This document shows positions 1-64,000 of a stretch of DNA of 64,000 bases, one piece after another; within the stretch, counting starts at the first letter, position 1; the number at the start of each line of letters is the position of its first letter. The translations under genes were made by a program, and so were the position numbers. The DNA is from Hemileia vastatrix. Its lineage: Eukaryota > Basidiomycota > Pucciniomycetes > Pucciniales > Zaghouaniaceae. The notes beneath the pieces were generated by a model. That model made no database searches. It was not told the origin of the DNA and worked only from the letters and a program-made list of their open reading frames with translations. The stretch lies in assembly GCA_030280995.1 (NCBI GenBank), contig JASXTE010000016.1:24823501-24887500 (forward strand), read 5' to 3'.

Positions 1-888
1 AACCCAAGGATCACTCCTACCAGACCTCCTTTCAAAATCTCTAGGCTGAGAAGGTGCCTTATTAACCTTCTTGGCCTCCTGAACAAAAATGTTCAGCTAC
101 TTTGTAATATCAGCCAACTTCTCCACCATTGGGTCCCTCTCCTGTTTGGGAACCTGCACCAAATTCTTCTCCTCCTTCTTCTCCCTAACTTCCTCTTCAG
201 CCAAAGCCTCACTGACTTTGCTGACATACTTGGCACACCCCTCCTGATAGGTGTCCACAGCCAATAACTTCAAATGGGCCTCAACAGCCTCCTTCACCTT
301 ATCCAAGTCAGGAAACTTCTGGTCCCCATTAGAAAGAGTCTTCATCAATTACTTTCTTGACAACTCCTTCAACACATCCATCCTGACATCTCTAGCCAGG
401 GCAGACCAAAAAACATCCTTGGCAGCATTTTCATGTGCCAGCTCCTCCACCTCCACCAAATATTCCACCACAGGATCAAACTGTAGCAGAAACATTCTGT
501 AACTACTTAAGTTACCAACACCACCATAAGATTGGCATTCACTGACAACCTTGTTCAAATCCACCATAGTGAACCTGACACCCCATCTATCCACCATTTC
601 CCTACACAACAATTTCCAATCCCTCTTCTTGTAGCCAGACATGGCCACAATCTCCTTCTCCACTTACCTATCACCAATGAAGAAGATAATCTGCTTCACC
701 ATGTCCAGGTAGGAAGCACCATCCACTCCAGCAGCAGTTTCATACTTCTCTAGAAACCACTTGACATCCTCCCCATTAAACTTGGTACCATCCCAAGTTT
801 TAATCCTTACACACTTCCTAACCATCACATCAGGAGCACCATCTCCCCCACTGACAGTCACTACAGGAATAGAAGAACCAGAAGCCAT
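1..888 (-). pseudogene. Gag N-terminal part of truncated gypsy copy B'
   Basis: This is the same coding sequence as the gag start of element B at 27690-28580, here on the opposite strand and almost identical. The frame begins with MASGSS at 888 and runs leftward out of the window. It is interrupted by three in-frame stops (664-666, 349-351, 97-99), at the same three places as in B. The protein has no motif I can name before the zinc-knuckle region; position after the LTR and primer site makes it Gag. The shared stops show that B' and B descend from one already broken copy by duplication, not by separate insertions. Confidence 0.75.
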
Positions 889-957
889 TCTTCCAGTCCG
901 AAACACCAAAAAGAGCCAACCAAAGAAAACAGAGATTCCAAAGAACTAGCAAGTTCT

Positions 958-975
958 ACCCCACGTTGGGTGCCA
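958..975 (-). other. Primer binding site of B' (tRNA-Lys type)
   Basis: On the minus strand this reads TGGCACCCAACGTGGGGT, four bases after the LTR end. It is one base different from the site of B (TGGCGCCC...), which matches the classical tRNA-Lys1,2 primer site of retroviruses. It would prime minus-strand DNA synthesis. Confidence 0.7.
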
Positions 976-979
976 GAAA

Positions 980-2064
980 TGTAGACAATCCTATAGTGCT
1001 AGCTATAGGCCTTGACCAAGGGAGTTGGAGAAAAACCAGAGAGAAAATCCCCTGTCCCTTTAGAAAAATAGAGTGAGATTTACATGCTAAAGTAAGTTGG
1101 TTCCTGTTTTGCTAAAGCTCCTTTTTAACACACTTGACTGCTTGATGAGCCAAGAAAGTAGTCCCCAAATAGACTACCAGACCAAAGAACTGAAATGTAG
1201 AACAATGTCCACACCAGAGACAGCAAAGATACTTGATGTAGGCTGCAAATCCACACCAGAGACAGCAATAATACTTGCTATAGCTTGCAAGACTATAACA
1301 GAGAAAACAGTTGCCAAAGTTATGAAGAACTCACTTGCAACAAACACAGCCAATTGTGGCCAGAAAACAGTGAAAACTGAGTGAGGAACAATGAGATCAC
1401 CTCCGGATCGTTGTATGATGATTAAGGTTGCCCCAAACTGTCTTATTCACTATGTACACACAGACCACTAACTAAGAGCCCATGTGCACCCACCAATCTG
1501 GCACCTGTACCCGCCAAATTTCATAAAAAACCCTCCTGGAGCGCTCCCCAACCTCCTAAAACAGAGGCGGGCAGGCCACCCAACGTCGGAGATGCCGCCT
1601 GAAGCGGCTCGGCCTCCCTGAAGCCAGAAAACCAATAAAAACCACTAATCTACTTAGAAAAATTAGCTACAACTACTAAAACCTTTAAAACACGGAATTT
1701 CACCATAACAACATTGAGACATGAAATATAGAGAAAAATTAGCTCTATCCAATGGTACTAAGCACTTAACCCTAAGACTTAAGTTTAGCCCGTAAAACAC
1801 AAAAAAAAAATTAAACAGCAATCTATTATAAATGAAAAATGAGGAAATGACCCCTTAAAACTTAGAATATGAAAAATGTCTACAAGACATAAAATATATA
1901 GAAAAACCAGGGCTATCCAATGATAGTATCCACATACCCGCAGACCCAATATCCACGGAATAAAACCAGAAAAATACCCAATTCCTTAACAGATGTCAAT
2001 TAAGACATGCACAAACAGCGCCAAATCACACAACAAAGGCCCCTGCCAATGTTGGATGACCACA
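980..2064 (-). repeat. 5' LTR of truncated element B'
   Basis: This 1085-bp LTR begins TGTGGTCATC and ends GTCTACA on the minus strand. It is nearly identical to the LTR at 26514-27598 and a little more distant from the 3' LTR of B at 38472-39557. Its outer flank is CCGG followed by the same 41-bp leader scrap that flanks B, so it occupies a duplicated copy of the same insertion site. Confidence 0.9.
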
Positions 2065-2105
2065 CCGGATAATAATTTGAGGCCTTTCCAAATGACGACA
2101 AAAAT
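2065..2105 (-). repeat. 41-bp scrap of element C leader and LTR tip
   Basis: This is the exact reverse complement of 26473-26513, the stretch between the solo LTR at 25334-26472 and element B. It contains the duplicated target AAAAT (ATTTT on the other strand) next to the LTR and CCGG next to B'. It should not be beside element A, and it marks the duplication junction. Confidence 0.85.
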
Positions 2106-3243
2106 TGTCGGTCAGTCGTCTAGAAGAGGTAAGAAAAATAGGAGAAAAAGGAGGAGAGAAGGAGGAGGACAAGGGAAAATAAAGAAATAAACCAAAAAAA
2201 TATATATTTAATTTATTTGAGAGGGAAACAACGGTGAGCAACTTTGAGAGGTGACAAAAACTTAGATTTTATTAACAATAATATTATTAAATGTAAGGGT
2301 TCTGCGCGGCAAACAATTTTAATTACTATCAGACTTAAAGCAACCTTTAATTTGTTGTATAGACTTTTAATTAGATTTGTATTACTAATAAAAAAATATA
2401 AACGTAATAAAATGGTTATTTAATTTGTTGAGTGTGTAATAAGTGATGATGCTACAGGGGATTATCCAAGGCCCTTTTATAGGCAATGGGTCCTCTGAAG
2501 CGCTACTATCTTTGTAAATACAATGATTAGAATGGAATAAAACAAATATATCAAAAGAGTAAATGAAACATAACAATATAGAGAAAAACATGAAACAAAT
2601 AATTAAAACCCCAATTAAGAATCCAATTTCCCCGCCATTAATTCCCAAATCAGTAAGTGACAATAGTGAATAACTAAACAAGATTGGAAACATAGGAACT
2701 ATGAGAAATATAATTCCAAACAGATGGTACATTCTGATTAAAGGACATTTTAAGTGAAACAAAAAATAATTTGACGCAACAAAACAAACAATTAATCTCA
2801 CTTTAGTCCAAATTAATTTATTTGTTTTTTCTAACACAATTAAGGGTCAAAAGAAGCGTCATTAATTATTGTTTAGTATCATATGAGAGGTATTATTTAA
2901 TATATAAATTTAAGTAATTAATTTAAATATATTATAAATCAATTTTACACTTGTAATTATAATATATGTTTTTCAATTAATTAAATATAAATTTATAATT
3001 ATTAAATACATAAAAATGCACCATTATTTGTAGAATATATTATATTATGCTCAATTTAATTGTATATAAAAATATATATAACCAATAAATTTAATGTAAC
3101 ACTTGTATATAATAAAATACTTATATAATTTCATTATGCAATAAAATATTAAGTTATATTCATTAAATACAATTCTTACCCACTCTTTAAGGTTTTATAA
3201 TTTATATATCATTTACTGGACTCCTGGAATAGCCTGGCTGACA
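2106..3243 (-). repeat. 3' LTR of element A (chimeric)
   Basis: This 1138-bp LTR contains a TATAAAA box on the minus strand (plus 2476-2484 region). Most of it, from about 2480 to 3243, carries the bases of A's own 5' LTR. Its left tip, to about 2176, carries the diagnostic bases of the solo LTR at 25334-26472. Confidence 0.85.
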
Positions 3244-3254
3244 CTCCCTCACTC
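3244..3254 (-). other. Polypurine tract of element A
   Basis: On the minus strand GAGTGAGGGAG ends exactly at the start of the 3' LTR. It is the expected plus-strand DNA primer. Element G has GTGAGGGAG at the same place. Confidence 0.75.
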
Positions 3255-3278
3255 TAAAAAAACAATAAAAAAAAAATG

Positions 3279-6200
3279 CTAAGATTTTTTCTTTTTGTAT
3301 TTTTTCAACAGAGCAGGCAGATTTGAAAATTCCTTGCCAGGTATCCATGCATCATGTTCAGATGATTTGTTCTTATATCTCAATAAATATTCAGTACCTC
3401 TTTCAGAAGTGATAATTCTATCATTGAGAATTTTATCAATTTCTTCTGTTTCTGTGACTTCCTGAGGGTTCTTCTTAGGTCTTCCTCTTCTTTTTGGAAA
3501 TAAGTCACTGTTGGAAGTATAAGGTTTAAGTAAAGAAATGGGAAAAACAGGATGTTTCCTATCATATGGAGAATACAATACAACTTCTACTGCATTATCA
3601 CCAACCATTCTTTTAACAACAAATGGTCCTACAAAAGGATCTTTTAATTTGTGGTTACCTTGTAAATTGAAATGGACAGTAGAGATCAACACTTCATCAC
3701 CCTTGTTAAATGTGTATTCTTTATGGGATTTATCCCATCTTTTCTTTTCATATTCAAATGCTTTATCAATACAACTCTGAGCATGTTTTCTGCATAGCTG
3801 TTGCATTTGCATAAAAGATTTTACACCAGGGTGTAGTTCCAACTTAGGTAATTTATTATTGAGAATCTGAGCAGGAGTGTTTGTGACATAACCTAACCAA
3901 AGCTCAAAAGGCTTTTTCTCAGTGACAGAATGAACAGTGCTATTATATGCAAATTCAAGACCAGGCAAAAGAGTGACCCAATCATGAGTAAGTCTGTCAT
4001 TGTCTTTATATTCTAAACCAAAGGCACAATACCTTCTAATCATATCTTCCAGAGTTTGAATCATTCTTTCAGCTAGACCATCAGTCTGAGGATGGTGAGC
4101 TGTAGACAATTTCAACTCACAGCCACAAATATCCATCAAAGAGGTCCAAAACTCAGAAGTGAATTTTGGATCCCTATCAGAGATAATGGCTTTTGGAAAA
4201 CCAATAATATTAAACATGTAAGACCACCATAAGAAAGCTAATTCTTTGGTGGATACATCTTTGTGGGTTGGAATAAATTTGCACATTTTTGTGAATCTAT
4301 CAACTATTACACAACAAGAGTTAAAGCTGTCTTTACCTGCAACAGGAAGACCAGTGACAAAATCCATATTAATGATTTGCCAGGGAGCACTAGGTGCTTC
4401 AATATGTTGTAATAACCCTGCTCTCTTACCTGTTAACCTTTTAGATTTTTGGCAGGAATCACAAGATTCAACATATAATTTTGTGTCTTCAGACATATTA
4501 GCCCACCATGCAGTGTTTTTGATTCTAATCAATGTTTTTTCAAGATCAAAATGACCAGCTAATATGTCATCATGACAAAGTTTGAGGATAGTTTCTTTCA
4601 TTGAAGGAGGAATAACAATTACATTGGTAAGCTTCCTTCTATAATATATGTAACCATCTTCAATAGAAAACTTTCCTTTATTTAAAGCATTTTGGTACTT
4701 TGCAGGAAGAGTTTTTATTAATGCTTGAATTGAAGCATTCTTAGGATCATTCAAAATAGTAACTAATTTATTTAAGTCAGAATCTTTATCATATGAATCC
4801 AGTATTAACTGTAATAACTCTTCTTCCATATCAACTATAAATATACCATGTACATGAACAGTGTCATCCTCAGGTACATAAGCAGGATTGGAGTCATTAT
4901 TTGGCAGAGGCAATCTGGAGAGCATATCAACATTAGAGTGAACATTTCCAGCTCTGTGGATTATAGTCATCCTTCCTCTGTATTCCTGAACAGCAAGTTG
5001 CCACCTGAACATATGTCTGTTAGGTGTTTTGAGGTTTAAGAGAGATTTCACAGCACTACAGTCAGTTACCAACTCAAATTTTTGGTCATCCAAGTAGTAA
5101 TGAAGTTTCTCAAGAGCCCAAACAACTGCTAAGCACTCCAATTGAGTGGCACCATATTTCAATTCACTATTTCTTAAGGTTCTTGAAATATAACAAATTA
5201 AAACCTCTGAGGATTTATCATTAATAATTTGCTTTTGGTGAAGGGCAGCACCCAGACCAATAAAGCTAGCATCAGTATAAAGTACAAATGGCTTGTTAAA
5301 ATCTGGAAGAGCCAATATAGGGGCTGTCATTAAGCAACTTTTCAATTTATTAAAAGCTTTCTGACAGTCAGTATTCCAGAGAAAAGCAACATCTTTTCTG
5401 GTTAGTTTTGTAAGAGGCAAGGCTATGACCTGATAATTTTTAATATATTGTCTATAATAGCCACACATACCCAAAAAACTTTGGATTTCTCTTACAGAAG
5501 TTGGTGCTTTCACATTTTGAATGGCAGCAACTTTATTATGGTCTACACAAATTTGTAAGCCTGACACAACATGGCCAAGGACTTTCAAAGATTGAAAACC
5601 AAATTTACACTTTTTTAAAGATAAGGTCATATTGATTTCATCCATTTTTTGGAAAACTCTATTCAAGTGAATCATATGTTCATCAAAAGTTTTAGAAAAA
5701 ACAATAATATCATCAATATAAACCATGAGCCAACCTTCAATAATTTCTTGATGGAAAGTGTTATCCATGACTTTCTGGAAAACTGAAGGAGAATTTTTAG
5801 GGCCAAATGGCATCCTAACATACTTATATATTCCCATATGAGTAGCAATAAGCAAAAAATTTTGAGAATTTTTCTCAACTGGAACTTGATGATAACCTTT
5901 ATTACCATCCAGACAACTAATAAATTTTGCACCTTGCAAGGTAGCATGTATTGAATTAATTCTGGGTAAAGGATAAATATCATCAACAGTATAAGTATTT
6001 AAAGCTCTGTAATCTCCACATAATCTAGCTTTATCTTTTTCATATGAAATCAAGACTGGGGAGATGACACAATATTTGGGGGTGACATCCACTTTCTCAA
6101 TGATATTCATTTTCAATAATGTTTCAATATTATCTTCAATATCTTTTCTTTTTGATGGAGAAGCAGGATATGGTTTTTTCTTAAGGGAAGGAGGAATATC

Positions 6201-9200
6201 ACCCAAATTACAGGATAAGGTAATTTTCATCTCTTCCTGAACAATTCCCAAGACATGAGAACCATGAGCAAAAGCCATAGGGAAAGAGGTAATAGAGGCA
6301 ACAATAGAATCCTTTTGTTCACTAGTCAACTGATCACCAAAAGAAGCGGTATTTATTTCATGTAATAAATCATACATTTCAGTTGTTGTTCTACCTTTAC
6401 ATTGGGTCAGTGAGTTACAAGATTTCAACAAATTCCCAGAAGGTCTAGGAGAAGAAATTTTGAATTTTCTTTTCCCATTCATTCCTAAAGTAAAGCAATT
6501 ATTTGCTGGATCCAGTTTCACACCAAACATGGTTAAAATACCATTTCCCATAATAAACCAATTGCTCAAATTATCATTATTCATGACAACAAACTCACAA
6601 ATAGCTCTGGCAAAACCACCATTATATTTGAAGAATACAGAGGTTTTGTATTTGCCAATAGGAAATAAGGTAGAACCATACCCTCTCCATTTTTCAGAAG
6701 TTATAGGCAATAATTTACTCAAATATTCCTTATCCACTGAAGCCAAAGCTTTTTCAGATACTACACTTCCTCCAGCACCAGAATCAAGAACTACATCAAC
6801 ATTTTTACCATTAATGATAACAGGTGCCTTTAAAGGGGATATAGGAATAGAATTTTTAGTAATATCTTTAATTATCTCAGCATTTTCTACTGAAGATAAA
6901 TTCAATACACAATCATCAGGTATATTATTTAAATAATGGACCTCATGTTCCAACATTAAAACATCTTTAACAGATTCATTGTCATAGGAGATATTACTTT
7001 CACAGTCACTGGAAGAATTATTGACATCAAGTTCAACTTCATCAGTGTCTTCATTTTGTTCAACAAGATGAATTTTCTTGTCACAAACATGACCCTTCTG
7101 CCACGGTTTGTTACATTTATAACAAGTATTTGTTTCATATTTTTTAGGTGCAACTGGGGCAGAGGGTTTACCAGATTTTTCTGGGAGCTTTATAGAAGGT
7201 TTATTCTGATCATTATAAGATTTACTAAGGTAATTCTTTGGTTCATATCTATGGTTGAGTAGTACTTCATTACAGATATTAATGAAAGAAGAATTTTCCC
7301 TTACATGCTCAGTTCTAGAAACAATCAAATCCCTAAGAGAATTTTGTAATTTATACAAGATTTTATCTCTCCAAATATCATAATCCATCTTTGGATCAAT
7401 TGCTCTAAGGATTTTAGTTATTTTCATCAGAAAAACAATGGGCTTTTCAACAGAGGATGATACATATCTAGTATTCTCATACAGTCTCTGCTGAGCTAAC
7501 CTGAATTTTGAACCACCAAACTGATTCTCAATCAAGGATTTCCAATCATTCCATGTATAATGATTGTTATCTAAGAGGACAGATTCATACCACATCAAGG
7601 CTACATTGGAAAATAAAGAAATTAGCTTAGAAACAATTTCCTCATCAGGTAGTTTATAAGATCTCTTTGAATTATCAATTCTCTGGATAAAGTGTTGCCA
7701 ATCAGAGGAAGAATCACCATCAAAGGTAGGATATTGGTCTAACTTAGGCCAATTTTTCTGACTACTGGGATGGTCCACTTTTTGGTTTGAATTATTCATT
7801 AGTAATAATTCCTGAAGTTTAGCCAGGTGTTCAGAAATTTCATTATTTACAGAAACAGCTGGTGCATGACTATCACAAGATTTTTTGCTAGTAGCAAAAG
7901 ATTTTACAGACTCATTGTCAGTTTGTTTAATGGTTGAAATATGAGGAATAAAGGATGAACTTTGTTCAGGTTTTTTCCCTTTATTTTTATGCAGCTTATT
8001 TGCAGAAATCTCATTTAATTCATTATTGATGGTTAAGGTTGAGAACTTTTCCTGTAGGTCAGACACATAGTTTCTTATTCTTGGAATTTCAGACATCTGG
8101 TCATTTACTTTTGCAAGAGATAGAACATTTCTGTCCTCAGAAACTGAGTGTTTGGTACTTAGTGCATGGAAATCATTTCTTAGCTTCTTAAACTCATTTT
8201 GCAGAGATTTTATTTCATTTTTGAATGAATAATTTTCCTCAATAAGGGGTTTCAATTCACTCAAGGTCTTATGTAGACTGATATTTCTATCTGAGATAGC
8301 TTTATGGTCACTTCTTATTTGTTTTTGTTGACTAAGAACAATATTCAAGGTTTCTTTGATTTTTAAATAAGCTGTATCTTCTACAGAAGAACTCACTTTA
8401 CATTGCAAGTGTAAATTATTTAATCTATCACTTTCATGGATTAACACATCTCTCACATGTTTGTCTTTCACAATATTAAAATCAAGGGTATCTTTCAATA
8501 TTTCCTCAGAAGTTTTTTCAATTAAGGTATAGATTTCAGGGGGAACAGAATCATTTTTAATTGCAAGAGAAGGATTAATTAAAGATATAGAAGTTAAATG
8601 TAAAGGTTCATCAAATGACAATTTGCTAATTACATCAATAGGGCTACTAGTTACAGGAAGCTGTCTTTTAACAGGTTTAACTGTTCTTTCACCATGTTCA
8701 ATAATATTACCTGCAGAAGAAGATTTATTAGAAAACATACCCAAGTGACTATCAACCAAATTACTTACCATGGCAGAGGAGGAATCTTCCCCTGAGACTG
8801 GGTTTGGGATTGTGCTTGGGCCTTCTTTCTCCTGCCTTGTTGGTAGGGATGAGGAGGTGGATGGAAATTGGGTGTTCTGGATGGGCCAGGCTGATGATGA
8901 GGAGGGTGTTGCACATTCTGTTGGTAGTGACTCATTAGATAATCCCATTTCCATTGCTCTACTTCCATAGTATTTGGATTTTGGATGGTTGAGCTGGGTG
9001 GCTGTGAAGGTTGAGCCTGAAGCTGAGGCTGATTGGGAGGCAACTGAGGAGGGGCCTGGGCCTGAATCTGGTTCCTGAGTTCTTGGACCTGATCCCACAA
9101 TGTGTCTACCTTTGCTTTGTACGTCATATTTTCTGTCTTCAACTCTTTTATATGACTGGATAGGTTGCTGATTTGTTGTGGCAGAGGAAGCTTTTTTATT

Positions 9201-9446
9201 TTGAAGCCTTTTGGAAGACCTTCTTGAGGCACTAGAGGCTTTACTTCCTTCTGTGGTACTGGGGGAAGGGGGTTTGGTTTGTTTGCATTTCCTGTCATTT
9301 CCACATCCTGCAGTATGTGAATTCTTTGTGTTAACATAAGATTTTTTATGACCAACTTTAGAAGAACTTACAGTGTCAGCATCATAGTCAATTTCTATTT
9401 CATCCACTTGCATGTTATCCATTTTTTCTGCCAAATTGTTGGACAT
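3279..9446 (-). CDS. Gag-Pol polyprotein of element A (2055 aa)
   Basis: One open frame encodes all retrotransposon functions. In order: a Ser/Pro-rich N-terminus, a coiled-coil stretch at about residues 380-470, a capsid-like Gag domain from about 575 (KNWPKLDQYPTFDG), and a non-canonical zinc knuckle CYKCNKPWQKGHVC near 775. Next come the aspartic protease (VVLDSGAGGS, about 888) and reverse transcriptase with YIDD near 1241. RNase H follows (TDASFIGLG ... LECLAVVWALEK ... TDCSAVKSLL), then integrase with an HHCC finger (about 1625-1670) and a D-D-E core (INMDF near 1692, SDRDP near 1757, GLAER near 1791). A chromodomain-like C-terminus (YLLRYKNKSSEHDAWIP, about 2000-2055) may guide integration. 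All catalytic residues I can check are present, so the copy could be functional. ATG at 9446 is chosen because element C starts at the equivalent codon. Confidence 0.93.
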   Translation of the reverse strand: MSNNLAEKMDNMQVDEIEIDYDADTVSSSKVGHKKSYVNTKNSHTAGCGNDRKCKQTKPPSPSTTEGSKASSASRRSSKRLQNKKASSATTNQQPIQSYKRVEDRKYDVQSKGRHIVGSGPRTQEPDSGPGPSSVASQSASASGSTFTATQLNHPKSKYYGSRAMEMGLSNESLPTECATPSSSSAWPIQNTQFPSTSSSLPTRQEKEGPSTIPNPVSGEDSSSAMVSNLVDSHLGMFSNKSSSAGNIIEHGERTVKPVKRQLPVTSSPIDVISKLSFDEPLHLTSISLINPSLAIKNDSVPPEIYTLIEKTSEEILKDTLDFNIVKDKHVRDVLIHESDRLNNLHLQCKVSSSVEDTAYLKIKETLNIVLSQQKQIRSDHKAISDRNISLHKTLSELKPLIEENYSFKNEIKSLQNEFKKLRNDFHALSTKHSVSEDRNVLSLAKVNDQMSEIPRIRNYVSDLQEKFSTLTINNELNEISANKLHKNKGKKPEQSSSFIPHISTIKQTDNESVKSFATSKKSCDSHAPAVSVNNEISEHLAKLQELLLMNNSNQKVDHPSSQKNWPKLDQYPTFDGDSSSDWQHFIQRIDNSKRSYKLPDEEIVSKLISLFSNVALMWYESVLLDNNHYTWNDWKSLIENQFGGSKFRLAQQRLYENTRYVSSSVEKPIVFLMKITKILRAIDPKMDYDIWRDKILYKLQNSLRDLIVSRTEHVRENSSFINICNEVLLNHRYEPKNYLSKSYNDQNKPSIKLPEKSGKPSAPVAPKKYETNTCYKCNKPWQKGHVCDKKIHLVEQNEDTDEVELDVNNSSSDCESNISYDNESVKDVLMLEHEVHYLNNIPDDCVLNLSSVENAEIIKDITKNSIPISPLKAPVIINGKNVDVVLDSGAGGSVVSEKALASVDKEYLSKLLPITSEKWRGYGSTLFPIGKYKTSVFFKYNGGFARAICEFVVMNNDNLSNWFIMGNGILTMFGVKLDPANNCFTLGMNGKRKFKISSPRPSGNLLKSCNSLTQCKGRTTTEMYDLLHEINTASFGDQLTSEQKDSIVASITSFPMAFAHGSHVLGIVQEEMKITLSCNLGDIPPSLKKKPYPASPSKRKDIEDNIETLLKMNIIEKVDVTPKYCVISPVLISYEKDKARLCGDYRALNTYTVDDIYPLPRINSIHATLQGAKFISCLDGNKGYHQVPVEKNSQNFLLIATHMGIYKYVRMPFGPKNSPSVFQKVMDNTFHQEIIEGWLMVYIDDIIVFSKTFDEHMIHLNRVFQKMDEINMTLSLKKCKFGFQSLKVLGHVVSGLQICVDHNKVAAIQNVKAPTSVREIQSFLGMCGYYRQYIKNYQVIALPLTKLTRKDVAFLWNTDCQKAFNKLKSCLMTAPILALPDFNKPFVLYTDASFIGLGAALHQKQIINDKSSEVLICYISRTLRNSELKYGATQLECLAVVWALEKLHYYLDDQKFELVTDCSAVKSLLNLKTPNRHMFRWQLAVQEYRGRMTIIHRAGNVHSNVDMLSRLPLPNNDSNPAYVPEDDTVHVHGIFIVDMEEELLQLILDSYDKDSDLNKLVTILNDPKNASIQALIKTLPAKYQNALNKGKFSIEDGYIYYRRKLTNVIVIPPSMKETILKLCHDDILAGHFDLEKTLIRIKNTAWWANMSEDTKLYVESCDSCQKSKRLTGKRAGLLQHIEAPSAPWQIINMDFVTGLPVAGKDSFNSCCVIVDRFTKMCKFIPTHKDVSTKELAFLWWSYMFNIIGFPKAIISDRDPKFTSEFWTSLMDICGCELKLSTAHHPQTDGLAERMIQTLEDMIRRYCAFGLEYKDNDRLTHDWVTLLPGLEFAYNSTVHSVTEKKPFELWLGYVTNTPAQILNNKLPKLELHPGVKSFMQMQQLCRKHAQSCIDKAFEYEKKRWDKSHKEYTFNKGDEVLISTVHFNLQGNHKLKDPFVGPFVVKRMVGDNAVEVVLYSPYDRKHPVFPISLLKPYTSNSDLFPKRRGRPKKNPQEVTETEEIDKILNDRIITSERGTEYLLRYKNKSSEHDAWIPGKEFSNLPALLKKYKKKKS
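8763..8769 (-). other. Conserved splice-donor-like site in element A
   Basis: On the minus strand the sequence reads CCATG/GTAAGT, at the end of the overlapping ORF1 (its stop is the TAA within GTAAGT). Elements C (GTATGT, 24096-24101) and G (GTAAGT, 55426-55431) have donors at the aligned position. Splicing here would separate ORF1 from pol. Confidence 0.5.
8765..9355 (-). CDS. Overlapping ORF1 in a second frame of element A
   Basis: A 196-codon frame lies wholly inside the 5' part of Gag-Pol, on the same strand but another frame. It predicts a Pro/Gln-rich protein with a short coiled coil (QQISNLSSHIKELKTENM), the motif EQWKWDYL and a basic tail (HPYQQGRRKK). The first frame of element G at the same place carries the counterparts (DQLSHLAKQVVKFEES, DKWKWDWL, HPYKGKKRQK). 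Element C also keeps recognisable pieces despite decay. Conservation across diverged elements suggests real dual coding. Function is unknown; an accessory Gag-like or nucleic-acid-binding protein is possible. The start is uncertain, since the frame may be entered by frameshift or splicing. Confidence 0.55.
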   Translation of the reverse strand: MVIKNLMLTQRIHILQDVEMTGNANKPNPLPPVPQKEVKPLVPQEGLPKGFKIKKLPLPQQISNLSSHIKELKTENMTYKAKVDTLWDQVQELRNQIQAQAPPQLPPNQPQLQAQPSQPPSSTIQNPNTMEVEQWKWDYLMSHYQQNVQHPPHHQPGPSRTPNFHPPPHPYQQGRRKKAQAQSQTQSQGKIPPLPW

Positions 9447-10135
9447 ACTAGTGGGAAGATTTATAATTTACTTTTTATTTTATAAAAAAAAATAATAAAA
9501 GTTAGTCAATAATTGCTCCAAATAATAAAAAAAAATTTTATTAATTAAATTATAGAAAAAATAATTTTCAATATAAAGTAATAAAAAATTTAATTTTTAA
9601 AAAAAATGGATTGCAAGGTTAAATTGGGAATAACAATCAAGTTAATTCAACCAATTAATTACCAATATTAAATATGGCAATATATTTGGGACTAAGCACA
9701 ATGTACTTTTAAGTCAACCAAAATTAACAATAATTAATAATAAAAAAAAAATTAAAATAATAATTCAATTTTGTATTAAAAAAATGTCAATTCTTCTAGG
9801 ACTAAGAGGATTTAACACTCTATAATGGTCAACTAGGAAAAAAAAATTTTTTTAAAAATTGAACACTTACACTCAGTGAATCAGCAATTAAGCCACAATC
9901 ACTGTTATTGCAATAAAAATATAGTAATAAGAGTGAGAGGCGCAAAGGTGAACTTACTATAGTGATCGAAAAATCACTTCAAAATAATATAAAAATTAAT
10001 ATTATATAAACCTAAGATGTCGAACCCAAGTTCGAAACACAGTTGCGGCAAAAGTTTCGTTTTGCTAGGTGGTCCGTGAGTTTTGTCGTTCGTCGCCAGG
10101 CTCGATCGTCATCGTCGTTTGGAAAGGTCCCCAGT
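9447..10135 (-). other. 5' leader of element A
   Basis: This is 689 bp of AT-rich untranslated leader between LTR and Gag-Pol. The primer site next to the LTR (10121-10133) reads TGGGGACCTTTCC on the minus strand. The leader holds two copies of a module that on the plus strand runs GGACTAAG, about 20-25 bases, then GTCAAC (9689-9719 and 9799-9834). The degraded element C has the same pair. Packaging, dimerisation or translation signals are possible; no gene is seen. Confidence 0.65.
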
Positions 10136-11272
10136 TGTCGGTCAGTCGTCTAGAAGAGGTAAGAAAAATAGGAGAAAAAGGAGGAGGGAAGGAGGAGGAC
10201 AAGGTAAAATAAAGAAATAAACCAAAAAATATATATTTAATTTATTTGAGAGGGAAACAACGGTGAGCAACTTTGAGAGGTGACAAAAACTTAGATTTTA
10301 TTAACAATAATATTATTAAATGTAAGGGTTCTGCGCGGCAAACAATTTTAATTACTATCAGACTTAAAGCAACCTTTAATTTGTTGTATAGACTTTTAAT
10401 TAGATTTGTATTACTAATAAAAAAATATAAACGTAATAAAATGGTTATTTAATTTGTTGAGTGTGTAATAAGTGATGATGCTACAGGGGATTATCCAAGG
10501 CCCTTTTATAGGCAATGGGTCCTCTGAAGCGCTACTATCTTTGTAAATACAATGATTAGAATGGAATAAAACAAATATATCAAAAGAGTAAATGAAACAT
10601 AACAATATAGAGAAAAACATGAAACAAATAATTAAAACCCCAATTAAGAATCCAATTTCCCCGCCATTAATTCCCAAATCAGTAAGTGACAATAGTGAAT
10701 AACTAAACAAGATTGGAAACATAGGAACTATGAGAAATATAATTCCAAACAGATAGTACATTCTGATTAAAGGACATTTTAAGTGAAACAAAAAATAATT
10801 TGACGCAACAAAACAAACAATTAATCTCAATTTAGTCCAAATTAATTTATTTGTTTTTTCTAACACAATTAAGGGTCAAAAGAAGCGTCATTAATTATTG
10901 TTTAGTATCATATGAGAGGTATTATTTAATATATAAATTTAAGTAATTAATTTAAATATATTATAAATCAATTTTACACTTGTAATTATAATATATGTTT
11001 TTCAATTAATTAAATATAAATTTATAATTATTAAATACATAAAAATGCACCATTATTTGTAGAATATATTATATTATGCTCAATTTAATTGTATATAAAA
11101 ATATATATAACCAATAAATTTAATGTAACACTTGTATATAATAAAATACTTATATAATTTCATTATGCAATAAAATATTAAGTTATATTCATTAAATACA
11201 AGTCTTACCCACTCTTTAAGGTTTTATAATTTATATATCATTTACTGGACTCCTGGAATAGCCTGGCTGACA
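10136..11272 (-). repeat. 5' LTR of element A
   Basis: This is a 1137-bp LTR with TG...CA ends. A TATAAAA box lies on the minus strand (plus 10504-10510) inside the conserved string GCCTATAAAAGGGCC. It is the promoter of the element. The outer flank is AATAG. Confidence 0.9.
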
Positions 11273-12779
11273 AATAGAAACTTTTTTTCCCCTAATGGAG
11301 CCATACCACTACCTGGCCTAGATAAAACTTCATAAATAAAAATAAATTCATGTCAAGAGAGAACACAAAGAATAATTTTTTCTTTGAGACATAAGGTTTT
11401 TTAAGAAATTTTTTTTTAAATTTCGAAGTGTATAGTGACTATTGTTCCAAAATAAAGATTTTATATACTTATTTCTGAATAAATGGTAAGAATGAGCCTC
11501 ATAAATATTGAATAAAATAAATATATGATTATGGGGTATTAAGGGAAGAAAAAAAGAAAAAAAAAGTGACAAATATGCTAAATATATCCATTTTGTCATG
11601 AAATAAAGATATTAAAATTTGTGGGCCATATTTCATGCATATTTTTAACAAAACTAGGTTGACATATTGTCATCCCTTCATTAGCCCCAAGTCCAGCCTG
11701 GATGGGTCCCTGCGGGGTCAAAAAAAGGGATTATTAAAAAGTTTAGAGGGGAAAAAAGGGCCAAAACTAATATAGTTACAAAAATACTAAAATTTTTTCT
11801 TCCTTTTTTTATTATTATGGACTTGTATTTCTAATAAAACTCACAAAATTTGGTTTCTTTATTTAACCTTACAGTATCTTCAGCTTAAAGGACAGTTGAT
11901 TCAAATAAACCTAACCCTAATTCTGACTCTTCTTTTCCACTTTGCACAAAAACTTGAAGAGTGATGATCAAAAGTTAAAAAAGAGAGAGATAAAATCCTA
12001 GATAAAAATCAGATAAGAGTTTCAGAATCCTTATTCTCTAATTATGCAATATAAAAATGTGAAATAAGCTAAGTGAAATTTGGAAAAAAAGGCTCAACTT
12101 CAAAGGTCAAAATCTCAGCAACCACTCAACCTAATTCAAACCTGTTTGTGAAAAATGGAAGATAGGCTTTAGTAGAGTATTCAGTTATAGGAAATTTGAT
12201 TTAAATAATTCTAACCCTAATTTCTTACATAAAAAATTGAAATAAAATTTTAAATGAGAAAAAAAGGCTCAACTTTAATGGTCAATATCTCAGCAACCGC
12301 TGTTCCAAATACAAATCTGTTTGTAGGAAATGAAAGGTAGCCTTCAGGAAAATCTTCAGTAAAAAGAAAATTAGATTCAAAAAAACTAACCCTAATTCCG
12401 AGTCTTATTTTCAAAATTTTACAAAAAGTTGAAAAGTAGTAATGAAGATGATAATAAATATAGTTTAATAAGTTCACTGTTATCCAGATAAGACTCATAC
12501 ATAAATTTAAAATGAATTTTTCATAGAAGGAATGAGATATCCGTTAGGCATGAAAAAAAGGAGATGAAACTTACCTTTATTGAAAAGTAGGAAAAATAGA
12601 GTGAGAAAGATTGATGTTTGAATTGTAAGGAAATCAAATATGGAGTAAGTGAAATGCATAAAGAATGTGAAATGTATGTGTGTTAATGACATGCAGCCAT
12701 AAAAAGTGAAATAGGGAAAGGGGGGATAATGACCATGCCAAGGCGGGATGAAGAGTAGGATGATGGAGCTAAAAAAGAA
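11273..12779. repeat. AT-rich spacer with diverged tandem repeats
   Basis: No convincing gene is seen. About three diverged copies of a roughly 170-190 bp unit lie between 11890 and 12440. Landmarks in each are GGCTCAACTT, AATCTCAGCAACC, AACCTGTTTGT or similar, and CTAACCCTAATTC. The clearest pair is about 12090-12230 and 12265-12410. Short hydrophobic frames here are products of the base composition. Confidence 0.5.
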
Positions 12780-14913
12780 AGTAAAGAGGGAGAGAAAAAA
12801 AAGGTTGATTTTACCATTAAAATCAAAAATAACCACTTACAAAAAAGTTAAATAAAAAAAATTAAAAAAACAGAAAAAAAACATAAAAAAATTATACTTA
12901 GTAATCAAAAAATCAAAAAAAGAATAAAATGACTTACCTGGAGAGATGAGATGAGAAAAAAAATGAAACCAAATATTTTGAGGGATGTTGGAGGAGAAGA
13001 GGAAAAGGATATGAAGGATGAATGAAAAAAGAAATAGTGAAAAACTATGTGATGTCATGTTGAGCTGGTGAAAGAATACCAATGAGCCATCCATAAAAAA
13101 GATATTCACCATTAATTCCAAAAAAAATGATTATTCAACAATCAGAAATACCAAGCAAAGTGAACAAAGTATACAAAGTGCACATTTGGATAGTATTAAA
13201 ACAAAAAATTTAAAGGGTTGTGTGTCAAGATGGTGGAGGGTGATTGGCATAATGATAGAGTGTATGCCAGTTGAATGAATGTTTTGTGATTCAAGGGAGG
13301 GGAGAGCTGGTGCTGTTTCATAATCCTCTTCTTCATAAAGATCATTCCACTCATCCTTTAAATCAGCTAGGATATTGTGGATTATAACACAAGTCATTAT
13401 CCAAGGATTTGCAGTTTTTATTTCAATTTTTTTTTGAAATTGGATTCTGCTTTCCTGGAGACTAGAAAATCATCCCTTTAAAATCTTAATAGCATGTTCA
13501 ATATGTACTTTTTATTGGGAAAGGCGATAATTAAATGTGGTTTTGGGTTCATTTTCTAAGGCTGCACCACGGAAAGCAAGTATAATGAACTTTCCACTTG
13601 CATATGCTGAGTCTGAAAGGAGGTACAGATATTGGTCTAAGTATGAGTCAGGACTTTGAGAAATCCTCATTCTATGGAAGATGGAAGAGTCATGACATGA
13701 GCCAGGGCAGCCACTATGAAAAGCAATAAACTTTTTTTGATGTCACAAACAAGTTTAACAGCAATAGAGTATCTACAAAGAATATAAAAAGTTAGTTTAT
13801 GAAAGATGAGATATTGGAGAACATTTTGAAGAAACCTTTTTTTGTGATCAAAATAATGGTTTCCATAATGAGCAGGCTTTTAACTCAAAGGTATAGTTCT
13901 ACCATAAAAAAAACCTAAACATCCAGAAAAACCTTTGTCTTGCCTTACTTGAGAGGTTCAAGTTTCTGTTATGGAGTCAACCAAGAAAGTTTTTGAGACT
14001 TGAGAAAAAGGATAGAAATCATGCAGCACTTGTTGGATAATATGATGGTACCATACCCTAAGGTAAAGAGGTTATCTAAACTTCATACAGAATCACCTTT
14101 TCCATTTGAACCAAAGCAACATAGTTTAACAGCAAGTTGAAAGGCAGGATCAAGCTGTTTGTTATGGTAATTATTATGGAAGATAGGATGATTGGAGATG
14201 AGTTAAGAAAGTTTAAAAAAAGAATAAGGAGAAATTCAAAATAGTTGAGTTAAGTTTGGTTGAGGAATGTTGAAAATGGAGTGGAGATTATATCTGGGAC
14301 ATGATAAAGATTTGGCCCACTTGGGATTATGTAACCCTTTTTGGAAAGATAAGACATATAAGCTAAAGTGTCTTCCAAACCACAGTCAGAATAAGAGTCA
14401 GAGGCTAAAACTAAAGTTATAGAATTCATAGCTTTGTGAAGTGCTTCCTAGTAGAGAGGTTCTTCATTATTGTTGGTAGAAGGCTTAGGTGATGAGTGGG
14501 AAGTGAGAATTTTCCGCCAAATGAGCAGGTGGTGTGTGTAGATAGAAAAAAATTTTATGTGTTTGTCACCAAAATTAAGTATCAGAAAGTGAAAAAACAC
14601 ATAAGGATGAGAAAAAAATTTATGTTTTTACCACCAAAAGTTAGTATCATAAAGTGAGGAAAGACTTAATGATGGCATCAGCAATTATAAGTGATGTGAC
14701 TTTCTTAAAAATCCATCATGGATGTGATGAGTTTGGGATCAGAAATTAGGAACAGAAATTGGGGTATAAGAGGCCGGATAATGCATTATCATGGATTCCT
14801 TATCCACTAGCCCCAGGGCTAGTGGATTAGAATCTTCCAAAATTAATAATGTCTTATCACAGGGAAAAAAATTCCTGATCCCTAATTGCAGATCCCTGAA
14901 AATTGATACCCCC
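12780..14913 (-). mobile_element. PIF/Harbinger element, copy 1 (degraded)
   Basis: The right end is firm: GGGGGTATCAATT on the minus strand, flanked by TATTA (14914-14918). The left end is not visible and the start given is approximate. The element contains a transposase remnant and, near its end, the palindrome CCACTAGCCC-CA-GGGCTAGTGG (14805-14827). It is an inverted relative of copy 2 at 15695, and the two ends face each other across 770 bp. Confidence 0.65.
13131..14467 (-). pseudogene. Harbinger-type DDE transposase remnant, copy 1
   Basis: The frame begins near 14467 and ends near 13131, with many stops and shifts. Visible pieces of the DDE_Tnp_4 family are VCDIKK (probable first catalytic Asp), an HDSS block matching copy 2, and the C-terminal MTCVIIHNILADLKDEWND followed by an acidic stretch. 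The family cuts and pastes its element together with an ORF1 (SANT/Myb-like) protein; a relative of that partner lies at 43584-44921. The gene is inactive. Confidence 0.7.
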
Positions 14914-14918
14914 TATTA

Positions 14919-15689
14919 TGTTGCTGATATATTATTAAAAGTTTGTTTTTATTTCCAGAAATAAAAATGGCACCATCTATCAGGTCTATATGTATCAAAA
15001 AACAATGGAAGTTCTGTTCTGGTGGGGGGACCCCTTCTAGCATGTGATATCAATTATTGTAGTTAAATATTGTTAAATTATACATAAAAATCCATTAAAT
15101 ACATAGTGAATCATTGAAAAAATTATTAAATTTACATAAAAGAAAGTAGGAATTTTTTTGCTTAAACTTTTTCTTCATTAATTTAAATTGTAATGGTGTT
15201 ATAAATGTGAGGGGGGCTTTTTTTATGTGAAATTTTAATTTTGTTAAACTATTTTCTGCTTCAATGGAGCCTACAAATATAAAATTTAATTTTATGAACT
15301 CTTGTATTAAATGGTCCCAGATATTTTAAACTCTCATGGATTAGTAAAACATATCTCTCTGTGCACATTTTTACTAACTCAAATATCAATAAATTTAAGG
15401 GACCTAAACCAAAATTGGATGTTTAAAATATTTCTAAAAATTATATAATATATAAACATCTTTTTTTGGTAAATTTCAGATTTCATGTTAAATTTAGCAC
15501 TGTTTGTGGCTGGTTAGGTGTTCAAAGATCACCCCAAACTTCTTCTTTAACAAAATTGAGAAATTTCTATTAAGAAAGCTATGTGAATGAAAGGTTCCAT
15601 AAAAAATTTATATTTATTTTTTCAAACCTTTCAAAAAGTTATAAACTACCAACATTCAAGGATAAAAAGCGGAATCACTTATGATGGTA
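14919..15689. other. Spacer between facing Harbinger copies
   Basis: This is AT-rich DNA without a recognisable gene. It is bounded on both sides by TATTA, the apparent target duplications of the two Harbinger ends. Confidence 0.5.
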
Positions 15690-16139
15690 TATTAGGGGTA
15701 TCAATGTTCAGGGATCCGCAATTATGGATCAGGAATTTTTTTCCCTGGGATCGGACATTATTAATTTTGGAAGATTCTTAACCACTAGCCCCAGGGCTAG
15801 TGGATAAGGAAACAATGATTATTCATTATCCCGCCTCTTATAACCCAATTTCCGTTCCTAATTCCTGATCCCAAACTCATCACATCCATAATGGATTTTT
15901 AAGAAAGTCACATCACTTATAATTGCTGATGCCATCCTTAAGAATTCTGTCACTCTATGATACTAAATTTTGGTGTCAAACACATAAAATTTTTTCTCAT
16001 CCTTATGTGGTTCTTCACTCTCTGATACTTAATTTTGGTGACAAACACATAACATTTTTTTCTTTCTACACACCCCACCTGCTCACTTGGTGGCAAATTC
16101 CCACTTCCCACTCATCACCTAAACCTTCTACCAAAAATA

Positions 16140-17320
16140 ATGAAGCACCTCTCTACTTCGAAGCAACTTCACACGGCTATTAATTCTATCACTCTAGTTT
16201 TAGCCTCTGACTCTGATTCTGACTCTGGTTTGGAAGACACTTTAGCTTATATGTTTTATCTTTCAAAAAAGGGTTACATCATCCCAATGGGGACAAATAT
16301 TTATCATGATCCCAGATATGAACTTAACTCCATTCTCAACATTCCTCAACCAAACTTCACTCAACTATTTTGAATTTCTCCTAATTCTTTTTTCAAACTT
16401 TTTCAACTCATCTCCAATCATCCTATCTTCCATCATCATTCTCATAAAAAACAGTTTGATCCTGCCTTTTAACTTGCTGTTGCACTATGTAGCTCTAGTT
16501 CAAATGGAAATGGTGCTGCTGCAAGACATTTAGATAATTTTTTTACCATATGATATGGAACTGTCATATAATAAACCAAGCACTGCATGATTGCTATCCT
16601 TTCTCTCAAGTCTCAAACACTTGCTTGGAAAACTACAAAACAGCACTTGAATCCTCTCAAGTAATTCAAGACAAATGTTTCCCTTAATGTGTAGGTTTTG
16701 TTGGTGCTCCAACTATGATTTTGAGTCAAAAGCCTGCTCATGATGTCAACCATTATTTTGATCACAAAAAAAGGTTTTTTCAAAATGTTTTCCAATTTCT
16801 TATCTTTCATATACTAACTTTTTATCTTCTTTGTAGATAATTTATTGCTGTTCAACTTGTCTGTGAAATCAACAAAAAGTTTATTGCTTTTCATAGTGAC
16901 TTCCCTGGCTCATGTCATGACTCTTCTGTCTTAAAAATAATGAGGATTTCTCAAAGTCCTGACTCATACTTTGACAAATATCAGTACCTCCTTTCAGACT
17001 CAGCATATTCAAGTGGAAAGTAAATTTTACCTGCTTTCTGTGGTGCAACCTTAGAAAATGACCCCAAAACCACCTTTTACTATCACCTTGTCGAATCAAG
17101 AGTACAGACTGAACAAACTATTGAGACTTTATAGGGAAGATTTTCTAGTCTCAAGGAATTCAGAATCCAATTTCAAAAAAAATGGAAATAAAAACTGCAA
17201 ATCATTGGATAATGACTTGCATTATACTTCAAAATATCATAGCTGATTTATGGGATGATTTGAATGATCTTTATGAAGTAGAGGATCCTGAACCAGCACC
17301 GGCTCTCCCCTCCCTTTAAT
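16140..17320 (+). pseudogene. Harbinger-type DDE transposase remnant, copy 2
   Basis: Starting at MKHLSTSKQ, several frames together show the family pattern. It includes SSSNGNGAAARHLDNFF, then VCEINKKFIAFHSDFPGSCH with DSSVL, SDSAY, FYYHLVESRVQTEQTIETL, and the end MTCIILQNIIADLWDDLND plus an acidic tail. A likely intron ends at the TTTGTAG near 16838. The residue that is Asp in copy 1 (VCDIKK) is Glu here (VCEINK). There are several stops, so the gene is dead. It is a close paralogue of copy 1 in inverted orientation. Confidence 0.72.
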
Positions 17321-17349
17321 CACAAAACATTCATTCAACTGCCATACAC

Positions 17350-18908
17350 TGTAGAAAGTTCTAAAGTACTAAGCAGTAGACACAATGCAAGATGGGTGGT
17401 TATTCTTTTCAATTTCTAAAAAGAAGCTCCTTCCACTCTTATTTTAAAGAGAGAGGAATAATGTGTAACACTAAAATCTGACTAGATAGTTTATAAGTTG
17501 AGAGATGAGTTAAAAGATAAAGAAAAACAAATATTACTATCTGGATATTTCTATTCTTAATAAGGGCTAATATCCACAGCTACTCCCTCTTGAAGCGATT
17601 TCTTTGAATATGCCTTATTATAGAAATAAAATAACTCTAATAATAGTTTTTCCTACTGAATCTATATATTCTCTCTGTGTTGCGCTTCTTCACTATACTA
17701 TATGGAATACACACAAAGACACACAAACACTAAAAGACTCAGAATATCTCCAATATGCTTTTAAACACTTAATCACAAAAAAATCCAATCTCTTACTTTT
17801 ATCAGAGTAATCACAAAAATAGACAAATCACTATATATCACAAAATATTTCAAAAGTATATAATAGGGGGTACCAAATTTAGAAATTTGTAATTCTTTAA
17901 AAAATATTTCAACACACCAAAAGAAAACCCCAAACTCAACATTAATTCTCACTAAAAAGATATTTTGGGGGCACAATATCGCATGTTTTAAAAAATAATC
18001 ATGGCTTATTTGGAGGGGAAAAGAGGTATTTTGAAATGAAATATTCCTAAATTTGAGACCCCCTAATATAAGGCACTAATATTTGTAATCTAATGACTGA
18101 TTAAAATAATAATTTTCCTATCCAAATACCACTACACTCCTCCTAGTAGATAGCCTTTCCTTCTTATATTTTTCAGTGCTCCAGACTCAGTTTGCTAGTG
18201 GATCTCCAGCACTTTCTCTAGCACCACATTAGTAAAACAATAACTAATCCATTAGTAAACTAAATACATGACTTGTAACAGCTACAGCACCCAAACATAC
18301 CCTATGCTTACTAATACTAGTATTAACTTGTTTCACTCATATTCCACATGCATGCTTGTGACTGTACCTTTGAATTTTTTCAGTGCTACTTCCCACATTG
18401 AAACCTTTCAGCACTGATCCTTGTCTCTTCAACTCTTGGGTAGTTTTGTGATTGAGTCCACATCCACATTTCTTCATTACTAAGTCCATAGTTCTGAAAA
18501 TTCACTTAACTTGTTAGCCTCTGCAACTTACATTAACTGTTTCAGTAAGTTACCACACTAGCTGCTATGCAGTGTACTATGTACTTGAGGTCTTCCTTGA
18601 GCTAAAATTCCTTCCTTAATGCATAACACACAATTATTGAAAACCCAAATCCATAATGTTCAGCGCTTGCACTCCTAAGTTGATAACACTCAATTCCCTT
18701 TGTGCGGCACATCTTTCCTTAAAATCTAAGTGCACAGACCCTAAATGCTCTTCCATGCTTCTCTTTCCCTTTGTTCTTTTAAAACCATAATCACATATAT
18801 AAAATAGGGCTATCTACTGCTCTATGATTCACCTTTGCTCTTCTTGGGGTACACAAGCTTATTGGTCCAAAATATAAGTTACCTGCAATGCATGTACCAC
18901 AATGCTCT
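17350..18908 (-). mobile_element. Truncated Copia-like element
   Basis: This block interrupts Harbinger copy 2 relative to copy 1. On the minus strand its 3' end shows a polypurine-like tract (CTTCAAGAGGGAGTAGC) followed by an LTR beginning TGTGGATATTAGCCC and ending TTTCTACA (17350-17578, 229 bp). That arrangement and size are typical of Ty1/copia. The 5' LTR is missing and I recognise no pol domain in the remaining 1.3 kb, so the class call is tentative. It contains a MITE. Confidence 0.45.
17866..18063. mobile_element. 198-bp MITE with 5-bp target duplication
   Basis: The terminal inverted repeats are GGGGGTACCAAATTTAGAAAT and, from the other end, GGGGGTCTCAAATTTAGGAAT (about 18 of 21 match). 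The flanks are TAATA on both sides (17861-17865 and 18064-18068). It has no coding capacity. The GGGGGT ends resemble the Harbinger ends nearby, so a Harbinger source of transposase is likely. Confidence 0.75.
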
Positions 18909-19458
18909 GTCATTATGCCAATCACCCACTGTTTGACACACAACCCTTTTACTTTTTTCTTTTCATACTCTTCAAATTTCAACTTTGTATACTTTATTCA
19001 CTTGGATTGGTATTTTTTTTCTTGTATATTCTTCTTTTTCAATTCACAGTGAATATCTTTGTTTTGGATGGCTCATTGGTTTTCTTTCACCAGCTCAACA
19101 TTAAATCCCATATTTTTTGAAATTGCATATTTTTTCAGTGTTTCATTTTTTCATTCTTCACTCATATCTTTCTCCTCCTCTCCTCAAACATATCACAAAT
19201 ATTTTTCTTGCATTTTTTTAACTCATCTCACCAGATATAAGTCATTTTATAATTTTTGTTGATTTTTGATTTGCTAATCATGAATTTTTTTTTGCTTTGT
19301 TTTTTTGTTTCTTGTTTTTTTTTTTTTTTTGTAATTTCTTCACTTATTTTCTTTCAAGGTTAGACAATTTTTTTCTCTCCCTCTTTTCTCTCCTTTTCCC
19401 CCTTCTTGAAAGCCTAAATCTCCACTTTCCCCCCTTATTCTCTACCTCACCCCTCATT

Positions 19459-20634
19459 TGTCAGTGTATCTAGTATATAAGTATGATTTAATAGTATTTA
19501 TTAATAGTCTTACTACTTATTTATAAATAATTTAGTTATTAAACCTCAGAGGAAGACTAATAAAATATTTATACTCAAATAAAACTCACAATACTTCGAT
19601 TTAAATGTGTGCTAGTGGTCGAAAATAGATAAATAGAATATAGTAATATCTTATATAATAATAATATCAATTTAAAAAGGCTTTATCTTATATTTATAAA
19701 TGATAGTAATTGTGTTTAAATGTTTAGTTTAATTTTAGTAAGTAAGTCATGTCTAATAAACATCAAAATCCTCCCTTACTTATACCAAAATCCACTGGAG
19801 TGCACAGACCTTCAATCCAGATGATGTCACTTCTCTCCCCAGAAATTACAGCACTGTGAGGGCCAATCACCTCCACATGACATCCACTTCAATAATATTC
19901 AATATCCAGACCTCCAGTAAGGACCCTTCATCACAATTAATGATAACACAGACCCATACCATAAATAGAAAATCCAGATAATAGCAGATACCATAAAGAA
20001 ACAGGTAAAATAACTAATCCAAAAAGAATAAAATGAAACCCAAAGAATCTAAATTGAACAAGTTAAATGTCCAAGCACCTAAAAACATCCCCAAGCATCC
20101 ATATTAACCCAGTAACGACCTCCCAACCCATAAACACATGAATATCCATCCAAGGAAACAGATTAAGTTGTCCAAACTGAGTGCATGCGCCTGAAATAGA
20201 TGCATATGCTTCTGTAGGCGTTGTGAATCCACTGAATATGTCCATATGACCTAAAATAAGCAGAAAAACAAAGTTTATAGGTTATTAAGAGGCTAAAACC
20301 CACTTATAGACCTGAATATACATAATAAACCACATATTTCACTGAATATGAGATTTATGTATACATATAAGCTTATGTATGTCAATAATTGCTTAATATC
20401 ACTTAAGATAAGTATATTATGACTCCATTAACATCTTAATAAGTATTTTTAGGCTATGGATAAGCTATTTAAACTACTATAATTTATATAATAGAGTAAT
20501 AATTATATATATATGTATTGTAAACATATATATAAGTGTTTTAACCTTATTTTTAAGATATAAACTTAATGTATTTAAGGTTATCTTATTTTGAACATAA
20601 TAATTACTCAGTCCTGGAGATATCTAGGCTGACA
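19459..20634 (-). repeat. Solo LTR of the element G family
   Basis: This 1176-bp LTR reads TGTCAGTG... to ...CTAGGCTGACA on the plus strand and aligns with the two LTRs of element G (48815-49991, 56486-57658). A perfect 5-bp duplication TCATT flanks it (19454-19458, 20635-20639). It was left by LTR-LTR recombination of a former full element. Confidence 0.9.
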
Positions 20635-20639
20635 TCATT

Positions 20640-21440
20640 ATTCACCTTTCCCCACCTTTCTGCCCTTTTACCTCCTTTAGATGCTCTATTTTTTCCCTCT
20701 TTAGGCCCTTTATACCCCCCTTTACTCCCTTTTCCCTCCTTTAGGCATCCTCACCCCTCTCCCCCCCTCATCCCCCTATCCCCTCAACCACTTCCTCCCC
20801 TCCCCCCCTACCACCTTATTGCTTTCCACACTCTCCCCCCTCCCCCCTTATCCCTTTCCCCTCTCCTCCCTTTCCTCTCACCCTGCCTCCACCCCCCTTT
20901 TATCCCTAAACAAATCACTTAGAGATTTTTTTAGGGATTAAAGGGGGGAGGGGGAAAGGGATAAGGGGTAAGGGGAGAGGGGAGAGGGGGTAAGGGGAGA
21001 GGGGAGAGGGGAGAGGGGAGAGGGGAGAGGGGAGAGGGGAGAGGGGAGAGGGGAGAGGGGAGAGGGGAGAGGGGAGAGGGGAGAGGGGAGAGGGGAGAGG
21101 GGAGAGGGGAGAGGGGAGAGGGGAGAGGGGAGAGGGGAGAGGGGAGAGGGGAGAGGGGAGAGGGGAGAGGGGAGAGGGGAGAGGGGAGAGGGGAGAGGGG
21201 AGAGGGGAGAGGGGGGAAGGGGGAGAAGTGGTGGAGGGAAGAGGGGAATGAGGGGGGGGGGAAACAGGTGAGGTGGTATGAAGGGGGGGAAAGAGGTGTC
21301 TGAAGGAGGAAAAAGGTGCCTAAAGGGGGGAAAAGGGAGGAGGAACTGATGAAAAAAGGGGGTTAAGGGATTTTGAAGAGATCAAGAAGGGGAAGGAAAG
21401 ATTTGAGGACACCAAAAAGAGGGAAGGGTAATATGGGAGT
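20640..21440. repeat. Large pyrimidine/purine inverted repeat
   Basis: 20640-20915 is pyrimidine-rich (CCCCTTT-type) and 20938-21440 is its purine-rich counterpart. The centre is CCCCCCTTTTATCCCTAAA, about 18 bases, then TTTAGGGATTAAAGGGGGG. Outer landmarks also pair, for example CCTCCTTTAGGCATCCTC with GAGGTGTCTGAAGGAGG. The 117-codon Pro/Leu-rich frame in the left arm is a composition artefact. Confidence 0.75.
20994..21212. repeat. GGGGAGA satellite (about 31 copies)
   Basis: This is a perfect 7-bp tandem repeat of about 219 bp inside the purine arm. Runs of four G every seven bases make it a strong candidate for G-quadruplex formation and replication slippage. Confidence 0.95.
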
Positions 21441-22260
21441 TTGTAAAAAATAACTTTATTAATTTTATTTAAATATTTATTTATTTATTTTTTTTGACAG
21501 AATGTCATTATTTTGTATTTTTTTTTTAGTTTTTTTTACAGAATATTATAAAATAAATTTTATGGTTCAAGCTAATTGAAAAATACATTTGGTATGTTGA
21601 TAATTTTAATTTATTATTTCGCAAATAACTTTTCTGATGCAATTTTTTTTTTTAATTTTTCAGTATTGTTTTTTTATCCATTTTTTTCAAGGACTTTTGG
21701 TGATATATCTAACACAAAATAACTTTAAAATTCATTTATATGGCAAATAATTTTATTGATGTTTGTTTTTATGTTATTTTATTTTTTTTGTTTAAATTTT
21801 TATTCAATAAAAGTTTTAGTAATTGATTTCTTTTCAAAAAATAAGTATTTGGATTTTTTTATTAATATAAATCTCAAGGTTGAATAAACAAACTGAATTT
21901 TGTGAGTTTTATTTTTCTTTCATTTTATTTTTTTGGTTTTTGACACAATTTTTTTTTTTCATAGAAATAAATGTCTATTTTGTCAGAATAACATCTTACT
22001 TATCTATCATCATCATATTTATCATCTTTATCATTATTTTCAAATTCAACTTCATTTCAATCATCATCCAAAATATCAAAAAAATGATAATAAAATTCAG
22101 CAGAATGAAAGAAAATTAAAAAAAAATTATTTGAATTGCAGGTATTTAACTGAATCAGGAGAGGAGTAAATTAAAGAAGTGATCAGTAATTCTTTTAAAC
22201 CTCAATTTATTTATGAAAAACTTTCTTTTAATTGTTCAAAATATGTAACCTTTAAACAAC
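21441..22260. other. AT-rich spacer, no gene seen
   Basis: The stretch is T- and A-run rich and includes short hydrophobic frames around 21880-22169. They have no recognisable domain or codon signal. It lies between the purine/pyrimidine repeat and element C. Confidence 0.5.
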
Positions 22261-22265
22261 TATCT

Positions 22266-22476
22266 TATCATTGGGTCTTCTAGAAGATGAAGGAAGAGAG
22301 GGACAAAGATGAAGTGGAAGGGAAATATAAAGAATCAGTTTGTAATAATAATGAAAATTTAATATAAATGATTTTATGGAGAGGAATACAACAACACTTT
22401 TTGAGTAATGACACTACAGCAGATTTAAATGATATATAATATTATTAATAAGTTATATCTCAATGTGCAGAAATCA
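22266..22476 (-). repeat. 3' LTR remnant of element C
   Basis: It aligns with 39562-39770, the matching end of C's 5' LTR (TCTAGAAG, GGGAAATATAAAGAA, AGGAATACAAC, TTATCTCAATG). It is fused directly at 22477 to the gag zinc-knuckle region. This is the breakpoint of the deletion that removed pol. Confidence 0.8.
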
Positions 22477-22578
22477 TGGAGCAACTGGGGCAGAAGGACT
22501 ACCAGTTTTGTCTGGAAGTTTTGTGGAGGTCTTTTGTTGGTCATGATAAGATTTAACAGGATAATTCCTTGGTTCATA

Positions 22579-24774
22579 TCAATGATTTAGTAGGACTTTA
22601 TTACAGATATTAATAAAGGAATAATTCTCTCTTACATGCCCAGTCCTTCCCACAATCAAATCTCTCAGAGAATTTGGTAATTTATAGAGAATTTTATCTC
22701 TCCAAATATCATAATCCATTTTAGAATCTATGGCTCTAAGAATTTTTGAAATTTTAATAAGGAAAACAATAGGTTTTTCAGGAGAGGAGGACACATATTT
22801 AGCATTCCCATATAATCTCTGCTGGGCAAGCCAGAATTTGGAACCACCAAACTGATTTTCAATCAAGGTTTTCCACTCTTTACAAGTATAATGTTGGCTG
22901 TTCAGTAAAACAGATTCATACCACATTAAAGCTAAATTGGAAAATAAAGAAATTAATTTAGAGACAATTTCTTCATCTGGCAATTTATAAGAGTTTTTCA
23001 GATTAACAATTCTCTGAACAAAGTGTTGCCAGTCAGATGAAGAGTCACCATCAAAAGTGGGATATTGATCCAGTTTGGGCCAATTTTTCTGGCTATTGGG
23101 ATGTTCCATCTTTTGGTTTGAATTTTTTAACAATAATAATTCTTGAAGTTTAGACAGGTGTTCAGAAATTTCATTATTTACAGAAACAGCTGGTTCATGA
23201 CCATTAAAAGATTATTTTCCAGTAGCAAAAGATTTTTCAGACACATTGTCAGTTTGTTTAATTGCTGAAATATGTGGAAAAAAGAGTTGCTCTTTTCAGG
23301 CTCCTTTCCCTTATTTTTATGCATCTTATGGGCAGCCTTCTCATCTATACCATAATTATTGATGGTTAAGGCTGAAAATTTTTCCTGTAGGTCAGACACA
23401 GAATTACTTATCATTGGAATTTCAGAAATCTGGTCATTTATTTTTGCAAGGGATAAAACATTTCTGTCCTCAAAAACTGTGTATTTGCTACTAAGTGCTT
23501 GGAAATCATTATTAAGCTTTTTCAACTCATTGTGTAGAGACTTAATTTCATGTTTCAATGAATAATTCTCTTCAATAAGGGGTTTTAACTCACTCAAAGT
23601 TTTATGCAGATGAATATTTTTATCTGAGATAGCTCTATGATCACTTCTTATTTGTTTTTGTTGGCTAAGAAGAATATTCAAAGTTTCTTTGATTTTAAAA
23701 TAGGCTGTATCTTGCACAGAAGAGCTCACTTTACAATGTAAGTGCAAATTATTCAATCTATCACTCTCATTTACTAATACATCTCTTAAATTATTGTCTT
23801 TTACAACATTAAAATAAAGTGTACCTTTTAATATATCCTCAGAGGTCTTCTCAAGAAAGGTATAAACTTCAGGTGAAACAGAATCATTTTTAATTGTAAG
23901 AGAAGGATTAATTAAAGAAGTAGAGTTTAAATGTAAATGTTCATCAAATGATAATTTAATAATTACATCATTAGGGCTACTAATTAAAGGAATTTGTCTC
24001 TTTAAGGCTTTAACTTTTCTTTCACCATTATCCACAATATTACCTGTGAGAGAAGATTTGTTATTATACATACCAACATTTTTATCATAGAGATTACATA
24101 CCATGGAAAGGGAGGAATATTTACCTGTGCCTTCTTTCTTCTGCCTCCCTGATAAGGATTGGCCTGAGGAGGTTGATGGTAGATTTGTGTCCTGGATGGT
24201 CCAGGGTGTTGAGCTACTGGCTGCAGAACATTCTGTTGCTAATGATTCATCAGGTAATCCCATTTCTACTGTTCCACTTTCAGAGTGTTTTGACTTTGAG
24301 TGAAAGATCTGGGTTCCTGATGAAGCTGAGGCTGAGGCTGAGAGGCTGGGAAAGTGAGGCTCAGGCTGAGAGGCTGGGAAAGGAGGAGGTTGACCCTGCT
24401 TTTGATTTTGTGGCTCCTGCATCTGTTTCCAGTGTGTGTCTACTCTATCCTTGTACTTCATGCTTTATGCTTTCAGTTCTTCTATATGGCTGGAATAATT
24501 GTTTATTTTTTATGTCAGAGGAATTTTTTTTATTTTTATAATCTTTAGAGGATTTTCCTGATTGATATGAGGCTTTACTTCTTTCAGAGTAGTTTGGTGA
24601 GGGGGGTTTGCCACTTCTCCTGACATTTCTATGTCTTAAAGGGTATGAAGATTTAATATTAACTGAAGAATTCAGGTAATTTAATTTTGAAGAACGTACA
24701 GATTCATTATCTACATCCACATAATTTTCATCCACATGAGGGTTATCCATGCTGTTTGCCAAACTACTGGACAT
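22579..24774 (-). pseudogene. Degraded Gag of element C
   Basis: Three open pieces (24774-24445, 24461-23178, 23133-22579) align with residues 1 to about 760 of the A polyprotein. They share the N-terminus (MSSSL... against MSNNL...), VEMGLPDESL, SLINPSL, the coiled coil, and the capsid-like KNWPKLDQYPTFDG block. The break between the first two pieces falls where A has its overlapping second frame. The frame is lost between 23178 and 23133 and again after 22579. The zinc knuckle and everything downstream are deleted. Confidence 0.8.
24096..24102 (-). other. Conserved splice-donor-like site in element C
   Basis: CCATG/GTATGT on the minus strand lies at the position aligned with GTAAGT in A and G. 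It survives in an otherwise decayed element. Confidence 0.4.
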
Positions 24775-25333
24775 GGAACTATGAAAAAAAATTTAAAAGT
24801 TATTTTATAATTCAAATTTATATTACAAAAAAAAAATTATTTCTTGAAAAAATTAAATTCATAAAAAAATTAAATAAAATAATTAACAATAAAGAATTTA
24901 ATACAAAAATGTGTAATTAAAATTTATATTATTAAGAGTTATAATTCTTATTAAGGGGCCAAACCAAAAAATGTTTTAATAAGTCAACCAAAATAATTAA
25001 TACAAAAAAAAATATCTTTGTAATATTGGAACTAAGTACTGATTACTATTATGGTCAACCAATTTAAATCAAAAAAAATATTCAATAAAATTATATTAAT
25101 AATTTATTTAAAATATTTTATAATGATCTTCTAGGACTAAGAGTTATAACTCTATTATGGTCAACTATGGAAAATAAAAATAATTTTTTTGAACACTTCA
25201 AAAGTATATATTATTTAATATATTATAAACATAAAAGTTTGAACCTAAGTTCAAAACACAGTTGCAGAAAAATTTTGCTTTTTTGCTTAGTTGGTACGTG
25301 CGCAGTGTTTTTTGTCGCAAAAGGGTGTATTTT
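24775..25333 (-). other. 5' leader of element C
   Basis: The AT-rich leader aligns with that of A (GAACC.AAGTTC.AAACACAGTTGC.G). It carries two copies of the GGACTAAG...GGTCAAC module (25028-25060 and 25134-25166). It is split at 25334 by the solo LTR; the rest, with the primer-site relic TTTGAGGCCTTTCC on the minus strand, is at 26478-26503. Confidence 0.7.
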
Positions 25334-26472
25334 TGTCAGCCAGGCTATTCCAGGAGTCCAGTAAATGATATACAAATTATAAAACCTTAAAGAGTGGGTA
25401 AGACTTGTATTTAATGAATATAACTTAATATTTTATTGCATAATGAAATTATATAAGAATTTTATTATATACAAGTGTTACATTAAATTTATTGGTTATA
25501 TATATTTTTATATACAATTAAATTGAGAATAATATAATATATTCTACAAATAATGGTGCATCTCTATGTATTTAATAATTATAAATTTATATTTAATTAA
25601 TTAAAAAACATATATTATAATTACAAGTGTAAAATTGATTTATAATATATTTAAATTAATTACTTAAATTTATATATTAAATAATACCTCTCATATGATA
25701 CTAAACAATAATTAAGGACGCTTCTTTTGACCCTTAATTGTGTTAGAAAAAACAAATAAATTAATTTGGACTAAATTGAGATTAATTGCTTGTTTTGTTG
25801 CGTCAAATTATTTTTTGTTTCACTTAAAATGTCCTTTAATCAGAATGTACTATCTTTTTGGAATTATATTTCTCATAGTTCCTATGTTTCCAATCTTGTT
25901 TAGTTATTCACTATTGTCACTTACTGATTTGGGAATTAATGGCGGGGAAATTGGATTCTTAATTGGGGTTTTAATTATTTGTTTCATGTTTTTCTCTATA
26001 TTGTTATGTTTCATTTACTCTTTTGATATATTTGTTTTATTCCATTCTAATCATTGTATTTACAAAGATAGTAGCGCTTCAGAGGACCCATTGCCTATGA
26101 AAGGGCCTTGGATAATCCCCTGTAGCATCATCACTTATTACACACTCAACAAATTAAATAACCATTTTATTACGTTTATATTTTTTTATTAGTAATACAA
26201 ATCTAATTAAAAGTCTATACAACAAATTAAAGGTTGCTTTAAGTCTGATAGTAATTAAAATTGTTTGCCGCGCAGAACCCTTACATTTAATAATATTATT
26301 GTTAATAAAATCTAAGTTTTTGTCACCTCTCAAAGTTGCTCACCGTTGTTTCCCTCTCAAATAAATTAAATATATATTTTTTTTGGTTTATTTCTTTATT
26401 TTCCCTTGTCCTCCTCCTTCTCTCCTCCTTTTTCTCCTATTTTTCTTACCTCTTCTAGACGACTGACCGACA
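25334..26472 (+). repeat. Solo LTR of the element A family
   Basis: This 1139-bp LTR runs TGTCAGCC...GACCGACA and is highly similar to both LTRs of A. A perfect duplication ATTTT lies at 25329-25333 and 26473-26477, and element C leader continues on both sides. Its TATA box is altered to TATGAAA. This LTR and its right flank are the source of the duplicated left arm of the window. Confidence 0.92.
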
Positions 26473-26513
26473 ATTTTTGTCGTCATTTGGAAAGGCCTCA
26501 AATTATTATCCGG

Positions 26514-27598
26514 TGTGGTCATCCAACATTGGCAGGGGCCTTTGTTGTGTGATTTGGCGCTGTTTGTGCATGTCTTAATTGACATCTGTTAAGGAATTGG
26601 GTATTTTTCTGGTTTTATTCCGTGGATATTGGGTCTGCGGGTATGTGGATACTATCATTGGATAGCCCTGGTTTTTCTCTATATTTTATGTCTTGTAGAC
26701 ATTTTTCATATTCTAAGTTTTAAGGGGTCATTTCCTCATTTTTCATTTATAAAAGATTGCTGTTTAATTTTTTTTTTGTGTTTTACGGGCTAAACTTAAG
26801 TCTTAGGGTTAAGTGCTTAGTACCATTGGATAGAGCTAATTTTTCTCTATATTTCATGTCTCAATGTTGTTATGGTGAAATTCCGTGTTTTAAAGGTTTT
26901 AGTAGTTGTAGCTAATTTTTCTAAGTAGATTAGTGGTTTTTATTGGTTTTCTGGCTTCAGGGAGGCCGAGCCACTTCAGGCGGCATCTCCGACGTTGGGT
27001 GGCCTGCCCGCCTCTGTTTTAGGAGGTTGGGGAGCGCTCCAGGAGGGTTTTTTATGAAATTTGGCGGGTACAGGTGCCAGATTGGTGGGTGCGCATGGGC
27101 TCTTAGTTAGTGGTCTGTGTGTACATAGTGAATAAGACAGTTTGGGGCAACCTTAATCATCATACAACGATCCGGAGGTGATCTCATTGTTCATCACTCA
27201 GTTTTCACTGTTTTCTGGCCACAATTGGCTGTGTTTGTTGCAAGTGAGTTCTTCATAACTTTGGCAACTGTTTTCTCTGTTATAGTCTTGCAAGCTATAG
27301 CAAGTATTATTGCTGTCTCTGGTGTGGATTTGCAGCCTACATCAAGTATCTTTGCTGTCTCTGGTGTGGACATTGTTCTACATTTCAGTTCTTTGGTCTG
27401 GTAGTCTATTTGGGGACTACTTTCTTGGCTCATCAAGCAGTCAAGTGTGTTAAAAAGGAGCTTTAGCAAAACAGGAACCAACTTACTTTAGCATGTAAAT
27501 CTCACTCTATTTTTCTAAAGGGACAGGAGATTTTCTCTCTGGTTTTTCTCCAACTCCCTTGGTCAATGCCTATAGCTAGCACTATAGGATTGTCTACA
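26514..27598 (+). repeat. 5' LTR of element B
   Basis: This 1085-bp LTR has ends TG...CA. It is nearly identical to B' (980-2064). Confidence 0.92.
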
Positions 27599-27602
27599 TT
27601 TC

Positions 27603-27620
27603 TGGCGCCCAACGTGGGGT
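27603..27620 (+). other. Primer binding site of element B
   Basis: TGGCGCCCAACGTGGGGT starts four bases after the LTR. It matches the classical primer site for tRNA-Lys1,2 in all but perhaps the last base. Confidence 0.8.
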
Positions 27621-27689
27621 AGAACTTGCTAGTTCTTTGGAATCTCTGTTTTCTTTGGTTGGCTCTCTTTGGTGTTTTGGACTGGAAGA

Positions 27690-30071
27690 ATGGCTTCTGG
27701 TTCTTCTATTCCTGTAGTGACTGTCAGTGGGGGAGATGGTGCTCCTGCTGTGATGGTTAGGAAGTGTGTAAGGATTAAAACTTGGGATGGTACCAAGTTT
27801 AATGGGGAGGATGTCAAGTGGTTTCTAGAGAAGTATGAAACTGCTGCTGGAGTGGATGGTGCTTCCTACCTGGACATGGTGAAGCAGATTATCTTCTTCA
27901 TTGGTGATAGGTAAGTGGAGAAGGAGATTGTGGCCATGTCTGGCTACAAGAAGAGGGATTGGAAATTGTTGTGTAGGGAAATGGTGGATAGATGGGGTGT
28001 CAGGTTCACTATGGTGGATTTGAACAAGGTTGTCAGTGAATGGCAATCTTATGGTGGTGTTGGTAACTTAAGTAGTTACAGAATGTTTCTGCTACAGTTT
28101 GATCCTGTGGTGGAATATTTGGTGGAAGTGGAGGAGCTGGCACATGAAAATGCTGCCAAGGATGTTTTTTGGTCTGCCCTGGCTAGAGATGTCAGGATGG
28201 ATGTGTTGAAGGAGTTGTCAAGAAAGTAATTGATGAAGACTCTTTCTAATGGGGACCAGAAGTTTCCTGACTTGGATAAGGTGAAGGAGGCTGTTGAGGC
28301 CCATTTGAAGTTATTGGCTGTGGACACCTATCAGGAGGGGTGTGCCAAGTATGTCAGCAAAGTCAGTGAGGCTTTGGCTGAAGAGGAAGTTAGGGAGAAG
28401 AAGGAGGAGAAGAATTTGGTGCAGGTTCCCAAACAGGAGAGGGACCCAATGGTGGAGAAGTTGGCTGATATTACAAAGTAGCTGCACATTTTTGTTCAGG
28501 AGGCCAAGAAGGTTAATAAGGCACCTTCTCAGCCTAGAGATTTTGAAAGGAGGTCTGGTAGGAGTGATCCTTGGGTTTGCTATTATAGCAGTAGGAGGCG
28601 GAACAGGTCCAATGATTGTTGGGCACTGAACAGAGATGTGTCTGAAGGAAAAGTGGAGTTTGATGGCAGGGTTTTTAAGTTCCCTGATGGTTCTTTTGTG
28701 AAGCCCAGTGAGGGGCAGGCTCCTGTGGATTTGGTCAGGAGAAGGGGTGGTCTCAATCAAAGGAGGCCAAGGTTTGAGGAGATTCCTGATCAGGGGAAGT
28801 CTTCTGTTAAGGTAGATGAGGACGTCAAGGGAAAGGGGAAGGAGGTCGATAAGGTCTCTTTTTCTACTTCCTTTGGTGGTTTGGAGTTGTATTCTTGTGG
28901 TGGACAGTCAAGTGGTGAATGCTTGGCTGGTGTTTATGATGTGGAAGCAGGAAAGGTGGGAAGGCCTAAGAGCAGTTCTCAGGCCCAACCAAAGCCAAAT
29001 GCTTCAAAGGGTGATCCTAAGCTGAGTGCAGCTAGGAAAAGGTACAGCAAAGAGGAGCTTTACAAGATGCAGAAAGGTATGGCTGACATGGGCCCCCCTA
29101 GTTTTGGTGCATTGGACCTGAATGGTGAGCCAATGCCAATGGAGGTGGATTCTGACTCCGAGAAGGATGTCCCTTTGGCTTCATTGCCAAAGCCTGTTGG
29201 AGTCAGAGGTTCTGGTGAGGGATCTGGGTTGGTTTCTGTTAATGGTAAATCTGTTGGTGGTGCTGGTCCTCAAGAATCTTCTAGGACCAAGGTGGTGAAG
29301 CAAAGAGCTCACTTTGAGAGGCCAGTAGTGTCTGGTCAAGTGAATTTTATGGACTCTGTCCTGGAAAGGATGAACCAGGGTCAGGTTTCCCTATCTTATA
29401 GGGAATTGTATGCTATCAGTCCAGGGTTGGCTGATAGGCAGAAGAAGTTGTTGACCAGGAGAAGGGTCTCTTCTGGTGAGGTAGAATACATTTGTGATTC
29501 TGCTGAAAAATTTGGTGAGGGGTTGGAAACTCATTTTTCTGCTCCTCTGGGATATGTCAATGTCACTCTGAATGGCAGGGAGGCAAGGGCATTGGTGGAT
29601 TCAGGTTCTCAGATATACCTGATTTCTTTGTTTGAGGCAACTCATATGGGCCTCCCCATCAAAACTGGTATTGGTGGGAATTTGAGAGGGATCGGTGGCC
29701 ATGTCACTGAATTGGTTGGAACTTCAGAGTTTGTGAAGTTAGACGTTGGAGGAGCCTCAGGGAAGGTTCATTTTTACATTGCTAAAGGTAATGTAAAAGC
29801 AGTTTTGGGTGGGCCATTCTTGATGGATTTTTGGGCAAGAATAGGTTATCAATTTGATTTGGGAATCAGTTTGGAGTTGACTGGTGAAGACAAAAGGAGG
29901 CTTCACATGAGGTTATCATCCCCTGGAGAGGATGGTTGGGAGACTAGGCCTGGTTTATCTTCAATGTGCCAGTGCATGGATTGCTGCAGGAGAAGGAAGG
30001 AAGTGGGTGCTGCCTCTGGTTTTTTGGAGTGCGGCTCTGGCTCTATTGAGAGTCTGTCTTTTTTAGAGTAA
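27690..30071 (+). pseudogene. Gag and aspartic protease of element B
   Basis: One frame runs from MASGSS to 30071, interrupted only by three stops (27912 TAA, 28227 TAA, 28479 TAG); each could come from a Gln codon by a C-to-T change. The zinc knuckle near 28578-28620 is damaged: CYYSSRRRNRSNDC has Ser and Asn where the family has Cys and His. Towards the C-terminus, NGREARALVDSGSQIYLIS is the protease active site, with VLGGPFLMDFW downstream. Gag packages RNA and the protease would process the polyprotein. The same stops occur in B'. Confidence 0.8.
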
Positions 30072-30775
30072 TGAGGGCTGATCACCCTAGTGCTACAACC
30101 TCTCCCCAAGATGAGGAAATCCCAGGTTGTAGTAGGTCAGCTCCCTTGGAGATATACCAAGTGGATTTTCAACTTTCTCTTTTTAATGTTTCTCTTCTCT
30201 TCAAGTATTCATCAAGTTTTTTATCAATTCTCTGTTCTCTATCAAGATTCTTAATTATTTTTAATTCAAGTTTAAAGAAGAAGATTGGTTATATATCTTT
30301 ATTGAAAGATATGCGGAAAAGTTTTGGGGCGGTGAGATTGGGGTCTAAAAGTAAGTCCTCCCAATTGTGCACCGCTAGGGTTTCTTCTACACCTTTCAAA
30401 AACATTACCTGGGCCACACCTGTGGGCATTGGGGAAACCCCTGGTTATTTTTTTAGGACAGAAGAAAACTCAAGAAAAGAAGATTAAAATTTCAAGATAA
30501 TTCAAGAAAATCAAGAAAAAAATCTGAAGATAATGAAGAAAGAAGATGCAAAATATTTTTGTGAAGATCGTCAAGATCTATTTTTGGGCCTCCAGCATAA
30601 GGTTAAACTGCAAAAGATGTTGAAGAAAGAATATCATCAAGATCTATTTTTGGACCTCCAGCATGAGGATAAACTGCACAATTTTAGAAGATGTGTTTCA
30701 GAAGATGAATCAAGATTTGAAGATTTGGAAGTTGTAAGTGAGGATGAAGATGTGGAATTGTAGAAAAGTTTTGGA
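30072..30775 (+). repeat. Linker with 133-bp direct repeat
   Basis: Between the protease and RT frames lie two copies of a 133-bp sequence (30316-30448 and 30763-30895, period 447 bp). Both carry AAAGTAAGTCCTCCC and ACCGCTAGGGTTTCTTC. Inside the unit is a shorter repeat with CAAGATCTATTTTTGG and CCTCCAGCAT (about 30570 and 30638). The result looks like a partial tandem duplication that displaced pol from gag. The GTAAGT in both copies could be a donor, but I see no clear acceptor. Confidence 0.65.
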
Positions 30776-31840
30776 GTGGTGAGATTGGGGTGTAAAAGTA
30801 AGTCCTCCCAATTGTGCACCGCTAGGGTTTCTTCTACACCTTTCAAAAACATTACCTTGGCCACACTTGTGAGCAATGGGGAAACCCTTGGTTTATGTTC
30901 CAGGTCTGGTGGTGAAGATTTCCTGAAGATCCCTCAAGTTGAAGGTGGAGCGGCAAAGTATAAGAAGGTAGCGCAGAAGATTAGGCCTGTCAATGAGCCT
31001 ATGCCTGTGGGTTTGAATCAGCCTTTGAAGAGACCTCCTTTGTCGAGAGATCCATACTGTACTCCTTTGGTGAAGAATACTCCAGAATTTGTAGAGACGG
31101 CTAGGGTGACTGTGGAAAGATTGAAAGTTGTTAATTTTGGTCCTGATGGGTGGTTGTCTGAGGAAGAAAAGAAGTTGTTGTTGCACGTTATTGTGCTAAG
31201 GGAAAAAGATGTGGCATTTGTTGAGGAGGAAAGGGGTGTATTGAAGCACTCTTATGGGGAACCTTACTTGATTCCTGTGGGTTGTCATGAACCTTGGCAA
31301 ATCAAACCTATTCCAATTTCAGCCACTTTTAGAGAGTATTGTGTGGAGATTGTTAGGGAAAGAGTCAGGACTGGGTTATATGAACAATCAACATCCAGTT
31401 ACTCAAGTCCGGTGTTCTGTTTAAAGAAGCAGAATGGAAAGTTGCGGGTGGTTCATGATCTTAGAGCCTTGAATAGAGTCACTAGCAAGGACGCTGGTAT
31501 GCCACCAAGTGCAGAGGATTTTGTTGAAGCTTTCACTGGAAGGGTGTGTTATGGTTGGGGTTATATTATGGGTGGTTATGATGAGAGGGAACTACATATG
31601 GATTCAAGGCCTCTCACAACTTTTGAGACTCCTTTGGGAAGATTTCAGCTAACTATGTTGCCTCAAGGAGCAACTAATTCAGTGGCAGTTTATCAAGCAC
31701 AGATGGCTTGGATTTTGCAGGATGAGGTTCCTACTCATGCTGGTATTTTTATTGATGATGGTGTAATTAAAGGACCATCCACTGATTATGGTAATGAGGT
31801 TTCAGCGGAGAACATTGGCATAAGGTGGTTTGTGTGGTAA
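30776..31840 (+). pseudogene. Reverse transcriptase part of element B
   Basis: The frame contains RT motifs: SSYSSPVFCLKKQNGKLRVV, DLRALN, LTTFETPLGRFQLTMLPQGA and IFIDDGVIKGP (FIDD in place of YxDD). This form of RT is familiar from basidiomycete gypsy elements. The first catalytic Asp appears lost: the stretch before GGYDERELH reads YGWGYIM, where relatives have an Asp-Leu-Phe. The frame ends with TAA at 31838 and continues in the same frame into RNase H. It is probably inactive. Confidence 0.8.
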
Positions 31841-31861
31841 TATGCAATAACACTAGAGAGA

Positions 31862-33700
31862 GTGTTGTTCAGGATTGAAGAGGCTGGTTTGAACATTTCA
31901 GGGTCAAAATTCTGTTGTTGTGTTCCTGCTTTGGAAATTCTGGGTCATGTGGTATGTAAAGAGGGAAGAATTATGGAAAAGAGGAGGATTTATAAAATTC
32001 AGTCATGGCCAAGGCCTAAAAATACTACTGAAGTCAGGGGATTTTTTGGTGTATGTGTATATGTCAGGATTTTTATTAAGGATTTTTATTTGTTGGCTTC
32101 ACCTTTAAGAAGGTTGACCAGAAAAGATGCAGATTGGGAATGGACTGAAGAGTGCAAAGAGGCTTTTCAGAGGTTGAAAAAGGTTGTTGGGGAAGATATT
32201 GTTCTTCACAAGTTGGATTATGGTGTTGGTGCTGGAAAAATTTATCTGGCAGTGGACTCAAGTTATATTGCTGCTGGTGCTGTTTTGTCTCAGGAGGATA
32301 AGACTGGGAAGGTCAGGCCAGTAAGATATGAGTCTGTGGTGTTTAATGAGGTGGAATCTAGTTATTCTCAACCTAAGTTGGAATTGTGTGGCATAGCTAA
32401 AATTTTAAAGAAGCTACAGACGGTTTTGTGGGGGCAGCATTTTGAGCTGCAGGTGGATGCAAAATCTTTGGTTCAGATGATCAATACACCTAGTCTTCCA
32501 AATGCTCCAATGACTAGGTGGGTGGCATTTATTCAACATTTTTCTTTTGACCTGGTGCACAAACCAGGTAAAACTTTTACTATGCCTGATGGATTATCAA
32601 GGAGGCCCTTTACAGATGAAGATTCTGAGGCTGAAAAGTTTGATGAGGATGTTCCAGTGGTTAGGGCCAGCACAAAGGGTGCTGAAGATTTTTCTGACCT
32701 CCCCCAAGAGGCTAAACTTGCTGGATCTGATCTTGATTCTGGTGATCAGGATGTTTTTGTTGATGAAGATGGAGTTTTTGTTTGGGACAGCTCAAAAATG
32801 GAAATTGGTGTTTTTGTTTGTGAACTGGATTCTCACAAGGTTCAGTGGAAAGAGAAGGACGTTCCAAAATTTAAGGATTGGTGTCCTGGTTGGGCTGCTC
32901 AATTGGCTCATGTTCATACTGGTGATTTTGATGAAAGAATTGTACCCTTGGATGTGGTGTTGTTGGATTTTGAAGATGAGACCTGGGGTCAGTCTGGGTT
33001 TTATTTTATTTTGGTGGAATATCTGTTGACCTTGGAGAGGCCAGATAGTTGTGATGATGATACTTGGTTGGAAATCAAGAAGAAGAGTCCTGGATTTTAT
33101 GTGTCAGGAAGGCGGTTGATGAGGAGGAGACATCCTAATCCTCAAGTGGTGGTGACTCAAAAGAAGGGTCAAGAATTGGTTTTGAAGTCTTTGCATGAAG
33201 ACCTTGGTCATAGAGGCTTTGGGGAGACTTATAGAAGAGTAGCAGACAGATTTTGGTGGCCAGGTATGAAGTTGGCTGTGCAGGGTTGGGTTCAATCTGG
33301 TGAAGAATGTCAAAGAAGAAGTCACTTGAAACCTAAAAAGGTGGGCCGTGCTACTGGTGAATCAACTGTTTTTGGAAGGGTCAGTCTGGATGCTGTCCAT
33401 ATTAAAGAGGGCAGGTATAAATACTTGATTGTTGCTAGGGATAATTTGTCTGGTTGGGTTGAGGCAGTTCCTCTGGTTAATTTAACTGCCAAGAATGTGG
33501 CAGAGTTTTTGAAGAGGGAGTGGATTTATAGGTATGGGTTGATGAAGTTGGTGACTGTTGATGGCGGGCCAGAGTTTGGGACCAAATTTAAAGAAGCTGT
33601 GGCTAGTTTTGGCTATAAAGTTAGAGTGGCTACACCGTATTATCCTGAAGCTGAAGGCATGGTTAAAGAGGCCATCAAGTTATCAAGAATTCTTTGGTGA
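31862..33700 (+). CDS. RNase H and integrase part of element B
   Basis: It opens with the RT thumb region (LEILGHVV, FFGVCVYVRIFIKDF), then RNase H (IYLAVDSSYIAAGAVLSQE, QPKLELCGIAK, ELQVDAKSLVQMI, MPDGLSRRP). A Glu/Asp-rich linker follows, then an integrase finger (HEDLGHRGFGETYRR ... GEECQRR). The first Cys of the HHCC finger reads Ser or Gly, so the finger is damaged. The integrase core residues are SLDAVHI, VDGGPEF and EAEGMVKE (D-D-E). The frame stops at 33698-33700 and continues one frame over from 33694. This is a decayed part of one polyprotein, not a separate gene. Confidence 0.8.
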   Translation: MLFRIEEAGLNISGSKFCCCVPALEILGHVVCKEGRIMEKRRIYKIQSWPRPKNTTEVRGFFGVCVYVRIFIKDFYLLASPLRRLTRKDADWEWTEECKEAFQRLKKVVGEDIVLHKLDYGVGAGKIYLAVDSSYIAAGAVLSQEDKTGKVRPVRYESVVFNEVESSYSQPKLELCGIAKILKKLQTVLWGQHFELQVDAKSLVQMINTPSLPNAPMTRWVAFIQHFSFDLVHKPGKTFTMPDGLSRRPFTDEDSEAEKFDEDVPVVRASTKGAEDFSDLPQEAKLAGSDLDSGDQDVFVDEDGVFVWDSSKMEIGVFVCELDSHKVQWKEKDVPKFKDWCPGWAAQLAHVHTGDFDERIVPLDVVLLDFEDETWGQSGFYFILVEYLLTLERPDSCDDDTWLEIKKKSPGFYVSGRRLMRRRHPNPQVVVTQKKGQELVLKSLHEDLGHRGFGETYRRVADRFWWPGMKLAVQGWVQSGEECQRRSHLKPKKVGRATGESTVFGRVSLDAVHIKEGRYKYLIVARDNLSGWVEAVPLVNLTAKNVAEFLKREWIYRYGLMKLVTVDGGPEFGTKFKEAVASFGYKVRVATPYYPEAEGMVKEAIKLSRILW

Positions 33701-34254
33701 AGATGTTTGGAGATAGTGCTGAAAAGTGGAGGCATTATTTACCCTTGGTTTTATTTGCTGATAGGGTCACTGTGAAGAGGACAACTGGCTATTCTCCTTA
33801 TGAGTTAATTTTTGGTCAGAAAGCGGTTCTACCAGTGGACTTGAAAGGTGTCTCTTATCTTGGAATTGATTGGGATGATGTGCACTCAACAGAAGATTTG
33901 CTCTGTGCCAGGATGCAACAGTTGGAATGTAGAGAGGAATGTCAAGAGAAGGCATACTCTAGAATGATGAAGATTAGGAATCAATCAGTCAGGTACTGGG
34001 ACAAGAAGTTGGCTCATAGACTCAGGAATCCCTTGAAACCTGGTTGTTTGGTTTTGGTGTATAATAGAAGTTTGGAGAGTCAGTGGGGGAAAATGATTGC
34101 TGACAGATGGAATGGACCTTACAGAGTCAGATCTCAGGCGTCTGGAGGTTCTTATGTTTTGGAAGAGTTGGATGGTGCAGTCTTGAAAAAGAGGGTGGCT
34201 GCAGACCAAGTGAAGAGGTTTTATCCCAGAGGCACTAGGCATGAAGAAGATTGA
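33694..34254 (+). CDS. Integrase C-terminal part of element B
   Basis: It continues the integrase after a one-base frame change: RTTGYSPYELIFGQKAVLP (GPY/F-type approach region), then a C-terminal module ending WNGPYRVRSQASGGSYVLEE and VKRFYPRG. Ending in VKRFYPR before a stop is normal for this lineage; no chromodomain is present. pol ends here and 4.2 kb of other sequence precedes the 3' LTR. Confidence 0.8.
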   Translation: MVKMFGDSAEKWRHYLPLVLFADRVTVKRTTGYSPYELIFGQKAVLPVDLKGVSYLGIDWDDVHSTEDLLCARMQQLECREECQEKAYSRMMKIRNQSVRYWDKKLAHRLRNPLKPGCLVLVYNRSLESQWGKMIADRWNGPYRVRSQASGGSYVLEELDGAVLKKRVAADQVKRFYPRGTRHEED

Positions 34255-34836
34255 CTCCGCAATGAGGATAAATTACGGACCATTCTTTAATTTTGGTTTT
34301 TTTTGTGGTGATGCTATGCATCTGTTTGTTGAAAACTTTTCTTAGAGGGTACCCATGGGTGGAGCCTCAAGATTTTGTCTTGGAAAGTGTGGGGGTGACT
34401 GATGGGCTGGCTGCCCTATCAACAGTTACCCCAGATTGTCTGTTTCCAACCCTTTTTTTTAATTTGGTTGAACCCTAGTATTGGTTTCTTTTCACAGGTT
34501 TTAGTCCTCTATGACTTTTAACTGGGATTTCTTCTGATTTTTATGTGCTGGTCTCTTCAATCTTATTGGTTTTGGTTTTTTTTGTGTTGGACGTTGTGAT
34601 TTGTTAGGTAGAAGGTACCCAGGGGGGGCTTCTAGATTTTATTTTGGCAAGTGTGGGGGTAACTGATGAGCTGGCTGCTCTGTAGAACAGTTACCCCAGA
34701 ATGTCTGTCTCAAGTCTTTTGTTTTTCCTAGTTGAATTCTAGTTCTGTTGTTTATTATTCAGGTTTCAAGTCCGCTATGACTTTAAACTGGTTTGGGACT
34801 GGCTTCTTTATCTTTGGTTCTTTCAGATTGGTGGTG

Positions 34837-34892
34837 GATCACTGGTGGTCTCCCATCATTTTTACTTATTGGAGGGAGCCCACCCAGTGATC
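34837..34892. other. Long hairpin in B 3' region
   Basis: GATCACTGGTGGTCTCCC pairs with GGGAGCCCACCCAGTGATC over 17 pairs with one bulge and one mismatch. The 19-base loop has TCAT and TTGG near its ends, as in the two later hairpins. Confidence 0.75.
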
Positions 34893-35069
34893 ATTTCTAT
34901 GGATCGGACTTTCCCTTATTGGACCATCTATGGAGCTGGACTTTCTTTGATTTTGCAGTTATATTTTTGCTAGATAGCAGTATTAGATTATTTTCTTTTT
35001 TATCTTTTTTTCTTTTTATTTTTTTATGGGGGTTGTTTAAAATTATAAAATCAAAAATATAGGGTTTTA

Positions 35070-35139
35070 CCACATCAGGGTCACCTGGATGTGGGCAAGC
35101 ATTGGTGGGGAAAGGATCATCAATTGGTCAGGCAATGCT
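35070..35139. other. Double hairpin, first copy
   Basis: CCACATC/GATGTGG (35070-35076 and 35088-35094) is followed by AGCATTG/CAATGCT (35098-35104 and 35133-35139). The loop contains TCATCAATTGG. A second copy at 35266 keeps both stems. Confidence 0.75.
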
Positions 35140-35265
35140 ATTTTCTTTTTTATTTATTATTTATTTTATTTGTTTCTGTGTTTCATTATTTTTTTTTATT
35201 TTCTGAATTTTTAATTTTTTTGAATTTTGTTTTCTGTTAACCATTTAACAGAATTAATTGTGTAT

Positions 35266-35335
35266 CCACATCAAGGTGCATTTGGATGTGGGTAAGGTAT
35301 CAGGGGATCGGCTCATCAATTGGCTGGGGGATACC
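35266..35335. other. Double hairpin, second copy
   Basis: CCACATC/GATGTGG (35266-35272 and 35285-35291) is followed by GGTATC/GATACC (35296-35301 and 35330-35335). The loop again has TCATCAATTGG. Relative to the first copy the second stem has changed at five of six base pairs yet still pairs fully. Confidence 0.75.
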
Positions 35336-35467
35336 ATTTGTATTATTTTTTATATTTTATTTTATTTCATTTTATTTATAAAATTTTAATTAATATATTA
35401 GTACGTCTTAAAAAAAAAAAAATTCTGAAATTATTTTTATTAATTGTTTTATATTATTATTTTGTTT

Positions 35468-37037
35468 CTAATATTTTTGGAGGAGCTCATTGTCTGGATG
35501 ATGAAGCTTCTGGGGGCTGGTCTGGATTGTGATGATGTTTTTGTTTTTTGTTGGGATTGTGGGAAGCACTGTGTTCTTTGAAGTGCATCCTGCTGGAGAG
35601 ATTATAGGGATTGTAATGGTCAGGAATTGGATTAGAGAGAAGTTCAGAGGAGGAAGAAGAAGAGGCAGGAATGAGTGCTGGAGGGTGTGTTTAATGATCT
35701 TAGACATTTTCCAGTGGTCGTCCAGTAGGCTATTTCTCAGGGATTTTTCAAAGTCATTCAAAGGTCCATGGAGGGCAAAGGCTTTTAGCATGTTGGAACA
35801 CATGGTGCTTAGGTGTTTCTTCATGTCTCCATAATTCAGGGTCAAAGAAGTTTTAAGAGGTTGGCTAACTCCAATAATAGATTCAGGAGGAGGGGTGCCA
35901 ACTAGACAAGAAGAATTGGATCAGTAATTATTTTTGTTGAAGAAATGGAATAATTAATTTGGTACTTACAGATTGGAAGCTCATCAAATCTTTAAGCAGC
36001 TGGGATTTGGATGTCTGACGATTTTGTAATGGTCATAGTGGGTGGATCAACTAGGGAAAGATATGGATTCTCATGGTCTTCCTCTTAAGGATCCTGAGAA
36101 GGTGAACTGGGATTCTGATGTTCCTGGGGCTTAGTTGGAGCAGTGAGATTGTTGTTGTTGTTGTGGTTGTTATTTCTGTTGGATTCAGCTGGAGGAGGTG
36201 CTGGTGATGGAGTACCAGGGTTGTTAAAGGATGGAGCAGGAGAGGGGGATTTGAAAGCAGATTGATCTCTTCTGGATGGAGATTTTGAAGAGATGGAACT
36301 GTCAGAAGAGTAGTTTGCTGACAGAAGAGAGGTGTAGTCTCTTTGTCTTAGTTAGGGACGAGGTTTTTGTTGTGGAGCAGTGTGTGGTTTTCTGGTTTCT
36401 TCTTGGGATTCTCTGGCAGGTCTCTTAGAAATCTGTGAAATTTTGGTTCTTTTGGAATTTGGAAGGGTGGATTGCATTGCTCTGGGAGCAGTAGGAGGTA
36501 GTTGGGTTGAGTTGCTGTTGTTGTCTGAATGAATTTGGATGTTTTCTGGCCGTTTTTGGAGGTTTTGGCCCTGATTTTCACTGTTTGGTGAGGAGGGCAG
36601 GCCGCCTGGACGCGATCTAGAAGCCTGGGAGTTGATTTTGAAGCTTTTGGAGCTAATTTGGTGGAGATAAAAGCAGTTTCTTGGGAAGCAAAGGCTGGTC
36701 TTTTAGGAAGAGTGCGGGAAGCTGAGCTTCTGGATCTTCTGGAAGGAGCAGAAGATAGAGTGAAAGAGGAAGGACCAAGCTCTGGGGATCTGGTAGGGGA
36801 TCTGGAGATGTATTTGTGGGAAGGTGAAGGAGGAGGAATAGGGTAGTTGGCGTCTCTGTCACATCTTTTCTTTTTGGAATAGCAAGAATCACAAGCCCTG
36901 TTGTAGAATTTGGATTCAGGATTTGGAAGAGTGAATGTGCAAGGTCTGCACATGTGGATGCACTTTTTGCAGGCATAGTCCTTGGGAGCATTGAAGCAAG
37001 GGAGAGTAGAAGGGTTAACATCAGGAGATCCAGCCAT
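35468..37037 (-). pseudogene. Antisense cysteine-cluster gene 1 in element B
   Basis: It is read from 37037 towards 35468, opposite to pol. The N-terminus has ACKKCIHMCRPC, a 16-residue spacer and ACDSCYSKKKRCD, a CX2CX6C pattern like one half of a fungal Zn2Cys6 cluster, next to a basic run. A long Ser/Pro/Asn/Gln-rich middle follows, after a frame change near 36640. The frame carries three TAA stops (near 36352, 36085 and 35987) that could derive from CAA. A clean intron of 68 bp (35902-35969, GTAAGT...CTAG) joins two exons in phase. The last exon is helical (NYGDMKKHLSTMCSNMLKAF). It is probably a DNA- or RNA-binding accessory protein, now broken. Confidence 0.6.
35902..35969 (-). other. 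Intron of antisense gene 1
   Basis: Minus-strand GTAAGTACC...TTACTGATCC...TTGTCTAG is 68 bp. Removing it keeps the frame (DELPI to GTPPPESIIG). Size and signals fit basidiomycete introns. Confidence 0.7.
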
Positions 37038-37782
37038 GATCTGTGGTAAAAAAAGATGATGAAAAGGGATAGGAGGAGATTTTTGTCAGTGATGGGTAGA
37101 TGATGAAGTGAAGGTGAAAGTTCAGCAGGTTGGCTGTAGAGGTGTGCTGCATAAAATTGGCTGCGTCTATTTTATGCAAAAATCAAGACAGTCCATCAAG
37201 ACTCTAAACTGAAAAAAAAGATATGGTATCAAGGCAGTCCATCAAGACTTTAAACTGAAATCTGGTTTCTGTTAGTCTTCCAAGACTTTAAACTGGCTGG
37301 TTTCAATATTTTATCAATACTAGTCCGTCAAGACTTTAAACTGAACACTGTGTTAGTCCCCCAAGACTTTTAACTGAGGGTTGTAAGTCCCCCAAGATTT
37401 TAAACTGAGGGAAAAGTTTTTGTTGTTGGAGTTGGTTTTGAAAGATTGGTGGAGGGTATCCACAGGGGGAGCCTCTGAATTTAGCAAAGGCAAGTTTGGG
37501 GGTAATTGATGGCTGGCAGCTCTATTCAAAATTACCCCAGAATGTTAGTTTTTTCTCTGTGTCTTAATTTGGTTGATCTCTGGTTCTGGGTTTATGATTT
37601 AGGTTTTGAGTCCCCCAAGACTTTAAACTGAGGGTTTTTGAGTCCCCCAAGACTTTAAACTGTGGGTTTTTGAGTCCCCCAAGACTATAAAATGAGGATG
37701 GTCCCCCAAGACTTAAAACTGAGGGTTTTTTGTGGTTACATCCTATAGAGGGTGTGGTCAATTTTTCTTTTCTGAATCAAAC
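37038..37782. repeat. Cluster of AGTCC-CAAGACTTTAAACTG repeats
   Basis: Ten copies of a 22-bp motif AGTCCNNCAAGACTTTAAACTG start at 37190, 37236, 37274, 37322, 37355, 37386, 37609, 37641, 37673 and 37700. Two looser copies occur at 34503 and 34769. AGTC/GACT can pair and CTTTAAA is near-palindromic. The cluster lies just upstream of antisense gene 1 and just downstream of antisense gene 2. Confidence 0.8.
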
Positions 37783-38459
37783 TCAAGTACTAGTGGAATT
37801 ACAGAGGGAATCAAGTGATGAAATAAAGTGTTCAGAATAAGCCTTGAACTGGTGAATGAGGTGTCTTCTGTTCTCAATGTCCTGTGGATCTCTAGAAGGA
37901 GTGGATTGGAAGTATTGAAGCAGAAGTTGTTTCTGTTGAGATGTGTGTTGTTGGAACTTGGCCTTGATAGTGGGCAAGTGCGTTGGTGTTGGTGGTGCAA
38001 TGGATCCTACATTGTTATCATCACTATCAGAAGAGGGAGGAACTGAGAAGTTATCAGTTTTAAAGTTGAAGGAAGAAGAGAAAGTTCTTTACCATTACAT
38101 GGACCAGGGATGGGGGAACTAGTTGTTTTATGGGTTGTGCCACTCTTCTGGGAAGGTTGGAGCCTTTTGATTAATCTGGGTATCAGGATGGATGGCCTAG
38201 ATCTTTTGGTGCTGGCAGAAGAAAGACCAGGTTGAGGTGGAGGTGAATCTGTTGTGGAAGAAAGTGGACCAGGTCTGTGGCAGGTCTTTTTTCTGGATTG
38301 GCAGACATCACAGGACATTCTGTATGGATGGACAGGTGGTGTTATGGCCCAGATTAAATTATTGTTGATGAAGTATTGGCAGGGGCCCATTTCAGAGGAA
38401 GATTTGGGAAGAAGGTTAAACATGGTGGTTGGATGAAGAAAGAATGTGGATATTATCAA
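37783..38459 (-). CDS. Antisense cysteine-cluster gene 2 in element B
   Basis: This is an intact two-exon gene on the strand opposite to pol: exon 1 38459-38093, intron 38092-38043 (50 bp, GTAAAG...CTGATAACTTCTCAG), exon 2 38042-37783, giving 208 residues. Near residues 24-60 it has GPCQYF and then MSCDVCQSRKKTCHRPG, a CX2CX6C cluster with a basic patch as in Zn2Cys6 factors. A Ser/Pro/Lys-rich linker (STKRSRPSILIPRLIKRLQ) and an acidic segment SSDSDDN precede a helical C-terminus (QQKQLLLQYFQSTPSRDPQD). It starts 12 bp inside the 3' LTR, so an antisense LTR promoter is plausible. It is related to antisense gene 1 in domain order. The start could also be an internal Met. Function unknown; I infer nucleic-acid binding. 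Confidence 0.68.
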
Positions 38460-38461
38460 TT

Positions 38462-38471
38462 GGAAGGAGGA
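38462..38471 (+). other. Polypurine tract of element B
   Basis: GGAAGGAGGA ends at the 3' LTR start. It also overlaps the region upstream of the antisense gene 2 start. Confidence 0.75.
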
Positions 38472-39557
38472 TGTGGTCTTCCAACACTAGCAGGGGCCTT
38501 TGTTGTGTGATTTGGCGCTGTTTGTGCATGTCTTAATTGACATCTGTTAAGGAATTGGGTATTTTTCTAATTTTATTCCGTGGATATTGGGTCTGCGGGT
38601 ATGTGGGTACTATCATTGGATGGCCCTGGTTTTTCTCTATATTTTATGTCTCGAAGACATTTTTCATATTCAAAGTTTTAAGGGGTCATTTCCTCATTTT
38701 TCATTTATAAAAGATTGCTGTTTAATTTTGTTTTACGTGTTTTACGGGCTAACCTTAAGTCTTAGGGTTAAGTGCTTAGTACCATTGGATAGAGCTAATT
38801 TTTCTCTATATTTCATGTCACAATGTTGTTATAGTGAAATTCCTTGTTTTAAAGGTTTTAGTAGTTGTATCTAATTTTTCTAAGTAGATTAGTGGTTTTT
38901 ATTGGTTTTCTGGCTTCAGGGAGGCCGGGCCGCTTCAGGCAGCATCTCTGACGTTAGGCGGCCCGCCCGCCTCTGTTTTAGGAGGTTGGGGAGCGCTCCA
39001 GGAGGGTTTTTTATGCAATTTGGCAGGTACAGGTGCCAGATTGGTGGGTGCGCATGGGCTCTTAGTTAGTGGTCTGTGTGTACATAGTGAATAAGACAGT
39101 TTGGGGCAACCTTAATCATCATACAACCATCCGGAGGTGATCTCATTGTTCTTCACTCAGTTTTCACTTTTTTCTGGCCACAATTGGCTGTGTTTGTTGC
39201 AAGTGAGTTCTTCATAACTTTGGCAACTGTTTTCTCTGTTATAGTCTTGCAAGCTATAGCAAGTATTATTGCTTTCTCTGGTGTGGATTTGCAGCCTACA
39301 TCAAGTATCTTTGCTGTCTCTGGTGTGGACTTTGTTTAACATTTCAGTTCTTTGGTCTGGTAGTCTATCTGGGGACTACTTTCTTGGCTCATCAAGCAGT
39401 CAAGTGTGTTAAACAGGAGCTTTAGCAAAACAGGAACCAACTTACTTTAGCAAGTAAATCTCACTCTATTTTTCTAAAGGGACAGGGGATTTTCTCTCTG
39501 GTTTTTCTCCAACTCCCTTGGTCAAGGCCTATAGCTAGTACTATAGGATTGTCTACA
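38472..39557 (+). repeat. 3' LTR of element B
   Basis: This 1086-bp LTR, TGTGGTCTTC...GTCTACA, has scattered differences from the 5' LTR, for example at its start and around 38650-38760. It is followed by the CCGG duplication. Confidence 0.92.
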
Positions 39558-39561
39558 CCGG

Positions 39562-40174
39562 TTGTCTAGAAGGAGAAGGAAAAGAGGAAAAAAAGAGGAA
39601 GTAGAAGGGAAATATAAAGAAGAAGTTTGTAATAAAAAATAAAATTTAATATAACTGAGTTTAGGGAGAGGAATACAACGATACTTTATGAGTAATGAAA
39701 CTACAGTAGATTTAATTATATATAATATTATTAATTAGTTTTATCTCAATGCGCAAAAATCAATGATTGTTATTAATAGACTTATGGCAACCTTGAAGTT
39801 ATATAAAATTTAAATTAGAACTGTAAGCTCAATAAAATTAATAATAATTTGTATTATAATTAAAAATATAATAAAGTATGAGTGTGATAAGTGATAGATA
39901 AAAAAGAGGAAATACAAGACACTTTTATAGGTAAGGATACATTCTTAGGCACTTCCAATGTATATACAAAAATCATAGTATGTGAAACAAAAAGGCAAAA
40001 AGAACTTAATTAAAATATACACGTTGATGGAAAAATTAAACAACAAATTAAATCTGTAAATAAGTTAATAACTCTTCCATATTAAAGCTACAAACAAGTA
40101 ATTAATCTAATGAATAACTAAAAAAGTATGAGGCCATGAGAGTTGTGAGAAAAAATATCCCAAACCTGTATTAT
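39562..40174 (-). repeat. 5' LTR of element C, part 1
   Basis: It begins GTTGTCTAGAAGG and contains the decayed LTR landmarks (CTTTTATAGG near 39925). Ten further bases of the same LTR are at 26504-26513, on the other side of element B. It is interrupted at 40175 by a solo LTR. Confidence 0.8.
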
Positions 40175-41468
40175 TGTCAACCAGGCTATACCAGGAGCCC
40201 AGTAAATTGTATGTTAATCTATTGGAGCTCAATGAGGGCAAAAAATTATGCATTTTATCTATATAAATTAATAATATATTGCATAATAAAATTATATAAC
40301 AATTGTATTATAATATAACTAAAATAAGGGTTATATTAAATTTATTATTAAATAAATTATAGATACAACTAAAACTCATTAAAAACTTTATATTTTTTAA
40401 AATGTTGGAACATTTTTCATGTATTTAATACTTATAAATTATTAATTAATTTATTAAATATATTTTAGTTAAAAAAACTAAATATTAACTTAAAATATAA
40501 TTAAATAAATAAATTAAATTAAAGTATTATAATAAAACTTTTATATCATATGAATTATGAATATTGAGCGCTTTTTTGACTCATAATTATGTCATTAAGG
40601 TATTAAATTAGTCAAGACATTTTATTTAATTAATTACTAATGTTTTATTCTAAAATTTAGTAATAATATTAAATTAATAAATTGTTTTAACCTAATTTAA
40701 TTCTTACACTAATAAAATAAGTTATATTAATTAATATCTTATGTTCCAGAATTAATTAATTAATTACACTAATTATTTTATTAAAATAGTTTAATTTTTA
40801 TGTCTCAGTTAAAATGGGCTAATTATCAAACGTGTTATAAATTGAATTAGTTAATACTTCAAGTGTTTAAATCTTATTTAATTACTCCCTTATTTTAAAG
40901 ATTTGTTTGGGGTTAAATTGGTGGATTTTTTGGTCTCTTACTTATTTTTTAAATTAATTGTTTTATATTTTTCCCTTACAGATTTGGTACACTTACTTTT
41001 AACTATTAATTATTTCTTATCTTATTTTTTTATAAGATATATTTTCTTGTGGCGCTTCAGAGGGCCCCTTGCCTATATAAGGGCCTTGGAAAACCCCCTG
41101 TAGCTCTATCACTGATTACACTCATCTTTTATTTCATATTAAAATATTATACAAAATTATTATTATTATTATTAGTATCATAGTTCTAATAAAAAATTTA
41201 ATAAATTTCTACAGTTGCTTTAAGTATAATAATAAATATAAGTGTTTCTGGGCATTGAAATTAAATCCTTACTTGAATAAATATAGTCATTTAATAACCC
41301 TTATTTTTGTGTCAGCTCTCAAGTAAATCATTGTTGCTCCCCTTTAAATAACTTAAATCATTTAATTATTTTATTTGTTTTATTCTTTATAATCCTTTTT
41401 CTCCCTATTCCTCTTTCCTCCTATTCTTATTTCCCCTTTCATTCCTTCTTCTAGACAACCGGCAAATA
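40175..41468 (+). repeat. Solo LTR related to A/C, inserted in C's LTR
   Basis: This 1294-bp LTR starts TGTCAACCAGGCTATACCAGG and ends CTTCTAGACAACCGGCAAATA (CA changed to TA). A perfect duplication ATTAT flanks it (40170-40174, 41469-41473). A TATATAAGGGCC box lies at about 41073. It is a diverged relative of the A-type LTR. Confidence 0.85.
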
Positions 41469-41473
41469 ATTAT

Positions 41474-42069
41474 AATAAGATGTAAAGGTTTTAATTTAAA
41501 ACAACTAAAATTATTTTCACACAAAAATTTATATAATCAATTTAGTTCAATTATAAAGAGAAATTAATTTATTGTTTTAACTACTTTCAGTAATTAATTT
41601 AATTGTAAATTATTTAAAGTGTGAATTTAATATTAATATAATAAATATTTATTTTAAATTGTTTAATAATTATATTGACACAATTAAGGGTCAAAAAAGC
41701 GTCCAATATTTATGGATAAAATTATATGATGAGTTGGATTTAATATCTAAGTTATATTAAATTAATTGGTATTACATTATAAGTTAAATATAATTAAGCT
41801 TATAATATTATAATTAATTTAATTAATTTTTTAGAAATATTAAATACATAGAAATGTGCCATGTTTTTATAGAATATAATGTTTGTTTATGTAATAAAAC
41901 TAATTTAATAATAAAATTAAATATAGCAATTATTTTATTTATTCATAAAATATTCAAAATTTTATTATTTAATAAAATAATTTATTGTAACTACATAGTG
42001 TTATTCCATTACATGATTTCAGTAATTTATTATATAAATTACTGGGCTCCTGAGATAGCCTGGGTGACA
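41474..42069 (-). repeat. 5' LTR of element C, part 2
   Basis: The rest of C's 5' LTR ends TTACTGGGCTCCTGAGATAG...GGGTGACA on the plus strand, aligning with ACTGGACTCCTGGAATAGCC in A. It is followed by the outer duplication TATCT. Confidence 0.82.
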
Positions 42070-42109
42070 TATCTGAACTCATAATAACACTTTATCAAAT
42101 GGCTTTGGT

Positions 42110-42830
42110 TTGCTTACCAATAAGGGATACAAATATGTTGGGTGGTATTATGATTGTATTTTGTTGGAGACAAGGATTAGATAAAGGCTATTCTCTTGGT
42201 ATGTCTGATAATATATTTTCCATTCTTAAAATCATTTCAAAAATTATATTTCTATAAGCATCTATTCTTTACTTAAAAAGTAATCTTGAGATGAAAAAGA
42301 TGATGATTTTTGCTTATGAGATACCTTACCCTCTTTCAATACTTTTGTTTCACTTCACCTCAAAAAACTATGAAATAAAGCTTTAGAAAAGAAAAATCAA
42401 CTTCCTACCAAAGTTGGAATAGAAAATTGGTGTGACTCCAAATGGGAAGAAATTAGCAACCAATATATTTTATTTTCAAAATTTATTATTGCTTATTCAG
42501 GATTCCATAATAATATTCATATTGATAGGAATGATGCCAATTATCTTACTTTTTTGAATTTTCTCATATATAAATCCAACAACTGAACAACCAATAACAT
42601 CTTCAGCTAAAATCAAAGGACATGGCTTATATTTTCCAAACCATCATTGAATGATTGATTTTGGTTTGGGAAATGGAGTTATTGAAACAATTTGTAATTC
42701 TTCACAGAATCATCACCAAATGACCAAAGATCCACCTGGCTTGGAATCTTGTCAAGAGTTCACACATTTTGGATGTTCTTTTTAAATAATTTAAAACTCA
42801 ATGCACTGAATAAACAAAGTAAAAAAATGA
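42110..42830 (+). pseudogene. TET/JBP-like dioxygenase remnant (probable)
   Basis: Two frames together resemble the TET/JBP family of Fe(II)/2-oxoglutarate dioxygenases expanded in basidiomycetes with KDZ transposons. One frame gives GFHNNIHIDRNDANYLTF, with the HxD iron motif at 42518-42526. The next gives MIDFGLGNGVIETI, then SSQNHHQMTKDPPG (possible second metal His, 42711-42716) and FTHFGCSF, where relatives have an Arg. Upstream, KMMIFAYEIPYPLSILLF may be its N-terminal part. There are several stops and at least one frameshift. The active family oxidises 5-methylcytosine. Recognition is from remembered motif patterns, so it needs a profile search. Confidence 0.5.
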
Positions 42831-43583
42831 TTTAAGTTTAACAGATATAAAAAAACATTATGTAGATCAAAAAATTATGGGGATTAGTAGAGTCATCCAA
42901 TATTGTTTATTTTTTCATAAATTTTTTATAAATAACTCTTATATTTCAAATTCCTAAAACAAAATAAAATTTAGAGCCAACAACCCTGTTTTGTATAAAT
43001 GGTAATCATGATAACATTAAATTTTTTCATGGGGTTCATCTTGCCTAAACTTGTGGAAAGGCCCAAGCTTAGTTTTTAGACTTGGCCCACATTTTGGCAG
43101 GATGAATTGTCATTACTTTAAAACTAGGGATATTGGTATATATTAGTTGTGTATATATATTAATTTATGTAATTATATTAAATTTTGGTTATTTTCACCC
43201 CTTACTTCAATAAAATTCAGGGGGGGTATTGCCAAATTTTCAAATCTGACATGTTAAATTGATGACTTAGTATTTTTTTAGAGTTTTGTTGACTTAGCTG
43301 TATTTAGAAATGTAAATTTAATGATTTGAATTTAAAGAAGAAAAAATTTATGAATTTTTCATTTTTTTTCAAAAAAAATTATCTAGAACAATGACTTTTA
43401 AGAATTAAGCATATATGAACTTATCACCAAAAAAAATAAAACAAAATTAATTTAAGCACAAAAAAGTTAATCTAAAATTTTGCAATAAAATGTTTCAAAT
43501 CTCAGTGAAAAGTGTGCCCCAAGGATTGATTATTAGCTTTAATGCATTCTATCAATAAAAACTTGTAAACAAAACAAAAAAAA
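42831..43583. other. AT-rich spacer
   Basis: No gene is recognised. GGGGGGTATTGCC at about 43222 resembles a Harbinger terminus (GGGGGTATC), and it may be the far end of the element that carries ORF1, but its flank does not repeat TATTA. Confidence 0.4.
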
Positions 43584-44921
43584 CTAGTTACCAAACATTT
43601 TCATTAAGTGTTCAATTTCCTCAATAAATCTATTAGCTTTATCACAATCACTCAAGAAATCTTTCTTTTTTGAACCTTCTTCAAGTTGATACTTGAGTTT
43701 CAATTTATCCAATAGGAAATTGTACTCAAGAGCCTTCTCCTCTTTCTTTATCTCGAATTTCTTCTCCTCCAAATCATGTGCCTTCTCATCCCTCTTTAAA
43801 GAAAACTTAAATTTCTTCTCCTCCAAGTCATGTGCCCTCTCATCCATCTATAAAGAAAGGCAAATTTTCTTCTCCTCCATGTCTTGTTCCCTATCATCCC
43901 TTTGTAAAGAGAGCTAATATTGTTTCTTTTGAAAGTTGAGAGTATCTCTTGTTACTTCAACTTTACCTAGAGTGAAATGGAATATTAACAAAAGAAAAAA
44001 AAAGATCACTTAATTATTAAGAGGTAAGCTATCACTTACTAGATTAACCTTTCTCAAGAGATTCATAAATTGAAGAAAAAGGGGCTTGGGAAAAACTATC
44101 TCTGTTGAGATTTAAAGTAGTTGATGGTCTTTGCTTTTTTTTGAAGAAACATTTTCTTCTTCATCATTGATTCTAGCTTCAGACTAACTTGCTTGAGGAT
44201 CCTGGGTTTGTAAGTTAGCCTTTTTAGAATTAAAAAAAATAAACAACTAGAAAATAAATAAAAACTTACTGGAGTGGGATCACATTGGTTTATATCACCA
44301 TAAGGATCTATTGGAAAGATATCTATATTCATTGGATTTAGAACAGGGGAGGCTTGAGTGGAGGAAGTGGATGGAAAAGATTTATTTTGAAATCATGTTC
44401 AGAGATAGCATTGTCACCATCCAAAACGTTGGCAGGATTAAAATCAGCTTGCTCTCCAAATAAGACATCCATCTCTTAATAGTATAAACATAGAGATTCA
44501 AAATTATCATCTATGGATTTTATGCCCTTTCTGATATAGATGTTGGTAATACCAAAACCAGAATAAAATGAAAGAGTCTTTGCCTTTTTGTATTTGGCTT
44601 GGTAATGCTTGAAATGTTCAGAAATCTTTTTAGGCAAAAGATCAATCCTTCCATTTGACTTATTTTAAATTCATTGGCCATTAGAACATAGCCATTGACT
44701 ATTGATGCAGGGGGATGTCCTACTTTAGTTGCATTCTCAGTAACAAAACAAGAATAATAACTAGTTTTTATTTTTAGCCAGTTGATAAGTATGAGATGAT
44801 CATCTTTTTTTACCTGAAAAGTCTTTGATTTCTCAGATGAGCGGGGGAAAGAGGGAGTGATGGGATTTGAAGAATAACTGGGAGAAGGCTGCCTTTGAGA
44901 AGAACTATGATGACAGGGCAT
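43584..44921 (-). pseudogene. Harbinger ORF1 (SANT/Myb-like) remnant
   Basis: It is read from MPCHHSSSQR at 44921. After a Ser/Pro-rich start comes KKDDHLILINWLKIKTSYYS, then FVTENATKVGHPPASIVNGY and VLMANEFKI, the pattern of the DNA-binding ORF1 protein of fungal PIF/Harbinger elements. Two introns are visible: 44220-44269 (50 bp) and 43966-44039 (74 bp). The C-terminus is a coiled coil with a repeated unit (DEKAHDLEEKKF, twice, plus weaker copies upstream). In-frame stops at about 44184 and 44115 mark it as dead. ORF1 binds the transposon ends and assists the transposase. Confidence 0.62.
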
Positions 44922-45206
44922 GTTGAGATATTTGAAGATGAAAAGGAGAAGAAAAAAACAGATGAGATGGGGAGGGGCTTTGAACAGAAATGAATAGATA
45001 AGATGGGAGTGAGCAGCAATGTAGGGAGGCTGGCACATCCAGAAAGTTGTCCAAGATGTGGTTATGAAAAAATGAGGATAAAGATGTCAGATAGAGGTGA
45101 ATATTGACATGTAAAAGGTCTAATAACCTAATTTTTAGAAAAATTAATTGCAGTATAATTATTTTTATCCAAGATTAATTTAATTGTGGATTGGTCAACA
45201 TTGATA

Positions 45207-45216
45207 CCCCCTATTA
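45207..45216. other. Harbinger terminus with TATTA target site
   Basis: ATTGATACCCCC followed by TATTA (45212-45216) repeats the terminus and flank seen at 14913 and 15695. It bounds the element carrying the ORF1 remnant. Confidence 0.6.
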
Positions 45217-45425
45217 TATGGGTTATATTTTTTGGGGAAGGTTTTCACTTGGAAATTTTTCTTCCTTATCAGATTGGTAATTCAAATAAAAATTTAGCTA
45301 CATTTATGAAGTTTAAGGAAAAACTTTAATTAAAATTTCCTCAGAGATTTATTTAAAATGATAATTTTGGTTAGTGCAAGAATCTTTTAATTCAACAATA
45401 ATTGTTTATGGAGTGGTAGGTAACT

Positions 45426-47020
45426 ATCAAGGGGTTCTTTTGGTCTAGAAGATTGGTTTAAGGTTTTTACAAGGGTTTTAAGGATTTTAATGGTTTCTCA
45501 ATGAAAAGTACGTATTTACAAATCAATATGATTGTTTTACTCAAATATAAGGGGTAGTGTCAAGGTACACTTTTGGTCTAGAAGATTTGGTATGAAGTTT
45601 CTATGAGGATTTTAAGGATTTTAAATAAACTCTCAAAAATTTGGTACATATTTCTTAATCTAAGTGATTTGTTACTCAAATATAAGAGGTAGGGTTCAAA
45701 TATTGTTATAAGTTATTGATTAGAATTACGCTCTTGTAACTACTAATGAGATAAGATATAAAAATAAGTATTGTGTAGTAAATAGTAATAATAAAGTAAG
45801 TTGGTAAAGGAATGAATAAAAAACAACCAAAAGAGAGGCCTTATATAGGCAAAGGAGGGACAAAGCACGGCAATCAAATTCAGAAAACAGTAGTATGAGA
45901 GAGAGAGAAAAAGAATATTCCAGAAGGAGTATTTTAAAATAATAAAGTTGTTCTAAAAAGAAGGCATCAAAAAGATGTATTTACAGAGTATGTCAAAAAT
46001 ACATCAATTTATTTAATATTTACTGTAGAAGTCAATTCTAAATAAGAAATTTTAGTTTTTGTATATATTTAATATTATTTGAATATTAAAATCTTATTTT
46101 AATTTAAAATCTATTTTTTAATATAAATCTTTATTTCTTCCAACCTGTCAAATGAGCACGGTGTTAGAGAAAAAATATAAGGGACAATTTTATATTTAAT
46201 TTTAATTATTCATTTAATTTTATCATTCTGTAATTAGTTAAATTATTATAAGTAATTTTAATATAACTAATTTATAATTAAATAATTAAAATGATAAGGT
46301 GCGGCTTCATCCAGTAAATAATTAATTATTTCACTGGGTGAGTCTAGTAATCTGGCTGACAGGTAGATTTTAAATATTAATATAGATTATAGACTAGAAT
46401 TACGCTATTGTAAATACTAATGTTATAAAATATAGAAATAAGTGTTGTATTGTAAGTTTAATAAAAAAGTAAAGTAATTGAAGGAATGTCTTGAAAAGCA
46501 CAAAGTAAGAGGCCTTTTATAGGCAAAACATGAGGGAATAAAATATACAGAATTTACACCATCTACTGTAAGAGTGTGAGAAAAAGGATAACAACAAAGG
46601 AGTACATATATGACATAAGAAATAAATAAACTGGTACTTCAACAAGGGCATCAAAATTATAAGCAATAAAGTTTGAGTTCCTTGGACTGTCACAATTAAT
46701 TACACAATAATTAATTAATTATATTACTTTCACGGTATTCCAGATCTCTCACTGAGGTAATATAATTGTTTTAAAGTTTTTTCATTATAATTTTTTTTTT
46801 TATTCCCATTCACTTATACTATTGAGCACGGTGTTAGGGAGTAAAATTTTAGGGGACATTTTATTTACACTAATTATTTATACTACTTATTGTACTTAAC
46901 TAGTTAATTGTAAGTAATCCTTAAGTAGATAATAAATTATTATTAAGGAGAAGGGGCGTGACTTCAACTCAGTAAAATAATCAATTATTTTACTGGTTAA
47001 GTCTAGTAGCCTGGCTGAAA
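45426..47020 (-). repeat. Stacked LTR fragments, family J
   Basis: Three partial LTRs stand in tandem: about 45426-45560, 45561-46361 and 46362-47020. The first two share TCTAGAAGATTGG-type starts and AAGGATTTTAA. The last two share GAATTACGCT, an AGGCCTT-TATAGGC box, GAGCACGGTGTTAG and the end GTCTAGTA.CCTGGCTGA. They resemble a distant A-type LTR. No internal region remains. Confidence 0.65.
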
Positions 47021-47221
47021 GTTACTCTGATTCCTCAAATTATAAAAAATCAGTTGTGGACCTTTTACCTGTACAGATCTAAAAGACCCACTGTAAGGTT
47101 CCTTTCAGGTTACCTCATGGTTTACTTTAAGATTGCTCAAAAACAACTTGCCGACTAGTTGTATTAATTTTCACCCTGTGCAAGGATCTAGATGTCTTGG
47201 TAAACAGGCTTAAGGCTAAAG

Positions 47222-47727
47222 GGGGTATCAGAGACCCAAAAGATTTTAAAAACTTTTTTAAAAGAGTTTGATCAATTAGAGGATTATTTGGTCAGTAAAA
47301 AAGATTTCAGTGACACTAGTGCATCATTACCTTGGTTTTGTAAGGCACTAGCACCTGAGGTCAAAGATTGGGCAAAGAGGCGCCATGATAATGAAGGAAA
47401 ATTGGTTAGAAAGAAAAATGGGGATTACAAGTATCCAGGATTGGAGGCAGTGGAAACAGCAGGGAAGCTGAAATTAAGTTGTGTTGGGTAGAGCACTGAG
47501 AAGCTAGGGATTCTTTAGATAATGTAGAGGTGGTAGAGGTTTTTCCAAGCACTGGATCATCTTTTTCAGTGTTGACCCCAACAGCTAAGACAAAATCAAG
47601 GAATTGGAGAAGAAGTTGAGTGAAGCAGCTAAACTCAAGCCAAGATTTACTCCTCAAACATCACGCTTCTCTTCTATGGTTTGTTATTATTGTTATAAAG
47701 AAGGCCATACAAGGTTTAACGCGCCAT
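47222..47727 (+). pseudogene. Gag fragment of an unplaced gypsy element
   Basis: An open piece (47288-47491, SLPWFCKALAPEVKDWAKRR) is followed, after stops and a shift, by a zinc-knuckle-like CYYCYKEGHTRFNAPC near 47680-47727. H's LTR begins inside this knuckle. It is a Gag remnant whose LTR partner is not identified. Confidence 0.6.
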
Positions 47728-48517
47728 GTGACACTCGAGGCAAAAGCAGCTCATTAAATCAATAATAAGAGGCTTTAAATCCATACTCAAAGCGCAGAAA
47801 GCAATTCCCCATAGCAACTGCGACTTTCCTTTGTTTACTCGCTTTTCAACTGCGCTAGTCTAAACTCTAAATCTAAATTGGTTAATCTCTCAATAGTGTG
47901 TCTTAGTATTTTTCTCAATAAGTGACGCACAGCGCAATAGTCAATGTAATAGTTCATTAAAAGGTTTATGAAATGTCTGTGAATTATTAAGGGGTAGTGA
48001 GCATGGATGGAATGGTTAGTGGAGGATTAGGGGGTTAACAGATGTTAGTGAGGAGGGTCCAGGTGTAACAGATGTATTTTAATGGTCTGTGGTGTGCGGA
48101 ATAGTGGATGGGTATGAGGTCAATGCGAGGAGGAGTAAAGGATATAAAAGGGGTTGGGTTTTGGGTTCGATACTCTTTAGAATTAAATTATAAAACATAT
48201 TTATAGTTAATAGTGGTAAAAGTTTTAAGTTAAATCATTATTATTGTATCTTTCCTTATCTTCTCAGTAATCATTCCTAAATCCTAAAGCCTTTGATTAT
48301 TGAGAATCCAACCCTTTGTGAGATCTTAAGAATTTTAACCTTACCTTTAAATTATATTAGAATTCTTCTCGAACATAATTTGAAGCATTAGTTCTTCCTT
48401 TGAGTCATCTTTGAATCGCTTCCTCAAATAATTCCTCTGTGCTTTGAAGAAGTCTCTAAACTCCTGATCTAACTTACAGGAACATCCTCGACCTTGTGCG
48501 TAGGTCGTCCGGTGACA
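47727..48517 (+). repeat. 5' LTR of chromovirus H (probable)
   Basis: TGTGACACTCGAGG...GTCCGGTGACA is 791 bp. It is placed by the near-inverted ends, the TATA box, and the primer site that follows immediately. No second copy is inside the window, so the limits rest on these signals only. Confidence 0.6.
48143..48149 (+). promoter_or_regulatory. TATA box of element H
   Basis: GATATAAAAGG lies about 30-36 bases before AGAATTAAATTATA, so transcripts should begin at or just before that string. Confidence 0.6.
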
Positions 48518-48518
48518 G

Positions 48519-48532
48519 TATAATTTAATTCT
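48519..48532 (+). other. Self-priming primer site of element H
   Basis: TATAATTTAATTCT lies one base after the LTR and is the exact complement of 48179-48192, the expected 5' end of the transcript. This is the Tf1/sushi arrangement in which the mRNA folds back to prime its own reverse transcription. Confidence 0.65.
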
Positions 48533-48591
48533 CCGTAGTTCTCATTCTTTGCACTACTATATCCTTTTCAGGTTTTTTTTTGATGCTTAAA

Positions 48592-48814
48592 ATGGCACCT
48601 GTTCAACGCACTCCTCCTACAGGCGCTACTACTAGAGCTCACGCCAGAGGCAGGCCAACAGCCACACGGTCTGTTTCCCGCACTCACTCCCTGGAACCTC
48701 TCAACCTTAGGGAAGGGCAACATTCAGTCCAATCTGTAGAAGACATCCCACAAGATTTTGATTATTCTAGTGATGATGAAGAAGGTGAGGATACAATGCA
48801 CGAGGCACCATCTG
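48592..48814 (+). pseudogene. Gag of element H, 5' piece
   Basis: It starts MAPVQRTPPTGATTRAHA and runs through a Ser/Asp/Glu-rich segment (QDFDYSSDDEEGEDTM) to the ATCTG target site of element G. The frame resumes exactly at 57659 after the second copy of ATCTG. Confidence 0.8.
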
Positions 48815-49991
48815 TGTCAGTATAGTCTAGTATATAAGTATGATATAATAGTGTTTATTTATGGTCCTACTACTTATTGATAAATGATTTAGTGATTAAA
48901 CCTCAGGGGAAGACTAATAAAATAGTTATACTCAAATAAAACTCACAATAATTGGATTTTAATGCGTGCTAGTGGTGGAAAATAGATATATAAAATATAG
49001 TTATAGCTTATATAAAGATAATATAAATTTATAATGGCTTTATAATATATTTCTAAATGCTAATAATTGTATTGAAGTGTTTGTTTGAATTGTAGTAATT
49101 TAATGATGATAAATAACCATCAAAATCCCTTCTTACTTATACCCAAATCAACTGGAGTGCACAGACCTTCAATCCAGATGATGTCACTGCTATCCCCGGC
49201 AATTACAGCACTGTGAGGGCCCATAACCTCCCCATGGCGTCCACTTTAAGCAGTTTCAACACCCAGACCTCCAGTAAGGACCCTCCATCACTATTAATAA
49301 TAACACAGATCTATACCATAAATAGAAAATCCAGATAAAAGTGGATACCATAAAGAAACAGGTAAAATAAACAATCAAAAAGAGATTTAATGAAACCAAA
49401 AGCATATAAAGGAAACAAATAAAATTTACAAGCCCCCAATAACATCCCCAAGCATCCATATTAACCCAGAAATGTCCTTCCAACCCATAAATCCCTGAAT
49501 AACCATCCAAGAAAGTAAATTAAGTTGTCCAAACTGGGTGTATGCGCCTGATATAGGTGTCTATGCTTCTGTAGGCATTGTGAGTCCACTGATTTTGTCC
49601 ATATGACCTAAAATAAGCAGAAAAACAAAGGTTATAGGCTATTAAGGGGCTAAAACCCACTTATATACCTAAATATACATAATATACTGCATATTTCACT
49701 GAATATGAGATTTATGTATACATATAAGCTTATGTATGTCAATAATTACATCATATCACTTAAGATAAGTATATTATGACTCCATTAACACCTTAATAGG
49801 TATTATTAGGCCATGGATAAGCTATTTAAACTACTATAAGTTATATAATAGAATAATAATTATATATATATATAATAAAATAATATATATTATTATTTTA
49901 ACCTTATTTTTAAGATATAAGCTTAATTTACTTAAGGTTATCTTATTTTCAGCACAAGAAATACTCAGTCCTAGGGATATCTAGGCTGACA
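48815..49991 (-). repeat. 3' LTR of element G
   Basis: This 1177-bp LTR is very similar to 56486-57658 and to the solo LTR at 19459-20634. Confidence 0.92.
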
Positions 49992-50049
49992 CTCCCTCAC
50001 CCCAAAAAATAAAAATAAAAAAATGTTAGAACATTTTAATTAAAAGTAA

Positions 50050-50272
50050 GGAGTGAAATAATAAAAATTAAAAATAATTTTTATAATACATATACTGAAA
50101 AAACATTATTATTTGGATTTAAATTTTTTCAAGAGATTTTTAAGATCAGAGATTTCATTTTCTGGAATACACTGGTCATATTCACTTGATTTATTTTTAA
50201 ATCTTAATAGATACTCAACTCCCTTTTCTTTAGTAGGTGTCTCTTTTTAATTATCTTTTCAATCTCTGCCTT
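50050..50272 (-). pseudogene. Broken chromodomain end of element G
   Basis: After the Pol frame stops at 50273, the sequence still aligns with the C-terminal chromodomain of A (IEKIIKK, then a shifted stretch matching the Arg-Tyr-Lys-Asn-Lys and Lys-Phe regions), but with several stops. Confidence 0.5.
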
Positions 50273-53200
50273 TTAAACTATTTCTTCAGGTTGATGTTTA
50301 TGCCTTCCTGATCTTCTTGGAAATAGAGCAGTATCATTAGAATGGTATGGTTTTATAAGAGAAATAGGAAATACTGGATGTTTTCTATCATATGGTGCAT
50401 ATAGAATAACCTCAACAGCATTATTACCAACCATCTTTTTAACTACAAATGGCCCAATAAATGGATCCTTCAATTTAACATTACCATTTAAATTGAAATG
50501 TAGTGTTGAAATAAGGACTTCATCACCCTCTTTGAACATTTGTTCTTTATGGGCTTTATCCCATCTTTTCTTTTCATACTCAAACGCCTTATTTATACAT
50601 TCTTGAGCATGTTTTCTGCATAATTCCTGCATCTGAAGAAAAGATTTAGTACCTGGATAGATATCCAATCTAGGTAACTTATTAAGAGTTTTAGCAGGGG
50701 TATTAGGTACATAACCCAACCATAACTCAAATGGCTTCTTGCCAGTGACAGAATGTACTGTACTATTGTATGCGAATTCTAAACCTGGGATAAAGGTTAC
50801 CCAATCATGCGTGAATTTGTCATTGTCTTTAAAATTAAGACCACAAGCACAATATCTTCTTATCATATCCTCTAAAGGTTGTATCATTCTTTCTGCTAGC
50901 CCATCAGTCTGTGGATGGTGTGCTGTAGAAAGTTTTAATTGACACCCTGAAACATCCATAAGTGATGTCCAGAACTCAGAAGTAAATTTGGGATCTCTGT
51001 CAGAAACTATTGCTTTGGGGAAACCTGCTGTATTTAACATTTGTGTCCAGCATAAAAAAGCTAAGTCCTTTGCAGAAACCTCTTTGTGGGTAGGAATAAA
51101 CTTACACATCTTTGTAAATCTATCTACAATTACCCAGCAGGAGTTATAGATCTTATGCCCTGCTATTGGCAAACCTGTTACAAAGTCCATGTTAATGATT
51201 TCCCATGGAGCTTTTGGTTGCTCAATTTGTTGTAATAAACCAGCTCTTTTTCCTGTTAATCTTTTAGATTTTTGACAAGAATCATATGTTTCAACATATT
51301 TCTGAACATCCTCAGACATGTTAATCCACCAAGCTGTGTTTTTTACTCTGGTTAATGTTTTATGGTAGTCAAAATGACCTGCTAATATATCATCATGACA
51401 TATACTTAACATTAACTCCTTCATTGAAGGGGGAATTACAATTACATTACTTAATTTTTTCCTGTAATATATAAAACCATCCTCAATGGAAAATTTTCCT
51501 TTTTCTAATGCCTCTTTATACTTAATTGGTAATGTTTTTATTAAAACATTCATTGAAGCATTAGATGAATCATTTATTATTGTAGTTAATCTACTCAATT
51601 CAGGATCTGAATTATAATTATCAAGAATTGATTGTATAAACTCATCCTCAAGATCTACAATATAAATGCCATAAATGTTAATAATCTCTGACTCAGGAAC
51701 ATAAGCAGGATTATCATCATTATTAGGCAGAGGTACTCTAGATAACAGATCTACATTAGAGTGTAAGGTTCCTGCTCTATGTGTAATAGTCATCCGGCCT
51801 CTGTATTCTTGTACAGCAAATTGCCATCTAAACATGTGTCTATTAGGAGTTTTCATGTTTAAGAGTGACTTAACTGCACTACAGTCAGTGATTAACGCAA
51901 ATTTTTGGTCTTCAAGGTAATAATGTAGCTTTTCAAGAGCCCATACTACTGCCAAACATTCAAGTTGAGTATAACCATATTTCAATTCACCACTTCTCAG
52001 AGTTCGTGAAATATAGCAGATTACTACTTCTGACATTTTACCTTCAATAAGTTGTTTTTGATGCAAAGCAGCACCCAGTCCAATAAAACTTGCATCTGTA
52101 TATAATACAAAAGGTAATTGGAAATCTGGTAATCCCAAGATAGGAGCTGTCATTAAACATTCTTTCAACTTATCAAAAGCTTGTTGTCTTTCTGTATTCC
52201 AAATGAAAGCTTCTGATTTCTTTATCAGTGTCGTCAGTGGTGCAGCAATTGATTGGTAGTTTTTTATATATTGTCTATAATAACCACACATTCCAAGAAA
52301 AGATTGTACATCCTTCACATTTTGAGGAATTCCAATATTCTTTATTGCAGCCACTTTATTTTGGTCTACACATATTTGTAAGCCAGATACAATATGACCA
52401 AGCACTTTTAAAGATTCAAACCCAAATTTACATTTTTTCAATGCAAGGGTCATTTTTATTTCATCCATTTTCTGAAATACTTTCCTTAAATGGATTAAGT
52501 GTTCATCAAGAGTTTTTGAGAACACTATGATGTCATCAATGTATACCATTAACCATCCTTCAATCATTTCATTATGGAATGTTATATCCATTAACTTCTG
52601 AAACACTGATGGAGCATTTTTTGGTCCAAATGGCATTCTGACATACTTATAAATTCCCATGTGTGTTGTTATCAACAAAAAGTTCTGTGAATTCTTTTCA
52701 ACAGGAACTTTATGGTACCCTTTATTTCCATCTAGGCAACTTATATATTTAGCACCTTTAAGGGTAGTATGTATAGAGGCAATCCTTGGCAAGGGATAAA
52801 TATCATCTACTGTAAATGTATTTAATGCTCTATAATCACCGCACAGTCTTGCTTTATCTTGTTCATAAGAAATTAGCACTAGTGATATTACACAATATTT
52901 TGGTGTAGTTTCAACCTTCTCAAGAATGTTCATTTGTAATAACATCTTAATATTATCCTCTATGTCTTTCCTCTTCATTGGTGAAGCAGGGTATGGTTTC
53001 TTTTTAAGACTAGCAGGAATATTATCCATATCACAGGTTAAACTAATTATCATTTCATGATCTTTTACAAGGCCAAATTCATTTGTACCATGTGCAAAAG
53101 CCATTGGAAAAGCTTTAATTAATTCCAAAATATTATCTTTCTCAGTTTTACTTATCTGAGTGCCAAATGATGCTTTTGAAATTTCTGTTTCCAGAGGTTC

Positions 53201-53404
53201 CATCTCATTGGATTCTCTTCCTTTATACGGGGAATTTGTTACTGACTCAATGTGTAAGACTGTGTTAAAAGAATTTATTTTAAATTTCCTCTTACCATTC
53301 ATGCCAATTGTAAAATTGTTATTAGCAGGGTCTAATTTTACACCAAATTTAGTCAGAATATCATTTCCATTGATAAAACAGTTACTACAGTTAGTATTAT
53401 CCAT
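50273..53404 (-). CDS. RT, RNase H and integrase of element G
   Basis: The open part of Pol is 1043 codons. It starts inside the protease C-terminal region, so the Met at 53404 is not a true start. RT has LDGNKGYHKVPVEKNSQ, MPFGPKNAPSVFQ and YIDDIIVFS. RNase H has TDASFIGLG, LECLAVVWALEK and TDCSAVKSLL. The integrase finger is CHDDILAGHF ... YDSCQKSKR; where A has CDSC, this copy has YDSC, a lost zinc ligand. The D-D-E core (NMDFVTG, SDRDPKF, GLAERMI) is complete. It is close to A along its length. Confidence 0.85.
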   Translation of the reverse strand: MDNTNCSNCFINGNDILTKFGVKLDPANNNFTIGMNGKRKFKINSFNTVLHIESVTNSPYKGRESNEMEPLETEISKASFGTQISKTEKDNILELIKAFPMAFAHGTNEFGLVKDHEMIISLTCDMDNIPASLKKKPYPASPMKRKDIEDNIKMLLQMNILEKVETTPKYCVISLVLISYEQDKARLCGDYRALNTFTVDDIYPLPRIASIHTTLKGAKYISCLDGNKGYHKVPVEKNSQNFLLITTHMGIYKYVRMPFGPKNAPSVFQKLMDITFHNEMIEGWLMVYIDDIIVFSKTLDEHLIHLRKVFQKMDEIKMTLALKKCKFGFESLKVLGHIVSGLQICVDQNKVAAIKNIGIPQNVKDVQSFLGMCGYYRQYIKNYQSIAAPLTTLIKKSEAFIWNTERQQAFDKLKECLMTAPILGLPDFQLPFVLYTDASFIGLGAALHQKQLIEGKMSEVVICYISRTLRSGELKYGYTQLECLAVVWALEKLHYYLEDQKFALITDCSAVKSLLNMKTPNRHMFRWQFAVQEYRGRMTITHRAGTLHSNVDLLSRVPLPNNDDNPAYVPESEIINIYGIYIVDLEDEFIQSILDNYNSDPELSRLTTIINDSSNASMNVLIKTLPIKYKEALEKGKFSIEDGFIYYRKKLSNVIVIPPSMKELMLSICHDDILAGHFDYHKTLTRVKNTAWWINMSEDVQKYVETYDSCQKSKRLTGKRAGLLQQIEQPKAPWEIINMDFVTGLPIAGHKIYNSCWVIVDRFTKMCKFIPTHKEVSAKDLAFLCWTQMLNTAGFPKAIVSDRDPKFTSEFWTSLMDVSGCQLKLSTAHHPQTDGLAERMIQPLEDMIRRYCACGLNFKDNDKFTHDWVTFIPGLEFAYNSTVHSVTGKKPFELWLGYVPNTPAKTLNKLPRLDIYPGTKSFLQMQELCRKHAQECINKAFEYEKKRWDKAHKEQMFKEGDEVLISTLHFNLNGNVKLKDPFIGPFVVKKMVGNNAVEVILYAPYDRKHPVFPISLIKPYHSNDTALFPRRSGRHKHQPEEIV

Positions 53405-53518
53405 TGCTACAAAGTCACAAGTTACTCTTACATAACCATGTTGATGTTTAAAGAAAACAGCAGCTTTGTATTTACCAATGGGGTGTAGTACTGATCCAAA
53501 ACCTCTCCAATTTTTATT

Positions 53519-53950
53519 TTAAAGTGGTTCAAGCTTAAACTTATATTCACTATCAATTTTCTGTAATGTATTAGTGGAAACAACAGAACCAGAAGCTCCT
53601 GTGTCCAGTAATATATTAACACTTTCACCAGAAATGATAGCTGGAACCGTGATAGGTGTCATTCTAAAGTTATCAGCTTGTATATCCTTAATGATTTCAG
53701 CATCCTCAAAATTCATTAAAGATTCATTTGAGTCCATATTTAATATTGGATTTTCAAAGATGGACAAATCATCTTCCAACATACAGACTTCATTTTCATC
53801 ACTATATGAGATATTGCTGTCATAATCACTTGATTTTTTACTTTTTTCAGTTTCAGTTTCAGATTCACGTTGATTTTCAACAATATTTATGTTTTTCTCA
53901 CATTTGTGACCTTTGACCCAAGGTTTGTTACACTTATAACAAGTATTTGT
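53519..53950 (-). pseudogene. Zinc knuckle and protease of element G
   Basis: CYKCNKPWVKGHKC (the CX2CX7HXC form also seen in A) is followed by an acidic linker and the protease motif ILLDTGASGSVVS. A TAA at 53519-53521 separates it from Pol, in the same frame. Upstream it is out of frame with Gag because of a T-run at about 54040. Confidence 0.75.
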
Positions 53951-54024
53951 TTCATACTTCTTAGGTACTACAGGTGCAGTAGGTTTTTTCTGCTTCTCAT
54001 GAAGTGTTTTTGAATTCTGAGTTT

Positions 54025-55566
54025 TTACAGGTTCAAAATTTTTTTATAAGTGGAATACCTTGATTCATACTTATGGTTTAATAATATTTCATTGCAAATA
54101 TTAATAAAGTCAGAATATTCAGTAACATTTAATGTTCTAGCTTTAACAACGTCTCTGACAGATATAGGTAATTTATATATTATCTTATCTTTCCATAAGT
54201 TAAAATCCATATGAGGCTCAATCGCTTTTAATATTTTGTGTAAATTCATTAAAAATACCATAGGTTTGTCACCATTCAACAGATTATACCTAGTCTTCTC
54301 ATAAAGTCTCTGCTGAGTAAGCCTGAATTTAGAACCTCCAAATTGTTTTTCAATAAGTTGTTTCCATTCAGCCCAAGAATTATCTTTACCCTCACTCAAG
54401 ACAGCTTCAAACCATAATAAAGCAACATCCTTAAATAAAGAAATTAATTTTGAAGTTATTTCTTCATCAGGTAACTTATATGAGAATTTCAAGTTGTCAA
54501 TTCTTTGAATAAAATGTTGCCAATCAGAGCTGGCTTCCCCATCATAAGTTGGGTACTGATCTATCTTAGGCCAGTTTTTCTGATTGGATTTTATCTCACT
54601 AATCTTAGGTAAATTCAACAACTCATTCACTTTTGATAAATGGTCTTGTATTTCATCCTGCACGGATTTGTGACTTAAATTTTCAGATTTGACACTACCA
54701 CCAGATGGTTTTAATCGTGGTGGTATAGGGAAGGAATGAGATTCACTTTTGCCAATGAAAGGATTTTTATTATATTGATTATACTTATGATTATCCTGGT
54801 TCATTAGTAGATTGGCAGTTTCAATCTCAACTTTAGTTAATCTTTGTAGTAACTCAGAGACACTTTGATTTGTCTGGGAAAAAGATAACTTTGTTCTTGA
54901 TTCATTTTTCAATAAATGTGTTTCATATAATTTTTCTAACTCACAGAATTTGTTTGAAAGTTCATTATATTTATTACTTAATGAATCATATTTAATAGTT
55001 AGAGACAAATTTTCTTTCTCTAATTCCTTGTTACGTGTTGCTAATTGAGAAATGTTTTATGTCAAGGATGAAATTGTATCACTAGTGAGCTTAACTGTCT
55101 GTTCCTCACAATCAGTCATTCTATTCCACAATGCTGAAACAATTCTATGGACAGTTGGATTATTGTTAAAATATTCCATGTCTTCCTTTTCAATTCTCTC
55201 ACTCTCCTGTGAACTTCTCATCTCACTAGTAGGAGGTTGCAACTGAGGGTTAACTGTATTATCATTGTAAATAGTACTGTTATTGTGGACAAAAGCCAAG
55301 TCAGGTGTATCTACTCTAAAACCTAAATTTCTTAAATCCTCCTCTATTTTTTGTACAGATTTAACATCAATAGAATTACCTATATTGTAATTATCAGTAT
55401 TATTTTCAATCTGAGAGGGTAATCTACTTACCAAGGGATGGTTTCCAGTCCTCATTTTTGGCGCTTTTTTCCTTTGTAAGGGTGAGCTGAGGAAGTCAGA
55501 TGAGGTGGAAGATCCCTGTTGCAACTGTTTCTTGTCCACTGTTGATGAAGCCAGTCCCATTTCCAT
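54025..55566 (-). pseudogene. Gag of element G
   Basis: Two open pieces (55566-55057, 55008-54025) lie in one frame, separated by a TAA. The frame begins MEMGLASSTV, as in A (MEMGLSNES). It carries a coiled coil (KYDSLSNKYNELSNKFCELE) and the capsid-like KNWPKIDQYPTYDG ... QFGGSKFRLTQQRLYEKTR block. A frame shift near 54040 cuts it from the zinc knuckle. A splice-donor-like GTAAGT is at 55426-55431. Confidence 0.78.
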
Positions 55567-55976
55567 TTGTCTACCAGAAAAATTTTCTCCTGGGAGTGAG
55601 TTGACCCGCCTTGGGTAGGGGGTTGCTTATTTGACTGACTGGGCTGGCCTCCCTTTAACTCTGCCAATGCCTGATTCATCTGCTGAAACCCTACCTTGCA
55701 ATTGTTTTGCAATTGCTCTACCTCTTTGAACATGAGTGATTTGGATTCTTCAAACTTCACAACCTGTTTGGCCAGGTGGGACAGTTGATCCTGAAGAGGA
55801 GGAGAAGTCTTTTTTATAGTTATCTTTTTAAGAGGGTGTCCTTTTCCTCTATACTCATGCTTTCTGCCTGGGGGTATTGTTGACCCTCCATGGTGATGTC
55901 CTTGAAAGTTTTTGTTAGCTTTAGACCTGGTATTATAAGCTGGCTTTTCACTTACATTGTCCTGGGGAGCACTCAT
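55452..55976 (-). CDS. ORF1 of element G (174 aa)
   Basis: It is the first frame after the leader and overlaps the start of Gag by 115 bases in another frame. It encodes a basic N-terminus (YNTRSKANKNFQGHHHGG), a coiled coil (DQLSHLAKQVVKFEES), DKWKWDWLHQQW and a basic end HPYKGKKRQK. The counterpart in A is wholly overlapped by Gag-Pol. Function unknown; the charged helical make-up would suit a nucleic-acid-binding accessory protein. Confidence 0.6.
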   Translation of the reverse strand: MSAPQDNVSEKPAYNTRSKANKNFQGHHHGGSTIPPGRKHEYRGKGHPLKKITIKKTSPPLQDQLSHLAKQVVKFEESKSLMFKEVEQLQNNCKVGFQQMNQALAELKGGQPSQSNKQPPTQGGSTHSQEKIFLVDKWKWDWLHQQWTRNSCNRDLPPHLTSSAHPYKGKKRQK

Positions 55977-56485
55977 ATTGTTAAAAATGACAATATTTTA
56001 CGTCTACAAAAAGAAAAAACTCTATGTAATTAGTAGACAAAAGATATTAGCAATGTTATTACTAATAAAAAAGCAATGGAGCTTACCCTGAATTTATATC
56101 TTTATTTATTTAAATAACTTATAAGAAAAATTCAAAAAAATCTGTTAAAAATATAATAATAAGTTTAACTAGACCTCTATAAGGGTGAATAAGTAGCTTA
56201 CCAAGCTTTAACCAAATACCAATTTAATTGGGTGTTATATTGGTGTCCAAATACCAAGTGAAATTGGGTTTATATTGGGTACAGTTATTACTGTAAATAC
56301 CTTATTTTTGTGATAAAAATTAGTACAATTATTTAAAGGGTTCTTTTCCGCAATAACTGAGCTATGATGACCCACTAATATGCAGCAGACCCAAATATTT
56401 GGTTATTTTGAGCTGTACTAAGGTAAAATTTACATCCCAAGGCTTATACTAAATAATAAGTAAAATATAAGGAAAGACCCCCAAT
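55977..56485 (-). other. 5' leader of element G
   Basis: No gene is seen. A roughly 35-bp tandem pair (CCAAATACCAATTTAATTGG, then CCAAATACCAAGTGAAATTG) lies at 56213-56282. The primer site is adjacent to the LTR at 56472-56484. Confidence 0.6.
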
Positions 56486-57658
56486 TGTCAGTATAGTCTA
56501 GTATATAAGTATGATATAATAGTGTTTATTTATAGTCCTACTACTTATTGATAAATGATTTAGTTATTAAACCTCAGGGGAAGACTAATAAAATAGTTAT
56601 ACTCAAATAAAACTCACAATACTTGGATTTTAATGCGTGCTAGTGGTGGAAAATAGATATATAAAATATAGTTATAGCTTATATAAAGATAATATCAATT
56701 TATAATGGCTTTATAATATATTTTTGAATTCTAATAATTGTATTGAAGTGTTTGTTTGAATTGTAGTAATTGAATTATGATAAATAACCGTCAAAATCCC
56801 TTCTTACTTATACCCAAATCAACTGGAGTGCACAGACCTTCAATCCAGATGATGTCACTGCTATCCCCGGAAATTACAGCACTTTGAGGGCCCATCAACT
56901 CCCCATGGCGTCTACTTCAAGAAGTTTTAACACCCAGACCTCCACTAAGGACCCTCCATCACTATTAATAATAACACAGATCTATACCATAAATAGAAAA
57001 TCCAGATAAAAGCGGATACCATAAAGAAACAGGTAAAATAAACAATCAAAAAGAGATTTAATGAAACCAAAAGCGTATAAAAGAAACAAATAAAATGTCC
57101 AAGCCCCCAATAACATCCCCAAGCATCTATATTAACCCAGAAATGTCCATCCAACCCATAAATCCCTGAATAACCATCCAAGGAAGTAAATTAAGTTGTC
57201 CAAACTGGGTGTATGCGCCTGATATAGGTGTCTATGCTTCTGTAGGCATTGTGAGTCCACTGAGTTTGTCCATATGACCTAAAATATGCAGAAAAACAAA
57301 GTTTATAGGCTATTAAGGGGCTAAAACCCACTTATATACCTAAATATACATAATATACTGCATATTTCACTGAATATGAGATTTATGTATACATATAAAC
57401 TTATGTATGTCAATAATTACTTCAAATCACTTAAGATAAGTATATTATGACTCCATTAACACTATAATAAGTATTATTAGACCATGGATAAGCTATTTAA
57501 ACTACTATAAGTTATATAATAGAATAATAATTATATATATAATAAAATAATATATATTATTATTTCAACCTTATTTTTAAGATATAAGCTTAATTTACTT
57601 AAGGTTATCTTATTTTAAGCATAAGAAATACTCAGTCCTAGGGATATCTAGGCTGACA
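56486..57658 (-). repeat. 5' LTR of element G
   Basis: This is a 1173-bp LTR with TG...CA ends, followed by ATCTG. Confidence 0.92.
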
Positions 57659-57663
57659 ATCTG

Positions 57664-58630
57664 CCCCTGCTACACACCATTCTGTTAAACCTTCAGAACC
57701 AGGACCATATAATTCTAATTCACTGGAAGACTTCATGAGACTTTTTATGAATACCCTTTCAAATTTAACGTCTTCGGAGGGATCAAAATTCAAAACTCCT
57801 TCCATGAAATCTCCTGATAGATTTGATGGAGAACATCCAGACACATTGCAACCCTTCTTGCAAACATGCAACCTGCTGTTCCATAATGATCCTCGAACCT
57901 TTAATAATGACCGATTGAAGGTTGTTTATGCTTCTTCATTCCTAGCCGGAAAGGCAGCAAGGTGGTTTGAACCTTATCTTCTCATGCTCTCTGCAACAGA
58001 GACCCACTTACTCATCAATAATTGGGAAAAATTCAAAGACCAACTTTTTACGTTGTTTGGCGACCCTAACAAAACTGACAACGCGGAAATTGAACTGGAC
58101 TTCCTTTGCATGAGTGATAATGGTAAAGCCTCTGAATACATCTCAAATTTCAGAGCACTTCAAACTCGAGTAGGTTGGAATGATGCTGCCCTCAAGTATC
58201 ATTTCAAAAAGGGACTTCCTTCCAGGATTCTGGATCAATTAAATCTTCACGGTCAGAAGATGACTACTTTAACGGATTTAATGGATCAAACCCTTGAACT
58301 TGACGGCGTTTACCAAGGACGACTTCAACATTGTTGATACGCAAACAAATCTCAAAGCCTAAATTTTAAATCGGGACCTTCTTCACACCCACAGACAACT
58401 CAATCCAAACCTAATAAGGGAAAGGACAAACCTCAACCAAAAAGATTGACCTCAGGCAATATCAGTAAAGTACTGGATCCTAAAGAGGAAATCAAAGAAG
58501 CTGAGAGGAATAGGTGAGCAGATAATGGGTTATGTATGTATTTTGGGGGTAAGCACAAGCTGGAAGATTGTGTAAAATTGAAGGAAAAAGAAGGTACTAG
58601 TTTGAAGTCAAAAAACTAGTAGATAGTTTA
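57664..58630 (+). pseudogene. Gag of element H, 3' piece
   Basis: It continues H's Gag after element G. The capsid-like core shows SPDRFDGEHPDTLQPFLQTC, SFLAGKAARWFEPYL, WEKFKDQLFTLFGDPNKT and YHFKKGLPSRILDQL, typical of Ty3/gypsy Gag. A TGA at 58335 and further stops follow. The knuckle CMYFGGKHKLEDC has Phe where the second Cys belongs. Confidence 0.85.
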
Positions 58631-58633
58631 CTT

Positions 58634-59035
58634 GTGTGCAAAGCAAACTATCTTATCTCTCCCAGTGCACAGAACCTCCATGTCTTAAGGACTGGAGTTG
58701 CCTTAAACCACTTGAGATTCATTCTTTTTAAGGAGGATACCCCCTTCAGTTGTCTTATAGACTCTGGAGCTTCAATTTCTTTTGTAAGTTTATCTTTTGC
58801 TGAGAAGTTACAGCTGACATTTACAGATATCAATAAAACTCCAATTTACTTGGTTGAATCAGAGGAACCCAAATATTGGGTCAGTAAGAAAGTTTTATGG
58901 GTTTTCAACTTTCTGAACATTCCCCCCTTTGAGTGGGAATCATCAGTCTTGGACGCCCCAAGGATGGAAGATACCATTCTTGGCCATGAATTTTTAACGC
59001 ATTGGAATCCTGAAATTGATTGGACACGGGGATAG
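58634..59035 (+). pseudogene. Aspartic protease of element H
   Basis: FSCLIDSGASISFVSLSFAE is the active-site motif, and DTILGHEFLTHWNPEIDW is the C-terminal flap/ILG region. The domain is open by itself but separated by stops on both sides (TAG at 59033). Confidence 0.8.
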
Positions 59036-59071
59036 ATCACCCCACGTACTAATTATATTTCTGATTCTTCA

Positions 59072-60858
59072 ATGCAGGTCAATAGGGAGTTAAACAACCC
59101 GCCTGACAATGTCCTGCTAGAGGAAAAATCTCTGCCAGATGACTTGCAAGCATCTGATATTTCTTTAAATGAGAAATTGGCTAACCCTTCTAGCTCGATG
59201 ACTTCACTTGAAGAGGATTTAAATTGCCTTGAAGCAATCAAATTATGCTATCTCAATTCTGGTCTTCCCTCGACAGATTCCCTTGAAGATGATGAGGACA
59301 ATCAATTTGATGTTGAAGCCATTAAATCAACTCTACAAGAAATCTATCATGATTTCCTCGATGTTTTTCAATCCGCAAGGCCGATAAGTTACCACCTTAT
59401 CGACCCTATGACCATCAGATAGAGTTAATAGGTCCAGTACCTCCAGCAGGTCCTGTTTATTCTTTGTCAAAGGAAGAATCTCAAGTTCTTTGAGACTACA
59501 TTGCAGAGAATGTAGCCAAAGGTTTCATCAGAGACAGTAAATCTCCAACCGGCTCCCCTGTTCTCTTTATAAAAAAGAAGGATGGTTGTCTTAGGTTGTG
59601 TGTTGACTATCGAAAGCTCAACACAGTCACTAAGAAGAATGCATATCCTGTTCCTCCTATGTCATTGCTTTTTAACCTTTTTAATGGTGCTAATTTCTTT
59701 TCTATAATTGATCTTAGAGGCGCTTAAAATCTTATTTGCATTGCGGAAGGTCATGAACCACTGACTGCAATGCGCACTAGATTTGGTAGTTTTGAATATT
59801 TAGTTATGCCTTTTGGATTGTGTAATGCACCATCTACTTTTCAAACTTTTGTCAATGACATCTTTCAAGATGTTGTCAAACAATTTTTTGTCGTCTATTA
59901 AGATGATATTTTAATTTTCTCGAAGACACTGGATGAACATATTCATCATGTTCGACAGTTTTTAAATCGGCTTCGAGATCATGTACTCTACGCCAAGAAT
60001 AATAAATGTGAATTCCATCTTAAATCTAATGATTTTTTGGGTTTTACGTTATCCACTGATGGTTTAGTCATGGACAACAAAAAAGTCCAAAAGATCCTGG
60101 AATGGCCTGAGCCCAAATCCGTTAAATTCCTCCAGGGATTTTTGGGTTTTGCAAATTTCTATAGAAGATTTATTAAAGATTACTCTAAAACTATTTCCAA
60201 TCTTACTTCTCTTCTTAGAAAAGATATTCCTTTTGTTTTTACTTCCACAGCACAAAAGGAATTTGAAGCATTGAAGAGGGTGTTCACCACAGCTCCAATT
60301 CTTTGACACTTTGATCCTTCTGCTTCGACAATAGTCAAGACAAATGTGAGCGATTATGCTATCGCAGGGGGCATTTCTCAATTAAATCCTGAACCAAAAT
60401 TGTTTCATCCTGTTGCTTTTGAGTCACGCAAACTTGTTGCAGCAGAATTAAATTATGAAATTCATGACAAAGAGCTTTTAGCTATTATTCATTGTCTTAA
60501 AAAATGGCACTCTTTTCTTCTCAGCTTAGATAGTCCTTTTCAAATTTTAACAGACCATAATTCTTTGAAATACTTTATGTCTTCCAAAGTGTTTACCAGG
60601 TGTCAAGCCAGGTGGGCTGAATTTCTGTCTGAATTTTCTTTTTCTATTTCCTATTGCCCAGGTAAGAACTGCATTGTCCCAGATATCTTGTCACATCGGG
60701 ACGACATTTACCCACAGCGGATGGATGCATTTGCTGACAAGAACCCAGCAAATGTGAAATCAATCTTCAACAAATCAATGTTAACAACTCATAAACTTAA
60801 TTCAATGACAATCCAATCTTTTCATAATCCACTATCCAACATCCTCAAAGCTCAGTAA
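59072..60858 (+). pseudogene. Reverse transcriptase and RNase H of element H
   Basis: A linker (59072-59422) runs into RT after a one-base shift near 59385. RT shows [46 protein letters not shown] and VY-stop-DDILIFS, with the third YxDD position replaced by TAA. Other stops are at about 59492 (TGA), 59726 (TAA) and 60304 (TGA). RNase H has AVAFESRKL-type sequence (HPVAFESRKLVAAELNYEIH), DKELLAII and LTDHNSLKYF. The element cannot make active RT. Confidence 0.82.
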
Positions 60859-60906
60859 AAGGACAATTATTGTTTAGGGTTAAAAGACAAAATACTCTCG
60901 AAGAAA

Positions 60907-62265
60907 GTGGCCAAAAGATTTAGTATTGAATCAGGTCTATTAGTTTTCGAGGGAAGAGTAGTCATATCCAACAACAATGAAATAAAATTATGGATTTCTA
61001 ATAGTCGACATGATTCTCCATTAGCTGGTCATTTTGGGGTTGATAAAACCTACCAGTTAATAGTGAGGTATTTCTTCTGGCCAGGTATGACCAGGGAAAT
61101 CAAGGCCTATATAAAAGCTTGTTACAAATGTAATAGGAATAAGGCTCCCTGTCACCGGAAGCATGGGTTGCTTCAATCACTTCCTATTCCCTTTAAACCT
61201 TGGGAATCTTTATCAATGGATTTTATTTCTCAACTCCCTCTTTCTAATATTTTTGATGCTATATTAGTAATATTAGATAGATTTTCAAAAATGTCTATTT
61301 TTATTAAAACCACTACTACTGGTACAGCAGAAGATTTGTCAAAATTGTTTTTAGATTATGTATTTTCCAAAAACGGCTTACCTAATGATATTATTTCAGA
61401 TAGAGGCTCATTGTTTGTATCCACATTCTGGACCCAACTGTGTCGACAACTCAATATCACGAGGAACCTCTCCACAGCCTATCATCCTGAAACTGATGGG
61501 CAAACAGAAAGGGTCAACCAAATCCTCAAACAATACCTTCAAATGTATGTCAGTTACCAACAAGACAATTGGACCACATGGTTACCATTAGCCGAATTTG
61601 CTTATAATAACTTGACTCATTCTTTGACACAAAAATCTCCTTTCGAAACTGTTTATGGAAGACATCCTCTATTCAACTCAATCCATGTAGGAACTAATCA
61701 TCCTGCGGAACATTATCTTTGAACCATATCACAACTCCAAGAGGAACTTAAATTAAATTTGGAATCAGCGGTTCAAACGTACAAGGAACAGGCAGACAAA
61801 CTTCAACAAACTGCTCCTTCTTTTAAACCAGGCGACAAAGTATGGCTTGACACACGAGACATTCCAACAACCAGACTATCAAAGAAACTGGCTGAAAAAC
61901 GCTTGGGACAATTTGAAATTGACTCTGAAGTCTCTAAAACTGCATTTCGACTCAAGCTACCTCATAAATGGCAGGCTATTCACCCTGTTTCTCACGTATC
62001 TCTCCTGGAACTGGCTCAAGAAACAAACCTGGGCAAGAACCAACCTCCTCAGGAACCGGTCAAAGTAGAAGACCATCTAGAGTGGGAAGTAAGCCGCATC
62101 CTTGATTCAAGAATGTGCAAGGGGAAACTTTAATACCTCGTGGAATGGGAAGGCTTCCTCAATGACTCAGACAAAAAATCCTGTGAACTAGCCATCAATG
62201 TTTCTAACGCCCCTGAACTCCTAAAATCTTTTCATCTTAAATATCCTTTAAAAACAAAACCTTAA
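60907..62265 (+). pseudogene. Integrase and chromodomain of element H
   Basis: The finger is RHDSPLAGHFGVDKTY ... CYKCNRNK (HHCC complete). The catalytic core is LSMDFISQLP, IISDRGSLFVSTFW and YHPETDGQTERVNQ. After a TGA at 61720 the GPY/F-like module reads KRLGQFEIDSEVSKTAFRL. The chromodomain is LEWEVSRILDSRMCKGKL, then a TAA at 62131, then YLVEWEGFLNDSDKKSCE. The chromodomain places H among chromoviruses, which target methylated histones. The protein is not made intact. Confidence 0.85.
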
Positions 62266-63237
62266 AAATCTCTTTTATTTTTTCTTTCTCTTTTTTTTTT
62301 CTTTCTTCTCTTTTATTTTGTTCTTTTTAAAATCTAAAACATCTTTACTTCTTAAAAAATTCCTTAATTTTGTTTTCTTCTTTATTCTTTTTCTTTTCAA
62401 AATTTTTCAACCTTCTTTAAAATAAACAAAATAAAAATTAAATATAAAATAAAATAAAATAAAATTTCAAATTAAAAAATAAATAAATAAATAAAAAATC
62501 AAATTAAAATAAATCTAAATTAAATTAAAATTAAAAAATAAAATTAATAAAATTAAAATATTTTTTCTTTAAAAATTTTTCTTTTTTCCTTTTCAATTTT
62601 CTATATACATTCTTTTTTTAAAATTTCTTTTCCTCAAACTATCAAAATTTTTCACAAACGCAACATGACCATCTTATTGAGCTTCACTTCAGCCTCTAAA
62701 TCTCTCTTTTAAATCCTTTGAACAAATTACTTCTTTTCTTTCAAAACTCTTTTAAAAATTTATTTCTTCTCTTCTTTTCTTTCTTTTCTTTTTTCAAATA
62801 ACTAAATTCCTCAAATCTTCAATTAAAAAACTTTCATAAATAACAAATTTTTTCTTTTCATTAAATTTTATTTAAAACAAAATTATTTCAATCAATTATT
62901 TCTTTCTTCTTACTTAATTCTTTTTCTTTTCGAACTTTAAAACTAAAACTCCTTCAAATCAAATATTCTTTCTTTTCCTCTCTCATTTAAACTTCTTCTT
63001 TCAAAATTTTAAAACAAAAATTCTATTTAAATCTTTTTTCTGTCTTTTCCTTTTTCTCTCAAAATCTTATAAAAAAATATATATATTTAAATTTTCATGA
63101 AACAAAAAAATAAAATAACTAAATACAAATTGTTTTTTACTTTTCTTTTCTTTCTTTCATTTTCTCTTTCCATTTTTAATTCTCTCTTTTATTTTACCCC
63201 AAACCAATCCCTTCATCTTCTCCAAAATCTCCCTTAT
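62266..63237. other. Low-complexity A/T and C/T-rich stretch
   Basis: About 1 kb of TTTCTTTTC-type and AAATAAAATAA-type sequence lies downstream of H pol. I see no gene, polypurine tract or LTR here. Confidence 0.55.
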
Positions 63238-64000
63238 TTACTTCCTACACTTCTCAAAGACTTTCCCCTCTCCTACCGGAATCACTTCTCCGATTTCCAG
63301 TAGCTCCTTGGCCACGTCGAAGGAGGCGGCATTGACAATCTTATCAATTTTGCCGCTTAAATCTTCAATAAACCTCACTTGCCAAACCTGGTGAGGCTTT
63401 TTTGACCATACTTGATTGAGGGTTTCTTCATTCTCCTCCCTCGAGGCAACCACCAGTAATCTATCTTCGGTCGAGATCAACACCGTCACTTCCACAACAG
63501 TGGGTTCCAAAATGGTCGCTTCCACATTCAAAGCTTCTGCCATAGGGACTTCTGCGATGACGTCTGAATTTTAAAACAAAACCATCAGTAACTAAATTTA
63601 TAAAATATCAGGAGAATGGACTTACTTCAAAGATGGGGTCTGCTTCTAAGAACAATCTTGGAGTGAACTCCACCACCACTTCCTTTTCCTCTTTGTCATC
63701 CTTGATGACCACCCATCGCTTTTTTGGGGTCCGTCTCAAAATAGAGATTTCCTCTTCCTCCTCAACTAACTCGTCGACTTCTTCTTTGACCACTCGTTTC
63801 TTGCTCGCAGTCTGAGTCACCCAGGTTGCTACATTGTCTTCAGCCTCCTCCTCATTTGCTCCCACCAATTGATCGTCCCCAATTGAAACATCCCAAATAT
63901 CTTCAACTACCTCTTTTGTCTTGGGAATCACCCAATATTTAGTCTTCGTGAACCAACTCTTGATGTCGGCATTCTTCAACAAGGCGTCACACGTCACCCG
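63238..64000 (-). CDS. Antisense spliced gene at window end (partial)
   Basis: An open frame enters from beyond 64000 and runs to 63626, with Trp/Lys-containing then Glu/Asp-rich sequence (KEEVDELVEEEEEISILR, TPKKRWVVIKDDKEEKEVV). A clear intron signal follows (donor GTAAGT at 63625, TTACTGATG, acceptor TTCAG at 63564; 62 bp). A second open piece to 63238 has MAEALNVEATILEP, then EDLSGKIDKIVNAASFDVAK. With this simplest intron the two frames do not join in phase, so another splice site or a one-base error is needed. No known domain is recognised. It could be a 3' antisense gene of H or part of the next element. Confidence 0.5.
63564..63625 (-). other. Intron of antisense gene at window end
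   Basis: GTAAGTCC...TTACTGATGG...AAAATTCAG is 62 bp with strong donor, branch-like and acceptor strings. Confidence 0.55.

What the first reader, a model, noticed from the sequence alone, without database searches (positions are those of the whole stretch)
35468..38459. Gypsy element carrying two antisense, spliced cysteine-cluster genes
Seen: between integrase and 3' LTR of element B, the opposite strand holds two genes with the same plan: a CX2CX6C cluster with a basic patch (CDSCYSKKKRCD; CDVCQSRKKTCH), a Ser/Pro-rich linker, then a helical C-terminus. Each has a short intron with proper signals; removal of the intron of gene 2 leaves an intact 208-residue frame, and that of gene 1 joins in phase. 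Known: Zn2Cys6 fungal regulators use this type of cluster; antisense ORFs are known in some plant retrotransposons. Inference: B carries its own nucleic-acid-binding regulators, with the 3' LTR acting as antisense promoter. The cargo is duplicated (one copy intact, one decayed), hinting at selection for it. I know of no description of this arrangement.
Basis: partly seen in the sequence, partly recalled or inferred. Interest (0 to 1): 0.88.

Follow-up and report, generated by a model that had tools for sequence, protein, structure and literature searches.

The report
Antisense zinc-cluster genes in rust retrotransposon
A retrotransposon in what looks like a rust fungus seems to carry two extra genes written backwards, each with a zinc-binding-type motif and a likely intron, plus a row of repeated palindromes that might be their binding sites; backward extra genes are known in other retrotransposons, and no other copy could be examined here.

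Summary
The observation largely holds. Element B (26514-39557) is a complete Ty3/Gypsy insertion whose 4.2 kb between pol and 3' LTR carry two antisense ORFs, each with a CX2CX6C basic cluster, a linker, a plausible phase-1 intron and a helical C-terminal exon. ORF length and cysteine motif exceed shuffled controls. Corrections: gene 2 is 196 aa from its ATG; gene 1 is broken; the two align only around the cluster, so they are old paralogues at best; gene 2 being open is no evidence of selection. New: gene 1 has two CX2CX6C half-clusters, in the reverse of Zn2Cys6 order (a lead only); AGTC-N6-GACT motifs form an array ending beside a TATA-like box before gene 1; three repeat units share an RNA hairpin. 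The closest named fungal pol relatives are rusts. The arrangement is known: antisense ORFs between pol and 3' LTR, often with tandem repeats, are typical of plant Retand, and Boty (Botrytis) carries antisense brtn. A spliced two-gene zinc-cluster version in a probable rust element was not in the listings of my ten searches. No other copy, transcript or homologue could be examined; function is inferred.

The parts
26514..27598 (+). 5' LTR of element B (TG...CA); CCGG just outside both LTRs (26510-26513 and 39558-39561)
27603..27619 (+). primer-binding-site-like tract TGGCGCCCAACGTGGGG
   Evidence: sequence printed; tRNA not identified
28482..34251 (+). protease, RT, RNase H, integrase region, broken into several frames
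   Evidence: Pfam, ORFs, tblastn of six relatives
34343..34791 (+). two of three ~200-bp units, each with one 21-bp motif (34503-34523, 34769-34789) and one RNA hairpin (34392-34432, 34656-34697)
35651..35901 (-). gene 1 exon 2: predicted two-helix C-terminus (low confidence, pLDDT 64)
   Evidence: end of the exon uncertain
35902..35969 (-). gene 1 intron, 68 nt, GTAAGT...ACTGAT...TAG, phase 1
35970..36372 (-). gene 1 linker in a second frame, with three in-frame TAA stops (broken)
36348..37037 (-). gene 1 5' ORF (229 aa): CX2CX6C at residues 23-33, CX2CX6C at 49-59, Ser/Pro-rich basic linker
37167..37177 (-). TATA-like GCATAAAATAG 140 nt before the gene 1 ATG
   Evidence: resemblance only
37190..37720 (-). 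array of ten 21-bp motifs AGTTTAAAGTC-TTGGGG-GACT; the third ~200-bp unit lies inside it (37417-37630, hairpin about 37499-37538)
37786..38042 (-). gene 2 exon 2: predicted two-helix hairpin
38043..38092 (-). gene 2 intron, 50 nt, GTAAAG...ACTGAT...CAG, phase 1
38093..38423 (-). gene 2 exon 1: CX2CX6C (CDVCQSRKKTCH) and linker
38462..38471 (+). polypurine tract GGAAGGAGGA touching the 3' LTR
38472..39557 (+). 3' LTR; candidate antisense promoter for gene 2 (inferred)

Best explanation
Element B is a Ty3/Gypsy retrotransposon of a probable rust fungus with two antisense accessory genes between pol and the 3' LTR. Each would make a small nuclear regulator: an N-terminal zinc-cluster module that binds nucleic acid, a disordered Ser/Pro-rich linker and a C-terminal two-helix dimerisation module. 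Gene 2 would be transcribed from the 3' LTR backwards, gene 1 from its own TATA-like promoter behind an array of palindromic AGTC-N6-GACT sites. Dimers of the gene products would bind that array and tune antisense, and so sense, transcription of the element. The introns persist because the packaged genomic RNA is the other strand and cannot be spliced there; the genes must then use their own antisense transcripts. Shown: anatomy, ORF and motif excess, intron signals, array. Inferred: transcription, splicing, zinc, DNA binding, dimerisation, regulation. My odds: real protein-coding antisense genes 0.8; nucleic-acid-binding regulators 0.5; own array as target 0.2.
For: ORF and cysteine-motif excess over shuffles. 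Codon-position signal in gene 1 frame 0 (36631-37037) and in 36084-36345 (0 of 400 shuffles each). Same plan in both genes, with a phase-1 intron before a predicted two-helix exon. Cluster alignment above all 1000 shuffles. Zn_clus first-half match for gene 1, E 0.016 and 0.0016; the only PDB match at E 10 or better for its first 80 aa is AlcR, a Zn2Cys6 activator (E 6.4, weak). AGTC-N6-GACT: 10 of 10 exact window matches lie in this region; half-sites differ from consensus in 2 of 96 positions, spacer in 14 of 72, Fisher P 0.0002, copies not independent. TATA-like box next to the array. Precedent: Grande's antisense gene has its own promoter and a nuclear product (PMC7264820).
Against: No homologue at E 1 or better for gene 2 (171 candidates) or the gene 1 ORF (331 candidates), although the pol control gave 101 at E 1e-5 or better, 18 of them named as rust proteins; these searches need shared 5-residue words and similar length. 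No Pfam match above cut-off. PDB: none for the whole gene 1 ORF, only five weak unrelated matches for the gene 2 N-terminus (best E 0.13). Codon-position signal is weak or absent in gene 2 (17 and 64 of 400), gene 1 exon 2 (48), 35966-36080 (88) and 36373-36650 (200). Intron-like donors are not in clear excess: 3 against 1.5 +/- 1.2 in shuffles. Masking cysteines leaves the cluster alignment marginal. Gene 1 is broken. Foldseek found nothing at E 0.001 or better for the gene 2 hairpin (best 0.98). The array may be only a tandem expansion. One copy only.
Confidence: 0.45

Rival explanations
1. The proteins act on the element's sense RNA (export, packaging or chaperoning) rather than on DNA; their targets are the conserved hairpins in the three ~200-bp units, and AGTC-N6-GACT is a small hairpin too.
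For: The sense-strand fold keeps the hairpin in all three units, with two pairs changed on both sides and one G.U wobble kept; the antisense fold has the same two double changes but breaks that wobble pair. Shuffles folding at least as well: 1, 10 and 35 of 200 (z -2.7, -1.9, -0.9). The clusters are basic.
Against: Only three copies; covariation term small (-0.98); the strand preference rests on very few pairs. The Zn_clus resemblance points to DNA binders. The two half-site changes in the array are not compensated.
Confidence: 0.15
2. Passenger cargo: a host zinc-cluster gene captured by this copy or subfamily, with no role in the element.
For: Introns, weak Zn_clus match, gene 1 decayed, no other copy seen.
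Against: No host-like homologue found. Two diverged genes with one plan plus an array suggest long residence. A capture through spliced sense mRNA would lack introns and lie in sense (inference).
Confidence: 0.17
3. Antisense non-coding transcription unit that makes double-stranded or small RNA; the ORFs are by-products.
For: Antisense transcripts can act as RNA (discussed in PMC7264820). Gene 1 is broken, and codon signal in gene 2 is weak.
Against: ORF, motif and layout excess.
Confidence: 0.12
4. Chance ORFs on a C-rich, G-poor strand with chance CX2CX6C motifs.
For: The antisense strand has 552 G in 4220 bases, which lowers stop frequency and favours Ser/Pro codons.
Against: Composition-preserving shuffles rarely reach it; two non-overlapping CX2CX6C in the gene 1 N-terminus in 0.024% of 200000 shuffles.
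Confidence: 0.06

Closest known systems
Plant Retand elements (PMC11963269, abstract and passages seen)
   Same: Long pol-3' LTR region, antisense ORFs there for putative DNA-binding proteins, tandem repeats in about half of them
   Different: Plants; Transposase 28 domain; 'zinc' and 'intron' do not occur in that paper's main text (word search). B is from a probable rust, and its antisense ORFs match no Pfam family above cut-off
Boty with antisense gene brtn, Botrytis (Zhao 2011, seen only as cited in PMC7264820, PMC8365987, PMC4227169)
   Same: Fungal Gypsy element with an antisense gene; the review places it between pol and 3' LTR
   Different: Ascomycete element, one gene named in what I saw; brtn sequence and any intron were not available to compare
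Maize Grande gene23 (review PMC7264820)
   Same: Antisense accessory gene with own promoter and nuclear product
   Different: Plant element; no relation tested
Fungal Zn2Cys6 regulators (PF00172; AlcR)
   Same: First half CX2CX6C with basic patch and CD ending (gene 1)
   Different: Second half missing after the first; gene 1 has a CX2CX6C upstream instead; gene 2 has one half only
HTLV antisense gene HBZ (mentioned in passages of PMC11963269; antisense promoter in 3' LTR in PMC7264820)
   Same: Antisense regulator made from the 3' LTR of a retroelement
   Different: HBZ is spliced and a bZIP protein (recalled); no sequence relation tested

Membership tests
Ty3/Gypsy LTR retrotransposon | LTRs, PBS, PPT, target duplication, protease-RT-RNase H-integrase order | tested here: met
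   protein frames are broken
Antisense accessory ORF between pol and 3' LTR (aORF-3R) | ORF antisense to gag-pol, between pol and 3' LTR | tested here: met
Antisense accessory ORF between pol and 3' LTR (aORF-3R) | present in most copies of the element family | not tested
   Own-genome search did not complete (14 requests); the left copy at 1-2064 is cut off by the window edge before this region
[quoted passage not shown]
Retand | Transposase 28 domain in the antisense ORF | tested here: not met
   No Pfam match at E 1 or better for gene 1 ORF, gene 2 exon 1 ORF or gene 1 exon 2 ORF; gene 2 exon 2 gave only two unrelated weak matches
Retand | RT placed in the plant Retand lineage | not tested
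   No tree built; closest named fungal pol relatives are rusts
Zn2Cys6 (PF00172) | CX2CX6C, short linker, then CX2CX6-8C | tested here: not met
   Gene 1: no cysteine after C59 in the 135 residues printed, upstream CX2CX6C instead; gene 2: no second half after CX2CX6C
Zn2Cys6 (PF00172) | score above the curated cut-off of 21 bits | tested here: not met
   Gene 1 15.8 bits, 18.9 bits for a 23-aa piece, profile positions 1-16 of 39; gene 2 no match
Boty brtn | homology to BRTN protein | not testable with these tools
   paper not held, no BRTN sequence fetched

The most novel reading that the evidence does not exclude
Rust-fungus Gypsy elements carry a self-contained feedback circuit: two spliced antisense genes make permuted (second half first) zinc-cluster dimers that read an AGTC-N6-GACT operator array inside the element, while conserved sense-RNA hairpins handle the genomic RNA; introns survive because the genes run against the packaged strand.
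Probability: 0.12. Interest if true: 0.82.

Novelty: new variant of a known kind. Interest (0 to 1): 0.5.

Why it matters
The role of antisense genes in LTR retrotransposons is still open: the review of plant elements says their functions are unknown. This element offers a candidate protein plan, a candidate target site and built-in intron tests in one place. If the genes recur across rust elements, it would suggest that such regulators arose in parallel in plants, ascomycetes and rusts, in genomes such as that of Austropuccinia psidii, where TEs, mainly Gypsy, cover over 90% (abstract passage).

Tried and rejected
Homologue searches with gene 2 and the gene 1 ORF gave nothing at E 1 or better. 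Scans of viral contigs with pol and gene 1 and of genome contigs with gene 1 gave no relatives; a 16-bp motif scan of viral contigs gave 8 contigs, about what chance allows (my estimate), not followed. NCBIfam, PDB by sequence, Rfam and Foldseek gave nothing convincing. Idea that further introns remove gene 1's stops: the simple scan found no intron-like site near them. Idea that AGTC-N8-GACT in both LTRs (27403, 39362) is a second operator: one further N8 match lies outside B, and with 13 spacings tried I count it as chance. Upstream half-cluster of gene 1 as a Zn2Cys6 second half: no Pfam match alone, AlcR similarity 3.4 bits, so the permuted reading is a lead only. Looser matches to the 21-bp motif (up to 6 mismatches) also fall at 32718 and 47252 (minus) and 34780 (plus); I left them out of the 12 copies counted. 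Literature: ten searches, seen as listings, some of them cut (for example 12 of 128 papers, 8 of 251); none of the listed titles or abstract starts described a rust element with antisense zinc-cluster genes.

Full report
What is there. Element B spans 26514-39557. Its LTRs (26514-27598, 38472-39557) are 96.3% identical, with 39 substitutions in 1085 aligned sites and a K2P distance of 0.037. They run TG...CA, a PBS-like tract follows the 5' LTR, a GGAAGGAGGA tract touches the 3' LTR, and CCGG flanks both ends. Protease, RT, RNase H and integrase domains lie on the + strand, in several broken frames. The distance from pol to the 3' LTR is 4220 bp, against 38 bp and 281 bp in two other Gypsy elements of the window. 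Of 101 pol relatives at E 1e-5 or better, 18 carry rust names (13 Austropuccinia psidii, 5 Puccinia), 23 carry other organism names (other fungi, plants, animals, one bacterial MAG) and 60 name no organism; only the 7990 candidates sharing most words were scored. The rust names are the closest named fungal ones. I infer a rust-fungus host, species unknown.

The two antisense genes. Gene 2 reads from an ATG at 38423, has a 50-nt GT..AG intron (38092-38043) and gives 196 aa. Gene 1 starts at 37037 and is open for 229 aa, but its coding frame appears to change before 36373, and the later frame holds three TAA stops; a 68-nt intron (35969-35902) then joins in phase to a helical exon. After about 35670 the tail may run on in yet another frame; I leave that open. 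Both introns are phase 1 (by exon lengths), carry ACTGAT upstream of the acceptor, and stand just before exons predicted as two helices: gene 2 exon 2 with mean pLDDT 81.8, gene 1 exon 2 with 64.2, both from single sequences.

Is it more than chance. In 2000 dinucleotide shuffles of the antisense strand of 34252-38471, 1 gave an ATG ORF of 229 aa or more and none gave four ORFs of 145 aa or more; one of the four real ones overlaps gene 1 in another frame. CX2CX6C occurs in 1 of 665 shuffled ORFs of 100 aa or more. Codon-position bias, tested against 400 mononucleotide shuffles each, is strong in gene 1's first frame (36631-37037) and in 36084-36345 (0 of 400 each); for the whole 229-aa ORF 13 of 400 reach it; it is weak in gene 2 (17 and 64), gene 1 exon 2 (48) and 35966-36080 (88), and absent at 36373-36650 (200). 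Non-coding controls: array 94, AT-rich stretch 327. Intron-like donors number 3, against a mean of 1.5 in shuffles, so the introns rest on their fit to the frames, not on excess.

The cluster. Gene 1 has cysteines at 14, 23, 26, 30, 33, 49, 52 and 59, which make two CX2CX6C motifs; random orders of the same 70 residues give two such motifs in 0.024% of 200000 trials. The second (CDSCYSKKKRCD) resembles the first half of Zn2Cys6 domains (Pfam Zn_clus positions 1-16 of 39, E 0.016 and 0.0016 for a 23-aa piece, both below the cut-off). The first, followed by TF, resembles the second half of AlcR, but only at 3.4 bits, and has no Pfam match alone. The order would be the reverse of the known domain. 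This is a lead, not a result. Gene 2 keeps one half only. The two genes align around the cluster above all 1000 shuffles, but 46 of 1000 reach the score with cysteines masked, and linkers and C-termini do not align. They are old paralogues or lookalikes, not a recent duplicate pair.

Array and hairpins. A 21-bp motif, AGTTTAAAGTCTTGGGGGACT, occurs ten times at 37720-37190 and once in each of two units near the end of pol, with looser matches elsewhere. All 10 exact AGTC-N6-GACT matches in the 64 kb lie in this region, eight in the array and two in the units. Half-sites depart from consensus in 2 of 96 positions, spacers in 14 of 72 (Fisher P 0.0002; the copies share ancestry, so this overstates it). 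A TATA-like GCATAAAATAG follows the last copy, 140 nt before gene 1's ATG. Three ~200-bp units (34343-34525, 34609-34791, 37417-37630; 72-78% identical) share a hairpin; on the sense strand two of its pairs change on both sides and one G.U wobble is kept. The antisense fold shows the same two double changes but breaks that wobble pair. Of 200 shuffles, 1, 10 and 35 fold at least as well as the three copies. Rfam has no match there at E 0.1 or better.

How it may work. An intron in a gene that runs against the genomic RNA cannot be spliced out during retrotransposition, so spliced antisense genes can persist and need their own transcripts (reasoning from the retrotransposition cycle). The simplest reading is a nuclear regulator pair that binds the element's own DNA, gene 1 under control of the array. 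Transcription, zinc, DNA binding and control are all inferred.

What is known. [quoted passage not shown] it calls their functions unknown and notes nuclear localisation and an own promoter for Grande. PMC11963269 (abstract and passages) reports at least one antisense ORF in every representative Retand element and tandem repeats in about half. PMC8365987 and PMC4227169 (passages) mention brtn; Zhao 2011 itself is not held. The rust TE paper PMC12210899 has no 'antisense' or 'zinc' in its main text (word search). So the arrangement is known; a spliced, two-gene, zinc-cluster version in a probable rust element was not in the listings, some of them cut, of my ten searches.

Limits. One copy. Gene 2's open frame is not evidence of selection: at this LTR divergence a frame of that length would often survive (inference). 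The lack of homologues may mean fast evolution, missing annotation, the limits of a word-based search, or no real gene.

Noticed in passing
34392-34432, 34656-34697, about 37499-37538 (+): Three copies of a conserved hairpin (GGGGUAACUG/CAGUUACCCC with an inner stem) in the sense RNA of element B, with two pairs changed on both sides; possible export or packaging signal.
   Followed up: partly
1-3243 and 25334-28577: Inverted copy, 99.1% identical, covering the junction of B's 5' LTR with another element's LTR; the identity ends near an LTR edge, which suggests recombination between inverted LTRs.
   Followed up: no
2105-11287: Element A: open 2062-aa gag-pol frame with a chromodomain (3282-9467, minus) and LTRs 99.5% identical; probably recently active, with no room for antisense genes.
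   Followed up: partly
13256-17353: Inverted repeat with 1.66-kb arms, 87% identical, 0.8 kb apart; could form a long hairpin RNA.
   Followed up: no
20945-21247: About 43 copies of GGGGAGA, with extreme GC skew.
   Followed up: no
30316-30457 and 30763-30904: 142-bp direct duplication, 91% identical, inside B's broken pol.
   Followed up: no
P0006 (public record, not in the window): A pol protein 67% identical over 43% of the query is filed under a Sphingobacteriaceae metagenome-assembled genome; probably fungal contamination.
   Followed up: no
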